Notes under the pieces: generated by a model
What the model saw: the letters and a program-made list of their open reading frames with translations, nothing else
Told to the model about the DNA's origin: nothing
The model's database searches: none
NCBI GenBank assembly: GCA_001872455.1
Contig: MNXJ01000068.1
Location: 1-50,665 of the forward strand
Length of the DNA stretch: 50,665 bases
Reading direction: 5' to 3'
DNA from: Anaerolineae bacterium CG2_30_57_67
Lineage (GTDB): Bacteria > Chloroflexota > Anaerolineae > Anaerolineales > Villigracilaceae
In this document: in pieces, positions 1 to 50,665 of the stretch
Position numbering within the stretch: the stretch's first letter is position 1
Layout of the letters: every line of letters begins with the position of its first letter
Made by a program: the position numbers and the translations under genes

Positions 1-3000
1 TTGGCTTTGAGCAGGGCGTGGAGTTCGCGCAGGGTGGAGCCATCAGAGCGGAGGGCGACGCCATGCGCTTGCGGAAGGTTGGTGGAATCTGCTGTGCCGA
101 GGAAGTCGCTGATTTTGGCGGTTTCGCCGAGGGTTGCGTCAATGATGGATTTGCCGAAGTCGAGTTGTTCTTCGATGAGTTTGTAGGCGGTTTCATCCAG
201 CGCGAGTTTGACGGCGGAGGAGGCGACGGGGAGTACCATGCCCAGCGTGCCTGTCAGGAATTTCAAATAGGGACTGGCTTTCTTGAACCATTCACGCTCC
301 AGTTCGAGGTCGTAGACGCCTTTCTTCATATCGCCGTTGTTGAGAACGGGGAGCGGCAGGCGCGAATGTTCGCACCATAGGACGAGGCGGAACTTTTCAC
401 GAATCCAGGTTTTGGGATTGAAGGCGCTGCGGTCAACGGGGAAGAAACTGAACAGGCGCGGACCTTCTTTGGCTTCATCGGTGAGGACTTGCAGTAGGTC
501 GGTGTAGGTTTTGTCCACTTGGGAGAGAATGCGGCGCGTGTTGACGTTAAATTCATCATGCAGTTCACTTTTGAGTGAAGCAAATTCTGACTGCAAGTCA
601 GCAAGTGAAATTGCCTGTGTAGCGGCGGGTGCGTTGCGGAGCAGGGAGTCAATATTCTGCCATTTGTTGCAAACAGGGCATGGATATTTTGGCTGTCCAT
701 CGCGTTTGCTTTCCATCAAGTTGCCCACGTTATAAAGACCTGTGCCAGGCACGTGCTTACCGCAAGGGTCAATGCATGGAACCATCACGTCACAGCGCAA
801 GCCTTCCCAAAAACTTTCGACAAGGAATTTCACTTCGCGAGTCAACATGCCGAGCAGTCCTTCGGGATACGGCGAGCGGACGGTAATGCGGACGTCGTTG
901 CCCACGTGCTCAAGAAACGCGCGGCTTTTGTATTCATCCTCCAGCACCAGCCCGCGCTGCCAGTGGACGCTGGCGTTGTAATCGGCGCGACCGAGGGAAT
1001 ATTTATGCAGGCGAACGATCAACTGGTAGAACAATCCTTCCGCGCTGGCGGATTGACCATTGCTTGCGTCCACGATGTGACAGATCTGCGTTTGCTGGAT
1101 GTCGCCCGACGCGGGAGAGATTTTCCACGCGTCGGAAATATTTTGCGGGCGGATATCGGGGACGAGTTGACCGATGAGAGATGTCGAGTTGTCATCGTAG
1201 GGGCGGGTCTGCGCCATGCCCATACGCGCTCCGCTCTCGCCGCCAGACCCGCCCGTACCGCGCGGATCAGCCACACGGTAGGAAAGATCGAAGCGTTCCA
1301 TCAGGCGGAGAAAAATCGGGTGGAGAGTCGCTGGGTAGCGCGAATCGTCCGCGCGGTTTTTGTCATCCCACAGGTGACCAAGTCTTGAGAATTTCACCAA
1401 GCCGTGCGCTGTCCGCGTCGCTTCATCGTCGAGCACATAACTCATGGCGGTGGCAAGCCAATCGGGACGGAGGATGACGATGTCGTGCAGGGTCGGGTCA
1501 TTTTCGTAATGCGTGAGATGACCGAGGCGGTGCGAGATGGTAATGAAGAGCCGCGCGATCTCATCATCCATGTTGTGGGCGCGGCAGATGTCGAGGACTT
1601 CACGCAAAGGCAGATACGGCGCGCCCTTGCCTTGCAGGGCTTGACGGACATCGGCAAAACTCTTCGGCACAGAGCGACCGACTTCGGGCAGGCTCGCGGC
1701 GACCTGGGCAATGGCGCGTTTGAGTTCATCAATGCCTTTGCGGTTGCCGTGCTCGTCGGGTTTGCTGTCCACGAAGAAAAAGTCTACGACGGTTTCTTTG
1801 CCGAACAAGTCCCACAGTTCCTGACGGTCAATATCGGGCTGACGCTGCTGCGGTCCGCCGTGCGTGGCGACGACCAGAATCTTCGCGCTCGGCTCGCGGC
1901 GCTTGACGAGTTGAATCCACTCTTTGACCTGTCCCGCCTGCGAACCTTCGCGCGGCTTCCACACGACGAGATAAACTGCGGGCGCGCTGAAGAATAACTG
2001 GTGCGTGGGGCGATACACGCGCTGTCCGCCGAAGTCCCAGGCGTTGAGGGTGATTTTGGTTCGGGTGTCGAGGTTAATCAATTTTACAGGTTTAATCTTG
2101 ATGCCGTGCGTGGTAGATAATCCTTCAGCAAATGCATCACCGCGTAAAGCACCGAGTAAACAGGTCTTGCCAACTTCGCCTTCGCCGATGATGATAAGTT
2201 TAGCTTCGTTTAAGATGACTTGCCCTGTTTCGGCTTTGGCACGCAGGTAGGCTTTGACTGCGTCAAGACCCTGTGCGTATGCCGCGGCGAGTTCGGGGTT
2301 GAGGGGGTTTTTGTCGAGTTCAAATTTTTCCAAATGTTCAAGTTGGGCAAGGGAGGTAGGTAAGTCAGTCAGTTGATTGTTGTTGAGATACAGTTTTTGC
2401 AACTGCGTGAGATTGCCGAGCGACTCTGGCAGTGCTGTTAGTTGGTTGTTATAGAGATACAGCGATTGCAACTGCGTGAGATTGCCGAGCGACTCTGGCA
2501 GTGCTGTTAGTTGGTTGTCGCTGAGTTCCAGACACTGCAACTGCGTGAGATTACCGAGCCATTCTGGCAGCGTCGTTAGTTGGTTCGTGGCGAGATACAG
2601 CGATTGCAACTGCGTGAGATTACCGAGCCACTCTGGCAGTGCTGTCAGTCGGTCGTAGTTAAGAGACAGTTCCTGCAACTGCGTGAGATTACTAATCGAC
2701 TCTGGCAGTGTCGTCCGTTGATTGCCAGAGAGATACAGTTTTTGCAACTGCGTGAGATTGCCGAGCGACTTTGGCAGTGTCGTTAGTTGGTTGCCGTGGA
2801 GATTCAGTTCCTGCAACTGCGTGAGATTGCTGAGCGACTCTGGCAGTGTCGTCAGTTGGTTGTCGGAGAGATCCAGCGTCTGCAACTGCGTGAGATTGCC
2901 GAGCGACTTTGGCAGTTCGGTGAGTCCACTCCCGAGATAAAGATTCGTTGCACCCGATTTCAGGGCTTCTTTGATTTTCTTTTCTGCTTGGGAATAGGCT

Positions 3001-3014
3001 TCGTCATGCGCCAT
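1..3014 (-). CDS. Roco-family GTPase, LRR-Roc-COR (3' end beyond window)
   Basis: About 1004 residues are visible and no stop is reached before base 1. Residues 22-255 are roughly ten 23-residue leucine-rich repeats of the form NQLTTLPESLGNLTQLQ. A Roc GTPase follows, with P-loop GEGEVGKT (277-284), switch-II WDFGGQ (326-331) and G4-like THGG (384-387). A COR-like region comes next, ending with two Cys pairs (CIDPC and CPVC, near residues 750-790). Roco proteins are dimerising GTPases related to LRRK2. In bacteria their substrates are mostly unknown, and many sit in accessory or defence-like loci. The start is the ATG at 3014, preceded by a strong AGGAGG site at 3019-3024. The domain order is clear. 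The cellular role is not, and linkage to the NACHT genes suggests but does not prove an immune role. Confidence 0.9.
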   Translation of the reverse strand, partial: MAHDEAYSQAEKKIKEALKSGATNLYLGSGLTELPKSLGNLTQLQTLDLSDNQLTTLPESLSNLTQLQELNLHGNQLTTLPKSLGNLTQLQKLYLSGNQRTTLPESISNLTQLQELSLNYDRLTALPEWLGNLTQLQSLYLATNQLTTLPEWLGNLTQLQCLELSDNQLTALPESLGNLTQLQSLYLYNNQLTALPESLGNLTQLQKLYLNNNQLTDLPTSLAQLEHLEKFELDKNPLNPELAAAYAQGLDAVKAYLRAKAETGQVILNEAKLIIIGEGEVGKTCLLGALRGDAFAEGLSTTHGIKIKPVKLINLDTRTKITLNAWDFGGQRVYRPTHQLFFSAPAVYLVVWKPREGSQAGQVKEWIQLVKRREPSAKILVVATHGGPQQRQPDIDRQELWDLFGKETVVDFFFVDSKPDEHGNRKGIDELKRAIAQVAASLPEVGRSVPKSFADVRQALQGKGAPYLPLREVLDICRAHNMDDEIARLFITISHRLGHLTHYENDPTLHDIVILRPDWLATAMSYVLDDEATRTAHGLVKFSRLGHLWDDKNRADDSRYPATLHPIFLRLMERFDLSYRVADPRGTGGSGGESGARMGMAQTRPYDDNSTSLIGQLVPDIRPQNISDAWKISPASGDIQQTQICHIVDASNGQSASAEGLFYQLIVRLHKYSLGRADYNASVHWQRGLVLEDEYKSRAFLEHVGNDVRITVRSPYPEGLLGMLTREVKFLVESFWEGLRCDVMVPCIDPCGKHVPGTGLYNVGNLMESKRDGQPKYPCPVCNKWQNIDSLLRNAPAATQAISLADLQSEFASLKSELHDEFNVNTRRILSQVDKTYTDLLQVLTDEAKEGPRLFSFFPVDRSAFNPKTWIREKFRLVLWCEHSRLPLPVLNNGDMKKGVYDLELEREWFKKASPYLKFLTGTLGMVLPVASSAVKLALDETAYKLIEEQLDFGKSIIDATLGETAKISDFLGTADSTNLPQAHGVALRSDGSTLRELHALLKA
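2345..2935 (-). repeat. Tandem 69-bp repeats encoding the LRR array
   Basis: Eight near-identical 69-bp units plus degenerate ends encode the leucine-rich repeats of the Roco gene. Each unit carries a nearly invariant core (plus strand CAACTGCGTGAGATT) and varies mainly at the solvent-facing positions of the LRR. The high DNA identity between units points to recent expansion or gene conversion. Confidence 0.9.
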
Positions 3015-3030
3015 GGGAACCTCCTTCTGT

Positions 3031-3416
3031 CTTAACCATGATTTTCTTGATTTGCTTGATTGCCTTGATTGCCTTGATTGAAGACCATGATTGATTCGTG
3101 ATGAGTTTCATTGCGCCCGACTTCAACGCCTGTTCGATAAGCGGGGAAGGACTGTTGCGTTTTTGACAGGAGTTTGGATGAATCATTTTTATTTTCCCTT
3201 TGAGGTCTTAACCATGATTTTCTTGATTGAAGGATTACCATGATTAGTACGAGTCCAATCAGGGTAATCCTGTAATCCTTTCAATCACGGTTAAGATGTT
3301 TACTTGATTGCCATGATGGATTGCCTCGATTTGCAAGATTTTCAATCAAGGTAATCCTATAATCCTTTCAATCATGGTTAAGATGGTTTTTCTAATCCTT
3401 CAAATCAAGGTTAAGT
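3031..3416. repeat. Cluster of short interspersed repeats flanking the GxxExxY gene
   Basis: This stretch holds no convincing intact gene. It contains at least five copies, in both orientations, of a loosely conserved repeat built from CTTAACCATGATT, CCTTGATTGCCTTGATT and TAATCCTTTCAATCA blocks (about 3031-3098, 3206-3247, 3261-3297, 3341-3387 and 3392-3416). Further copies lie at 3779-3856 on the other side of the GxxExxY gene. The last copy here encodes the final residues and stop of that gene. Unit length and spacing vary, so this is not a CRISPR array. Confidence 0.75.
3100..3186 (-). pseudogene. Possible decayed copy of a Roco/LRR N-terminus
   Basis: The minus strand reads PLIEQALKSGAMKLI here. 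This resembles the Roco start KKIKEALKSGATNLYL, after which the reading frame dissolves into the interspersed repeat. It may be the stump of a duplicated LRR gene. The match is short, so the call is tentative. Confidence 0.3.
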
Positions 3417-3781
3417 TTGTTGTTATGCACTCTCTTGAATTGTAAACTCTTTGCGCCAAAATTGATCAGCAGACCAATCTCCATTTTATACGCTTCGAGA
3501 TAATTCATGGCTTGGGCGAGATGAACGTCCTCCAATTGGATGACGGCTTTCAGTTCAACCATGATCAATTTTTCAACGAAGAAGTCCACTCTGCGCGTGC
3601 CGATCTCGTGTCCGCGATAAAAAATGGACATTTCCTTTTCGCGTTCAAAGGCGAGGTTATGATAGGGAAATTCAATTTCCAGCGCACGCTGGTAGATGAC
3701 TTCCTGAAAGCCATTGCCAAGCGTGGAGTGGACTTTCATTGCGGCGGCAATAATGCGGCGAGTCAAATCTTCGTGTTGCAT
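3392..3781 (-). CDS. GxxExxY family protein (PD-(D/E)XK-like)
   Basis: The product is 129 residues from the ATG at 3781. The family motif is GFQEVIY (G24, E27, Y30). A nuclease-fold-like core follows: D66 in RVDFF and E76-L-K78 in VELKAV, fitting the PD-(D/E)XK assignment of this family. The biochemical role of GxxExxY proteins is not established. A TTG start at 3817 would add 12 residues (SLNHGNQGNQG), which are simply translated repeat DNA, so the ATG with an AAGG-type site upstream is preferred. The C-terminal LNLDLKD and the stop codon are also repeat-derived. The gene lies between the NACHT and Roco genes in the same orientation. Confidence 0.8.
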   Translation of the reverse strand: MQHEDLTRRIIAAAMKVHSTLGNGFQEVIYQRALEIEFPYHNLAFEREKEMSIFYRGHEIGTRRVDFFVEKLIMVELKAVIQLEDVHLAQAMNYLEAYKMEIGLLINFGAKSLQFKRVHNNKLNLDLKD

Positions 3782-3856
3782 ACCTTGATTTCCTTGATTA
3801 CCATGATTGAGACTCAATCATGATAATCCTCTAATCCTTCTAATCATGGTTAAGAC
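3779..3856. repeat. Interspersed repeat copies at the NACHT/GxxExxY junction
   Basis: This segment contains TACCTTGATTTCCTTGATTACCATGATTG-type and TAATCCTTCTAATCATGGTTAAG-type blocks, matching the cluster at 3031-3416. On the minus strand the CTTAACCATGATTAG block supplies the last codons (Leu-Asn-His-Asp) and the stop of the NACHT gene at 3840. Confidence 0.7.
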
Positions 3857-5885
3857 GTTCAGCGAAGTGTTCCATCAACAGGCGGTGGACGAAAATATAT
3901 CCGCCACCGACGCGACGCAGGAAGATCAGGTCAACGCAGTGGTTGAGGAAGGGGACGAGTCGCCAAGGAGTGAATTTGTTAAAAGCCAAATTAAAGCGTA
4001 AGATACAGTGTTTAAATAAAGCCGAACCTCCGTATTTCAACAAAAAAATCAGCCCGAAACCCAGTCCGCAAATCAGTCCGAATAACAACCCTAGTTTTAT
4101 CCCTACAATCAATCCACCATACAGCCATAACAACAACCCTAAACTCAGCCCGACAATCAATCCAAATAACAGGAAGATAAAAAGGAAATTTCTTATTAAG
4201 AAAGCAACTCTTTGACCAAGGAGTATCGGTTGATCAACTGATTTCGTATCTAGCCCAAAACCCATCAGCCCGAAACCCAGTCCAAATAATAGCCCAAACA
4301 ATAATCCAAAGAATAATCCAAAAAGTAGCCCTGAAGACAACCCAGCAACGAGCCCGCTAAACAACCCCAAAATAACTCCAAAAACTATCATTCCGCTTAT
4401 TCCTTCAATCCAATCCCATTCTAAAGCATCAACCATTTCGATCTCATTATCATCTAAATCATCGACTATTTCGGTTTCGTTGTCCTCTAGCACATGAACT
4501 GTTTTGATCTCGTCATCATCCAACACATCAATCATTTCGATCCCGTTGTCTCCAAATGTGTAATTTTCCGTTAAAAAAATGGCGCATCCAAACAATAAAA
4601 TGATTAGTCCAACAATTATCCCAACAATCAATCCATAAATAAGCCCACTAATCAAACCAATAATCAACCCAATAATTACAACAGGAATTAATCCAATATT
4701 CACCCTGTAAAATCCTTGGTTCTTCTGGCTTAACCAATTTGGTTGCATATTTTCAAGAAAATATGGAATCTGATTATGTTTGACCATTTTGCGTGCCAGC
4801 CATGATAGCCAATGCAACACATCCTGTTTTTTGAAATTTGCATTCTTTGATCTCGGACGCTCAAACATGCGCTCAATATAAGTATCAAAAAGGCGTTTGT
4901 GTTGTAACTTCTCATCTCCCGATATCAGAATCTCTACATCCCGCTTATCCCGATACGCCATAATCATAATGCTCAAAAATAAGGGGGTCTCTGCCATTTC
5001 ACGCAGGGCGTTATCTTTTTTGAGAACCTGCTTAATACCCGCCATCTCCTCCCCAAAGCGATTGAAGAATTCGGCAATCTGTTCATGCGTCAGCGGCTGG
5101 ACTTCAATCGCGCCTTCAAAGGATAATTTGGCGTTGAGGTCTGCATAATCCTGACTGCGGCTGCACACGGCGAGGGAGGTCAGCCCATGTTCTTTTCTAA
5201 AGGCGTTGATCGCTTCCACGCACTTGGCGCGGCTGTCCTGTCGCACTTCGTCCAAGCCATCCAAAAGCAAGAGTAATTTATTGCCTTTCACCCAATCGGG
5301 CGCGGTCTTGCGAGGGACGCTGTACAGGTTGTTCAACTCCTGCGCCAGCCAATCGGCGAGGGTTTTCGATTCCGTCCAAGATGAAAGGTTGAAGACCATC
5401 GGGATGGGATAGGCCACGTCTTCTCTGGCGCGTGCAATCAACTGGCGGGCGAGTTCCAACAGCATGGTCGTCTTGCCCGAGCCAGGCGCGCCGAGAATCA
5501 GCAGGGAACGTCCCATGCCGATGGAGTCGAAGATCTCCAGCATGGATGTCCCTGCGGGGAGGGTTTCGTCGGTTGATTCTTTTTTGATCGCCCACGGATA
5601 TTTGGTCACCGCTTCGGGGTCTTGTTTGATGCCCAAGTCCAATAACGCCGCGCCGTGCAGGGATGCGTCCAGCACGCCTTTGATCCACGCGTTTTCGACG
5701 TGTCCCAACAGGATGCGGCAGTTGCGGTGCTCGAGGGTTTCCGAGTCGCTTTTGAAGATATTGAAGAATTTCTGGATGATGGTTTGGTTGTTGTCCCCTG
5801 TGACGATGACGCTGTCCACTACATCACCACCGATCGTGGTGACGTTTTTCTTCTCGGGTGGAGTGGACTTTCTGACAGGCGTCAT
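3840..5885 (-). CDS. NACHT-domain NTPase with C-terminal glycine-zipper membrane region
   Basis: The 681-residue protein looks like a STAND NTPase. A short N-terminal segment carries IGGDVVDSVIVTGDNN (18-33). The NACHT core has Walker A GAPGSGKTT (132-140), Walker B LLLLLDGLDEV (204-214) and a helical region to about 380. Residues 396-438 and 495-618 are long GLI/GLL/GLF-type hydrophobic repeats, likely several membrane helices packed by glycine zippers. An acidic 11-residue repeat block (449-490) separates them. The C-terminus GGGYIFVHRLL is of a kind seen in bacterial NACHT proteins with membrane tails. Bacterial NACHT proteins are often antiphage sensors, and here the effector is probably the membrane region. 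No clear Shine-Dalgarno precedes the ATG at 5885, and translation is probably coupled to the gene ending 13 bp upstream. Confidence 0.88.
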   Translation of the reverse strand: MTPVRKSTPPEKKNVTTIGGDVVDSVIVTGDNNQTIIQKFFNIFKSDSETLEHRNCRILLGHVENAWIKGVLDASLHGAALLDLGIKQDPEAVTKYPWAIKKESTDETLPAGTSMLEIFDSIGMGRSLLILGAPGSGKTTMLLELARQLIARAREDVAYPIPMVFNLSSWTESKTLADWLAQELNNLYSVPRKTAPDWVKGNKLLLLLDGLDEVRQDSRAKCVEAINAFRKEHGLTSLAVCSRSQDYADLNAKLSFEGAIEVQPLTHEQIAEFFNRFGEEMAGIKQVLKKDNALREMAETPLFLSIMIMAYRDKRDVEILISGDEKLQHKRLFDTYIERMFERPRSKNANFKKQDVLHWLSWLARKMVKHNQIPYFLENMQPNWLSQKNQGFYRVNIGLIPVVIIGLIIGLISGLIYGLIVGIIVGLIILLFGCAIFLTENYTFGDNGIEMIDVLDDDEIKTVHVLEDNETEIVDDLDDNEIEMVDALEWDWIEGISGMIVFGVILGLFSGLVAGLSSGLLFGLFFGLLFGLLFGLGFGLMGFGLDTKSVDQPILLGQRVAFLIRNFLFIFLLFGLIVGLSLGLLLWLYGGLIVGIKLGLLFGLICGLGFGLIFLLKYGGSALFKHCILRFNLAFNKFTPWRLVPFLNHCVDLIFLRRVGGGYIFVHRLLMEHFAERLNHD
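4418..4550 (-). repeat. Diverged 33-bp tandem repeat inside the NACHT gene
   Basis: About four units encode the 11-residue acidic motif exemplified by IEMVDALEWDW, IKTVHVLEDNE and TEIVDDLDDNE. It forms a charged loop between two glycine-zipper membrane blocks. Confidence 0.75.
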
Positions 5886-5898
5886 GGCTGCGTGGAGG

Positions 5899-6333
5899 TT
5901 ATGACTTCTTCGACTCTGCTTTGCCCTTTTCTGCTACTTTCTGGAAGACGGTGCTTAATCCTTTGATCGGATTGGTGAAAGTGTCTACAGCCACTTCCCA
6001 TATATCTGGCGCCATGCCCGCTAGAACTTCAAACCATTCTTGAACTTTGCCCTCTTCTGCTTTCTCGCCTTTTGCTGCCTCCGTTTCCAACTCTTGAACA
6101 GCGGTCTGTACCATCGTCTTTTTAGGACCTTCTGGTTTGGCTTCCACCGCTTTTAACAAAGTTGAAAAGGCTTTTGCGATTTCATCTACCGAAGCGCCTT
6201 GCTTTAATGTGAGGCGATTGTTGTTTCCAGCGACAACATTGGAACCGCTGACACTGCCGCCGATGCTAATGTTATTTCCGCCTGTTCCTGTGGTGTTAGC
6301 TGCTTTCGATTTGGTTGATTTTTTGTCTGCCAT
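5899..6333 (-). CDS. Small NACHT-associated protein with shared IGG/GNN motif
   Basis: The product has 144 residues. A Lys-rich start is followed by NISIGGSVSGSNVVAGNNN (21-39), which aligns without gaps to residues 18-33 of the NACHT protein encoded next (IGGxVxxSxxVxGxNN). The rest (45-140) is predicted mostly helical and charged, with a KPEGPKKTM segment and an amphipathic C-terminus (DIWEVAVDTFTNPIKGL). I do not recognise a named family. The start at 6333 has AAGGAG at 6341-6346. The stop is 13 bp from the NACHT start, so the two are almost certainly co-transcribed. A plausible role is an adaptor or effector that pairs with the NACHT N-terminus; this is inference from the shared motif and linkage. 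Confidence 0.75.
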   Translation of the reverse strand: MADKKSTKSKAANTTGTGGNNISIGGSVSGSNVVAGNNNRLTLKQGASVDEIAKAFSTLLKAVEAKPEGPKKTMVQTAVQELETEAAKGEKAEEGKVQEWFEVLAGMAPDIWEVAVDTFTNPIKGLSTVFQKVAEKGKAESKKS

Positions 6334-6646
6334 TTTATGTCTCCTTAGAAATTTTCGTTCATTTTCCCATTTTCGGATGAGTATTGGAAATCGCCGACCG
6401 TGATTTTGATTCTACTCCACATCCCTCTATGGCACGTGCTGTTTATCTGGAGACACGGAATACACTCTTGTCAAAATATCGCTACTTGTTTATTTCGTTT
6501 TCATCGCCCGAAATGATCGTACTGTCTTTGTGCGTAGAGCGGAGCAAGCCGAACGGGTTAAACGGAACAAATCGCACAGGTTAAGCGGTGCATGCCGCAC
6601 ACTCTTGAGTGGGTGGAAATCGCTGGAAGGAGCCCCAAATAGTCAG
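6334..6646. other. Intergenic stretch without an intact gene
   Basis: There is no convincing gene. An ATG at 6429 opens a short frame (MARAVYLET) reminiscent of a PIN-domain N-terminus that loses similarity at once. Bases 6518-6620 hold a short open stretch fused in frame to the metallopeptidase fragment downstream. The region is probably remodelled junction DNA and contains the promoter of the NACHT operon. Confidence 0.4.
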
Positions 6647-7042
6647 ATGATTCTAACTATCCGCCCTGGAACTGACAAAGAAAAAAGGGAGGCCATCGTT
6701 TCCGCCTGGTACCGTCAACAATTAAAAATTGCGCTGCCGCCACTGATCGAAAAGTGGGAAGCGGTAATGGGTGTGAAGGTAAATCGTGTTTTTGTTCAGC
6801 GGATGAAAACAAAATGGGGCAGTTGCCATTCAAGCAAGCACAATATTCGCATCAATAGCGAACTCGCTCAAAAACCGCCAGCCTGCCTTGAGTACGTTGT
6901 TGTGCATGAACTGGCGCATTTGCTGGAGCCGTCGCACAATAAGGTTTTTGTAAGCCTGATGAATCAGTTTATGCCGCAATGGCGTCAACTTCGTGATGAA
7001 TTAAACCGCATTCCGCTGACACACCAGGAATGGAAGTACTAG
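6647..7042 (+). CDS. YgjP/SprT-like zinc metallopeptidase, C-terminal fragment
   Basis: The reading frame from the ATG at 6647 gives 131 residues. It carries the zinc site VVVHELAHLLEPSHN (HExxH plus a downstream His) and the family block RMKTKWGSC. YgjP-type proteins are normally about 230 residues, with an N-terminal beta-rich half that is missing here. The frame stays open upstream to 6530 but does not encode that half. The candidate ribosome site GGAAGGAG (6625-6632) is rather far from the ATG. It is either a 5'-truncated remnant or a short peptidase module still translated. The metal ligands are intact, so activity is not excluded. Confidence 0.7.
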   Translation: MILTIRPGTDKEKREAIVSAWYRQQLKIALPPLIEKWEAVMGVKVNRVFVQRMKTKWGSCHSSKHNIRINSELAQKPPACLEYVVVHELAHLLEPSHNKVFVSLMNQFMPQWRQLRDELNRIPLTHQEWKY

Positions 7043-7121
7043 CGCTGGCGCAAAAATTCCCAGGGGTGGAGCGCTGCTTGAAAATTCTCTTCAATATCTG
7101 TTGAAATCTCACCGCCGCCGC

Positions 7122-8435
7122 TCAGTTTTCCCAATTTGTGGAATCTGGTTTCCAAACCGGCGCTGGCTGGTCTGCTGGAATTTTCTTCACGAATTCTGTC
7201 AGCGAGGCGCGAAAAGCGGCGTCATCGCGTATCATCTCTTGTAAAGCAAATTTGAACGTGCCGTAATAATCATCGTTGGGAAGGCGGACTTTCAATACTT
7301 CCAACACATACTTTCCAAGCGGGTGTTTTGAAAATTTTCCTTCGATGCACTGCCATAATTCTTGTAAAACTGTAAAAATGGCCATTTCTCTTTCAAAAAC
7401 ATTATCTACAGCGTCATCTGCGTTCAGTAAGTATGGCAAGGCCGGTTTTAGCGGATCAAAAATCATTTTACTTAGTTCTTCAAGGTTATTGCCGTCGAAA
7501 TAATCAATAGGCTCCGAGTTGATGACTTGATGATAAACAGCCTCGTTGCGGAATTCATGCAACCATTCCAACGATGAATATTGCTCCGTCCACCTGGCCA
7601 ACTTGACGAAAATATCCACCAGCGGGTAAGCAGACCAGACATAGGGCTTCTGTCTCTCCTGTCCCGACGAGAAGAAACGATTGCGGCAGATGCCTTGCTT
7701 GAACTCGATTGCCTGCCAGAACATTGAAAAAACCCTACCTTCGGCGCCGAGTTCGTCGTCTAACAAATTTATTTCTTTTACCCCCAATCGTTCGGTCTGT
7801 CCCTGTTCAATACGGCTGAGGATACTTTTGGCCATATGGGTTTTCTCGCTAAAATCATCTATGGTCAATTTTTTTGCTTCCCGTAACAATCTAAGGTACA
7901 GACCGGTATCAGACAGGGTAACAACGGCGTTTTCAACATAGTAATCCCATAAAAAATCGGGGGTGGTTCTCGTGGGGGCGGGCATGGCAAGACCATAAAC
8001 CACTGCCTGGCGCACCCGTTTTTCCATAAACTCATAAGAAATCGTGCTTTTGCTTGCAGATTTATAGGCTTGATGAAATTTTTGAGCAATAAATTGGAAG
8101 AACGTATCGTCTTGCCGCGCATAATATTTTCGATAGGCTGCCTCCAGATCGTAAATAAAAATTTTATCGGAGAGCATCTCTTTGTTTTTGATGATTGCCT
8201 TATGTTCAATAAGGCGCGGCGTACCAGTTTCTTTGGCCAGCTCGTCGTTGTCAATGCCTAGTACCCAACATAAATTTACCAATGCGTTCAGGGTTAAGCC
8301 CAGTTTGCCGGTCTCAATTCTGCTGATGTGGCTTTGGTCGATTCGGCATATTTTAGACAGGTCGTCTGTGCCCAATCCCAAGTTTTCTCTTTTTCCCCTT
8401 AACCAATTTGCAATGGAATCTATGTCTTTTTTCAT
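7122..8435 (-). CDS. Regulator with two XRE-type helix-turn-helix domains
   Basis: The 437-residue protein has an N-terminal XRE HTH (about 8-62, DQSHISRIETGKL). A second HTH follows near 180-235 (AKSILSRIEQGQTE). The linker and C-terminal half are helical, of no family I can name. The gene is divergent from xis-int and separated from them by a 129-bp control region containing a strong plus-strand promoter. That layout resembles repressor control in integrative elements. Two separated XRE domains in one chain could let a monomer bind two half sites. The start at 8435 has AAGGT upstream. Function is inferred from the domains and position only. Confidence 0.75.
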   Translation of the reverse strand: MKKDIDSIANWLRGKRENLGLGTDDLSKICRIDQSHISRIETGKLGLTLNALVNLCWVLGIDNDELAKETGTPRLIEHKAIIKNKEMLSDKIFIYDLEAAYRKYYARQDDTFFQFIAQKFHQAYKSASKSTISYEFMEKRVRQAVVYGLAMPAPTRTTPDFLWDYYVENAVVTLSDTGLYLRLLREAKKLTIDDFSEKTHMAKSILSRIEQGQTERLGVKEINLLDDELGAEGRVFSMFWQAIEFKQGICRNRFFSSGQERQKPYVWSAYPLVDIFVKLARWTEQYSSLEWLHEFRNEAVYHQVINSEPIDYFDGNNLEELSKMIFDPLKPALPYLLNADDAVDNVFEREMAIFTVLQELWQCIEGKFSKHPLGKYVLEVLKVRLPNDDYYGTFKFALQEMIRDDAAFRASLTEFVKKIPADQPAPVWKPDSTNWEN

Positions 8436-8455
8436 TTTTTACCTTGTTTACGGTC

Positions 8456-8485
8456 TTGACAAAAGAGAGGGCAGTGCTGTAGAAT
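8456..8485 (+). promoter_or_regulatory. Sigma70-type promoter of the xis-int operon
   Basis: A perfect TTGACA at 8456-8461, an 18-bp spacer and TAGAAT at 8480-8485 face the excisionase gene. The site lies between the divergent double-XRE regulator and xis, so it is a natural target for that regulator. Confidence 0.75.
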
Positions 8486-8564
8486 AGCACACAGTATGTA
8501 CATTAGGAACATTTTATCCGCAAAACAACACACACCCGATTTAGAATCGGAGAAAAGAGGAAAA

Positions 8565-8792
8565 ATGACAGAAGCAGAAAAAGATAGCAACGATTTTGTG
8601 GTTTTGAAGCCGCAGGAAGTTGCACAACGCTTGCGCTGTTCGGCTGCCTTGGTCTACAAACTTAGTCAACTGGGGCAACTGCCTTCGGTGCGGATTGGCC
8701 GTAAGGTTACCATTTTGGAAAGTGACCTGATTAAGTTTGTGGAAATCAATCGCTACCCACAACCTGGGCCTTTGACACATGACCGCCGGTAA
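8565..8792 (+). CDS. Excisionase-like MerR/HTH_17 DNA-binding protein
   Basis: The 75-residue winged-helix protein has the pattern of element excisionases: VLKPQEVAQRLRCSAALVYK, then LPSVRIGRKV and the final strand-helix LESDLIKFVEI. The ATG at 8565 follows AGAGGA, which fits better than the upstream ATG at 8496. Its last 14 bases overlap the integrase start, implying translational coupling. It probably directs excision or regulates the integrase. Confidence 0.8.
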   Translation: MTEAEKDSNDFVVLKPQEVAQRLRCSAALVYKLSQLGQLPSVRIGRKVTILESDLIKFVEINRYPQPGPLTHDRR

Positions 8793-10002
8793 ACGCTATC
8801 GCTCACACGGCGAGGGATCGATCACGATTCGCAAGGGACGTCCCAAGCCTTTTATGGCACAAATCACGGTGCGCGGTCAAAGACTATCGCAATCGTTCGT
8901 CAACAAGACCGATGCTACCCGCTGGATCCAGGACACCAATAATAAAATTGGCTCTGTTTCTAATGTGGACCTGCTGGCGGCTTCCATCGAGAAAGCGCTG
9001 AAAGTTTGGCTCGACTACGTTAAAATCACCAAAAGTCCCAAAACGTACCTGGGCTACCGCCGCATCGCTGATAAATACATTATTCCACAAATCGGTCACC
9101 GGCGCGTGTACGAAATCAAACCGCTCGACCTGCGAGACATTCTGACGGCATACTCAAAAGAAGTTAGTCAGCGTGAGCTGCTCTACATCTGGCAGACCGC
9201 CAGCAGCTTCTTTAGTTACCTGGTGGCCCAGGGCGTAATGCCACAAAACCTGGCCAGGTCTGTCGCCAGGCCCCGCAAAGAGCAATCGTCAACTGATTGT
9301 CGCTATCTGTCACGCGACCAGGTTCGCAAACTTGTCGAAGTGGCTGAGACAACAAATCATCCGTTGGTAGACCTGTATTACTTTGCGCTCTCAACCGGGA
9401 TGCGCGAAGGTGAAATCCTGGGTCTGCGTTGGAACAATGTCGACTGGGATGCGAAGTGTATTATTGTGGTCGAGCAGGTGCAGTATACAGAAGAGAAGCG
9501 TGCTGAGGGAAAACTTCCTTACACGTTTCAATCTACGAAGACTGAAGGATCGAAACGGCGCATTCCCGTTGGCGAAGAAACCATTCGGAGGCTAAAAGTG
9601 CAGCAGCGACGCAACTCAGTTTTCAAACAACTGGCAAAGGAAAAATGGAAAGAGAACAACCTGGTGTTTCCTTCCGAAGTTGGCACACCAATGGAACCGA
9701 CCAATGTGATACGACGATTCAAGGATTTGCTGAAAAACGCCGAACTGCCCAATATCCGCTTTCGCGACTTGCGTCACACCCATGCCACGTTATTGCTATT
9801 GCGTGGCGTACATCCCAAAGTGGTGAGCGAACGGCTCGGTCATGCGGATATCACGACTACCCTGAGAATCTATTCGCATGTAATTCCAACCATGCAAGAG
9901 GGCGCGGCCAGCACAATCGAAGAAATTTTGGAAAAACTGCCGCCCCAAAATAAAGCTGATTTATCGGTTAAAGAGTTGGATACTTTCGAGCGTGAGATCT
10001 AG
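8779..10002 (+). CDS. int: Tyrosine recombinase (phage-type integrase)
   Basis: The 407-residue protein has an N-terminal arm-type domain (1-65), a SAM-like core-binding domain (66-165) and a catalytic domain (175-390). Catalytic residues are R209 (STGMREGEILGLRW), K254 (STKTEGSKRR), R332 (RDLRHTHATLL), H355 (LGHADI) and Y365 (LRIYSHV). The usual His of the HxxR box is Arg329. The enzyme would catalyse site-specific integration and excision. The gene ends about 125 bp from the 3' end of tRNA-Lys, the typical position of an integrase beside its attachment site. Confidence 0.93.
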   Translation: MTAGKRYRSHGEGSITIRKGRPKPFMAQITVRGQRLSQSFVNKTDATRWIQDTNNKIGSVSNVDLLAASIEKALKVWLDYVKITKSPKTYLGYRRIADKYIIPQIGHRRVYEIKPLDLRDILTAYSKEVSQRELLYIWQTASSFFSYLVAQGVMPQNLARSVARPRKEQSSTDCRYLSRDQVRKLVEVAETTNHPLVDLYYFALSTGMREGEILGLRWNNVDWDAKCIIVVEQVQYTEEKRAEGKLPYTFQSTKTEGSKRRIPVGEETIRRLKVQQRRNSVFKQLAKEKWKENNLVFPSEVGTPMEPTNVIRRFKDLLKNAELPNIRFRDLRHTHATLLLLRGVHPKVVSERLGHADITTTLRIYSHVIPTMQEGAASTIEEILEKLPPQNKADLSVKELDTFEREI

Positions 10003-10084
10003 ATTACAGATAGGAAAGAAACGAAATGCAACCAAATCACAACCAAGCCCGTTTTACGAAAGCGAAAACTTTCATCTATAACAA

Positions 10085-10120
10085 TATCTGGGGGTCTGGC
10101 TTCTACCAGACCCCCAGATA
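10085..10120 (-). terminator. Hairpin downstream of tRNA-Lys
   Basis: A perfect 15-bp stem (10085-10099 with 10106-10120) and a 6-nt loop start 7 nt after the tRNA 3' end. On the minus strand it is followed by TTGTTAT, a modest U-rich tail. It also lies after the integrase and may block read-through from both sides. Confidence 0.65.
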
Positions 10121-10126
10121 TGGGTG

Positions 10127-10198
10127 TGATCGACCAGGGACTTGAACCCTGAACCCACTGATTAAGAGTCAGTTGCTCTGCCATTGAGCTAGTCGACC
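10127..10198 (-). tRNA. tRNA-Lys (anticodon CTT)
   Basis: A complete cloverleaf is visible: acceptor GGTCGAC/GTCGATC with one G-U pair, D-arm GCTC...GAGC, anticodon stem ACTGA/TCAGT with loop CTCTTAA, and T-arm CAGGG-TTCAAGT-CCCTG. The discriminator is A and CCA is not encoded. It has its own promoter, and its 3' end faces the integrase. Confidence 0.96.
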
Positions 10199-10212
10199 GT
10201 GGAGCGGGTCAG

Positions 10213-10240
10213 ATTATACCCCAAAGGAACCGGGAGTCAA
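10213..10240 (-). promoter_or_regulatory. Promoter of tRNA-Lys
   Basis: Minus-strand TTGACT (10235-10240), a 16-bp spacer and a perfect TATAAT (10213-10218) lie just upstream of the tRNA. The -35 overlaps the stop region of the HD-domain gene. Confidence 0.8.
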
Positions 10241-11592
10241 TATTCGGCGTATTTTGAGAGCGCTTGCCGACGGGTGAAAACCATCAGTGCGCTGGCGCTG
10301 GCGATCGAGGCGACGACGGCGTGGCTGATGCCCGTCAGAAATTCGTGGGCGTTGACCTTTTGTGTGTACATTTCTTGGGCGTGCAGGAGCGCCTGTTCCA
10401 CTTCTTGCGGCGTGAGACTTTTGTAAATAAACAGCGAGAGTGGTGAATTCTTCATGTCGAAGCTGGTTTCGCTGGCGCGCCCCGATTCCAGCAGGCGGTA
10501 GAGTGTGGAGTTTTCATCCACCCAGGCGGGCGGTTCCAACTCAGGCAGAAAATATTCCAGCCGTTTGATGCTGACGCCCTCGCGTGGTACGTCGCCCATG
10601 AAGAGTGAGACGGGCGCGTCGCCGCCGGTGGCAACGGCCAGCGCCTCCAAAATCGTCATCGCCAGAATTTTGATTTTCAGGTATTCGCGCGCAATCCGCA
10701 GGTTGCTGCGCGCTGAGGCCAGCATCAGCGAAAATTCCTGGTCGCTGGGCACGCCGCGATATTGGTTGAAAACCGAATCAGGGTCAAGATTCTCGAAGAA
10801 ATCGGCCATTTTTTGCAGCGCCTGGCGGTAGGTTCCAATGGAGTAGACATCTGGCAGGCGCAGAGCGGGGTTGGTTTCGGGAAGAAGTTTCCAGGTGTTG
10901 TCGAGAAACCGGCCCGGGTCTATTTCGGCAAAATTTTCAATGTCTTTATTGGCAAATAATACGGCTTTGCGGATGGTATCGGTGATTTCTTCGGGGCTGA
11001 GCGCGATGGCGTGGCGGGCGGCGATTTCGCTTAAGCGCGTTTCCATGATGGCAAAGTGGCTTTGGCCGTGCGAAACGGCGCGAAACGGGATGGTCGCCTC
11101 GACGCAGATGGTCATCAGGAGCAGGTCTTTTTTGCTGACAATGCCTTCCAACTGTTTGTTCATGACCAGCGCGCTCAAAAACTCGTTCAAGGCTGTGAAC
11201 GAAGAAAGGTGCTGACCGGGATTCAGGTCGAAAACTTCCAGCGTGAGATGGGCTATTTCATCGGCAGCCGCTATCGGCTTGCAAAGAAAAAACTCTGACG
11301 CGCGCTGTTGCACGTAGGGCGAGATAATTTTCCAGAGATGGGGCGAAAATCCCATATCTACCTGGTAGTAAATGATGTCGTGGTAGAGCGCCGCCAATGT
11401 GCGAATGGGGTCTTCCGGGTCAATGAACGAGAAGACGTGTTCAAGCGTATGAAAATTCCGCGCCTGGGCGGTCATGCCGCGGTGGATGGTGACCGCCAAC
11501 TCTTCCAGCTTTTCAAGCGAGACGTGAGTGTCAAGCCGCTGACAGGAACGGTTGAAGATGTCTATTAACTTTTGAACAGTTCCAGATTGCAT
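10237..11592 (-). CDS. HD-domain protein, putative metal-dependent phosphohydrolase
   Basis: The 451-residue protein has an HD-type motif near the N-terminus: RNFHTLEHVF (H48) and ALYHDIIYY (H71-D72). This suggests a metal-dependent phosphohydrolase, but the substrate cannot be inferred. The C-terminus has a short hydrophobic stretch (AVVASIASASALMVF) followed by RRQ, a possible membrane anchor. The ATG at 11592, with AAGG upstream, is preferred over a TTG at 11625. It follows the epimerase gene by 42 bp and is probably co-transcribed. Confidence 0.7.
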   Translation of the reverse strand: MQSGTVQKLIDIFNRSCQRLDTHVSLEKLEELAVTIHRGMTAQARNFHTLEHVFSFIDPEDPIRTLAALYHDIIYYQVDMGFSPHLWKIISPYVQQRASEFFLCKPIAAADEIAHLTLEVFDLNPGQHLSSFTALNEFLSALVMNKQLEGIVSKKDLLLMTICVEATIPFRAVSHGQSHFAIMETRLSEIAARHAIALSPEEITDTIRKAVLFANKDIENFAEIDPGRFLDNTWKLLPETNPALRLPDVYSIGTYRQALQKMADFFENLDPDSVFNQYRGVPSDQEFSLMLASARSNLRIAREYLKIKILAMTILEALAVATGGDAPVSLFMGDVPREGVSIKRLEYFLPELEPPAWVDENSTLYRLLESGRASETSFDMKNSPLSLFIYKSLTPQEVEQALLHAQEMYTQKVNAHEFLTGISHAVVASIASASALMVFTRRQALSKYAEY

Positions 11593-11634
11593 GGCGCGCC
11601 TTTCGCTGGCGTGAGTATATCGCAAAAACTTTGG

Positions 11635-12540
11635 TTATCGGTAGATGTTGTTCAGGGCGTCGCGGGCGCTTTCGAAATTAAAGCCGAAACCCAGGTTGAC
11701 CAGCTTTTGCGGAATGACGTATTGCCCGGTCAGCAGCAGGGCGCTCATTTCACCCAGCGCCAGGCGCATGGCAAAGGCCGGGACGGGCAGCCAGTGTGGG
11801 CGGTGAAGTGTTTGCGCCAAAGCGCGCATGAAATGGGCATTGGAGAGCGGGTTGGGCGCGGTCAGGTTGAATGCACCCCGCGCTTGGTCATTTTCCAACA
11901 AAAAGCGGATGGCGCGGACTTCGTCCTGCAGGTGAATCCACGAAATGCCTTGTTTGCCGTCGCCAATCGGGCCGCCTGCAAACAGGCGCACGGGCAGCGC
12001 CATCAGTGGCAGTACGCCTCCATGCGCATCCAACACCAGCCCGGTGCGGATAATGGCGCGGCGTACGCCCATTGAGTCGAGCAGGCGGGTGGATGTTTCC
12101 CATTGCAGGGCAATATTTGCCAGAAAATCGTTTCCGGCGGGGACATCTTCGTTGAGCGGTTCCAGGCCGCGCGGGCCGTAGTAGCCTACGCCCGAGGCTT
12201 GCAGATAGACACGCGGGCGCGGCGAGACTTTTTCAAACGCCAGTGCAAAAGCCTGACCAGCGTTTATCCGGCTTTCCAATATTTGTTTCTTGCGCTCTGC
12301 CGACCAAGGCCATTGGCCGATGGTTGCGCCTGCCAGGTTGACGACTGCGTCTGCGCCTGCCAGGACTTGTGTCCACTCACCCGGCGAGCGTCCGTCCCAA
12401 GTTTGGGATTGCGCACCTGGCTGTAAGTTGGTTCTTCCGCTGGAGCGGGTCAGAATGGTGACTGTATGTCCATCTGTCAAGAGCGAACGGGTTAGGGCGG
12501 TGCCAATCAGGCCTGTGCCGCCGGCAATGATTATATTCAT
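11635..12540 (-). CDS. TIGR01777-type NAD(P)-dependent epimerase (SDR39U1/YfcH-like)
   Basis: The 301-residue extended SDR starts MNIIIAGGTGLIGTAL, with the Rossmann GxxGxxG at 7-13. The family blocks VVNLAGATI, LQASGVGYYG and IIRTGLVLDAHGG are present, and the C-terminal DUF1731-like region is recognisable (PVPAFAMRLALGEMS). Members of this family are poorly characterised oxidoreductase/epimerase-like proteins, some linked to cell division or haem. The start at 12540 is preceded by AAAAGGAAC. Confidence 0.85.
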   Translation of the reverse strand: MNIIIAGGTGLIGTALTRSLLTDGHTVTILTRSSGRTNLQPGAQSQTWDGRSPGEWTQVLAGADAVVNLAGATIGQWPWSAERKKQILESRINAGQAFALAFEKVSPRPRVYLQASGVGYYGPRGLEPLNEDVPAGNDFLANIALQWETSTRLLDSMGVRRAIIRTGLVLDAHGGVLPLMALPVRLFAGGPIGDGKQGISWIHLQDEVRAIRFLLENDQARGAFNLTAPNPLSNAHFMRALAQTLHRPHWLPVPAFAMRLALGEMSALLLTGQYVIPQKLVNLGFGFNFESARDALNNIYR

Positions 12541-12856
12541 AATCTGCGTTCCTTTTGTTTGTTTCAATCAGCAATGAATATGGTTGTTAGGAGCAAGCCC
12601 TCGTTCTTCAGGGATTATTTCAACGGTAAATACGCCATTTCGCAATGGCACAAAGTTTGTGCACTGTTTGATTATAATGATTATTTGGGAAGAAATGTGT
12701 TCTGGTGATTATCTACATCTTTGCTCCACCCTGCGGACAGAAATTGGCGGCTTATGGGTAATCACCAGGCTGGCGTAATTGATTTTCGGCGTGACTTATT
12801 GAATGTTCCCGCGCTATTCGCCGCAGCTCCTGCGCGGACACGAATGACTGGGGCGC
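12541..12856. other. Intergenic region between radA and the epimerase
   Basis: No gene is evident. It contains a 10-bp inverted repeat (12702-12711 and 12759-12768, CTGGTGATTA) with a 47-bp spacer, and an AT-rich patch at 12666-12692 that may hold a promoter. Composition is more AT-rich than the neighbouring genes. Confidence 0.4.
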
Positions 12857-14281
12857 TTACGCGACTTTGCGGCCTTTGGGCAGTTCACGCTGTTCGGCGG
12901 CGAAGGCCAACTCAATTGCTTGCGCGGCGGAACGCGCTTCGATGACTTGAATATTTTGCGGCCAGGGTTCGCCCTGACGCAGCCGCTTGGGGACAATCGC
13001 GCTTTTGAAACCCAATTTTTGCGCCTCGCGCAGACGGGCGGGCATTTGCCCCGGCAGGCGCAATTCGCCCGCCAGGCCGATTTCGCCAATCAGCGCCACG
13101 TCGGCGCGGACGGAAAGGTCGCGCATCGAAGAGACAATCGCCGCGGCAATCGCCAAATCGGCGGCGGGTTCGTCAATTTTAATTCCCCCGACCACGTTCA
13201 CAAAAATATCCTGCTCGCCCAGTTTGAGGCCCACACGGCGCGTCAGCACGGCGGCAATCATCTGCAGGCGGTTGTAATCCACGCCGTTGGGCGTGCGCCG
13301 CGCGTTGCCAAACTGCGTGGCCGCCGTCAGCCCCTGAATTTCGACCAGCAGCGGGCGCGTGCCTTCCATCGTCACGGCAATCGCCGAACCGGGGGCGTTA
13401 ATCATCCGCTCGGCCAGAAACGCCTCGGAGGGGTTGGTCACTTCGGCCAGGCCGCGCTCGCGCATTTCAAAAACGCCGACTTCGGCGGTGGCGCCAAAGC
13501 GATTTTTGACCGAACGCAGCAGGCGATAGGCCTGAAAGCGGTCGCCCTCCAGGTACAGCACGGTATCCACAATGTGTTCCAGCACGCGCGGCCCGGCGAT
13601 GACGCCCTCTTTGGTGACGTGACCGATGACAAAAACGCTGACCCCGTTCGATTTTGCCAGTTCACGCAGCTGCGAAGCGCATTCGCGCACCTGGGAAACC
13701 GACCCGGCGGAAGAATCCAGTTCCGGCAGGTACATCGTCTGAATGGAATCCACCACCAAAATGGTTGGTTTGACCTCGCGGACGTGGTCGAAAATCGTCT
13801 GCAAATTGGTTTCGGTGACGAGGAATAACTCGGCGGGCAGGGGTTTGGCGTCTTTGGGCTGCAGCCGGTCGGCGCGCATTTTGATTTGTTTTTCGGATTC
13901 CTCACCGGAGACGTAGAGAATGCGCTGGCTGGCGGCCATTTCCAGCGCCATTTGCAGCATCAGCGTGGATTTGCCGATGCCGGGGTCGCCGCTGACCAGC
14001 ACAATCGAGCCGGGCACGATTCCGCCGCCGAGGACGCGCGCAAATTCGCCGATGGGTACATGCAGGCGGTCTTCTTCTCCGGCGGCGATTTGCCCAATCG
14101 GGCGCGGCGAGGTGCGTCCCGTCAGCCCGCGAGCGGCGTTGGGGCTTTTGGCCGGGGCTTCGTCGCGCACGATTTCTTCCACCATGCTGCTGAAGGTGCC
14201 GCACTGCGGGCATTTCCCCATAAAACTGGCGGATACCCGTCCGCAATTTTGACAGACGTAACGGCTGTAAGATTTTGCCAT
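12857..14281 (-). CDS. radA: DNA repair protein RadA
   Basis: The 474-residue protein has the N-terminal C4 zinc finger (CQNCGRVSASFMGKCPQCG), Walker A GDPGIGKST, the RadA-specific KNRFG motif and a C-terminal Lon-like domain (GGIKIDEPAADLAIA). RadA is a RecA-family branch-migration helicase acting in recombinational repair. The ATG at 14281 follows AAGGAA; an upstream in-frame start overlaps the previous gene and is less likely. It starts 37 bp after the transporter ATPase and may share its transcript. Confidence 0.97.
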   Translation of the reverse strand: MAKSYSRYVCQNCGRVSASFMGKCPQCGTFSSMVEEIVRDEAPAKSPNAARGLTGRTSPRPIGQIAAGEEDRLHVPIGEFARVLGGGIVPGSIVLVSGDPGIGKSTLMLQMALEMAASQRILYVSGEESEKQIKMRADRLQPKDAKPLPAELFLVTETNLQTIFDHVREVKPTILVVDSIQTMYLPELDSSAGSVSQVRECASQLRELAKSNGVSVFVIGHVTKEGVIAGPRVLEHIVDTVLYLEGDRFQAYRLLRSVKNRFGATAEVGVFEMRERGLAEVTNPSEAFLAERMINAPGSAIAVTMEGTRPLLVEIQGLTAATQFGNARRTPNGVDYNRLQMIAAVLTRRVGLKLGEQDIFVNVVGGIKIDEPAADLAIAAAIVSSMRDLSVRADVALIGEIGLAGELRLPGQMPARLREAQKLGFKSAIVPKRLRQGEPWPQNIQVIEARSAAQAIELAFAAEQRELPKGRKVA

Positions 14282-14318
14282 GTTGGTTCCTTGCCCGAAG
14301 TATATCCGAAAATCCGTT

Positions 14319-15065
14319 CTATTCAATCGCCTGTTTCAACTGTTTTGCCAGTGCGCCGAAGGCGGGCGTGTAGCGCATTTCCTCGCTGCGCGGGCGCGGC
14401 AGGGTCACCGGCAAATCCAGTTTGATGCGGCCAGGCCGCGCCGAAAGCAGCAGCACCCGGTCGGCGAGAAAAAGCGCCTCGCTGATGGAGTGCGTGACCA
14501 TCAGCACGGTGGTTTGGCGCGCCTGCCACAGCCGCGAAAGTTCGCCCCACATTTTTTCGCGGGTCAGCGCGTCGAGTGAGCCGAACGGCTCATCGAGCAG
14601 CAGCAGGTCCGGGTCGTGAATCAGCGCGCGGGCCAGCGCCACACGCTGCGCCATCCCGCCCGAAAGGTCGCGTGGCAGGGCGTTTTCAAAACCGGTCAGA
14701 CCGACCAGCGCGGCCATTTCCTGCGCTTTTTGGCAGGCCTGCGCGGCGGGCAAATGCTCCACTTCCAGCGGCAGCAGAATATTTTCGAGGACGCTGCGCC
14801 AGGGCATGAGCGTCGCCTGTTGAAAGACGAAACCCACACGGGGCGCGGCCTGCTGATTCTGAAAGTGAATCGTCCCGGCGGAGGGCTGAATCAGCCCGGC
14901 GAGCGCCCTCAGCAGGGTAGATTTTCCGCTGCCGGAAGGCCCCAGCACGCAGACAAATTCGCGCTCCGCCACCGAAAACGTCACCGGCCCCAGGGCGTGC
15001 AGACCGGCGGCGTTTTGCTCATCGCGAAAGGTGATGCTCAGGTTTTCAATGGAGAAAATGGGCAT
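14319..15065 (-). CDS. ABC transporter ATPase of the riboflavin uptake system
   Basis: The 248-residue ABC ATPase is of the SsuB/TauB/ThiZ class: Walker A GPSGSGKST, signature LSGGMAQRVALARAL, Walker B LLLLDEPFGSLD and switch His MVTHS. It is the third gene of the FMN-riboswitch operon, after the permease and binding-protein genes, and would power riboflavin import. Sequence alone places it only in the nitrate/sulfonate/pyrimidine-type ATPase class. The riboflavin assignment comes from the riboswitch and the RibY-like binding protein. Confidence 0.9.
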   Translation of the reverse strand: MPIFSIENLSITFRDEQNAAGLHALGPVTFSVAEREFVCVLGPSGSGKSTLLRALAGLIQPSAGTIHFQNQQAAPRVGFVFQQATLMPWRSVLENILLPLEVEHLPAAQACQKAQEMAALVGLTGFENALPRDLSGGMAQRVALARALIHDPDLLLLDEPFGSLDALTREKMWGELSRLWQARQTTVLMVTHSISEALFLADRVLLLSARPGRIKLDLPVTLPRPRSEEMRYTPAFGALAKQLKQAIE

Positions 15066-15131
15066 GGGGAAGAATGAGGAAAAGAGTAGACGGGGAGGAG
15101 AAAAGAGGAAGATAAAAAACGGACTTTTTTT

Positions 15132-16127
15132 CTATGGGATGAATTGATTGGTGAAGGCCGCGTTCAGGTCGAGTGGGGTGGCGTAGGAACCCATGTCCAT
15201 CAGCACTTTTTGCATGTTTTCCCAGGCTGCCGGGTCAGAGTAGCCCAGGCGCGGCGCGCGCCACATTTCGACGGAGGTGCCGAGTACCTGCTTTTGCACC
15301 AGCGGGTCGACCTGGTCGAGATTTTCAACATACTTTTTGCAGATTTCGTAGGCCATGCCGGGGTCGGTGATGGTATCCTGCAGCCCGCGCAGGGTGGCTT
15401 GAATGAAGGCGCGCACCATCTCCGGGTTTTCGGCGATGGTTTTTTCGTTGGTGATGATGCCGTTGGAAGCCAGTTGAACGTAATCGGCGACGCGCCACTC
15501 GGTCAGGTCGTAGCCTTTCGAGCGCAGCACGACCGGCTCATTGGCGGCATAGCCGACGACGGCGTCTTCCTGGTCGGCGGCCAGGGCTTCCACCTGATTA
15601 AAGCCAATCGAGTCGAGCGTCACCTCGCTTTCCTGAATGCCCAGCGCGTAGAGCATGGCGCGCAGGCCGACGTAATTGGCGCCGAACAGGCCGGGCAGGC
15701 CGATTTTTTTGCCTTTCAGGTCGTTGATGGTTTTGAATCCGCTGGTGGATTTTGCTATCAGTGAGATGGGGTACTGCTGGTACCAGGCCATGACGTACAC
15801 GACCGGCACGCCTTGCGCGCGCGCCAGCAAAACCTGTTCGCCGGAGACGAGCGCGAAGGGCAATTCGCCTGCGCCGACCAGCGCCACGCCGTCGGTTTCA
15901 AAGGAATAATCAAATTCCACGTCAAAACCGGCCTCGCGGTAGTAGCCTTTCTCCACGGCCATGTAGAAGGGGGCATACTGCACGTTGGGAATGTAGCCCA
16001 TCGGCAGTTTGATTTTGATCAGCGGTTTTTCGGTGGCGGTAGGCGCGGGGGTGGCGCTCGCCGCCGGGGCGCAGGCCGCCAAAAGCAGGGAAAAAGCCAG
16101 CAGCAGAAGAAAAACTTTTTTGAACAT
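15132..16127 (-). CDS. ribY: RibY-like substrate-binding lipoprotein (NMT1/THI5 fold)
   Basis: The 331-residue protein has a lipoprotein signal with lipobox LLAAC (Cys19) and an Ala/Thr/Pro linker. The NMT1/THI5-like periplasmic-binding domain follows (KLPMGYIPNVQYAPFY, VEKGYYREAGFDVEF, LKGKKIGLPGLFGANY). This fold binds pyrimidine precursors in ThiY and riboflavin in RibY. The FMN riboswitch upstream favours RibY, as described for Chloroflexi RibXY. It would be tethered outside the membrane and deliver vitamin to the permease encoded 15 bp upstream. Confidence 0.85.
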   Translation of the reverse strand: MFKKVFLLLLAFSLLLAACAPAASATPAPTATEKPLIKIKLPMGYIPNVQYAPFYMAVEKGYYREAGFDVEFDYSFETDGVALVGAGELPFALVSGEQVLLARAQGVPVVYVMAWYQQYPISLIAKSTSGFKTINDLKGKKIGLPGLFGANYVGLRAMLYALGIQESEVTLDSIGFNQVEALAADQEDAVVGYAANEPVVLRSKGYDLTEWRVADYVQLASNGIITNEKTIAENPEMVRAFIQATLRGLQDTITDPGMAYEICKKYVENLDQVDPLVQKQVLGTSVEMWRAPRLGYSDPAAWENMQKVLMDMGSYATPLDLNAAFTNQFIP

Positions 16128-16142
16128 AGAGAAACTCCTTTT

Positions 16143-16931
16143 TTAAAGATGATTTTCCTGCCAGGTGAGTAGGTGTTTTTCCAGCAGAACGACCAGACCG
16201 TAGAGCGTCAGCGCCAGCGCGACCAGCGTGAAAACGGCGACGAAAACCAGGGCGGTGTCGTACTGTCCGCGCCCGACATTGATCAGGAAACCGAGGCCTT
16301 TATCGGCGCCGACAAATTCGCCGACCACCGCGCCGATGACGGAGAGTGTTGCCCCAATTCGCAGCCCGCCGAGAAAGACCGGCAGCGCGGAGGGGATTTC
16401 CAGGTGGCGGAAAATCTGCCAGCGGCTGGCGCGCAGCGAACGCATCAACTCATTCAGCGAGCGCGGCACGGCGCGAATGCCGACGACCGTGTTCACCAGC
16501 ACCGGAAAAAAGACAATCAGGGCGCAGATGAGAATTTTGGAGAAGATGCCCGACCCAAACCAGATGACCAGCAGCGGCGCAATCGCCACAATCGGCACGG
16601 CCTGGCTGGCGACCAGAAACGGCGCAAGCAGGCGCTCGAACAGGCGTGATTTGGCAATGGCGTAGCCCAACGCCAGGGCCAGCAGCGAGCCGATGGCCAG
16701 CCCCAGCAGCACTTCCGTCAGCGTGACCTGGAGATGGAAGAGCAGGTTGCCCGCCGTCAGCGTTTGCCAGAAGCGTGCGCCGACCTGCGCGGGCGAGGGC
16801 AGGATGAAGGCCGGAAATCCGCCCAGCCGCGCGAAAAGCTCCCAGGCCAGCAGGACAATCGTCAGCGGGGCGAGCAGGCCGAAGAGCCGTTCCAGGCGAG
16901 GTTTTGGTGTCAATTTCAACGGAATTTCCAT
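16143..16931 (-). CDS. ribX: RibX-like ABC transporter permease
   Basis: The 262-residue protein is a BPD_transp_1-type permease with about six membrane segments. The EAA-like loop is near 160-180 (LNELMRSLRASRWQIFRHLEIP). The ATG at 16931 sits directly in the U-tract of the second terminator of the riboswitch platform and has no ordinary Shine-Dalgarno. An ATG at 17018 is in frame but would translate through that terminator. Anti-termination and translation initiation may therefore be linked. It would form the membrane channel for riboflavin with RibY and the ATPase. Confidence 0.87.
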   Translation of the reverse strand: MEIPLKLTPKPRLERLFGLLAPLTIVLLAWELFARLGGFPAFILPSPAQVGARFWQTLTAGNLLFHLQVTLTEVLLGLAIGSLLALALGYAIAKSRLFERLLAPFLVASQAVPIVAIAPLLVIWFGSGIFSKILICALIVFFPVLVNTVVGIRAVPRSLNELMRSLRASRWQIFRHLEIPSALPVFLGGLRIGATLSVIGAVVGEFVGADKGLGFLINVGRGQYDTALVFVAVFTLVALALTLYGLVVLLEKHLLTWQENHL

Positions 16932-16964
16932 AAAAACAAAACCCGAAGGGGGGAATCCTTCGGG
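16931..16964 (-). terminator. Second intrinsic terminator of the FMN riboswitch platform
   Basis: Stem CCCGAAGG/CCTTCGGG (16957-16964 with 16942-16949) is followed on the minus strand by TTTTGTTTTTA leading into the ribX ATG. The upstream GGGTCTGTCTTG-type segment is a copy of the one before the first terminator. Confidence 0.8.
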
Positions 16965-16999
16965 CGGCAAGACAGACCCGGCGCGCGAATCTGCCTTGA

Positions 17000-17031
17000 A
17001 ACAAAAGCCCGAAAACATTACTGTTTTCGGG
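17000..17031 (-). terminator. First intrinsic terminator of the FMN riboswitch platform
   Basis: The 9-bp stem CCCGAAAAC/GTTTTCGGG (17023-17031 with 17008-17016) with loop AGTAAT is followed on the minus strand by CTTTTGTTTC. It lies about 33 nt after the aptamer. Confidence 0.75.
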
Positions 17032-17063
17032 GCGACAAGACAGACCCGCCAGGCAGGCCTGCT

Positions 17064-17196
17064 AACCTTCTTTTATCCGGACTGTAACCGTTGGCGCTGG
17101 AATTTCACCAGCTCATGCGCTTGCGCGCTCGTGGGCTTTACCACCAATCGGGAATTCACGGGCGCGTGTGCGCCGTGTCACCCTGCCCCGAAGGTT
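17064..17196 (-). promoter_or_regulatory. FMN riboswitch (RFN element)
   Basis: The minus strand carries the conserved RFN aptamer: P1 AACCTTC/GAAGGTT closing the element, GGGGCAGGGTG, AATTCCCGATTGGTGGTAAA, AGCCCACGAGCGCG, GAGCTGGTGAAATTCC and CAACGGTTACAGTCCGGAT. FMN binding should favour termination at the downstream hairpins and shut off the riboflavin transporter when flavin is plentiful. Confidence 0.97.
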
Positions 17197-17214
17197 GAAT
17201 ATTCGATTGACTGG

Positions 17215-17244
17215 ATTATACCGATGAATGGGAGAAAATGTCAG
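17215..17244 (-). promoter_or_regulatory. Promoter of the riboswitch-controlled transporter operon
   Basis: Minus-strand CTGACA (17239-17244), an 18-bp spacer and TATAAT (17215-17220) lie immediately upstream of the aptamer and downstream of the ferredoxin gene. Confidence 0.75.
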
Positions 17245-17274
17245 GGGCGAAAATTGCTCCGCCCCTGAGAAAAG

Positions 17275-17460
17275 TTAAGCCTTGACGATGCACTCGACCG
17301 GGCAGACCGAGGCGCACTGCGGCGCGTCGTGGAAGCCTTCGCATTCAACGCAGGTGGCGGCGTCAATGACGTAGATGTCGCCTTCGCTGATGGAGTTGGT
17401 GGGGCATTCCGGCAGGCAGGCGCCGCAGGCAATGCAGTCGTCTTGAATTTTCATAGCCAT
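17275..17460 (-). CDS. 2[4Fe-4S] ferredoxin
   Basis: The 61-residue ferredoxin has cluster motifs CIACGACLPECP (first) and CVECEGFHDAPQCASVCPVEC (second). In the second, an 8-residue loop separates the second and third Cys, as in the Allochromatium-type/YfhL-like 2[4Fe-4S] ferredoxins. It is a cytoplasmic one-electron carrier. The ATG at 17460 follows GAGGAGAAC. It has its own promoter upstream and is monocistronic as far as can be seen. Confidence 0.93.
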   Translation of the reverse strand: MAMKIQDDCIACGACLPECPTNSISEGDIYVIDAATCVECEGFHDAPQCASVCPVECIVKA

Positions 17461-17523
17461 GATGTTGTTCTCCTCGTATCAATGGGTAAAATTGGCGGCG
17501 CGGTTGCCGCGCCAAGTTGCGGA

Positions 17524-17552
17524 AGTTTACACGCGATGAAAAAGCATGTCAA
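17524..17552 (-). promoter_or_regulatory. Ferredoxin promoter with adjacent inverted repeat
   Basis: Minus-strand TTGACA (17547-17552), a 17-bp spacer and TAAACT (17524-17529). Just upstream, ATGACAAATT at about 17554-17563 and AATTGTCAT at about 17579-17587 form an inverted repeat around the -35 flank, a possible operator. Confidence 0.75.
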
Positions 17553-17592
17553 ATGACAAATTTCTCTACTTTGGGGTGAATTGTCATGTTTT

Positions 17593-18315
17593 TCAGGGGG
17601 TTGGCAATGAGTAGCCGATTAGATTCATTTCGTAGCCAAAATCACTGCCGAGGTGCTGAAATCTTTCGGCGACGATGCCAATGTTGGGACAGAAGCTAAT
17701 GGTTTCAGCGCCATTGTTATAGGCGCGTACCAACTCGCGGCAGTCGCTAAACTCTCCGGCGGGGGTACGGTGGACAGATTCGAGGCGGGTCTGATGGCGG
17801 CAGCCGGGGCCGATTTCGCCGTCGGCGGGTTCGATGCAACCATCGGCGCTGGTGACGCACCAGCACGGGACGCTTTCCGGCGGCCAGCGCAGCAAAATGT
17901 CAGCGGCGGCGCGTTGTTCAAGGTCGAGTTTTTCGTTTTGGCGGTAGAGTGTCTGCCCGTCGAGAATGTACCAGAAGCGGCCATCTTGCGGGGTGAAAAA
18001 TTGGTCGGCTTCACTTCCGGGGGCGCTGGTTTGTTGTGAGGTTTGTTCCACTTCGGCAGTCAGCAGGCCGTTGTCGCCGCCAACTATGACGATGGTTTGG
18101 GTGATGCGCCAGCGGGCGGTTTGGCCTTCGGTGTGGGCGGTCATTTCGTACACCCAGGTGCTGGAGAGAGCGAGTGGAAAAGGATAGGCCGGCCCGAGGG
18201 TGGAAAGCGGCGTCGAAACGGTGTCCGGCGTCGGCGGGGCGCTGGCCGAGCGCGTGCAGGCCGCCAGAAAAATCATCCATAGCGGAATCAGGCTGAGGCG
18301 CAGAAAAATTTTCAT
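17593..18315 (-). CDS. Hypothetical lipoprotein
   Basis: The 240-residue protein has a signal peptide, lipobox FLAAC (Cys20) and a Thr/Pro/Ser linker. The extracytoplasmic domain (about 48-240) contains the pattern YPFPLALSSTWVYE and several Cys in CWCVTSADGC and PGCRHQ, which may form disulfides. I do not recognise a characterised family. It starts 6 bp after the stop of the FHA-cyclase gene, so the two are co-transcribed and may act together at the cell surface. Confidence 0.75.
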   Translation of the reverse strand: MKIFLRLSLIPLWMIFLAACTRSASAPPTPDTVSTPLSTLGPAYPFPLALSSTWVYEMTAHTEGQTARWRITQTIVIVGGDNGLLTAEVEQTSQQTSAPGSEADQFFTPQDGRFWYILDGQTLYRQNEKLDLEQRAAADILLRWPPESVPCWCVTSADGCIEPADGEIGPGCRHQTRLESVHRTPAGEFSDCRELVRAYNNGAETISFCPNIGIVAERFQHLGSDFGYEMNLIGYSLPTP

Positions 18316-18321
18316 GGGCTT

Positions 18322-19740
18322 TTACAGCGAATCAAGCACTTCGTAGACCTGAACGGGTTTTTCGCGTCCGCGCAGGGAAACGGCGCCGATGCGGTGGGTG
18401 GCGTATTTATCCACGATGGCGGCCATGGTGGCCGGGCCGACGACCAGCCGGTAGGGGCGGGCCAGTTCCTGCATACGGAAGGCGACGTTGACCGGGTCGC
18501 CCAGGGCGTTGAATTCCATGCGTTCTTCCGAGCCGATGTAGCCGACCATGCAGATGCCGGTGTTGATGGCGACGCCGATGGTGATGCGCTGGCCTACGCC
18601 AAAATCTATCGCGCGGATTCTTTCGATGATTTCGCGTCCGGCGCGCACGGCGCGTTCTTCGGCCAGGGCGTGTTCGTAGGTTGGGTGGCGGTCTTCAAAA
18701 ATTGCCATGATGCCGTCGCCCAGGTAGCGCACCATGCCGCCGTGCTGGAAAACGATGGTGGTGGCTTCGTGGTAGTAGCGGTTGATGATTTCGGAGAAGC
18801 GCAGTACGCCAACTTGTTCGGCAAGTGCGGTGGAGCCCTCCATGTCGCTGAAGATGATCGTGACTTTATCCTGGCGCAGGCCGGGCAGCGCGCCGCTGCG
18901 CAGGTAGTCTTTGATAAGATAGTCGGCTTCGGCGGGCGGCACAAAGCGGTGCAGCAGTTGGTGAATGCGTTCCTCCTGGCGCAGTTTGGTGAGCAGTACC
19001 ATGCGCTGCAGGGTCAGGGCGGTTTGATGACTGATGGCGATTGCCAGCTGCAAGTCGTGTCTGCCAAAGGGACACGCGCCGGGGCTGGTTTTGGCGAGGC
19101 GCATCAGGCCGAGCACTTCGTCGCCGCTGATGACGGGGACGTACATCAGCGCGGGAAAGACCTCGGCAGATTGGTTGCGGATGGCGGCCAGCGCGGCGGT
19201 ATCCATTTCGGGCGGCGGGGCGGGGTCCCAGTCAGATTTCAGGAAGAGGTCAAATTCATCCACGCCCAGGGTGCGTTTGATGAGCAGGGTTAATTCCTGC
19301 ACGGCGGAGGGCAAATCGGTGATGGTATTCAGTTTGCGGGCGACTTCGTAAAGCAAAATGGCGTGTTCGTCGAGCGATTCGAGCAGCAGTTCGCGCGTGA
19401 AGCGGTGCGTGGTTTTGCCCTGAGGCTTTTGCGCCGCGCCGACGGTTTCTTCGGCCACATACAGCACGGCCTGCCCGATGCGGATGATGTCATTGGGACG
19501 CAGTTCCACCTGCCCACTGATGCGCTGGCGGTTGACGTAGGTGCCGTTGGCGCTGTCCAGGTCGCGCAGGGTCAGTTGTTTTTGGGCGGCGTCCAGCGTC
19601 AGTTGGGCGTGATGGCGCGAGGTGGAAACATCGGCGAGAACGATATTGTTTTCGGAATTGCGCCCGATAACCGTTTCGCCTGCCAGAATTTCGACCCAAC
19701 GCGCTTCGGTGTCAGATTCGCTGATATGTAATCGCCACAT
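18322..19740 (-). CDS. FHA-GAF-class III adenylate/guanylate cyclase
   Basis: The 472-residue protein has an N-terminal FHA domain (24-95, GRNSENNIVLADVSTSRHH), which binds phosphothreonine. A GAF-like domain (about 125-250) follows, then a class III cyclase domain (292-470). Metal ligands are D299 (FSDMEGST) and D342 (YLGDGIMAIF). The transition-state pair is N418 and R422 (GDPVNVAFRMQ). It probably makes cAMP in response to a phosphorylated partner; the base-selecting position reads N411, so cGMP cannot be excluded. The ATG at 19740 lacks a Shine-Dalgarno and sits just after a 13-bp palindrome. The Ser/Thr kinase encoded at 38 kb is a candidate FHA partner, by inference only. Confidence 0.9.
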   Translation of the reverse strand: MWRLHISESDTEARWVEILAGETVIGRNSENNIVLADVSTSRHHAQLTLDAAQKQLTLRDLDSANGTYVNRQRISGQVELRPNDIIRIGQAVLYVAEETVGAAQKPQGKTTHRFTRELLLESLDEHAILLYEVARKLNTITDLPSAVQELTLLIKRTLGVDEFDLFLKSDWDPAPPPEMDTAALAAIRNQSAEVFPALMYVPVISGDEVLGLMRLAKTSPGACPFGRHDLQLAIAISHQTALTLQRMVLLTKLRQEERIHQLLHRFVPPAEADYLIKDYLRSGALPGLRQDKVTIIFSDMEGSTALAEQVGVLRFSEIINRYYHEATTIVFQHGGMVRYLGDGIMAIFEDRHPTYEHALAEERAVRAGREIIERIRAIDFGVGQRITIGVAINTGICMVGYIGSEERMEFNALGDPVNVAFRMQELARPYRLVVGPATMAAIVDKYATHRIGAVSLRGREKPVQVYEVLDSL

Positions 19741-19744
19741 AATG

Positions 19745-19777
19745 AATAGACCCTATTTTCTTTGAATAGGGTCTATT
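19745..19777. promoter_or_regulatory. Perfect 13-bp palindrome between valS and the cyclase gene
   Basis: AATAGACCCTATT (19745-19757) and AATAGGGTCTATT (19765-19777) flank a 7-nt spacer. It ends 4 bp before the cyclase start codon and lies 45 bp after the valS stop. As RNA it could form a hairpin that terminates valS transcription or masks cyclase translation; as DNA it could be an operator. Confidence 0.6.
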
Positions 19778-19821
19778 TTACTCGATTGCTTTTTCTTCAA
19801 TGTCAATAGAGCGCGGCGGGG

Positions 19822-22521
19822 CTACGTCAGTTGTTCGCGCAGTTTGGCGGCGCTTTGCTGGTAGGCGGCCAGTTTTTCGCGCTCTTTTTGCACCAGCGCG
19901 GCGGGGGCTTTGGCGGAAAAATCGCTGGCGAGTAGTTTTTCGAGGCGGGCAATTTGCGACTCTGCTTCGGCCAGGTCTTTCGTCAGGCGGGCGTGTTCCT
20001 CGGCGGGGTCGCTCATTTCGGCCAGCGGCAGGTAAATCGTCAGCGGCCCGGCCACCAGGGCGATGTGTCCGGCGGGTTTTTCCTCCAGCGTTTGGACGAT
20101 GCGCAGGCGGGTTTCATCCAGCCCGGCCAGCGCGGCCAGATTGCGTTTTTCCGCCTCGTACAAGCCGCGGCGTTCTTCGCCCTCGACCAGGATGGCGGCC
20201 AGTTTTTGGCCGGGTTTGACGTTCTTTTCGGCGCGCAGGTTGCGGATGGCGCGCACTGCTTCCTGGAAGATGGCAAATTCGCGCAGCGAGGTTTCGTCGG
20301 ATGGGCGGTCGGCGGCCTCGGGCCAGCGGGCGATGATAAGCGCCTCGGCCCAGCGGCCATCCTGCGGCGCGAAGTGCGCCGGGTGCTGGCTGACGGCGGC
20401 TTTCAGATGCCCGTAGATTTCCTCGGTGACGAAGGGGGTGAAGGGGTGCAGCAGGCGCAGCAGGCTGTCGAAGACGCGCACCAGCAGGGCGGCGGTTTGG
20501 TGGGCGCGCGCGCCGCCAGTGGCGATTTGCAGTTTGGCAATTTCCAGATACCAGTCGGCAAAATCGTTCCAGAAAAAGTCGTAGATGTTTTGACCAGCCT
20601 GGCCGTATTGGAAGGTTTGGAAGAGGCGCTCGCTGTCGTGCAGTAGGCTGTTGAGGCGGGTCAGCAGGAAGGCGTCCGCCAGGGTCGGTTTTTCGTCGGG
20701 CTGCCCGGCTTCGGCGGGGGCTTTTTCCAGCAGGGTGATGACCAGGCGCGCGGCGTTCCAGAGTTTGTTGGCAAAGTTGCGGTTGGCTTCCACCTTCTTT
20801 AGGCTCAGGTTGGTATCTTTGCCGGGTGTCGAGCCAACCAGCAGGGTGAAGCGCAGCGCGTCGGTGCCGAGTTCGTCCATCACAATCAGCGGGTCAATCA
20901 CGTTGCCTTTGGTTTTGGACATTTTTTGGCCGTGTTCGTCGCGGATGAGGCCGTGCAGGTAGATGGTGTGGAAGGGCGCCTGCCCGGTGAATTCCAGCCC
21001 GCTCATCATCATGCGCGCCACCCAGAAGAACAGGATGTCGTAGCCGGTTTCCATGTAGGATGTCGGGTAGAAATAGTTGAAATCGGGGGTTTTGTCGGGC
21101 CAGCCGAGGGTGCTGAAGGGCCACAGGCCGCTGGAAAACCAGGTATCCAGCACGTCAGCGTCCTGGCTGATGTTGGCGCTGCCGCAGTGGGCGCAGGCGG
21201 ACGGGTCTTCGCGGGTGCAGGTTTGTTTACCGCAATCGGCGCAGTACCAGACCGGGATGCGATGTCCCCACCACAGTTGGCGGCTGATGCACCAGTCGGT
21301 GATGTTTTCCATCCAGTTGTAATAGACTTTTTCAAAATAGTCTGGCACGATTTTGGTATCGCCATTTTTGACGGCGGCTAGCGCTTTTTCGGCCAGCGGG
21401 TCAATTTTGACGAACCACTGCTCCGAAATCATCGGTTCGATGATTTCGCCGCCGCGCTGCGAGCGCGGCACGTTGAGGGTGTAGGGTTCTTCTTTGATGA
21501 CCAGCCCGGCGGTTTTCATATCGGCCCACAGTTTTCTGCGCGCCTCGAAGCGTTCCAGCCCGGCGTAGGCGCCGCCGATTTCGGTGACGCGGGCTTCCTT
21601 GTCGAGCATGGATAGCACCGGCAGGTTGTGGCGCTGACCGATTTCATAGTCGTTGGGGTCGTGGCCGGGGGTGATTTTGAGCGCGCCGGTGCCGAAGTCG
21701 CGCGTTACATAGTCGTCGGCGATGACGGGGATTTCGCGTCCCAGCATGGGCACAATCACCTGTTTGCCGATGAATTTCTGGTAACGCTCATCTTCGGGAT
21801 GGACGGCGACGGCGGTATCGCCGAGAATCGTCTCCGGGCGGGTGGTGGCGACGGGGATGTAGTCGCCGGAGCCGTCGGCCAGCATGTATTTGAAATAATA
21901 CAGTGTGCCGGGTTCTTCGGAATATTCCACTTCCAGGTCGCTGACGGCGGTTTTCAGGCCGGGGCTCCAGTTGATCAGGCGCGGGCCGCGATAGACGAGC
22001 CCTTTTTCGTAGAGCGTCACAAAGGCTTCGCGCACGGCTTTGCTCAAGCCTTCGTCCAGCGTGAAGCGTTCGCGCGTCCAGTCGCAGGAGGCGCCCAGGC
22101 GGCGGATTTGGCGGGTGATTTGGCCGCCTTTTTCGGCTTTCCACTGCCAGGTGCGTTCCAAAAACGCCTCGCGCCCGATGGCTTCGCGGCTGCTGCCTTC
22201 TTTTGCCAGCTGGCGTTCCACCATCAACTGCGTGGCGATTCCGGCGTGGTCGGTGCCGGGAATCCACAGGGTGGAATAGCCTTTCATGCGGTGATAGCGA
22301 ATCATCAAATCTTCCACGCTGACGAACATGGCGTGGCCGAGATGCAGTTCGCCGGTCACATTCGGCGGCGGAATGGTGATGGCAAAGGGTTTAACCGCCG
22401 GGTCGAAGTTGGGCTGGTTGGGGTCATTGTGCGGCTGAAAGTAGCCGTTTTTCTCCCACATGGCGTAGATGCGCTCTTCGGTGGCTTTGAAATCATAGGC
22501 TTTGGGCAGTTCGTAGGTCAT
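19822..22521 (-). CDS. valS: Valine--tRNA ligase
   Basis: The 899-residue class I synthetase has the HIGH-type motif HLGH (in PPPNVTGELHLGH), the CP1 editing domain (about 180-345), KMSKT (KMSKTKGN), an anticodon-binding domain and a C-terminal coiled coil (from about 835) that contacts the tRNA elbow. It charges tRNA-Val in the cytoplasm and hydrolyses Thr-tRNA-Val. The start at 22521 follows AAGGAG. It is controlled by a T-box leader, and its length is normal for the bacterial ValRS family. Confidence 0.98.
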   Translation of the reverse strand: MTYELPKAYDFKATEERIYAMWEKNGYFQPHNDPNQPNFDPAVKPFAITIPPPNVTGELHLGHAMFVSVEDLMIRYHRMKGYSTLWIPGTDHAGIATQLMVERQLAKEGSSREAIGREAFLERTWQWKAEKGGQITRQIRRLGASCDWTRERFTLDEGLSKAVREAFVTLYEKGLVYRGPRLINWSPGLKTAVSDLEVEYSEEPGTLYYFKYMLADGSGDYIPVATTRPETILGDTAVAVHPEDERYQKFIGKQVIVPMLGREIPVIADDYVTRDFGTGALKITPGHDPNDYEIGQRHNLPVLSMLDKEARVTEIGGAYAGLERFEARRKLWADMKTAGLVIKEEPYTLNVPRSQRGGEIIEPMISEQWFVKIDPLAEKALAAVKNGDTKIVPDYFEKVYYNWMENITDWCISRQLWWGHRIPVWYCADCGKQTCTREDPSACAHCGSANISQDADVLDTWFSSGLWPFSTLGWPDKTPDFNYFYPTSYMETGYDILFFWVARMMMSGLEFTGQAPFHTIYLHGLIRDEHGQKMSKTKGNVIDPLIVMDELGTDALRFTLLVGSTPGKDTNLSLKKVEANRNFANKLWNAARLVITLLEKAPAEAGQPDEKPTLADAFLLTRLNSLLHDSERLFQTFQYGQAGQNIYDFFWNDFADWYLEIAKLQIATGGARAHQTAALLVRVFDSLLRLLHPFTPFVTEEIYGHLKAAVSQHPAHFAPQDGRWAEALIIARWPEAADRPSDETSLREFAIFQEAVRAIRNLRAEKNVKPGQKLAAILVEGEERRGLYEAEKRNLAALAGLDETRLRIVQTLEEKPAGHIALVAGPLTIYLPLAEMSDPAEEHARLTKDLAEAESQIARLEKLLASDFSAKAPAALVQKEREKLAAYQQSAAKLREQLT

Positions 22522-22541
22522 TCGGGCTCCTTAATGAAAAA

Positions 22542-22803
22542 ACGCTTTCGTCCTGTCTGAGGACGAAAGCGTGTGCTTCCGCGGTACCACCTCGATTCGC
22601 CCAGCAGGGGCGCGCTTTGTGGCGGACGGGTTCATCCGCCTGCGCGTTACCGGGCGCTCCCGTGCCGTTCTACTGAACACCAGCCGGTGTTTTTCTTCGG
22701 CAATCGTACCGGGCGACTTCGGCGGCGGGGCGCTGCGGCGGCTTTCAGCCTGTGACCGGCCTTCTCTATCAGCGTTTGCGCAACCTACTCATCCCGGAGA
22801 ATG
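22542..22803 (-). promoter_or_regulatory. T-box leader of valS (specifier GUC)
   Basis: The T-box core GAGGTGGTACCGCGG (22579-22593) is followed by an intrinsic terminator with a 12-bp stem (22561-22572 with 22542-22553) and a T-run. In Stem I, CCGGG (22793-22797) pairs with CCCGG (22709-22713) below a loop carrying AGTAGG on one side and GAAGTCG on the other. The specifier is GTC at 22715-22717, a valine codon matching the gene. Uncharged tRNA-Val should stabilise the antiterminator and turn valS on. Confidence 0.93.
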
Positions 22804-22808
22804 CTGAC

Positions 22809-22837
22809 ATTATACGAGCGCGAAGAATTTTACGCAA
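22809..22837 (-). promoter_or_regulatory. Promoter of the T-box/valS transcript
   Basis: Minus-strand TTGCGT (22832-22837), a 17-bp spacer and a perfect TATAAT (22809-22814). The -35 overlaps the purB stop codon (22830-22832), so the upstream operon runs straight into this promoter. Confidence 0.85.
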
Positions 22838-24221
22838 GACTTTGGCGGATTTCTGCCGCCAGGGCGCGGGCGCGGGCCGGGGCGCTGCCGACGTGCTGAC
22901 GATAATCTATCAGCGCGCGGGTTTCTTCCGGCGCCAGCCAGCGTAAAATTTGCGGGTCGCGCGCCAGATTCTCCGCCAGGGGGTTGGCGTTTCCGGCGCG
23001 CAGGGCTTCCCACGCGGTCAGCGCTTGCAGGCGGAGAATCTCGTGCATCTCCTGACGGCTGGCTCCGGCTTTGACGGCGGCCATCAGCACGCGCTCGGTG
23101 GCGGCAAACGGGCCGTAGATGTCCAGGTTGCGCGCCAGGGCGGCTTCGTCCACGCGCAGGCCGCGCAAAATGCCGCTGGCGGTGAGCAGAATTTCATCCA
23201 GCGCCAGGAAGGCTTCGGGCAGCAGCGCGCGCCGGTTGGCCGAGTCGTCCAGGGTGCGTTCCAGCAGCGAATGGGCGGCGTTATCCCAGGCGATGCGCGG
23301 CAGACCGGCCAGGGCGCGCCCCAGCGAGTTGATTTTTTCGGCGCGGATGGGGTTGCGTTTGAAGGGCATGGCCGACGAGCCGACTTGTTTTTCGCCGAAG
23401 GGTTCGGCCAGTTCGCCAATCGGCGGCGATTGCAGCAGGCGCAAATCGAAAGCAAATTTATAGAGCGGAATGGTCAGCCCGGCCAGCGCCGCCAGCAGGT
23501 CATATTCCTGTTTGCGCGGCGTGGTTTGGGTGGCGATGCGGTAAAAAGGCAGGTCGAGCGCCTGGCTGAGAGCTGCTTCCAGCGCGGCGGCGTTTTCATC
23601 CCCCAGCAGTTCGACATACGAGGCGGAAGTTCCGACTGCGCCCTTGAAGCCTTTGCCGCGAATTTGGCTGCGCAGCCGCTGCAGGTTGCGGAATTCTTCC
23701 AGCAAATCCTGGGCGTACATTGCCAGGCGGTAGCCCAGGGTGGACGGTTCAGCGGGCTGCAAATGCGTGAAGGCAATCAGCGGCGTGGCGGCGTAGCGTT
23801 CAATTTTGGCGGCGAATTCGGCCAGCAGCGCGGCCAGCCGCCGCAGGGTCAGGTCGAGCGCGGCGCGCAGGCGCAGGGCGTCGGCGTTGTCTTCGATGTC
23901 CATCGAGGTGGCGCCCAGGTGGATGATTCCGCCGCCGAGGGGGGCTTGTTCGGCGTAGGTGCGCACTTCGGCCATCAGGTCGTGGTGAATTTCGGCTTCA
24001 ATTTCCAGGGCGCGCGGCAGGTTGATTTCTGCCACATGGGCGCGTAAATCTTCGGCCTGGGCGGACGTCACCAGCCCGAATTTTTGCTGCGCCTGCGCCA
24101 GCGCCAGCCAGATGCGCCGCCAGGTTTTGCGCTTTTCGCTTTCGCTCCACAGCGCGCGCATTTCCGGCGAAGCGTAGCGAAAGGAAAAGGGGGATTGGTA
24201 TGCGTCAAAGTTTGTCATCAT
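22830..24221 (-). CDS. purB: Adenylosuccinate lyase
   Basis: The 463-residue member of the fumarase/aspartase superfamily carries the signature GSSAMPFKRNP (about 281-291), the TSMDIEDNADA region and THLQPAEP with the catalytic His. It cleaves SAICAR and adenylosuccinate in purine synthesis. The start region reads ATGATGAC, overlapping the stop of the upstream BNR lipoprotein gene; 24221 or 24218 are both possible. This tight coupling places purB in an operon with the BNR protein and the thiolase. Confidence 0.95.
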   Translation of the reverse strand: MMTNFDAYQSPFSFRYASPEMRALWSESEKRKTWRRIWLALAQAQQKFGLVTSAQAEDLRAHVAEINLPRALEIEAEIHHDLMAEVRTYAEQAPLGGGIIHLGATSMDIEDNADALRLRAALDLTLRRLAALLAEFAAKIERYAATPLIAFTHLQPAEPSTLGYRLAMYAQDLLEEFRNLQRLRSQIRGKGFKGAVGTSASYVELLGDENAAALEAALSQALDLPFYRIATQTTPRKQEYDLLAALAGLTIPLYKFAFDLRLLQSPPIGELAEPFGEKQVGSSAMPFKRNPIRAEKINSLGRALAGLPRIAWDNAAHSLLERTLDDSANRRALLPEAFLALDEILLTASGILRGLRVDEAALARNLDIYGPFAATERVLMAAVKAGASRQEMHEILRLQALTAWEALRAGNANPLAENLARDPQILRWLAPEETRALIDYRQHVGSAPARARALAAEIRQSLA

Positions 24222-25411
24222 TGAAAGGCCATCCATGAATAGCCGCCGTCGCTGGTCTGGTACAGGTTGGTGACAGAGTTTTCGCTTTGCGTCACCAACC
24301 AGCCGGTGGTTGCCGAGATGAAATTCATGGTGATGACGGTTTCGTTGGGCGGGAAGGAAACCGGCAGGCGGCTCCAGCTGAGGCCGCCATCGGCGGTGAA
24401 GATTAATTGGTTGGCGCTCACCAGCCAGCCGGTTTGGGCGTTGATGAAGGCAAAGGCGCTGACGGCGGGGAAAAGCGGCGCGGCGGGCGTCCAGGTTTCG
24501 CCGGCGTCTTGCGTCAGGTAGAAAGCGCGCTGCACTTCGCTGCTGTTTTGGGTGTAAAAATCCACCGGTAGCACGCCGTTGAGTGGGTCGCTGGCGAAAA
24601 AGACTGGCGGCTGACTGGCGGCCATAAAACCGCCCAGGTCGGGCGGTGGCAAAATTGCCTGCGCCCGCCAGGTGACGCCGGAATCATCGGTGCGGAACAG
24701 GTAAATTTCATTGTCCACCGGGCGGCTGCCGCTGATCCAGCCGCGTTCGGGCGTGATGAAACTCATCCCGGTTTTGTCGCCGCTCATCGGCAGTGAGCCT
24801 TCCGCTTCCGGCTCGCCGGGGGTGTGCGTGAAGGGCTGGAAAAAACTTTCGCCGTTGTTGTAGATGACTTGAATGGCAACTGGTTGTGAACCGGCTCCAG
24901 CGCCCAGCGTTTGCAGGACGTAAACAGTTTCGCCAACAGCGGTCATTCTACCGTCAGCGAAAGGCGCGGGGCGCTGCTGCCAGGTTTTTCCTGCATCGCG
25001 GGTGATGGAGAGCAGGCCGGAGCCGTCGGGCTGGGTGGAGAGAACGTAGGCAGTGTCGGCATCCAGAAAGAGGCTGTTGGCGCCGCTGGATAAATTTACC
25101 AGAGGAACGAGTAGCGGCTGCCAGGTTTTTGTGCCGTCACTGGTGCGCAGCACGCCGCCGGGGGTGATGGCCCAGCCGCGCAAGTCGCTGAACATGTGCA
25201 GTTCGACGATTTCTGGCAGGCTGATGGGCGCCAGCAGCGGCGACTCGGTGGGCGTCGGGCTTGGTTCGGCGGTTGGTGTCGGCAGAATCAACTGCGGCGT
25301 TTCGCTCGGCGCGGGCAGGTTGCCGGTCTGAATCGTCCCCGGTAGGTCGGCAAAACTACAGGCGGTCAGGCTGATTGCCAGCGTGAGCAGCAGCACAGAA
25401 AAACGGCGCAT
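24218..25411 (-). CDS. Lipoprotein with BNR/Ycf48-like beta-propeller
   Basis: The 397-residue protein has a signal peptide with lipobox LTAC (Cys18) and a Pro/Thr-rich linker (30-60). A beta-propeller with repeated Asp-box-like motifs follows (TSDGTKTW, TRDAGKTW, TDDSGVTW, TQDAGETW, TADGGLSW, TSDGGYSW) along with GW(A/I/L) strands. The pattern resembles Ycf48/HCF136-type and sialidase-type propellers. In a non-phototroph the role is unknown, perhaps protein or glycan binding at the surface. The stop overlaps the purB start. Confidence 0.85.
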   Translation of the reverse strand: MRRFSVLLLTLAISLTACSFADLPGTIQTGNLPAPSETPQLILPTPTAEPSPTPTESPLLAPISLPEIVELHMFSDLRGWAITPGGVLRTSDGTKTWQPLLVPLVNLSSGANSLFLDADTAYVLSTQPDGSGLLSITRDAGKTWQQRPAPFADGRMTAVGETVYVLQTLGAGAGSQPVAIQVIYNNGESFFQPFTHTPGEPEAEGSLPMSGDKTGMSFITPERGWISGSRPVDNEIYLFRTDDSGVTWRAQAILPPPDLGGFMAASQPPVFFASDPLNGVLPVDFYTQNSSEVQRAFYLTQDAGETWTPAAPLFPAVSAFAFINAQTGWLVSANQLIFTADGGLSWSRLPVSFPPNETVITMNFISATTGWLVTQSENSVTNLYQTSDGGYSWMAFQ

Positions 25412-25414
25412 GGC

Positions 25415-26623
25415 TTACATCCTTTCGAGTATCGTGGCCTCGCCCTGACCGACGCCCACGCAGAGCGTCGCCAGGCCGTAGCGCGCAGCGGGGCGGCGGC
25501 GCATTTCATAGAGCAGCGTTGTCAGAATGCGCGCGCCCGAACAGCCGAGCGGATGCCCCAGCGCAATCGCCCCGCCGTTGACGTTGACGCGCTGCGGGTC
25601 GAGTTCGAGATCTTCGATGACGGCCAGCGATTGGATGGCGAAGGCTTCGTTCAGTTCCACCAGATTCAGGTCGTTGACCGTCAGCCCGGCGCGTTGGAGC
25701 GCTTTGCGCGTGGCCGGGACGGGGCCGAGGCCCATCGTGCGCGGCTCAACGCCCGCCGCCGCGGCGGAGACAATCCGCGCCAGCGGCGTCAGCCCCAGGG
25801 CGCGGGCTTTGCTCTCGCTCATCAGCAAAACCGCCGCCGCGCCGTCATTCAGCCCGGAGGAGTTGCCAGCGGTGACCGTGCCGCCCTCTTTTTTGAAGGC
25901 GGGTTTCAGCCGCGCCAGGCTTTCGGGCGTGGTGTCGCGGCGCGGACGCTCGTCCAGCGTCACCAGCAGCGGTTCGCCTTTTTTCTGTGGCACCGGCACG
26001 GGCAAAATTTCGGCGCTAAAGCGTCCGGCATCCTGCGCGGCGATGGCGCGCTGATGCGACTGCGCGGCGAAGGCGTCCTGCTTTTCGCGCGTCAGACGCG
26101 GGCGCAGGGCGGCGATGTTTTCGGCGGTTTCGCCCATCGAGTCGGTGCCGTACAGGTCTTTCATCTGCGGGTTGGGGTAGCGCCAGCCGAGCGCGGTGTC
26201 GTAGGCGGTCAGATTGCCAAACGGGTAGCCGCTTTCGGCTTTGGGCAGTGAGTAGGGCGCGCGCGACATGGATTCGACGCCGCCCGCCAGGTAGATTTCC
26301 CCATCCCCCGCGCGGATGGCGCGCGCCGCCAGATTGACCGCCGCCAGGCTGGAGGCGCACAACCGATTGATGGTGAGTCCTGGCACGCTGTGCGGAATGC
26401 CCGCCAGCAGCAGGCTCATGCGGGCAATGTTGCGGTTATCTTCCCCGGCCTGGTTGGCGCAGCCAAAATAGACTTCTTCAATTTCTGCCGGGTCGAAGGC
26501 GTTGCGCGCCAGCAGGCTTTTGATGACGTGCGCCGCCAAATCATCCGGGCGGATTTTGGCCAGCGCGCCGCCCAAAGCGCCAATCGGCGTGCGTAAAGCA
26601 TCCACAATCACGACTTCAGTCAT
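25415..26623 (-). CDS. Thiolase (acetyl-CoA acetyltransferase / beta-ketoadipyl-CoA thiolase type)
   Basis: The 402-residue thiolase has nucleophile C89 ([11 protein letters not shown]), H357 ([14 protein letters not shown]) and C388 ([10 protein letters not shown]). The [12 protein letters not shown] block is typical of the PcaF/PaaJ-like and FadA-like subgroup. It catalyses reversible thiolytic cleavage or condensation of acyl-CoAs; substrate length cannot be fixed from sequence. The start at 26623 follows AAGGAG. It precedes the BNR gene by 3 bp. Confidence 0.93.
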
Positions 26624-26645
26624 GAGAAATCTCCTTGTTAAACGA

Positions 26646-26674
26646 AAAGATGGGAGAATTTTACCCCCATCTTT
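26646..26674 (-). terminator. Hairpin between fmdB-like gene and thiolase gene
   Basis: The 9-bp stem AAAGATGGG/CCCATCTTT (26646-26654 with 26666-26674) is followed on the minus strand by a short T-rich TCGTTT. It is probably a partial terminator or attenuator ahead of the thiolase operon. Confidence 0.55.
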
Positions 26675-26734
26675 GATTCTGCTAAAAGGAAGGCACTGCG
26701 GGTCTACCGGCATCGCCGGGGCGGAGAAAAATAG

Positions 26735-27133
26735 TTATTCCAGGCCGCCCATTGCGCCCAAATCGCCGGAATTGGCATCGCTTATCCCCGGCACTTCGGT
26801 TTCGATTTGCTCTGGCGATTGTCCAGAATCGAGGCGGTCAATCACCTCGCCAAATTCTGGCGGCAGGTCTTCGCCGGTGGCTTTGCCCATCTCGCGGAAC
26901 ATTTTTGCCATCGCGCGCGGGTCATCTTCCAACCCGTTTAATTTTGCAGGGTCGGCCATGCTTTCCAGCGCGGCTTCTTCTCCGCGCGCCAGGCGGATGC
27001 GCGGCGGCTTGCGGCGCACGTTTTCGCTTCCACAATGGGAGCAGGCAACCGGTCGCGCGCCATATTCTGCATACGATAAAACCACATCGAAACGGCGGTT
27101 ACACTTCAGACAAAGATAATCGTAAGTTGGCAT
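26735..27133 (-). CDS. FmdB-type zinc-ribbon protein
   Basis: The 132-residue protein starts MPTYDYLCLKCNRRF and carries the second Cys pair ACSHCG, together a C4 zinc ribbon as in the FmdB family of small putative regulators. The rest is acidic and Pro/Gly-rich and probably disordered. The ATG at 27133 has GGAGGAC just upstream. It is divergent from gmk across 49 bp. Function of the family is not established. Confidence 0.87.
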   Translation of the reverse strand: MPTYDYLCLKCNRRFDVVLSYAEYGARPVACSHCGSENVRRKPPRIRLARGEEAALESMADPAKLNGLEDDPRAMAKMFREMGKATGEDLPPEFGEVIDRLDSGQSPEQIETEVPGISDANSGDLGAMGGLE

Positions 27134-27147
27134 TTCGTCCTCCACAC

Positions 27148-27176
27148 TGATTTTAACCTGATTAAGGCGGTAAAAT
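27148..27176 (+). promoter_or_regulatory. Putative leaderless promoter of gmk
   Basis: A TAAAAT box at 27171-27176 lies only 6 nt before the gmk ATG, so transcription would start at or next to the start codon. The -35 is weak (TGATTT at 27148-27153, 17-bp spacer). Confidence 0.55.
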
Positions 27177-27182
27177 ACTCGC

Positions 27183-27800
27183 ATGACCGATGAATTTAAT
27201 CTTCTCCAGCCCCAGCCTTTGCTGATTGTGATTTCTGGCCCTTCAGGCGTCGGCAAGGACACCGTGCTTCAGCGCATGAAAGAGCGCGAGCTGCCCTTTC
27301 ATTTTGTTGTCACTGCCACCACGCGCCCCAAACGTCCAAACGAAGTGCATGGAAAAGATTATTTCTTTGTCAGCAAGGATGAATTTGCGCGCATGATTGA
27401 CGAAGACGAACTGATTGAGTATGCCATCGTTTACAGTGATTACAAGGGCATTCCCAAGCAACAGGTGCGCGAGGCAATGTCGAGTGGTAAAGATGTTGTC
27501 ATGCGCATTGATGTACAGGGCGCCGAAACGGTGCGAAAGTTGGCGCCCGATGCGGTGCTGGTTTTTATTACCGTCGAAGATGAAGAAGAGCTGGAGCGTC
27601 GTTTGCGCGAGCGCAAAACCGAAACTTCTGCCGAACTGGCATTGCGGATTGCAACGGCTCGCAAGGAGTTGCTGCGTGTGGAAGCGTTTGATTATGTTGT
27701 CATCAACCGTGATTTTCACCTGGACGAAACGGTGGATGCGATACGGGCAATTATTGCAGGTGAACATTTACGTGTTCACCCGCGGAAAGTGAGCCTGTAA
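27183..27800 (+). CDS. gmk: Guanylate kinase
   Basis: The 205-residue enzyme has P-loop GPSGVGKD (19-26), the GMP-binding segment TTRPKRPNEVHGKDYFF and a lid region RLRERKTET. It converts GMP to GDP with ATP. No Shine-Dalgarno precedes the ATG at 27183, and the -10 box position suggests a leaderless mRNA. Its stop overlaps the rhomboid start (TAATG). Confidence 0.97.
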   Translation: MTDEFNLLQPQPLLIVISGPSGVGKDTVLQRMKERELPFHFVVTATTRPKRPNEVHGKDYFFVSKDEFARMIDEDELIEYAIVYSDYKGIPKQQVREAMSSGKDVVMRIDVQGAETVRKLAPDAVLVFITVEDEEELERRLRERKTETSAELALRIATARKELLRVEAFDYVVINRDFHLDETVDAIRAIIAGEHLRVHPRKVSL

Positions 27801-28576
27801 TGCCAGAAGATGCTGCTCCCGAAGCGCGCTCGTTACAGGTGACGATGCCCGCCCGTCCGCGCCCCTGGGTGACGTATGCGCTCATTGGCATTACCGTCGC
27901 CATCTGGCTGGTACAGATTGGCACAAATTATTTTTGGGGTACCGACTGGCCGGCTTATTTTGGGCTAAAGCTGAATGAATTTATCCGCGCCGGACAGGTT
28001 TGGCGCTTGTTTACGCCCATGTTTTTGCATGATGACCACCTGCCCTTTCATCTTCTGACCAATATGTACTTTTTCTACATCATCGGGTCGGAAGTCGAAC
28101 GGCTGTACGGTCACTGGCGCTACCTGACGCTTTATTTACTGGCGGGCATTACTGGCAATGCGCTTTCGTTTGCGCTTTCGCCTGCCGGGGCATGGGGCGC
28201 TTCTACGGCCTTGTTTGGCATCATGGCCGCCAACGGCGTTTTTATTTTACAAAATAAACACTGGCTGAAAGATTGGAAACGCGCCATCCAAGGCGTTTTG
28301 ATGACGCTGGGGATTAACATCTTCCTCGGCCTCGGAATTGGCGCGGATAACTGGGGTCACATCGGCGGTGTGCTGGGCGGCGTGGCCTTTGCCTGGCTGG
28401 CCGGCCCGCGCTGGGAGTTGGAAGAATACGCGCCTGGCTACGGACGTGTGCGTGATGAGCGCGGTACGCGCGAATGGCTCAACGGCGCGGCGCTGGCTTT
28501 TGCCGTTTTTCTGTTCATTAGCGTCGCTGGCTTTTTCTGGGGTGTGCCGGGTTTCGAAGTGCAGTTTATGAAGTAG
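27800..28576 (+). CDS. Rhomboid-family intramembrane serine protease
   Basis: The 258-residue membrane protein has about seven hydrophobic segments. The catalytic Ser135 is in GASTALFG and His187 in GHIGGVLGG; the oxyanion-side HLLTNMYFF motif is also present. Rhomboids cleave membrane proteins inside the bilayer; the substrate is unknown. It is translationally coupled to gmk. It ends 2 bp from the convergent GT2 gene. Confidence 0.93.
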   Translation: MPEDAAPEARSLQVTMPARPRPWVTYALIGITVAIWLVQIGTNYFWGTDWPAYFGLKLNEFIRAGQVWRLFTPMFLHDDHLPFHLLTNMYFFYIIGSEVERLYGHWRYLTLYLLAGITGNALSFALSPAGAWGASTALFGIMAANGVFILQNKHWLKDWKRAIQGVLMTLGINIFLGLGIGADNWGHIGGVLGGVAFAWLAGPRWELEEYAPGYGRVRDERGTREWLNGAALAFAVFLFISVAGFFWGVPGFEVQFMK

Positions 28577-28578
28577 GG

Positions 28579-29301
28579 TTACCCTGCGCGCTTACGCTTT
28601 AGAACCAACTGCCACCACAGCGTCAGCAGATGCTGGACGGTGCGTAACAGGCGCCGCCAATTAAAGAATTGCGAAATGCCGTACTGACGGTGATAATGTG
28701 AAACCGGCGCTTCGGCAAAAATGTAGCCGGCATCCTGAATTTTTTTAATCATCTCAACACAAATTGAGCCGGTGACGCTGTTGAGTTCGATTGAGTCAAA
28801 AATGGCGCGGCGCATCAGACGGTAATCGCAATCCACGTCTTTGAGATGAATGCCAAAAGCCAGTTTGACGCCCCAATTGTAAATATTTCCCAAAAGAACA
28901 CGAATCAGCGGGTCGTTGCGGCGAATTTTGTAGCCGTTGACAACATCCACTCCCGCGCGCAGGGCCGCCACCAAAACGGGCAGCTCCAGCGGGTTGTACT
29001 GCGCATCGCCATCCGTGTAGAAAACCCATTCTTTTGTGGCGGCCTTAAATCCGCTGCGTAGCGTTGCGCCGTAGCCCAAATTGCGCGGATGCTGAATCAC
29101 GCGCAGATGCGCAATTTGTTGTTTCAACTCGTCCAAAATGAGCGCGGTATGATCCTGGCTGCCATCGTTGATGACGATAATTTCGTAGTTATCCGTCAAC
29201 GCCTGCGCCGCAATTTTGGCGGTCAGCACCATGCTGGCGATGGTGCCGGCGTCGTTGTAGGCCGGGAAAAAAATGCTCAGGCTGGGAAGAGATTTGCTCA
29301 T
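28579..29301 (-). CDS. Family 2 glycosyltransferase (DPM/polyprenyl-phosphate type)
   Basis: The 240-residue GT-A enzyme has PAYNDAGTI, VINDGSQD and the metal-binding DGD (97-99), plus the DVDCDYRLM acceptor region. It resembles dolichol-/polyprenyl-phosphate sugar synthases and undecaprenyl-phosphate glycosyltransferases without a C-terminal membrane extension. It may supply the lipid-linked sugar used by the GT-C transferase at the head of this operon. The start overlaps the upstream methyltransferase stop as ATGA. Confidence 0.9.
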   Translation of the reverse strand: MSKSLPSLSIFFPAYNDAGTIASMVLTAKIAAQALTDNYEIIVINDGSQDHTALILDELKQQIAHLRVIQHPRNLGYGATLRSGFKAATKEWVFYTDGDAQYNPLELPVLVAALRAGVDVVNGYKIRRNDPLIRVLLGNIYNWGVKLAFGIHLKDVDCDYRLMRRAIFDSIELNSVTGSICVEMIKKIQDAGYIFAEAPVSHYHRQYGISQFFNWRRLLRTVQHLLTLWWQLVLKRKRAG

Positions 29302-30046
29302 GTACGGACGGGTTTCTGCCCCAGGGCGAAGACGCTCAGCCCAAACGGCAGACCGATGTGCGCGGCGGGAAGCGCTTCGCTGCTGAGAATATGTTTGAAC
29401 AGGTTGTTGAAAATACCCGTTTCAATGGACAGGTCGGATGAATTTGGGGCAGGCGGCCAGATGCGTTCCAGCAGGCGTTTGGCAACGGCCAGCGGAGAAA
29501 GCCAGGTGTTGGCGTAGGTGCTGTGCAGTGGCAAAAATCCGCTTTCTCGCAGCAAACGCATCACCTGCGAAACACGGTACCGTCTGGCGGTGTGGGCGGT
29601 CAATCGTGCTGGCCGCGCAACCAATTATAGGCGGGCAAACGTAACAAGAGCAATCCGCCGGGGCGCAACACGCGGAAAAACTCTGTCAGAGCAAGTGTAT
29701 CGCTGGCAACGGCGCGCTCGTAAAGCACATCAAAGCTAGTGATAAGGTCAAAACTCTCCGCCGAAAACGGGACTGCCGTAACGGATGCCTGCGCCAGCCA
29801 GGAGAGATTCCGCGTCTGGCAGCCTTTCAGCGCCAGCGGCGAAAAATCCATCCCGGTGACGTTGCCGTACTCTGCCAGATAGGTGGACATGGCCGCACCG
29901 GTACCGCAACCGGCATCCAAAATTTTTCGACTGGCTGTGGGCGCAAGGAAACGATTAAGCAGGCTGCGCGTGATAGTCTGCATGCCCAGATACCACCAGT
30001 GCCGGGTTTCGACCTGAAACATGCGCTCGTATTCGCCGGGTTCCAT
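29298..30046 (-). pseudogene. Class I SAM-dependent methyltransferase, single frameshift
   Basis: Residues from 30046 give the Rossmann SAM motif ILDAGCGTGAAMSTYL, FSPLALKGC and VLRPGGLLLLRLPAYNWLRGQHD, then a TGA. The protein continues at once in the neighbouring frame (LTAHTARRYRVSQVMRLL to FGLSVFALGQKPVRT) and ends at 29298. One extra T in the GATTGACC run near 29597 would restore a single protein of about 249 residues. Both ends overlap neighbouring genes by ATGA, which supports one gene. It is either a true frameshift mutation or a sequencing error. It probably modifies a glycan or lipid in the glycosyltransferase operon. Confidence 0.85.
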
Positions 30047-31995
30047 CAGGGTAACCGGTAGACCAGCAAGAGCAGTTGTTGGCAGTCATATTCAAAGTGT
30101 AATTGTCCGCCAGGGTGGGCGTGCGCCCAGGCGCGTAATTCTTCCACGCGGTTGGGGTTGGCGATAATGATTTCCCCACTGACGGGCGTGAGTGTATCAA
30201 GCGGGTCGGGGATATTGAGTATCGGGCGGTACAGTGTTAAGAAATCCACTGAAGCGTGGGTTCCGTAGCGGAAGATGTCATCGCTGAGCAGATAGATGGT
30301 TGCTTCGTTGTTGATGGATTTGACGTAGGTTCCCAGGTAGGAAGCAAAGCGCGTTTGCGGGTCGTTGCCGTAGCGGCACATGCCAGCAAAGTCAAAAAAG
30401 TAGACCCAGAGATTGAAAATTACCAGGCCAGTCAGCAACACACTGGTGATTGTGGTGTAACGGATGGGTTTTTCCTGCCAACTCATGCCCAGATTTTCGA
30501 GAATTTGGTCGAGGCCGATGGCGGCAATCAGGAGCGCGGCGGGTAAGGCAATCAGAATGCGGTACGAATCAGATGCGGGGGGAATGGCAAATAGCCCGAT
30601 GGCAACAGTGATGCCCCAAAAGTAGCCATTCAACAGCAAGAGTTTCAGCGAACGGGCGCGCAGAAGGATGTAGCCCAGCCCCAGTAAAAATAGAACTGCC
30701 GATGTGAAACTAAGTACCGGAGCAGGCGAATTATAGAATTCAATTGCCGGGAAGTAGATGAAAGACAGGAAGACGTGAAAGATGCGCTCCGCCAGAATTT
30801 GAAGCGCCGGTTTTTCGGTAGCGAAAACTTCTTGCGCAAGCCAGCCAGAGTAAGTGCCGTTTTCGTTGAGCCGATTGAAAAATTCTTCTGGCTTTCGAAG
30901 TATGTAGGAGAGTTCTGGAATGGTTGTGATGAAAAAACCACCCCAAAAAGCGGTTATCTGCCGCCAGGCGGGACGAGCGTCTTTTTTTAGCCAGAGGAAC
31001 GCCACGAGAATGTAGATAAAAATCAGCCCCAGCGTGATTTGGGCGGAGATGTAAATACTGAGGTGAATTGCCAAAATCACCCCGCTGAGGGCGGTGCGCC
31101 ATGAACTGCGTTTCTCGAAGCCACTGAGTAAAAAATACAACTCAAGCGGTATGAGCCAGGTGCCTTGAATATATGAGACGGCAACGGTACGGCTGAAGTG
31201 AATGTGCGTGTGCGAAGTTGCCAGCAGCGCAATTGCAATCAACGCAATGCGTTTACCGGCCACCTGGCGCGCAAATAAATAGGTGGTAAACACGGCCAGT
31301 GACCCGGCAATGGCCGGTAAGAACCGCAGGGCAAATGCGGTAACGCCAAACAAGCCAAACATAAAATTGATGAGTTGCAAATACAAAGCGCCGATGTTTT
31401 CCCACAGCGAAAATGGGTTGGCTAAAGTGCTTCTGGCGGTTTTCTGCGCGATTAATCCCATGCGAGCTTCGTCGCCGTTGATGACTTTTGGCAACGCGCC
31501 CAACTGATAAAAGCGCAACCCGATGCCAACAAGTCCAATCAGGCTGACCCAGAAAACTTCCCAGCGATGTTCAAAAAGCCAGGCCTTCCAGTCGCGTTGA
31601 AGCATTTTTTCTGGCAGGAAGGCCATCAGGTAACAAAACGCGCCCAGCTGCCAGAATGAGACAACCGGGATGAAATTGAACAGACCATTGATTTCAAACA
31701 AATAGGAAGCAACGGCGGACAGAACGGAAAGTAGCAGCGCCACCAAAATCCAGGCCGCAGATGAATGTTGCGAAAGTTTTGTAGTAAATTTTTGTAAAAA
31801 TGGTGTTGGCCGTAACAGCGGGGCTGCCATGAATACGGCCACCCCAATCAGACTTAGCCAGATTGATGGGGGGAAGCGTTCAGTCTCGGTGTTTTTTGTT
31901 GTGTATAGTAGAGTTTGTCCCAAAACAGTGGTCAGAATTGCAACAAGAATCAAAATCACGCGCAACGGTTCGGGTGTCAGATTTTTCTTATTCAT
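30046..31995 (-). CDS. GT-C (GT39/ArnT-like) membrane glycosyltransferase
   Basis: The 649-residue multi-spanning protein has an acidic first loop, LPKVINGDEARMGLIA, typical of GT-C enzymes that use polyprenyl-phosphate sugars (PMT/ArnT family). Eleven or more membrane segments and a C-terminal extracytoplasmic domain follow (YLGTYVKSINNEATIY). It would transfer a sugar to protein or lipid outside the membrane. The ATG at 31995 follows GAGGGATGATAAC. The stop overlaps the methyltransferase start. Confidence 0.85.
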   Translation of the reverse strand: MNKKNLTPEPLRVILILVAILTTVLGQTLLYTTKNTETERFPPSIWLSLIGVAVFMAAPLLRPTPFLQKFTTKLSQHSSAAWILVALLLSVLSAVASYLFEINGLFNFIPVVSFWQLGAFCYLMAFLPEKMLQRDWKAWLFEHRWEVFWVSLIGLVGIGLRFYQLGALPKVINGDEARMGLIAQKTARSTLANPFSLWENIGALYLQLINFMFGLFGVTAFALRFLPAIAGSLAVFTTYLFARQVAGKRIALIAIALLATSHTHIHFSRTVAVSYIQGTWLIPLELYFLLSGFEKRSSWRTALSGVILAIHLSIYISAQITLGLIFIYILVAFLWLKKDARPAWRQITAFWGGFFITTIPELSYILRKPEEFFNRLNENGTYSGWLAQEVFATEKPALQILAERIFHVFLSFIYFPAIEFYNSPAPVLSFTSAVLFLLGLGYILLRARSLKLLLLNGYFWGITVAIGLFAIPPASDSYRILIALPAALLIAAIGLDQILENLGMSWQEKPIRYTTITSVLLTGLVIFNLWVYFFDFAGMCRYGNDPQTRFASYLGTYVKSINNEATIYLLSDDIFRYGTHASVDFLTLYRPILNIPDPLDTLTPVSGEIIIANPNRVEELRAWAHAHPGGQLHFEYDCQQLLLLVYRLP

Positions 31996-32068
31996 GTTAT
32001 CATCCCTCGTCGCAATAATATGACAATCAATCGATTCCCGAAAATTGTAACATAAGTGAGGGAAGGCA

Positions 32069-32758
32069 ATGAGCACTCAACCAACAACGCGCATCTTTTT
32101 GGTGCGTCACGGCGCAACCCAACTCAGCGTCGAAGACCGCTTCGCCGGGGCGGTCAACGTCGAACTTTCTGCCGAGGGAATTTTTCAGGCCGAGCGTTTG
32201 GCCGAGCGCCTGGCGCGTGACCCAATCGTGGCAGTTTATTGCAGCCCGATGGCGCGCACCGTTCATACAGCCTCCATCCTGGCAAAGCCACATCGTCTGG
32301 CGCTGATGGAGCGCGAAGGCTTGCGCGAAATTTCTCACGGCCACTGGGAAGGAATGCGCCGCGCTGATGTGGAGACGCAATTCGCTGATGAATACGCCGC
32401 CTGGGACGAAGACCCGTTCACCTTTGCCCCGCAAGACGGCGAGGCGGGCGTCAATGTCATCGCCCGCGCTTTGCCGGTCATCCGCGAAATTGTATTGAAA
32501 CATTGCGGGCAAAATGTGCTGGTTATTTCACACAAAGCCACCTTGCGACTCATTATCAGCAGTTTGTTGGGCTTCGACGCGCGCGGCTACCGTGACCGGC
32601 TCGACCAATCTCCGGCCTGCCTGAACGTGCTGGATTTCAAAGACCCGGTGCGCGTGCGTCTAATGCTATTCAATGATGTCTCCCACTACGTCAATCAGCC
32701 GCAGCGTTCTGACGAACACCTGTCCAAATGGTGGGACGACGTGCAAGGAAACAAGTAA
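32069..32758 (+). CDS. Histidine phosphatase family protein
   Basis: The 229-residue protein of the phosphoglycerate mutase/phosphatase superfamily has nucleophile motif LVRHGAT (H14), catalytic-side residues in YCSPMARTVHTA and EGLREISHGHWEG, and the second His in VLVISHKATLR. It may be a broad phosphatase or alpha-ribazole-phosphatase-like; the substrate is not determined. The start follows GAGGGAAGG. It is divergent from the GT-C gene across 73 bp. Confidence 0.88.
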   Translation: MSTQPTTRIFLVRHGATQLSVEDRFAGAVNVELSAEGIFQAERLAERLARDPIVAVYCSPMARTVHTASILAKPHRLALMEREGLREISHGHWEGMRRADVETQFADEYAAWDEDPFTFAPQDGEAGVNVIARALPVIREIVLKHCGQNVLVISHKATLRLIISSLLGFDARGYRDRLDQSPACLNVLDFKDPVRVRLMLFNDVSHYVNQPQRSDEHLSKWWDDVQGNK

Positions 32759-32768
32759 CCCCGCTTTG

Positions 32769-32979
32769 TTACTGCTTTGACAATGCCGCATTATTTTCTG
32801 CTTTTTGCTCAGGCGTAAGCGCTGTTTCTGGATTTTTCTTGCTCTTGCGTGGCTTTTTATGCGGCATTTCGATATGTTCGCCTACAAAATCACTGCAACC
32901 TCCAGCATGTCAAATTTCTCTGTTGACACTCCCGTCAACGCACGCATCTGACGATCATCCCGAATTTTTGGCTCCATGG
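32769..32979 (-). pseudogene. IS5-type transposase remnant (internally deleted)
   Basis: The minus strand begins MEPKIRDDRQMRA, then after a frameshift LTGVSTEKFDML, the HTH_Tnp_4 start of IS5-like transposases. It ends with MPHKKPRKSKKN and ALTPEQKAEN, a block normally far downstream near the end of the DDE domain. The central catalytic region is gone. The fragment is inactive. The further 143 bp to the next gene show no other feature than a weak TATACT box at 33075-33080. Confidence 0.75.
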
Positions 32980-33122
32980 TCAGTGTTCACTCCAGTCTGT
33001 TTTTTGCACCAGTGTACACCATCTTCCTATTACGGAACAACTCTACTAATCAAATAGACTACTTCAACATCTGTTATACTGAAGTGAGACTTTATCACCC
33101 GATTTTGATAAGTTTTTGAACG

Positions 33123-33386
33123 ATGAAACTCAAACTACGTCTTTCCTTCATTTTTATTACAATAATTATTCTGACGCTGACGAGTTTGGCATTGCAGCCG
33201 ATTGCCCCGGCCTTTCAGTTGTCCACGCCAACCGCCACGCTGGAATCAGCCTCTCAGAAGGGGCAAAAGAGCGCATTGCTGGAAATTCAGCCCGGTAAAA
33301 GCGACGGTATCTTTGCTTTTGGGCTGTTAATTTTACTCATTATCCTTGTGCCCATGTTTTTGCGGCGCAAGGATTTTTTATATTGA
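33123..33386 (+). CDS. Small predicted membrane protein
   Basis: The 87-residue protein has a hydrophobic signal-like segment (8-30), an extracytoplasmic Ser/Thr-rich stretch, and a second hydrophobic helix (GIFAFGLLILLIILVPMFL) followed by RRKD. The topology is type I with a positive cytoplasmic stop. No family is recognised. There is no clear Shine-Dalgarno before the ATG, and a TATACT box lies 42 bp upstream. It may be processed at APA (about 30-32). Confidence 0.55.
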   Translation: MKLKLRLSFIFITIIILTLTSLALQPIAPAFQLSTPTATLESASQKGQKSALLEIQPGKSDGIFAFGLLILLIILVPMFLRRKDFLY

Positions 33387-33405
33387 CTTTCGTTTCTGAT
33401 AACTA

Positions 33406-34260
33406 CTAATCTTCGCCCTCAAACTGTTCTTTGTGTTCCAGCATGTGCCGGTAAAGCGCCCGCAAGTTGCGCCGATGTAACGGTTCGGCCAGCCCGCCCA
33501 AATGCACGCGACTCTTGCCCGATTCTTCGATGGTAACTTCGTCCAAGTATTCGAGCGGATTTTTGCGCTTCAGCGCAGTGCGTACGGATTTGCGGATGGC
33601 GGAAAGGTAAGCCAAATTTTCTTTCACCGCCGCGTCAATTTCACCGCGCAGGATAATATCGCCATGCCCCTGAACGACATTTTCCAACCCCATCTTGCTA
33701 ATTTTTTTAATGGATGCAACCAACTCGTTAATGTCGCCATCCACGAGATAAGGGAGAGGCATGAAAGCGTCCCCGGCAAACAAGATGCGGTCCTCCTCCA
33801 CCAGCACAGAAATACCGTCGCGGCTGTGACCCAGCGCAGAAGAAAGAATCAGGTTTTTCTTCCCCACCCGTAAAGTCATCTCGCCGCGGTCAAACGTCAG
33901 GTGTGGCAAAACAATCTTCACCTGTTTCAGGGTGGTGTTCTGTTTTTGGGCTGCTTCCAGCGAAGGCAAGCCCTTTTCCTCCAGCGCCGCACGGCACAGA
34001 GAGTGGGCAATCACGGTTGCACCGGGGAAAAAACAATTGCCCCAGGTATGGTCGGCGTGATAATGCGTGTTGATGACGTAGCGCACCTGCAAAGATAACT
34101 CATGTTCGACAAATTCGCGGATGCTGAGCGTTTCCTCAGGCGTCGCCAGGGTATCAATTACCACCGCCCACTGCGGCCCGGCAATTACCCCAGCGGTGAC
34201 CTGAGCATAGATTTCAGACTGAAACCAGAAAACATTTTCGGAAATTCGTTCACGATGCAT
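33406..34260 (-). CDS. MBL-fold metallo-hydrolase
   Basis: The 284-residue metallo-beta-lactamase-fold protein has THYHADH (H66, H68, D70, H71), GHSRDG supplying the next His, FAGDAF and VQGHGD. It binds two metal ions and resembles the cyclase/quinoprotein-linked MBL hydrolases with an extended helical C-terminus (about 225-284). The substrate is unknown. The start at 34260 follows GAGGG. It is divergent from cydD. Confidence 0.9.
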   Translation of the reverse strand: MHRERISENVFWFQSEIYAQVTAGVIAGPQWAVVIDTLATPEETLSIREFVEHELSLQVRYVINTHYHADHTWGNCFFPGATVIAHSLCRAALEEKGLPSLEAAQKQNTTLKQVKIVLPHLTFDRGEMTLRVGKKNLILSSALGHSRDGISVLVEEDRILFAGDAFMPLPYLVDGDINELVASIKKISKMGLENVVQGHGDIILRGEIDAAVKENLAYLSAIRKSVRTALKRKNPLEYLDEVTIEESGKSRVHLGGLAEPLHRRNLRALYRHMLEHKEQFEGED

Positions 34261-34319
34261 AAAGGCCCTCTTACAGTAGAATGCCTATACCATAGCACAA
34301 ATGAAAACGAAAATCAAGA

Positions 34320-34346
34320 TTGTCTGACAACTTGAACAGGTATAAT
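34320..34346 (+). promoter_or_regulatory. Putative leaderless promoter of cydDC
   Basis: A perfect TATAAT at 34341-34346 ends 7 nt before the cydD ATG. A TTGTCT at 34320-34325 gives a short 15-bp spacer. No Shine-Dalgarno precedes the ATG, consistent with a leaderless transcript. Confidence 0.6.
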
Positions 34347-34353
34347 TTCGCCC

Positions 34354-36087
34354 ATGTTTTCCCGCCCACTTTTTTCCCTGGCGCGCTCGGCGCGGATGGC
34401 GCTGACGCTGACCATTCTCTCCAATTTTCTCACCGGTTTGCTGACCATTTCGCAGGCCTGGCTGCTGGCGCAGGTCATCAATGCGGTCTTTTTGCGCGGG
34501 CAAACGCTGACGCAAGTCGCGCCGCTGCTGTGGGGGCTGCTGGCGATTGTTATTTTTCGCGCCGCTTTCATTTTCGGTAGCGAGGTCAATGCCAACCGCG
34601 TCGCGCAAACTGTCAAAACCGAGATGCGTAGCCGGCTGGTGACTCACCTTCAGGCGCTGGGGCCGGCCTTTACGCAGAATGAACGCACCGGTGAGCTGGC
34701 AACCGCCGCGCTGGAAGGCGTTGAGGCGCTGGAGGCCTACTTCAGCCAGTATCTGCCGCAGGTCGTGCTGGCCGCTTCCATTCCGCTTTCGGTGCTGCTG
34801 ATTGTTTTTCCGATTGATTTGCTGACCGGCATCGTTTTCCTGCTGACCGCGCCGCTCGTGCCGTTTTTCATGATTCTGATTGGAAAATCGGGCGAGGCGC
34901 TCACCGGAAGACAGTTTGCCATGCTGGGACGGCTTTCCGCCCATTTTTTTGACGTTTTACAGGGCATCACCACCCTCAAAATTTTGGGGCAGGCCAAAAG
35001 CCAGGCGCAGGTGATTGAGCAGATTGGTGAGCGCTACCGTCAGGTGACGATGCAGGTGCTGCGCGTCACTTTCCTTTCGGCTCTGGCACTGGAACTGCTG
35101 ACCACGCTCAGCACGGCGATTGTGGCGGTGGAAATTGGCTTCCGCCTGCTCTACGCGCGCATGGATTTTTTGCCCGCCCTGTTTATTCTGGTGCTGGCCC
35201 CCGATTTTTACCTGCCGCTGCGCCAACTCGGCCTCAAATATCACGCCGGGATGAACGGCGTCACCGCCGCCGGACGCATTTTTCAAATTTTGGCAATGGG
35301 CGCCGAGGTGGACACAGGGAAAACAGATAAAATAGCAAAACCGGCCAACCGGCCAACCTTTGACTTTCGCTTTCTGTCCGTTTCCTACACCTACCCGGGC
35401 CGCGACACCCCGGCGCTGAACGGGCTGACCTGTCACCTCCCTGCCGGGCAGCGTACTGCGCTGGTCGGCGCAAGCGGCGCGGGCAAAAGCACTCTCGCCA
35501 GTTTGCTGCTGCGCTTCATCGAACCCGCTTCCGGCCAAATTCTGGTGGGCGAAACCCCGCTGGCGCAAATTCCGCCCGAAGAATGGCGCCAATTTGTCGC
35601 CTGGGTGCCGCAAAATCCGTACCTGTTTCAGGATACGCTGGCCGCCAATTTGCGCCTGGCGCGCCCAGACGCCGCCGAAAGCGATCTGGTGACCGCCTGC
35701 GAACAGGCCGGGCTGATGGAATTTGTCGCCGGGCTGCCGCAGAGTTTTGAAACGCCGCTCGGTGAGCGCGGCGCGCTCATCAGCGGCGGGCAGGCGCAGC
35801 GCGTCGCCCTGGCGCGCGCTTTTCTCAAAAATGCGCCCTTCCTGCTGTTGGATGAACCGACCTCCAGCCTCGACCCCGCCCTGGAAGCGGCGCTGGAAGC
35901 CGCGGTGCAAAAACTTCTCGCCGGGCGCACTGCGCTGATTATTGCTCACCGCCTCGCCACCATTTACCAGGCCGACCAGATTCTTGTCCTCGACGCCGGT
36001 CAGGTGGTGGAAAGCGGCACCCATGCCGAACTGCTCGCCAAAAACGGGCGGTATGTACGTCAGTTGGCGGTTGTCAGTGACCAGTAA
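34354..36087 (+). CDS. cydD: Thiol reductant ABC exporter subunit CydD
   Basis: The 577-residue protein has an N-terminal six-helix exporter domain (about 15-315) and a C-terminal ATPase: Walker A GASGAGKST (about 372-380), signature LISGGQAQRVALARA, Walker B FLLLDEPTSSLD. CydDC is a heterodimeric exporter of cysteine/glutathione-type thiols or haem-linked cargo, needed for cytochrome bd assembly. No cydAB is in this window. The last residues (AVVSDQ) come from an inverted-repeat element at the gene end. Confidence 0.93.
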   Translation: MFSRPLFSLARSARMALTLTILSNFLTGLLTISQAWLLAQVINAVFLRGQTLTQVAPLLWGLLAIVIFRAAFIFGSEVNANRVAQTVKTEMRSRLVTHLQALGPAFTQNERTGELATAALEGVEALEAYFSQYLPQVVLAASIPLSVLLIVFPIDLLTGIVFLLTAPLVPFFMILIGKSGEALTGRQFAMLGRLSAHFFDVLQGITTLKILGQAKSQAQVIEQIGERYRQVTMQVLRVTFLSALALELLTTLSTAIVAVEIGFRLLYARMDFLPALFILVLAPDFYLPLRQLGLKYHAGMNGVTAAGRIFQILAMGAEVDTGKTDKIAKPANRPTFDFRFLSVSYTYPGRDTPALNGLTCHLPAGQRTALVGASGAGKSTLASLLLRFIEPASGQILVGETPLAQIPPEEWRQFVAWVPQNPYLFQDTLAANLRLARPDAAESDLVTACEQAGLMEFVAGLPQSFETPLGERGALISGGQAQRVALARAFLKNAPFLLLDEPTSSLDPALEAALEAAVQKLLAGRTALIIAHRLATIYQADQILVLDAGQVVESGTHAELLAKNGRYVRQLAVVSDQ

Positions 36088-36160
36088 TGAATGGCAATTG
36101 ATGACTGATCACTGACAACCGACAACTGACAACCGACAACCGACGACCACCAACCAACTC
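36069..36160. repeat. Inverted repeat and GACAACC-rich spacer between cydD and cydC
   Basis: GGTTGTCAGTGA (36069-36080) is inverted at 36109-36120 (TCACTGACAACC), and the following bases repeat GACAACCGACAACTGACAAC-like units up to 36160. The first arm lies inside the end of cydD. The spacer contains no Shine-Dalgarno for cydC. Confidence 0.7.
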
Positions 36161-36162
36161 CC

Positions 36163-37881
36163 ATGCTCCGTCTCCTTTCCTTCCTGCGTCCCTACTGGTC
36201 GCAAGTGCTGCTTTCGGTTTTGCTCGGCGCGCTGACGATTGCCGCCAGCATCGGGTTGATGTCCACCTCCGCCTGGCTGATTTCGATGGCCGCCCTGCAC
36301 CCTTCCGTCGCCGACCTGGGCGTTTCAGTGGTTGGCGTGCGCTTTTTCGGCATTTCGCGCGCGCTTTTCCGCTACGCCGAGCGGCTGGTGTCGCATTCGC
36401 TCACATTTCGTGTGCTGGCGCGGCTGCACGTCTGGTTTTATCAGGCGATTGAGCCGCTTGCCCCGGCGCGGCTGACGAGCGTCCGCAGCGGCGATTTGCT
36501 CAACCGCGTCATGGCCGACGTGGAAACCCTCGACAACCTGTATGTGCGCGTGCTTGCGCCACCGCTGGTGGCAGTCGTCATCATCTTGGGGATGGGAATT
36601 TTTATGGGGCTGATTGCCCCCCAACTGGGAATCGCCATCGTCGGCTTTTTGCTGGCGGTTGGGCTGGGATTAACCCTCCTAAGCCTGCGCCTGAATCGCG
36701 CGCCCGGGCAGATTCTCGTCAATCAGCGCGCCCGCTTGCGCGCCGACTGGGTGGATGCGGTGCAGGGCCTGCCCGACCTGCTCGCCTTCGGCCAGGAAAA
36801 AGTTTGGGAGCGCCGCATTCAGGCGCGGGCGGCGGATTTTTCGGCGACGCAGACGCGCATGGCGCATTTCGGCGCAGCCCAATCGGCGCTGAATAGTTTG
36901 CTGACCGGGCTGGGCGTTCTGACCATGCTGGTTTTGGCAATTCCGCTGGTTGCCTCCGGCCAATTACATGGCGTAATGCTGGCGGTGGTGGTGTTGGGCA
37001 GTATGGCCGCCTTTGAAGCGGTGCAGAATCTACCGCAGGCCGCGCAACTGTTGGAAGCCAACCTGCAATCAGCGCGGCGCCTGTTCGCGGTGGCCGATCA
37101 GCCGCCCGCCGTGGCTGAACCGCTGACGGCGCTGGCGCGTCCCCTCGGCGCGGAATTATCCATCCGCAATTTGAGTTTTTCCTACGGCGAATCGCCGGTT
37201 TTGCGTGGGCTGTCTTTTGATTTGCCTGCCGGGCGCAAAATCGCCATCGTGGGGCCTTCCGGCGCGGGAAAAAGCACGCTGGCGAATGTGCTGCTGCGCT
37301 TTTGGGACTACGCCGAAGGCGAAATTTTACTCGACGGGCAGGCGCTGCGCGCTTACCGCGCGGTGGACGCGCGCCGCATGTTCAGCGTGGTGACGCAGAA
37401 TACCTACCTGTTCAACGCCAGTTTGCGCGAGAATTTGCAGTTGGCGCGCCCCGCCGCCTCGTCCGCCGAATTGGAGCGGGTTTGCCGTCAGGTGGAATTG
37501 GGCGCGTGGCTGACGACTCTGCCGCAGGGCCTGGAAACGCTGGTCGGCGAGCGCGGCGCGCAGATTTCGGGTGGCGAGCGTCAGCGGCTGGCGATTGCCC
37601 GCGCCCTGCTGAAAGATGCCCCCATCTTCCTCTTCGATGAGCCGACCGCCAACCTCGACCCGGCCACCGAACGCCGCCTGGTGGAGACACTGCACACCGT
37701 CAGCGCCGGAAAATCGCTGTTGTGGAGTACGCATCGCCTGGTTGGGCTGGAACGCATGGACGAAATTCTGGTGCTGGAGGCCGGGAGAATCGTTGAGCGC
37801 GGCGCGCACGCGGCGCTGCTGGCGCAAAATGGCCTGTACGCGCGGCTGTGGAACTTGCAAAACCGGGCGCTGACGGAATAA
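36163..37881 (+). CDS. cydC: Thiol reductant ABC exporter subunit CydC
   Basis: The 572-residue partner of CydD has an exporter domain (about 10-310, SAWLISMAALHPSVADL typical of CydC) and an ATPase with Walker A GPSGAGKST (about 364-372), signature ISGGERQRLAIARAL and Walker B IFLFDEPTANLD. It should form the heterodimer with CydD. It starts 75 bp after cydD, across a repeat-filled spacer. Confidence 0.93.
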   Translation: MLRLLSFLRPYWSQVLLSVLLGALTIAASIGLMSTSAWLISMAALHPSVADLGVSVVGVRFFGISRALFRYAERLVSHSLTFRVLARLHVWFYQAIEPLAPARLTSVRSGDLLNRVMADVETLDNLYVRVLAPPLVAVVIILGMGIFMGLIAPQLGIAIVGFLLAVGLGLTLLSLRLNRAPGQILVNQRARLRADWVDAVQGLPDLLAFGQEKVWERRIQARAADFSATQTRMAHFGAAQSALNSLLTGLGVLTMLVLAIPLVASGQLHGVMLAVVVLGSMAAFEAVQNLPQAAQLLEANLQSARRLFAVADQPPAVAEPLTALARPLGAELSIRNLSFSYGESPVLRGLSFDLPAGRKIAIVGPSGAGKSTLANVLLRFWDYAEGEILLDGQALRAYRAVDARRMFSVVTQNTYLFNASLRENLQLARPAASSAELERVCRQVELGAWLTTLPQGLETLVGERGAQISGGERQRLAIARALLKDAPIFLFDEPTANLDPATERRLVETLHTVSAGKSLLWSTHRLVGLERMDEILVLEAGRIVERGAHAALLAQNGLYARLWNLQNRALTE

Positions 37882-37995
37882 CAAAACTACTGCAGCCAGC
37901 CTGAAGATTTATGCCGGAACTTTCATCTTTCTTTTGCGTAGATTCGTTGTTCAACTTTTCCGCTTTCACTTCCACTTCTTCCACTTTCATTTTTT

Positions 37996-39945
37996 ATGAC
38001 AATCAACGCTATCGCCAGTGAAACTTCGCTCAAGGCCCGACCGCAATTACGCCGAACATTAATATTTGTCTGGGCGCTAATCGTCGGTTACACAGTAGCC
38101 ATTTTTATTCTTGCTGCGATGGTTTCTTTTGACCAGCAATCGGCCAATCAGTCAACGCTGATGGGTGTAGTACTCGATACTTTTCTGACCATCTTCAACT
38201 TATCTGTGGATGTGTTAATTGGTTTGGGTTTTACCTTTATTGCCTTCCATCTGTTTGCGCGCCGGTCTGACGACTGGATGGCCTTGTTTACATCCATGTT
38301 TTTGGTAGTATTTTCCACACGCATCAGTAGTTTAATCAATTATGTGGCTACCGTTCCAAGTTACAAAATACCAGCGGGAATTATTCTCGCGCTTGGCGAT
38401 AGCGGCATTGTGCTTTTCGCACTCTTATTTCCCAACGGAAAAGCTCCGCACAAATTTTTTTGGATTCTTCTCCCGCTGGGAGTGACCATGTTTGGGCTGT
38501 ATCTTGTCCCGGCCTCGCCCATTTACTGGCAAATACTTGGCTTAATTTCATACATCAGTGTTCTCCTCATCTGGTATGGAATCGCGCTGGTCATTTTTGG
38601 CTATCGCTATTTTTTCCAGGCAACACCGCTTCAAAAACAACAAATACGCTATGTGTTGGTCGGGCTGATGGGGCCGCTGGCTTGGTTTCTACTTTTCAAT
38701 CTTTCTTACGCTTTCTTCGGCGATGCGCTGACAAATTCTCAGTTAACCGCCGCCGTGTTTCAGGTACTATCACGCATTTTTAGCATTTTCTTATTCATGC
38801 TTTTTCCGTTTTCGCTTACTCTCTCCATTACCCGTTCACGCTTATTTGATATTGACCTGCTGATTAATCGGTCGCTTGTCTACGTTAGTTTGACGGCGGG
38901 ACTTGGCCTGATATTTGCCACCCTGCTGGGGCTGGCCTCGCTTATCTTTCGCACCATTCACCCGGGTGACCAATCCATGCTGGCGCTGACAATTTCCGCC
39001 ATCGCCGCCGGAGCGCTTTTCCAACCGGCGCGGCGCAAATTACAACGCTTTGTAGACCAATTTTTCTATCACATCAAAATTGATTACGAAAAAACGCCTG
39101 TCAAATTACAGCGCAATGAAAATTCGCTAAATGGAGAAACACTCTCATCCTATCGCGAATTAAAACTTATCGGGCGCGGCGGCATGGCAGATGTTTATCG
39201 TGCTGAAAACCCCACCAACGGCAAACCTGTTGCCATCAAAGTTTTGTCTCCTTCACTGGCCATAGATGAACAATTTCGACGCCGCTTTTTGCGTGAAGCC
39301 GAGGCCATTACCAGCCTGGAACATCCCAATATTGTACACGTGCTTCATTACGGCGAAGAAAATAATACCTACTACATCGTCATGGAATACCTGACCGGCC
39401 CCGATATTCGCAATTTACTCAAAGAGGTGCACCACATCGAACTCGCCGACGCCTTGCCCATGCTTCGGGAAGTGGCCTCCGCGCTAGATTATGCTCACTC
39501 GCATGGATTGGTTCACCGCGATATCAAACCCTCTAATGTCATGCTCGATTCGTCCCGCCTGCCAACACGCGCCGTGTTGACAGATTTTGGCATTGCAAAA
39601 ATTGCCGACGCGCATACCAAAATCACAGTCACGGGCGTGCTTGGCACTTTCGATTACATTGCCCCAGAGCAGATTCAGTCTTCGGGCGAAGTAACCGCCT
39701 CCGCCGATTTATACGCTCTGGGCGTGATGACCTATCAGATGCTGACTGGTCACCTGCCTTTTGAGCGCGCCAACACCGGGGCGCTTTTGTTGGCGCACCT
39801 CACTACGCCGCCGCCCGATGCCCGCGAAATCGCCCCAAACCTGCCGCACCAGACAGCTTATGCCATTCAACGCTCCATGGCAAAAAAGCCCGAAGACCGC
39901 TACGCCACTGCGAACGACTTTATCTCCGCCCTGGAAAATACATGA
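37996..39945 (+). CDS. Membrane protein fused to a C-terminal Ser/Thr protein kinase
   Basis: The 649-residue protein has about eight to ten N-terminal membrane helices (22-345), including SRLFDIDLLINRSLVY (281-296). A complete Hanks-type kinase (386-648) follows: Gly loop GRGGMADV, K415, HRDIKPSN (H507, D509), DFG 530-532, activation segment with T550 and APE 556-558. The usual bacterial order is kinase first, membrane helix second; here it is reversed. The membrane module is of the kind seen ahead of sensor histidine kinases in Chloroflexota. No Shine-Dalgarno is seen; the upstream 113 bp are pyrimidine-rich and otherwise featureless. Confidence 0.9.
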   Translation: MTINAIASETSLKARPQLRRTLIFVWALIVGYTVAIFILAAMVSFDQQSANQSTLMGVVLDTFLTIFNLSVDVLIGLGFTFIAFHLFARRSDDWMALFTSMFLVVFSTRISSLINYVATVPSYKIPAGIILALGDSGIVLFALLFPNGKAPHKFFWILLPLGVTMFGLYLVPASPIYWQILGLISYISVLLIWYGIALVIFGYRYFFQATPLQKQQIRYVLVGLMGPLAWFLLFNLSYAFFGDALTNSQLTAAVFQVLSRIFSIFLFMLFPFSLTLSITRSRLFDIDLLINRSLVYVSLTAGLGLIFATLLGLASLIFRTIHPGDQSMLALTISAIAAGALFQPARRKLQRFVDQFFYHIKIDYEKTPVKLQRNENSLNGETLSSYRELKLIGRGGMADVYRAENPTNGKPVAIKVLSPSLAIDEQFRRRFLREAEAITSLEHPNIVHVLHYGEENNTYYIVMEYLTGPDIRNLLKEVHHIELADALPMLREVASALDYAHSHGLVHRDIKPSNVMLDSSRLPTRAVLTDFGIAKIADAHTKITVTGVLGTFDYIAPEQIQSSGEVTASADLYALGVMTYQMLTGHLPFERANTGALLLAHLTTPPPDAREIAPNLPHQTAYAIQRSMAKKPEDRYATANDFISALENT

Positions 39946-39984
39946 CGCCCCCATAAATTACTACCCAAATCGAAAAGAGTAGGA

Positions 39985-40025
39985 TATAATGTCGTGCCGT
40001 TTGAAGCGCTTTCGAGCGCGTTTTT
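39985..40025 (+). promoter_or_regulatory. rpmH promoter and leader attenuator
   Basis: TATAAT at 39985-39990 (no good -35) is followed by a small hairpin GCGCT-TTCG-AGCGC (40006-40019) and GTTTTTG, an intrinsic-terminator-like element 32 nt before the rpmH start. It could attenuate the ribosome/protein-insertion operon. Confidence 0.6.
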
Positions 40026-40056
40026 GTTCTTATCCCTAAATTTGTGAGGAAAGTTC

Positions 40057-40230
40057 ATGGCTACAAAACGTACTTACCAACCCAAAATTCGCCGCCGTAT
40101 GCGCGTTCACGGCTTTCGCCAGCGCATGTCTACCGCTGATGGGCGTGACGTTCTCAAGCGCCGCCGCCAGCGAGGTCGTTACAAGTTGACGGTGGAAATC
40201 AATAATCACGTCAAGAAAGTTCGCTGGTAG
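40057..40230 (+). CDS. rpmH: 50S ribosomal protein L34
   Basis: The 57-residue, very basic protein starts [20 protein letters not shown] and contains [19 protein letters not shown], the conserved L34 core. The C-terminus is extended by about 12 residues ([13 protein letters not shown]) compared with the usual 44-46-residue L34. The ATG follows TGAGGAAAG. It heads the classic rpmH-rnpA-yidD-yidC-jag cluster. Confidence 0.97.
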
Positions 40231-40269
40231 GCGCAGGCAGCGCGTGCCGTTGCACAAAGTGAGGGATGG

Positions 40270-40644
40270 GTGCAGCGTCGTTTTCGCCTGACCCGGTCCA
40301 CCGATTTCAAGCGGGTGCGGAATGATGGAAAATCTTACGCGCACCCGCTTGTTGTGTTGGTATCTCTCCTCGAAACGGGAGAGCGCCCGCAGGTAGGGGT
40401 CACGGCGGGGCGCACACTTGGAGGCGCTGTTCAGCGTAACCTGGCCAAACGCCGTCTGCGCGAATGTATTCGTCCTCTTCTCCCCCAGATTCAGCCCGGT
40501 TGCGAATTAATTTTCATCGCCCGCCAACCCTTACTCAAAGCCGACTTTCAGACGCTTCAACAGGCTGTGCAAACCGTTTTGCGCCGGGCGCATTTGCTTT
40601 CGACCAATGACTCACAGACACCACCACAACTACCTGCCGGATGA
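40270..40644 (+). CDS. rnpA: Ribonuclease P protein component
   Basis: The 124-residue protein carries the RnpA pattern [18 protein letters not shown], then [20 protein letters not shown] with the RNR-like box [13 protein letters not shown], and [10 protein letters not shown]. It binds RNase P RNA and helps 5' processing of tRNAs. The start is a GTG at 40270 with GAGGGA directly upstream; the ATG at 40266 is out of frame. It overlaps yidD by 38 bp. Confidence 0.96.
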
Positions 40645-40909
40645 TTATCCCAATGAGCCGCAGTTGCGCAAGTTGCCACGCAACTGGCGTAACTGGCCGC
40701 GGATTGTCTTGCTGGCGTTGGTGAGAGCCTACCAGGTAACCCTTTCCAAAGCCCTGCCCGCCAATACCTGCCGGTTTTACCCGTCTTGCTCTCATTATGG
40801 TTACCAGGCGATCTATAAATACGGAGCCATCAAGGGCGGGTGGCTGGCAACCTGGCGCGTGATTCGATGTAACCCGTTTAACCCGGGCGGGGTTGACCCC
40901 GTTCCTTAG
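40607..40909 (+). CDS. yidD: Membrane protein insertion efficiency factor YidD
   Basis: The 100-residue protein has a His-rich start (THRHHHNY), then the YidD core with [14 protein letters not shown] and [11 protein letters not shown]. It supports YidC-dependent membrane insertion at the inner face of the membrane. It starts inside rnpA, an overlap seen in many genomes, and has no clear ribosome site of its own. Confidence 0.95.
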
Positions 40910-40917
40910 GAGATTTA

Positions 40918-42036
40918 ATGAACTTCAAACGCCCCCTTCTTCTGGCGCTATTCATTTTGCTGGCGGTTCTTCTCACCGCTTGCGGGAGCGCCCCGGCTAC
41001 CAATTGGCCTGGGCTGGCTACGGATGGCGTCACCCTTTACCTGGCGGAAGGCCAACGCATCAACGCCATCCAACTCAGCGATGGCAAAGATGTGATGATA
41101 GCCTCCGGCGATAAGCAAGTTCCTTTCCGCTTCCCGCTGGATACCCAGACCACTGCTTTTTATGCACCTCCCGCCATTTTACCCAACGGCCAAATGGTGA
41201 TTGGCAACGCCTCGCAGAGCGAATTTAGCCTGTTCTGGTACGACCTGGCAACTGGCGCGCAAGTTCACGCCTTTGACGGCGCCAAAAAGCCCTGGTTTGC
41301 AGGCGCGGTCGTCGTCGGCGAAGATTTCTTCGTCCCTGCAGGCGACGGTAATTTGTACGGCTTCACCATGGACGGGCAGAAACGCTGGCAGTTTGCGGCT
41401 TCCTCGCATGCCTTATGGACGACGCCCACCAGTGACGGCATTACTCTTTTTCTGGGGACGCTCGATCACCAACTCTATGCCATTAACGCCGAAACCGGCC
41501 AACAGACCTGGAAAATTTCACTCGATAACGGCGTGATTGGATCGCCCACGCTGGTGAATGGCACCCTTTACGTTGGCACGCTCTCTGGCGAGTTGTATGC
41601 CATCAACGCCGCCGACGGCGTCATCCTCTGGCAAAAAGCGCTTACCGGCGGCATCTGGAGCGCCCCGGCACTCAACGTTGACGCCACAAGCCTATACATC
41701 GGAACGGTCAACGGTACCGCAGGCATGTTCTACATCGTCAATGCCGCCACTGGCGAAATCATCCGCTCCATCGAAGAAACCAAAGGTTCCATCACTGCCA
41801 CTCCGCTGGTACTGCCAGACCAAGTCGTTTACGTTACCGATACCGGCAGCATTTACTGGGTCACGCCTGCAGGAGACCCCATCCGCCAGCCTGTTGTGCT
41901 AGAAAATGCTAAACTCTACACTGCGCCTATGCTGGTTGGCGACCTGATTATCATCGCGCCGATGAATTACGCCAACCTGTTGCTGGCCTTTGACATGAAC
42001 GGCGCCCAAAAATGGGCTTACACCCCGGAAAAGTAG
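40918..42036 (+). CDS. PQQ/BamB-like beta-propeller lipoprotein
   Basis: The 372-residue protein has a lipoprotein signal with lipobox LLTAC and repeated PQQ-like strands (LYAINAETGQQTW, LYAINAADGVILW, YIVNAATGEII), predicting a seven- or eight-bladed propeller like BamB. The start follows TAGGAG. It lies 8 bp after yidD and 9 bp before yidC. BamB serves outer-membrane assembly in diderms; here it may assist YidC or Sec substrates on the outer face. This position is not part of the standard cluster. Confidence 0.9.
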   Translation: MNFKRPLLLALFILLAVLLTACGSAPATNWPGLATDGVTLYLAEGQRINAIQLSDGKDVMIASGDKQVPFRFPLDTQTTAFYAPPAILPNGQMVIGNASQSEFSLFWYDLATGAQVHAFDGAKKPWFAGAVVVGEDFFVPAGDGNLYGFTMDGQKRWQFAASSHALWTTPTSDGITLFLGTLDHQLYAINAETGQQTWKISLDNGVIGSPTLVNGTLYVGTLSGELYAINAADGVILWQKALTGGIWSAPALNVDATSLYIGTVNGTAGMFYIVNAATGEIIRSIEETKGSITATPLVLPDQVVYVTDTGSIYWVTPAGDPIRQPVVLENAKLYTAPMLVGDLIIIAPMNYANLLLAFDMNGAQKWAYTPEK

Positions 42037-42045
42037 GACGAGACC

Positions 42046-42870
42046 ATGTGGGATTTAATAATTGTCAACCCATTTACCAACGTGCTATTGCTCATCTACG
42101 CTTTTGTGGGCAACTTCGGCGTGGCGATCATCCTGTTCACCATTCTCATCCGCCTGCTAACACACCCCATCATGGCGACGCAAATCAAATCCAGCGCTAC
42201 CATGCAGGAATTGATGAAATCGGACGAATGGCTCAAAATTCAGGCCAAGCACAAAGATGACCGCGAAAAATTGGCGCAGGAGCAGATGAGGCTCTATAAA
42301 GAGAAGGGCGTCAACCCCTTTGGCTCGTGTCTGCCAACCCTGATTCAGTTTCCCATTCTGATTGGTTTTTACCAGAGCATCGTACGCGCCATTGCCGCCA
42401 CACCACTGCAGCTGCTCAGCCTGGTGCGCGGAATTTGGCCGCAGTTAGCCAGCATCAGCTCCACCGCCAGCCTCTCGGCGCTGATTCCGATTCAGAGCAA
42501 ATTTCTGTGGATGGATTTGGGCCTGCCAGAGCGTGTCATCCTGCCTTTTCTGCCTGCAGGGTGGGGGCTTCCTGTCCTGGCGCTTATCGTGGCAATCACC
42601 ACCTACATCCAGACCAAGTTAACCACTCCGCCTGCCGCTGACCCCAACGACCAATCGGCGCAGATGACTCAATCCATGGCTATCACCATGCCGCTGATGT
42701 TGTTCTATTTTTCGCTGAATTTTGCGTCTGGCCTGGCGGTATATTTCATCACCAGCAATATCATCGGCATTCTGCAATACGCCGCCCTGGGCAAAGTCAA
42801 CTGGAAAAACCTGTTTAGTTCTTCCAAACCCGAAGTCAAAGCTAAATCTAAAACTGGCAAACGCTCATAA
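42046..42870 (+). CDS. yidC: Membrane protein insertase YidC/Oxa1
   Basis: The 274-residue insertase has five membrane segments in the usual arrangement and the cytoplasmic hairpin LYKEKGVNPFGSCLPTLIQ. The second half ends with MPLMLFYFSLNFASGLAVYF and a basic tail (KAKSKTGKR). It inserts membrane proteins alone or with SecYEG. It is of the short Gram-positive type but lacks a lipobox. A hydrophilic-groove Arg is expected in the second segment (ILIRLLTHP). Confidence 0.95.
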   Translation: MWDLIIVNPFTNVLLLIYAFVGNFGVAIILFTILIRLLTHPIMATQIKSSATMQELMKSDEWLKIQAKHKDDREKLAQEQMRLYKEKGVNPFGSCLPTLIQFPILIGFYQSIVRAIAATPLQLLSLVRGIWPQLASISSTASLSALIPIQSKFLWMDLGLPERVILPFLPAGWGLPVLALIVAITTYIQTKLTTPPAADPNDQSAQMTQSMAITMPLMLFYFSLNFASGLAVYFITSNIIGILQYAALGKVNWKNLFSSSKPEVKAKSKTGKRS

Positions 42871-42879
42871 AGAGGACGT

Positions 42880-43596
42880 ATGGAACGCACAAACCTGGAA
42901 GTAATTGCCCCCACCATCGAAGAAGCCACCGCCCGTGGTCTGGAACAATTGGGCGTCTCATCAGAAATGGTGGAAGTGGAAGTATTGGATGAAGGTACAC
43001 GCGGTTTTCTTGGAATGGGCAGCCGCCAGGCCAGAATCCGAATGACGCTCAAATCGGCTGATGCGCTTGCAGCGCCCGCTTCGGCCCATCCATCGGACGC
43101 TGCCTCGCCCACGCCTGCCGCCGCCGATGACGACTTGCTGAACTTTACGGCAGAAACTGCCCGAGAACTGCTTGCACGCATGAAACTCACCGCCACAGTC
43201 ACCGTTTCCTATGGCGCAGCCGATCTGTCGGGCGAGAAAAACATTCTGGTAGATATTCGTGGCGACGACCTTTCGGTGTTGATTGGCCGCCGCGCCGAGA
43301 CGATGAACGCCCTGCAATACATTCTTGGGCTGATTGTCAGCAAGCAGACCGAAGCATGGGTGCAGGTCACGGTGGATGTAGAAGGCTACCGCGCACGCCG
43401 TGAACAACAATTACGTCAACTGGCGCGCCGCATGGCGGAACAGGCCATCTGCACCGGCAAACGTCAGGTGTTGGAGCCGATGTCCTCCGCTGAACGCCGC
43501 ATTATTCACCTGGAATTACGCGAGGTCCCCGAAGTCATCAGCGAAAGTGTTGGTGAAGACCCCAACCGCAAAGTAACCATCTCGCCCAAAATATAA
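42880..43596 (+). CDS. jag: RNA-binding protein KhpB/Jag
   Basis: The 238-residue protein has an N-terminal Jag_N domain (1-55, TIEEATARGLEQLG, EGTRGFLGMGSRQARI), an Ala/Pro-rich linker (60-85), a KH domain (about 90-165, LIGRRAETMNALQYIL) and an R3H domain (170-230, MSSAERRIIHLEL). It binds RNA and in Firmicutes influences cell elongation. The start follows GAGGAC. It closes the cluster before a strong terminator. Confidence 0.95.
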   Translation: MERTNLEVIAPTIEEATARGLEQLGVSSEMVEVEVLDEGTRGFLGMGSRQARIRMTLKSADALAAPASAHPSDAASPTPAAADDDLLNFTAETARELLARMKLTATVTVSYGAADLSGEKNILVDIRGDDLSVLIGRRAETMNALQYILGLIVSKQTEAWVQVTVDVEGYRARREQQLRQLARRMAEQAICTGKRQVLEPMSSAERRIIHLELREVPEVISESVGEDPNRKVTISPKI

Positions 43597-43616
43597 CGCG
43601 CCTCACGAAGCACATC

Positions 43617-43654
43617 ACGGCGTTCAACGTTTGAAGACGTTGAACGCCGTTTTT
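43617..43654 (+). terminator. Rho-independent terminator after jag
   Basis: The perfect 14-bp stem ACGGCGTTCAACGT/ACGTTGAACGCCGT (43617-43630 with 43637-43650), a 6-nt loop and TTTT end the rpmH-jag operon. Confidence 0.95.
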
Positions 43655-43655
43655 G

Positions 43656-43967
43656 TTATATTCTTTCCAACAGCCAAAAAACCAACATTCCGCCCACAAT
43701 TGTCCAAACCACGTTTTTGGTGACGTAGGCCACGCCTGTGGCAAAAAGTCCTGCCATCAGGCGCGGGTTGGACGGAGAGAACAGGAACACGTCGTTGTGG
43801 TACGCCAGTTGCGGAGCGATGATGGCGCTCAAAACTGCAATGGGCGCCAGACGCAGGGCGCGCTGCAGGGGCGCGGGCAGTTTGATTTTTTCGAGCAAAA
43901 TGATGAAAGACAGGCGCGTCAAAAAAGTCAACAAACCACTCAACACCATGATGAGCCAAAGAGTCAT
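43656..43967 (-). CDS. azlD: AzlD-type branched-chain amino acid exporter small subunit
   Basis: The 103-residue protein has three or four membrane helices (LIMVLSGLLTFLTRLSFIIL, APIAVLSAIIAPQL, LMAGLFATGVAYVTKNV), the AzlD/BrnE pattern. It partners AzlC to export branched-chain amino acids. The ATG overlaps the azlC stop (ATGA) with AAGG upstream. Confidence 0.92.
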   Translation of the reverse strand: MTLWLIMVLSGLLTFLTRLSFIILLEKIKLPAPLQRALRLAPIAVLSAIIAPQLAYHNDVFLFSPSNPRLMAGLFATGVAYVTKNVVWTIVGGMLVFWLLERI

Positions 43968-44656
43968 GTTGTTGCCTTCTTCTCTGCCAACAAGCCCGCG
44001 CCAATGGCAATCAGCGTGGCGCTGATTAATCCCAGTTTGAAGGGCAGCCCTATCAGCGCCAGCGCCGCCAGGCTGGCAATTAGGGCAGTCGCCACCCCGG
44101 CGCGGTCTTTGAGCGCTGGCACAACCAGCGCAAGAAACGTCAGCGGCAAGGTGAAATCCAGCCCCCATACGGCCGGGATTTGCGCCCCCAGAAAAATCCC
44201 GGCGGCGGTGCTGATTTGCCACGCAGACCAGAGCGCCAGCCCAGCCCCAAAAAAATACCAGTGCGCGTATGCCGTAACGCCGCGGCGCTGATAGTTGAGA
44301 ACGCCCACCGCGAAGGCTTCATCCGTCAGCAGATAGGCTAGTGCACCCTTCCAGCACAGCGGCAGCGTTTGCAGGTAGGGCGCAACCGTTGCGCTGTATA
44401 GCGCATGGCGCAGGTTGATGACAAAAGTGGTCAACACGATGACAAACACTGGCGTTCCGGCTTTGACCAGTTCCACCAGCATAAACTGCGACGCCCCCGC
44501 AAAAACAATCGCCGACATGGCCTGGGCTTCAAGCGCGGGCAAACCAGCGCTGAGCGCCAGAATGCCATAAATCATCCCAAACGGAATCACGCCCAGCAGG
44601 ATGGGCAACTCGTCGCGTACCCCACCCCAAAATTGCGAACCGGCGCTCTCGTTCAT
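43964..44656 (-). CDS. azlC: AzlC-type branched-chain amino acid exporter large subunit
   Basis: The 230-residue protein shows the AzlC/BrnF pattern: LGVIPFGMIYGILALSAGL, AIVFAGASQFMLVELV, FVINLRHALYSATVAPYL and LLTDEAFAV. With AzlD it forms the export channel. Its start overlaps the upstream aldose-epimerase-like gene as ATGA, so all three form one operon. Confidence 0.94.
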   Translation of the reverse strand: MNESAGSQFWGGVRDELPILLGVIPFGMIYGILALSAGLPALEAQAMSAIVFAGASQFMLVELVKAGTPVFVIVLTTFVINLRHALYSATVAPYLQTLPLCWKGALAYLLTDEAFAVGVLNYQRRGVTAYAHWYFFGAGLALWSAWQISTAAGIFLGAQIPAVWGLDFTLPLTFLALVVPALKDRAGVATALIASLAALALIGLPFKLGLISATLIAIGAGLLAEKKATT

Positions 44657-45519
44657 GGCAGGTTTGCCATCAGCCGGGAAATTTCATCGGGCAACAGCGC
44701 AGGCTCCAGCCCAGAGTAGATTTCCCAGGTTTCGAGATGCTCGATGCTGGCGCCCGGCTCCAAACGTGTGAGTGCGCCCAGGCTTTCCAATTCCAAAAAC
44801 TGATGATTGCAATAAGATTCGGTGTTGCAACCGCCATCGGGAAAATTTGCGCCTGGCAGTGGGTTGAAACGCTTGACAAAAAGTGTGTTTTCGATGAAGT
44901 AGGCCTGCCAGCCACTCGGGTTGAAGTAACCCAGTTTGATGGCGCTCTTCCCTTCCGGGTCGGCGCGGAGCAAAATGAAATCATCACGCAGAATCAGACG
45001 CGGGTCGTTGAGGTGGGTATACGGCCAGAGCGTCAACTGGCGATTTGGAAGCAGCCCAGCCGCATCCACGTTGCCTTGCGCCTGCGGGAAAACTGCCACC
45101 CCGCCCAGCCGGAACATGGTCAGCGCCCAGGGAGCAAGTTCCACCGCCCAGGGGCCTTCGTTACGCAACTCGTGACGCAGAAACACTTGCGCGGCGTTGG
45201 GGTTCAAGCGCACTTCCAGGCTTTTAGCGATATGCGTCCAGGGTTCTGCAGGCGCGTCCAGGCGCGCGCCGCCGGGAATTTTGCTCAAGGTGGCGCCAGC
45301 GTCAGGCAGATAGGTGCGCGGCATGGCTTCGGGCGCATGCCACAGACGATGCCCGCCGCGAAAGAAAAACTCGCCAAAAGCAGTTGAAACGGCCTGCTCA
45401 CCCAACTCAGCGAAGAGATTCTGCCCGCCGAAGGCGCACAGACGCACAATACGTGGAGAATCGGCCAGCAGGTCAAGCCGTAAAAATCGGTTTTCGAGGG
45501 TGTAGAGATTGTTTAACAT
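44653..45519 (-). CDS. Aldose-1-epimerase-like (galactose mutarotase fold, DUF4380-type) protein
   Basis: The 288-residue protein is all-beta, with patterns of the galactose-mutarotase superfamily: LAELGEQ, FRGGHRLWHAPEAMPRTYLPD, HELRNEGPWAVELAPWALTM and NTESYCNHQFLELESLG. DUF4380 proteins share this layout. It probably binds a carbohydrate; catalytic residues are not certain. The start at 45519 has AGGAG upstream. It heads the azlCD operon, whose functional link to it is unclear. Confidence 0.78.
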   Translation of the reverse strand: MLNNLYTLENRFLRLDLLADSPRIVRLCAFGGQNLFAELGEQAVSTAFGEFFFRGGHRLWHAPEAMPRTYLPDAGATLSKIPGGARLDAPAEPWTHIAKSLEVRLNPNAAQVFLRHELRNEGPWAVELAPWALTMFRLGGVAVFPQAQGNVDAAGLLPNRQLTLWPYTHLNDPRLILRDDFILLRADPEGKSAIKLGYFNPSGWQAYFIENTLFVKRFNPLPGANFPDGGCNTESYCNHQFLELESLGALTRLEPGASIEHLETWEIYSGLEPALLPDEISRLMANLP

Positions 45520-45593
45520 CCATGCTCCTGAAAAGAAATTGGGCTGTATTGTACCAAAATGCCTTTCTGTTTTGAAATTGAAACTTTTTTGGC

Positions 45594-45622
45594 TTGCCGC
45601 ACCCCGCCCAGCGTGATAAACT
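45594..45622 (+). promoter_or_regulatory. Putative leaderless promoter of the TnpA-like fusion gene
   Basis: TTGCCG (45594-45599), a 17-bp spacer and TAAACT (45617-45622), with the ATG 8 nt after the -10 and no Shine-Dalgarno. Confidence 0.6.
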
Positions 45623-45630
45623 TTCCCAAG

Positions 45631-47223
45631 ATGGCAAATCCCCTTTTGGTACTATCGCCCCAAAAAACATTCGGTGAGTTGATTGCAAAATCATTCACCG
45701 AGTTTGACACGCACGTCACGGCAGATTTTTCAGACGCGATACGCTTCGTGCGCCAAAACCCAACCTGCCCGGTATTGCTCGATTCGGAATTAAATGATTT
45801 TGAGCTTTCGGCGCAAGAAATAGGGCAAGGATTGCGCCAGGTAAGCGCAGAAGTTTCGCTGGTGCTGATTACCCGTCCTGGCGAAAGTGTTCCGATAAAA
45901 GATTTGCCCCTGCGCGGCACACTCATCAAGCCGATTGCGTTGCCTAAACTACGGGCGTTGTTACTTCCCCCAAAAAACGCCTCGGCGCCCGAATTGGATA
46001 CGCTGAAATGGCTGCATGATGAAAATCGCGCCGCGCGTCATCTGACGCGCTTGATGATGGAATCATCCGCACAGGCAGCGTTGATTACCCGTAAAAACGA
46101 ACTGTGGGCGTATGCCGGGCAACTTTCCAGTGAGGCCGCTCAAGAATTGGCGCGTTCAGCGCAACAGTACTGGGACAGCGAAGCCCACAACGACCTGCTT
46201 AAATTTATTCGCCTGACTGCGACAGATTCACAGCACATGCTTTACGCCCGCCGCCTAACAGCCTCGATGGCGTTGGCGTTAGTTTTTGACGCCGAAACGC
46301 CGTTGAGCGCCATCCGCACCCAGGCGGGCAAGTTGGTGCGCGAGCTGGCGGAAGTTTCGCAAACGGTCACCAGCCAGGTGAGTTTAAATCAGGCTGTGGC
46401 GGCAGAGGAAGAAGAAGATTTTCCGCCCATTGCGAATCTACTGGGCGAGGTGCCACCGCCGCTCCCGCCGAAACAGACTGCGGGGGCACGGAGCGTCGCC
46501 TTCCCCTGGGAGCGGGAAACGCCATCACCGTTCTTCCGTCCAACAGCGGCAGAACCAACAACACAGCCGCCTCCCCTCCCCAAACAAGTAGTTGTTGTGC
46601 AAGAATTCAGTCGTGAAAGTTCCCCGCCCATCCGGCGCGATGAAAAAGCTGTGCTACCTTCGCTCGAAGAAACACGCGCGCAAAAATCTCGCCGCGAGGA
46701 AGACCTGGCAGAAACGCGCGCGCAAAAGTCCCAGCCTGACCCACAATCCATCATCGAGACCCATCCACAGTCAGTGACGGAAGTGGCGCGGCGGATTATG
46801 CTGGAACCGGGCTCGGCTTCCATGTACAACCTGAATTATGCTTGTTTGTTGGTACCCCGCTTTGATAATCATCACTTAACCGGTGATTTATCCGACCGGT
46901 TGAATGCCTGGGTGCCGCAAATTTGTGTGGCCTTTGGCTGGCGGCTTGAACACCTGGCAGTGCGCCCCGATTACCTGCAATGGGTGGTAAGCGTGCCGCC
47001 TGCGACTGCGCCCAATCAAATTGCGCGGATGATGAGTCGGCACACGTCTGACCGTATTTTGAACGAATTTCCTCGCTTCAAGACAGAAAACGCCTCCAGT
47101 GAGTTTTGGGCGCAGGGTTATCTGATTATGGGCGGCCTGCAACCACATTCGGCGCAGATGGTGCGCGATTTCATTCGCCAAACGCGCCATCGTCAGGGCC
47201 TGTTGCGCGATAGCGACGGGTAG
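45631..47223 (+). CDS. Receiver-like / roadblock-like / inactivated IS200 TnpA-like fusion protein
   Basis: The 530-residue protein has three parts. Residues 1-115 form a degenerate response-regulator receiver, with D51 (PVLLDSEL) and K100 (GTLIKPIA) in place but no acidic pair after strand 1. Residues 135-245 resemble a roadblock/LC7 domain (LMMESSAQAALITRKNELWAYAG, LALVFDAETPL). Residues 260-385 are a Pro/Glu/Arg-rich linker. Residues 398-522 match the IS200/IS605 TnpA fold (NLNYACLLVPRF, PDYLQWVVSVPP, ILNEFPRF, EFWAQGYLI, VRDFIRQT). The HUH metal site reads Tyr-Leu-Gln (448-450) and the nucleophilic Tyr is Phe514, so nuclease activity should be lost. The ATG at 45631 fits a leaderless transcript; a start at 45559 is possible. 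It is likely a regulator; the ligand is unknown. Confidence 0.8.
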   Translation: MANPLLVLSPQKTFGELIAKSFTEFDTHVTADFSDAIRFVRQNPTCPVLLDSELNDFELSAQEIGQGLRQVSAEVSLVLITRPGESVPIKDLPLRGTLIKPIALPKLRALLLPPKNASAPELDTLKWLHDENRAARHLTRLMMESSAQAALITRKNELWAYAGQLSSEAAQELARSAQQYWDSEAHNDLLKFIRLTATDSQHMLYARRLTASMALALVFDAETPLSAIRTQAGKLVRELAEVSQTVTSQVSLNQAVAAEEEEDFPPIANLLGEVPPPLPPKQTAGARSVAFPWERETPSPFFRPTAAEPTTQPPPLPKQVVVVQEFSRESSPPIRRDEKAVLPSLEETRAQKSRREEDLAETRAQKSQPDPQSIIETHPQSVTEVARRIMLEPGSASMYNLNYACLLVPRFDNHHLTGDLSDRLNAWVPQICVAFGWRLEHLAVRPDYLQWVVSVPPATAPNQIARMMSRHTSDRILNEFPRFKTENASSEFWAQGYLIMGGLQPHSAQMVRDFIRQTRHRQGLLRDSDG

Positions 47224-47291
47224 GTTTTAGCGAAAATAACAACATTTAACCACCGGCAGGCGTCGCCGCCGCGCCATCCAAATGGGTCGGT

Positions 47292-49685
47292 CTACTTATC
47301 GTTGACAGGCACAGGCAGTTCCAGCCATATCACCAGCGGCAGGTAGAGATAAGAACGTGCCATGTTATACGCTTCCCCACCCGCAAAATTTCCATTGCCC
47401 ATGCCTATGCCACCAAGCGGATGATCCACCAGGTCTGCGATGGTATCGTCATCCACTACATCCAGGCGAATGGTACCAGGGCCGCTACCGGTGTTGACCA
47501 CGATGGTGTAGTCCGTTGGACCACCAGTAACGCCCGTAACAGATGCGCCGCTGATGTCGCCCGTTGTGGTCAGGCTGAAGTCGGTCGAATCCACACCTGC
47601 GACAGGCTCAGAGAACGTGACCGTGAAGGTCACGCTGGGAGCGCTGGTTGGATTGGAATTTACGCGTGTAATAGACGTAACGCTGGGATGGATTAAGTCT
47701 TGCGTCTTGATCATTGCCCAGTAGCCAGAATCCAACTTGTAATTGGAACTTTCCATGTGGCCAATAATGGTTGGCTGCCCAGCCGTCCCATTCAATATAT
47801 ATTGAGAAGAATTCACTTGCATTCCGGCTGCGCCGAATGTACTGCTTTGCAAGAGGTAATGTGACGAAGATGGGCGAGCAGGATACAGATTTATCACGAT
47901 AGTATCCGAATATACAACCGATACATTGCCCGCGTAATCCTTGAATTGCGCTTCGACGCTGGCAGTCTGCCCATGGGAGCCGATGAGTTGCCAGAGCGTA
48001 AAGTTAGGCGCATACCAGATTGACCAGGTCACTTGCCCGGCATCACGGAAACGCGCTACAACTATTCCGCTGGTGGAATCATTTCCTTGAGTATTCAGTT
48101 CAACGGTTGTGGAATAAGTCTCTGCTGAACCGTTCTGAATAACCAACGATCCGGTGGGAGCGACAGAATCAATATTGATTGGGGTAGATTTTTCTATTTC
48201 CATGTTCCCGGCAACATCCACAGATTTGTAATACACCGTATGGCTGCCATCCGTGGACACGGGAAATGGTACGCTGTAGGTTTGCCAAGTGCCCGAGTCG
48301 ATTTTGTATTGCGTTTGGCTCACGCCGGAACCGCCGCTGTTGTCAACGGCTGAGAGAGTCACCTGAACATCTGACTTATACCAACCATTTTCGCCAACAG
48401 TGCCTGATAGCGCACTTGAAGTCGTCGGAGGTGTTGTATCGGGTCTGAAGAACAAATAATCAGATGCTGCGCAAGTAAAGTTTTGCGTGCATGGTTCTGT
48501 ATAATTACCGTCCCAACCATACGGGTCAGTGTTGCGGTAGGTGCCGCCTACATTCCGCCGCACTGAGAAGTGTAAATGAGGGCCGGTACTACAGCCGGTA
48601 CTGCCACTTTGCGCTATTTGTTGATCTTGTGATACTGATTGCCCGACGCTGACGTCAATGCGATTCAAATGCCAATAAGAAGTCTTGTGCCCGTTGCTAT
48701 GCTGGATTGTTACAACAAGTGCAGTTTCGTTTTTCCCGGTTACCCAACAATAATTGGTGGATCCGCCAGCAAACGTAACCGTTCCAGCTGCGCTGGCATA
48801 AACATTTTCATAATTCAAACCATAATCAATTGCATCGTGTCCATCATAAGAGTAACTACCACGCTGCCCCGTAAATATCACTGTCGAGCCATTTGTGGAA
48901 TAATCTGGATATTCGTGATCAAAGTAGGAGTTTATTGAATGTGGACCGTGAAATGGCTCAATCAGAAAAGGATTATAACCAGAGACACCCGACGCAGCGT
49001 TCAAGGTAGTGGGAGCAGTGTAGGTAGGAGCAATAGCCCAATATTGCTGATACATTTCTGTAAAGCCAGATGTCGCCTTCGCTGTAGTTAATGCCTGCCA
49101 TTCGCCATAGGTCGCATCCAAACTGAGCAAGCGATAGACGGCATAGGACGCGCGGTTGACGTCATCAGGCAGGGCAATACTTATACCGTCAGTAAATTGC
49201 AAAGGCTTCAAGTATTCTTCATTAAATCCTCGCACCAATTCACGCGCCGCCCAATCCACTTGAAGCGATACCCCCGCTAAACCAGGATCAATGCGCCCCA
49301 TCGGATACTGTAATTGCATCTCCGATGGCTCCAGCATAGATAGTATTCCAGACTTAAATTCCAACAATGTAAGCAATACTCTGGGGCTAATGTTATGGTA
49401 TTCCACATTGGCCATGATAACCGTTGCGGTTGATTGGGTTTCATCACCAATTTTAACCTTGTGTAATTTCAATACCCCCGGTTGCTGTTCTAGAAATGTT
49501 TGAATGGCAGGAATGTCCATATCAGCATCCGCAAAGAAACGATCGTCAGAAATCAACAATACGGTTTGCGACTGCGCTTTTACGTTGCCAATATTTAAGA
49601 AACTCATGCTTGTAAACAGTTCAAATAGCATAGCAACAACAAGCATACTGCTCAAAACCTCAATTGGTTTTTTAGTATTCACCAT
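47292..49685 (-). CDS. Surface protein with M23/LytM peptidase domain
   Basis: The 797-residue protein has a signal peptide (about 8-38, ending VKAQS) and an N-terminal helical region to about 230. A LytM domain (280-395) has H283, D287 (DGHDAIDYG), H339 (SYWHL) and H370/H372 (GPHLHF). Two Ig/OmpL47-like domains (410-515 and 520-600) follow, then a segment with YILNGTAGQPT and YKLDSGYWAM, a SVTFTVTFSEPV Ig-like domain, and the tail YLYLPLVIWLELP, similar to YLPLV endings of Chloroflexota exported proteins. It probably cuts cross-linked peptides outside the cell; the zinc ligands look intact. The start follows AAAGGATAAG. Confidence 0.87.
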   Translation of the reverse strand: MVNTKKPIEVLSSMLVVAMLFELFTSMSFLNIGNVKAQSQTVLLISDDRFFADADMDIPAIQTFLEQQPGVLKLHKVKIGDETQSTATVIMANVEYHNISPRVLLTLLEFKSGILSMLEPSEMQLQYPMGRIDPGLAGVSLQVDWAARELVRGFNEEYLKPLQFTDGISIALPDDVNRASYAVYRLLSLDATYGEWQALTTAKATSGFTEMYQQYWAIAPTYTAPTTLNAASGVSGYNPFLIEPFHGPHSINSYFDHEYPDYSTNGSTVIFTGQRGSYSYDGHDAIDYGLNYENVYASAAGTVTFAGGSTNYCWVTGKNETALVVTIQHSNGHKTSYWHLNRIDVSVGQSVSQDQQIAQSGSTGCSTGPHLHFSVRRNVGGTYRNTDPYGWDGNYTEPCTQNFTCAASDYLFFRPDTTPPTTSSALSGTVGENGWYKSDVQVTLSAVDNSGGSGVSQTQYKIDSGTWQTYSVPFPVSTDGSHTVYYKSVDVAGNMEIEKSTPINIDSVAPTGSLVIQNGSAETYSTTVELNTQGNDSTSGIVVARFRDAGQVTWSIWYAPNFTLWQLIGSHGQTASVEAQFKDYAGNVSVVYSDTIVINLYPARPSSSHYLLQSSTFGAAGMQVNSSQYILNGTAGQPTIIGHMESSNYKLDSGYWAMIKTQDLIHPSVTSITRVNSNPTSAPSVTFTVTFSEPVAGVDSTDFSLTTTGDISGASVTGVTGGPTDYTIVVNTGSGPGTIRLDVVDDDTIADLVDHPLGGIGMGNGNFAGGEAYNMARSYLYLPLVIWLELPVPVNDK

Positions 49686-49705
49686 CTTATCCTTTAAAAT
49701 TTGCG

Positions 49706-49735
49706 CCTATAAGTGACTCCACTGCAATAACTCAA
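49706..49735 (-). promoter_or_regulatory. Candidate promoter of the M23 gene
   Basis: Minus-strand TTGAGT (49730-49735), an 18-bp spacer and TATAGG (49706-49711), 20 bp upstream of the start codon. The rest of the 213-bp spacer holds a small AATGCCC/GGGCATT hairpin (49770-49788) and no gene. Confidence 0.5.
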
Positions 49736-49898
49736 TTTTCAAAAAATGCAACAAATTCTTTTCCACTTCAATGCCCTATTTGGGCATTTTCGTGAGAGCA
49801 TCGCAGTTATCCGATGTTCTTTCGCCAACTTTCTCCCACTTTTGCCTAACGAAAATGGCGAACCGACCTTTTTGCAGTAGAGTCATAAGTAATGCGGA

Positions 49899-50665
49899 TT
49901 AAATAACTAACGGTTGGCTGGGGTAGCCGTGTAATTCCAAGCCGGTAGGAAGTCGTCGAATAACCAATTCGACGCTGGTGAACAAAACGCCCTGACAAAC
50001 TCTGGTAACATGCGAAAACAGACGATGCTCGATCGGATTGTGCTTGGAGCAGTAGGGCGGGTAGTGCGCAATGCGAATTTCAATGCCCAACTCATCTGCC
50101 AATTTTTGCAGGTCTTCTTTGAAGATATAGTGACGTGAAGCATTGCTGCCACCGCCATCACATAACATCAATATCGAAGTGGCCTCGGGATACTGTTTCC
50201 GACCGTGTTCAAACCACCAAGAACGTAGACAATCACAGGCAAATTGACTGGTATCCTTGCTCGTACCAATATGAATGTAACCGATGTTTTGTTGAACATC
50301 ATAAATACCATGTGGAATGATGACGCCTGCGGCATCTGTACTGAAGTCGTGGTCATTCGCGTGCAATTCTTCTCGTGTATACAGGCGTCTTGCGCGCTAA
50401 GAATTGCCCAGATTCTCTTTCTTCTTGGTATCGAAACTGATGATGGGGTTGCCTGCTGCGGAAAACCCGGCTTTTAGCTGGCGAATGTTCTTGAATTGCT
50501 CATCTCGATTAGCCAACCGTTTTCATGGTTTTCTTCTTTTGAGCTTTCCTGAGATGATAACCATGTTTCTTGAGCAACTTCTTGATGACGGTTTTGCTAA
50601 CCTTTACTTGATATTTTTCTTGCAAAAGTTTCGCCATTTCATCAGGTGTCAAATCTGTCCAGACT
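49899..50665 (-). pseudogene. ISAzo13-type transposase, disrupted (runs off right edge)
   Basis: The protein homology reads VWTDLTPDEMAKLLQEKY and VSKTVIKKLLKKHGYHLRKA, then NRDEQFKNIRQL and ISFDTKKKENLGN, then HANDHDFSTDAAGV, IPHGIYDVQQNIGYIHIG, LMLCDGGGSNASR, HYPPYCSKHNPIEHRLFSH. This is the DDE core of the ISAzo13/Rhodopirellula-type family. A frameshift near 50515-50520 and an in-frame TAG at 50397-50399 break it, and the end after VLFTSVELV does not match the usual C-terminus. The N-terminus lies outside the window. It is inactive as read. Confidence 0.85.

Follow-up and report, generated by a model that had tools for sequence, protein, structure and literature searches.

A gene in the window, the stretch of 50,665 nucleotides analyzed here, encodes a signalling-type protein whose C-terminal domain almost certainly derives from an IS200/IS605-type TnpA transposase that was domesticated and lost its cutting site, as judged from sequence comparisons across relatives. 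The gene and its parts are:

45631..47223 (+): whole gene, encoding pseudoreceiver, roadblock, linker and dead TnpA domain; 530 amino acids plus stop
45637..45966 (+): receiver-like domain, residues 3–112; Asp51 and Lys100 retained, acidic pair not (Ser9-Pro10 in the window)
45988..46350 (+): MglB-like roadblock domain, residues 120–240; PDB profile matches, weak NCBIfam MglB match
46351..46788 (+): linker rich in Pro, Glu and Ser, residues 241–386; least conserved part of the protein
46606..46626 (+): short conserved linker motif FSRESSP, residues 326–332, seen in the alignment
46822..47181 (+): IS200-type TnpA (Y1_Tnp) domain, residues 398–517; Pfam, NCBIfam, Foldseek and VIA-align
46972..46983 (+): former HUH motif, now Tyr-Leu-Gln-Trp (448–451); Y448 in 52/52, Q450 in 50/52 and W451 in 51/52 core rows
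47170..47172 (+): position of the former nucleophilic Tyr, Phe514 in the window; 27 Tyr vs. 25 Phe among the 52 core rows
47179..47199 (+): tail that follows helix D at the C-terminus, Q-T-R-H-R-Q-G (517–523); conserved in the dead clade, not in TnpA

Architecture of the Protein

An in-frame ATG is also present at 45559; four of five aligned relatives start at the equivalent of 45631, and the fifth lacks the receiver part. At E ≤ 0.5, Pfam Response_reg matches the receiver region of 42/59 rows, 4e-10 being the best value; the window's own protein gives no such match. A profile of the receiver family finds solved response regulators in the PDB (E 2e-12). Asp51 is kept in 58 and Lys100 in 54 of the 59 rows. 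The acidic pair for Mg2+ is gone: it is Ser9-Pro10 in the window, and position 9 is Thr or Ser in 57/59 rows and Asp in 2/59. The receiver-like domain is probably not phosphorylated in the usual way.

No Pfam domain, Robl_LC7 included, matched the roadblock region in the window's protein or in the 59-row set. With a profile of 14 rows, all PDB hits below E 0.7 were MglB, eight sequences at E 4e-4 to 0.014. For the N-terminal part, the structure model (mean pLDDT 60.6, with low values past residue 110) is good for the receiver only, and the roadblock assignment therefore rests on the profile search. Roadblock proteins of the MglB type pair with small GTPases; the host genome encodes a small GTPase on contig C28:7940-8425 (ATP_bind_1, 75 bits; Ras, 41 bits). 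The linker ranges from 68 to 171 residues across the 59 rows and is enriched in Pro, Glu and Ser; five of the seven residues of FSRESSP are invariant in a six-row alignment, and the motif also appears in the 59-row consensus. The profiles and the linker composition show that an earlier note, made from the letters and open reading frames alone, was right to join the TnpA domain through a linker to receiver-like and roadblock-like parts. Fusions of Response_reg with an MglB-like (Robl_LC7) region were noted in 2014 and likewise have an N-terminal receiver followed by the MglB-like region; in contrast to the present protein, no TnpA domain is reported for them, and the main text of that paper does not use the word transposase (PMC4316618).

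The C-Terminal Domain Has the TnpA Fold

Residues 398–517 match Pfam Y1_Tnp at 52.6 bits, where the cut-off is 23 (E 6e-14), and the NCBIfam IS200/IS605 transposase model with 59.4 bits against a cut-off of 55. Sequence search matched six distinct solved TnpA-type sequences, with a best E of 1.5e-7. An AlphaFold2 model of the domain, built from a six-row alignment, reached a mean pLDDT of 69 and a pTM of 0.63, the other four models being poorer. With this model, Foldseek returned 29 matches at E ≤ 0.001, all of them TnpA-type transposases. The top 15 rows of VIA-align were also all TnpA-type, with Z of 9.2–11.0 over 106–119 residues, and the next row, an unrelated protein, had Z 7.8; helix D lies outside the aligned range in most of these rows. 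The earlier claim that the C-terminal domain keeps the TnpA fold signature is thus borne out by Pfam, NCBIfam, Foldseek and VIA-align, the latter two providing the structural match that the note had proposed to seek. In fold, domain length and the matches in Pfam, NCBIfam and Foldseek, the domain resembles the TnpA of IS200/IS605 elements such as IS608 and ISDra2 (Y1, PF01797). Viral contigs scanned with the six-row domain alignment yielded no relative. A plasmid search yielded 33 records, none with at least 80% query cover, and the annotated rows among those listed were nearly all IS200/IS605 tnpA.

The Catalytic Center Is Lost Throughout a Clade

We compared 81 dead domains, gathered by similarity to the window's protein, with 25 ordinary TnpAs. 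The dead set comprises 52 core rows (the window's protein and relatives of the same kind), 18 standalone domains and 11 second copies or outside relatives, after removal of loci present more than once (19 locus ids). The ordinary set consists of 5 plasmid genes, 3 distant class matches with intact HUH (L093–L095) and 17 of the strongest Y1_Tnp matches. Weaker Y1_Tnp matches in relatives (many, mostly under 45 bits) lie outside it, and L008, a poor match, and L119 were removed from it before both trees described below were built.

Both HUH histidines occur together in none of the 81 dead-clade domains, compared to 25/25 ordinary TnpAs, and a still-active transposase is rejected on this count. 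The window's protein has Tyr448-Leu449-Gln450 at this motif, just as the earlier note had read it; the loss is general among homologues, none of the 81 having an intact HUH. Given also the structural match, neither of the two results that the note had named as refuting was seen among the domains compared. Single His remnants persist in the dead clade, the first His in three rows and the second in four. The third metal-ligand position is Thr518 in the window's protein and Thr in 45/52 core rows, compared to Gln in 17/25 TnpAs; the metal ligands of IS608 are H64, H66, D61 and Q131 (PMC5934647). Going by these residues, the metal-binding site is lost across the dead clade compared. The nucleophilic Tyr is present in 23/25 ordinary TnpAs, the other two lacking a residue there. 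In the core, by alignment, Tyr-to-Phe is only one of two states, so it was rejected as a diagnostic feature: the reading of the nucleophile as Phe holds for the window (Phe514), but not as a fixed change.

Other positions differ as well. Arg412 is present in 25/25 TnpAs and lost in the dead clade, whereas Arg is invariant in the core at 410, 438 and 519 (52/52 each) and nearly so at 482 (51/52). Position 469 is Lys in 25/25 TnpAs, Arg in 50/52 core rows and Ser in the window's protein. With Arg412 gone and other arginines now invariant, any binding of nucleic acid, should it occur, must follow another mode than in TnpA. In the tail, R519 is found in 81/81 dead-clade rows and Q522 in 52/52 core, 18/18 standalone and 4/11 other dead rows. 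The net charge of the domain is +3.1 in the core vs. +3.7 in the 25 TnpAs, with the standalone and other dead copies less positive (+1.2 each); against a smaller TnpA set of 8 rows, the core had +2.1 vs. +5.0. The idea that the domain lost positive charge is weakened accordingly, since the difference is large against 8 TnpAs and small for the core against 25.

Unlike TnpA of IS200/IS605 elements, then, the dead clade lacks the His pair, has mostly Thr as third ligand and has lost Arg412; the dead domain is moreover fused to signalling domains and near-universal in its host family. Quentin et al. (2018) classed TnpA-Y1 proteins with long fusions discarded and HuH and Y required, and took those with missing core motifs as probably non-functional (PMC6006769). 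Among open-licence papers, we found no description either of this protein or of regulators that contain a dead TnpA domain.

Distribution and Selection Support Domestication

A homologue at E ≤ 1e-10, in some cases a partial match, was found in 96/100 genomes of the host family, in 63/65 of the good ones and in 26/26 genera; this profile supplies the phylogenetic check that the earlier note had proposed. Class-wide, 54/396 genomes had a match, and outside the host family many matches cover the N-terminal part only. Long frames containing both the N-terminal part and TnpA occur outside the host family in two genomes of family f2 and in one genome each of f4 and f37. The named relatives are Anaerolineae/Chloroflexi MAGs. 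No other Y1_Tnp match over the cut-off was found in the host genome; relatives often carry ordinary TnpAs elsewhere, and the 17 strong readable ones all have HxH.

Information per column across 49 core rows was highest in the TnpA domain (3.51 bits), followed by the roadblock (3.33), receiver (2.34) and linker (1.91). The dN/dS of the TnpA domain was 0.005–0.162 in 13 close pairs, which were hand-chosen, share some members and in some cases have high dS; it was the lowest of the measurable regions in 10/13. With no other part of the protein as well conserved, and with a dN/dS far below 1, the dead domain was domesticated rather than left to decay. A functionless passenger in decay would account for the lost catalytic residues, yet it has next to no chance of being correct when the domain shows the highest conservation in the protein, a dN/dS far below 1 and presence in 96 of 100 family genomes; the pseudogene explanation was rejected on the same three grounds. 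The earlier proposal that the transposase had been exapted is thereby supported by its near-universality in the family and by strong purifying selection.

In a tree of 74 rows, which includes 20 of the 52 core rows and whose bootstrap had not settled, a branch with 100/100 support set the 49 dead rows apart from the others. A control tree of 106 rows, with the HUH and Tyr columns removed and all 81 dead rows included, kept the dead split (SH-aLRT 99), this being a quick search with some long branches. L091 and L092, which have the same fusion outside the host family, branch near the base of the clade, and L092 keeps the first His. Standalone copies and second fused copies fall inside the dead clade, so domain copying seems to be later than HUH loss. 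The single clade of dead copies is consistent with one domestication.

TnpA-REP proteins (RAYTs) offer a parallel in that a Y1 domain is kept as a host gene, and their catalytic centre is preserved (PMC8266576). RAYTs have an intact HUH and Tyr and cut single-stranded REP sequences, whereas here both His are lost. The present Y1 domain also differs from theirs in standing C-terminal to a pseudoreceiver and a roadblock. A dead TnpA kept by strong selection throughout a family, unlike the RAYTs with their intact centre, provides a test system for the value of the TnpA fold without cutting; the case may also connect a GTPase-type module with DNA polymerase I.

The Gene Lies Next to polA in Most Relatives

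In 43 of 50 host-family loci, polA lies directly downstream of the gene on the same strand, after a gap of 20–505 nt; the 50 loci stem from the best matches and represent about half of the host-family genomes that had one. This adjacency in the host family is a new observation. In a second family the gap is 18 and 42 nt (L089, L090). The seven loci without direct polA are four of the window's genus (L039–L042), L016, L019 and L049; in the L049 genome, one gene is inserted between the dead-TnpA gene and polA. A TPR protein follows polA in 11/19 loci compared. In the window's own genome, polA is on another contig with other neighbours, and none of the neighbours of the gene within 39001–50665 recurs in the 18 other loci compared. 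Genes for a metallo-beta-lactamase-like protein (33406–34260, -), RadA (12857–14326, -) and a thiolase (25415–26713, -) in the window resemble, by eye, neighbours of the fused gene in relatives; they lie 11–33 kb from the fused gene, as though an ancestral cluster had been scattered.

A receiver-roadblock gene without TnpA lies directly before polA in two genomes of other families, where it overlaps or touches the polA start (L154:1931-5448, L155:1706-5414), and one gene away from polA in a third genome (L157). In the other five of the eight loci with the N-terminal part only, the receiver-roadblock gene was not seen by polA or not recovered as an ORF. Such TnpA-less genes before polA suggest that TnpA may have joined a gene that already stood beside polA, and the arrangement in L154 and L155 is perhaps the state before this addition. 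No receiver-roadblock gene was seen before polA in 12 genomes of the class or order that lack the protein, one of which had only 171 nt upstream.

The gap between the fused gene and polA contains a hairpin, CGCAGAG-TATAAT-nn-CTCTGCG, in genera g2 and g4 (e.g., L021, L024, L026). Among 16 genomes searched, the pattern occurred exactly once in each of 12, always in this gap; it was missing from the window's genome and 3 of the 15 others, and a reversed control pattern gave 0 sites. In an alignment of 13 hairpins, which are distinct forms of one type with gaps containing another or no hairpin excluded, 99.1% of cells pair and both-side changes occur in 2/9 pairs; slid controls pair much less. A T-rich run follows the stem, so a terminator is the plain reading of the hairpin. 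Its loop, TATAAT, resembles a -10 box; in many cases a -10-like box belonging to polA itself stands directly ahead of the polA start (by eye), so co-transcription with the fused gene is no more than a possibility, a point against our best explanation below. The hairpin is at most a candidate ligand of the dead TnpA domain.

Dead Copies Recur in Signalling Neighbourhoods

Standalone dead-TnpA open frames are 173–231 amino acids long, and 144 and 166 in L071. An Mrr-like gene is found near 14/24 secondary loci, mostly as the next gene (L065, L066, L068, L071, L075, L077, L080–L085, L087, L088); the one Mrr-like protein scanned matches Mrr_cat and Mrr_N. Mrr is a nucleic-acid family. The Gln-x-Lys motif, which we take to be the catalytic motif of the Mrr-like protein, is kept in 4/14 of these proteins (by eye). 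Among seven genomes checked, this Mrr-like protein was present in 2/2 with a secondary dead copy and 0/5 without.

A TPR gene occurs in 10/24 secondary loci and a histidine-kinase-family gene in seven, as assigned from one scanned member each. Six other loci are near MCP genes, four of them with CheW, assigned by gene family with one member each scanned. In two loci near MCP genes (L073:1923-4827, L074:1069-4220), a standalone dead TnpA directly precedes a NACHT/FGE-sulfatase-family gene, assigned by scan in L073 and by family in L074. The dead domain thus recurs in signalling neighbourhoods. In chemotaxis and two-component neighbourhoods, protein-protein roles are usual.

Possible Function of the Dead Domain

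We tentatively favour a model in which an IS200/IS605-type TnpA was taken over by a regulator as a non-cleaving module that would still bind nucleic acid and read a hairpin. The TnpA dimer fold would keep its grip on structured single strands (hairpins of DNA or RNA) but no longer cut them, and the receiver-like domain and MglB-type roadblock at the N-terminus would set the oligomeric state or location in the cell. The best candidate process would be the expression or function of DNA polymerase I, because the gene is upstream of polA in most relatives examined and the gap hairpin covaries in two genera; with the gene away from polA in the window's genus, it must act in trans there. Hairpin binding by the dead domain, which the earlier note proposed along with an output role, is plausible: the fold, the invariant Arg (410, 438, 519), a core charge near that of TnpA and the polA linkage would speak for nucleic-acid binding, and the loss of Arg412, Ser469 in the window's protein, the lower charge of the standalone copies and the signalling contexts would speak against it. 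Also counted for the model are the single dead clade, strong selection, near-universality in the host family and a small GTPase in the genome; also counted against it are a hairpin that looks like an ordinary terminator, the loss of the polA link in the window's genus and three other loci, and the 12 genomes lacking the protein in which no receiver-roadblock gene precedes polA.

A protein-interaction role is almost as likely as hairpin binding. The dead TnpA would then be a dimerisation module whose compact fold and helix D pair signalling proteins with no nucleic acid bound, a serious contender given that C405, W427, C432, W437 and W451 are nearly invariant in the core and look structural, that the Arg of the TnpA turn is lost, that the tail motif R519/Q522/G523 is new, and that standalone copies sit near MCP, CheW, histidine-kinase or NACHT genes. 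Such a role fits poorly with the conserved polA link, the Mrr-like proteins beside secondary copies and the several invariant Arg. It is improbable that the domain acts on the substrate of Pol I rather than on the polA gene, by binding lagging-strand single-stranded DNA or hairpins and bringing a GTPase or polarity system to sites of replication or repair. IS608 and ISDra2 do target the lagging-strand template (PMC6006769), and polA is adjacent; however, adjacency alone cannot tell this from transcriptional control, and the window's genus does not keep the polA link. If the domain were an enzyme whose active site had been rebuilt as Tyr-x-Gln-Trp, the near-invariance of Y448, Q450 and W451 in the core would be explained, but this is very improbable: both HUH His have gone together in all rows compared, the third ligand (Gln in 17/25 TnpAs) is Thr in 45/52 core rows, and the nucleophile position takes Tyr or Phe about equally.

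The non-cleaving hairpin reader can be extended to a fuller history, which we consider possible and on the whole unlikely: a selfish single-strand transposase would have been domesticated once in Anaerolineae, become a dead hairpin reader and then, in a single family, a near-universal regulator with ties to DNA polymerase I, with the dead domain subsequently copied into chemotaxis, two-component and Mrr-like operons. TldR proteins are nuclease-dead relatives of TnpB that serve as RNA-guided repressors. The likeness is that an enzyme of the same kind of element lost catalysis and was used for regulation; the difference is that TldR belongs to the TnpB side and is RNA-guided, whereas the present protein belongs to the TnpA side, with no guide known. 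If true, this history would make it the TnpA counterpart of the TnpB-derived TldR regulators.

Other Features of the Window

The leucine-rich-repeat protein encoded at 3–3014 (-) includes a Ras-like GTPase stretch (Arf match); it is truncated by the contig end and apparently Roco-type (by eye). In the protein encoded at 3840–5885 (-), a NACHT NTPase precedes a hydrophobic repeat region rich in Gly, and a fragment of an ISAzo13 family transposase lies near the contig end (49899–50366, -). At 40270–43596, rnpA-, yidD-, PQQ-repeat lipoprotein-, yidC- and jag-like genes stand in a row, as identified by eye and, for jag, by domain match; such a row is found near many replication origins.
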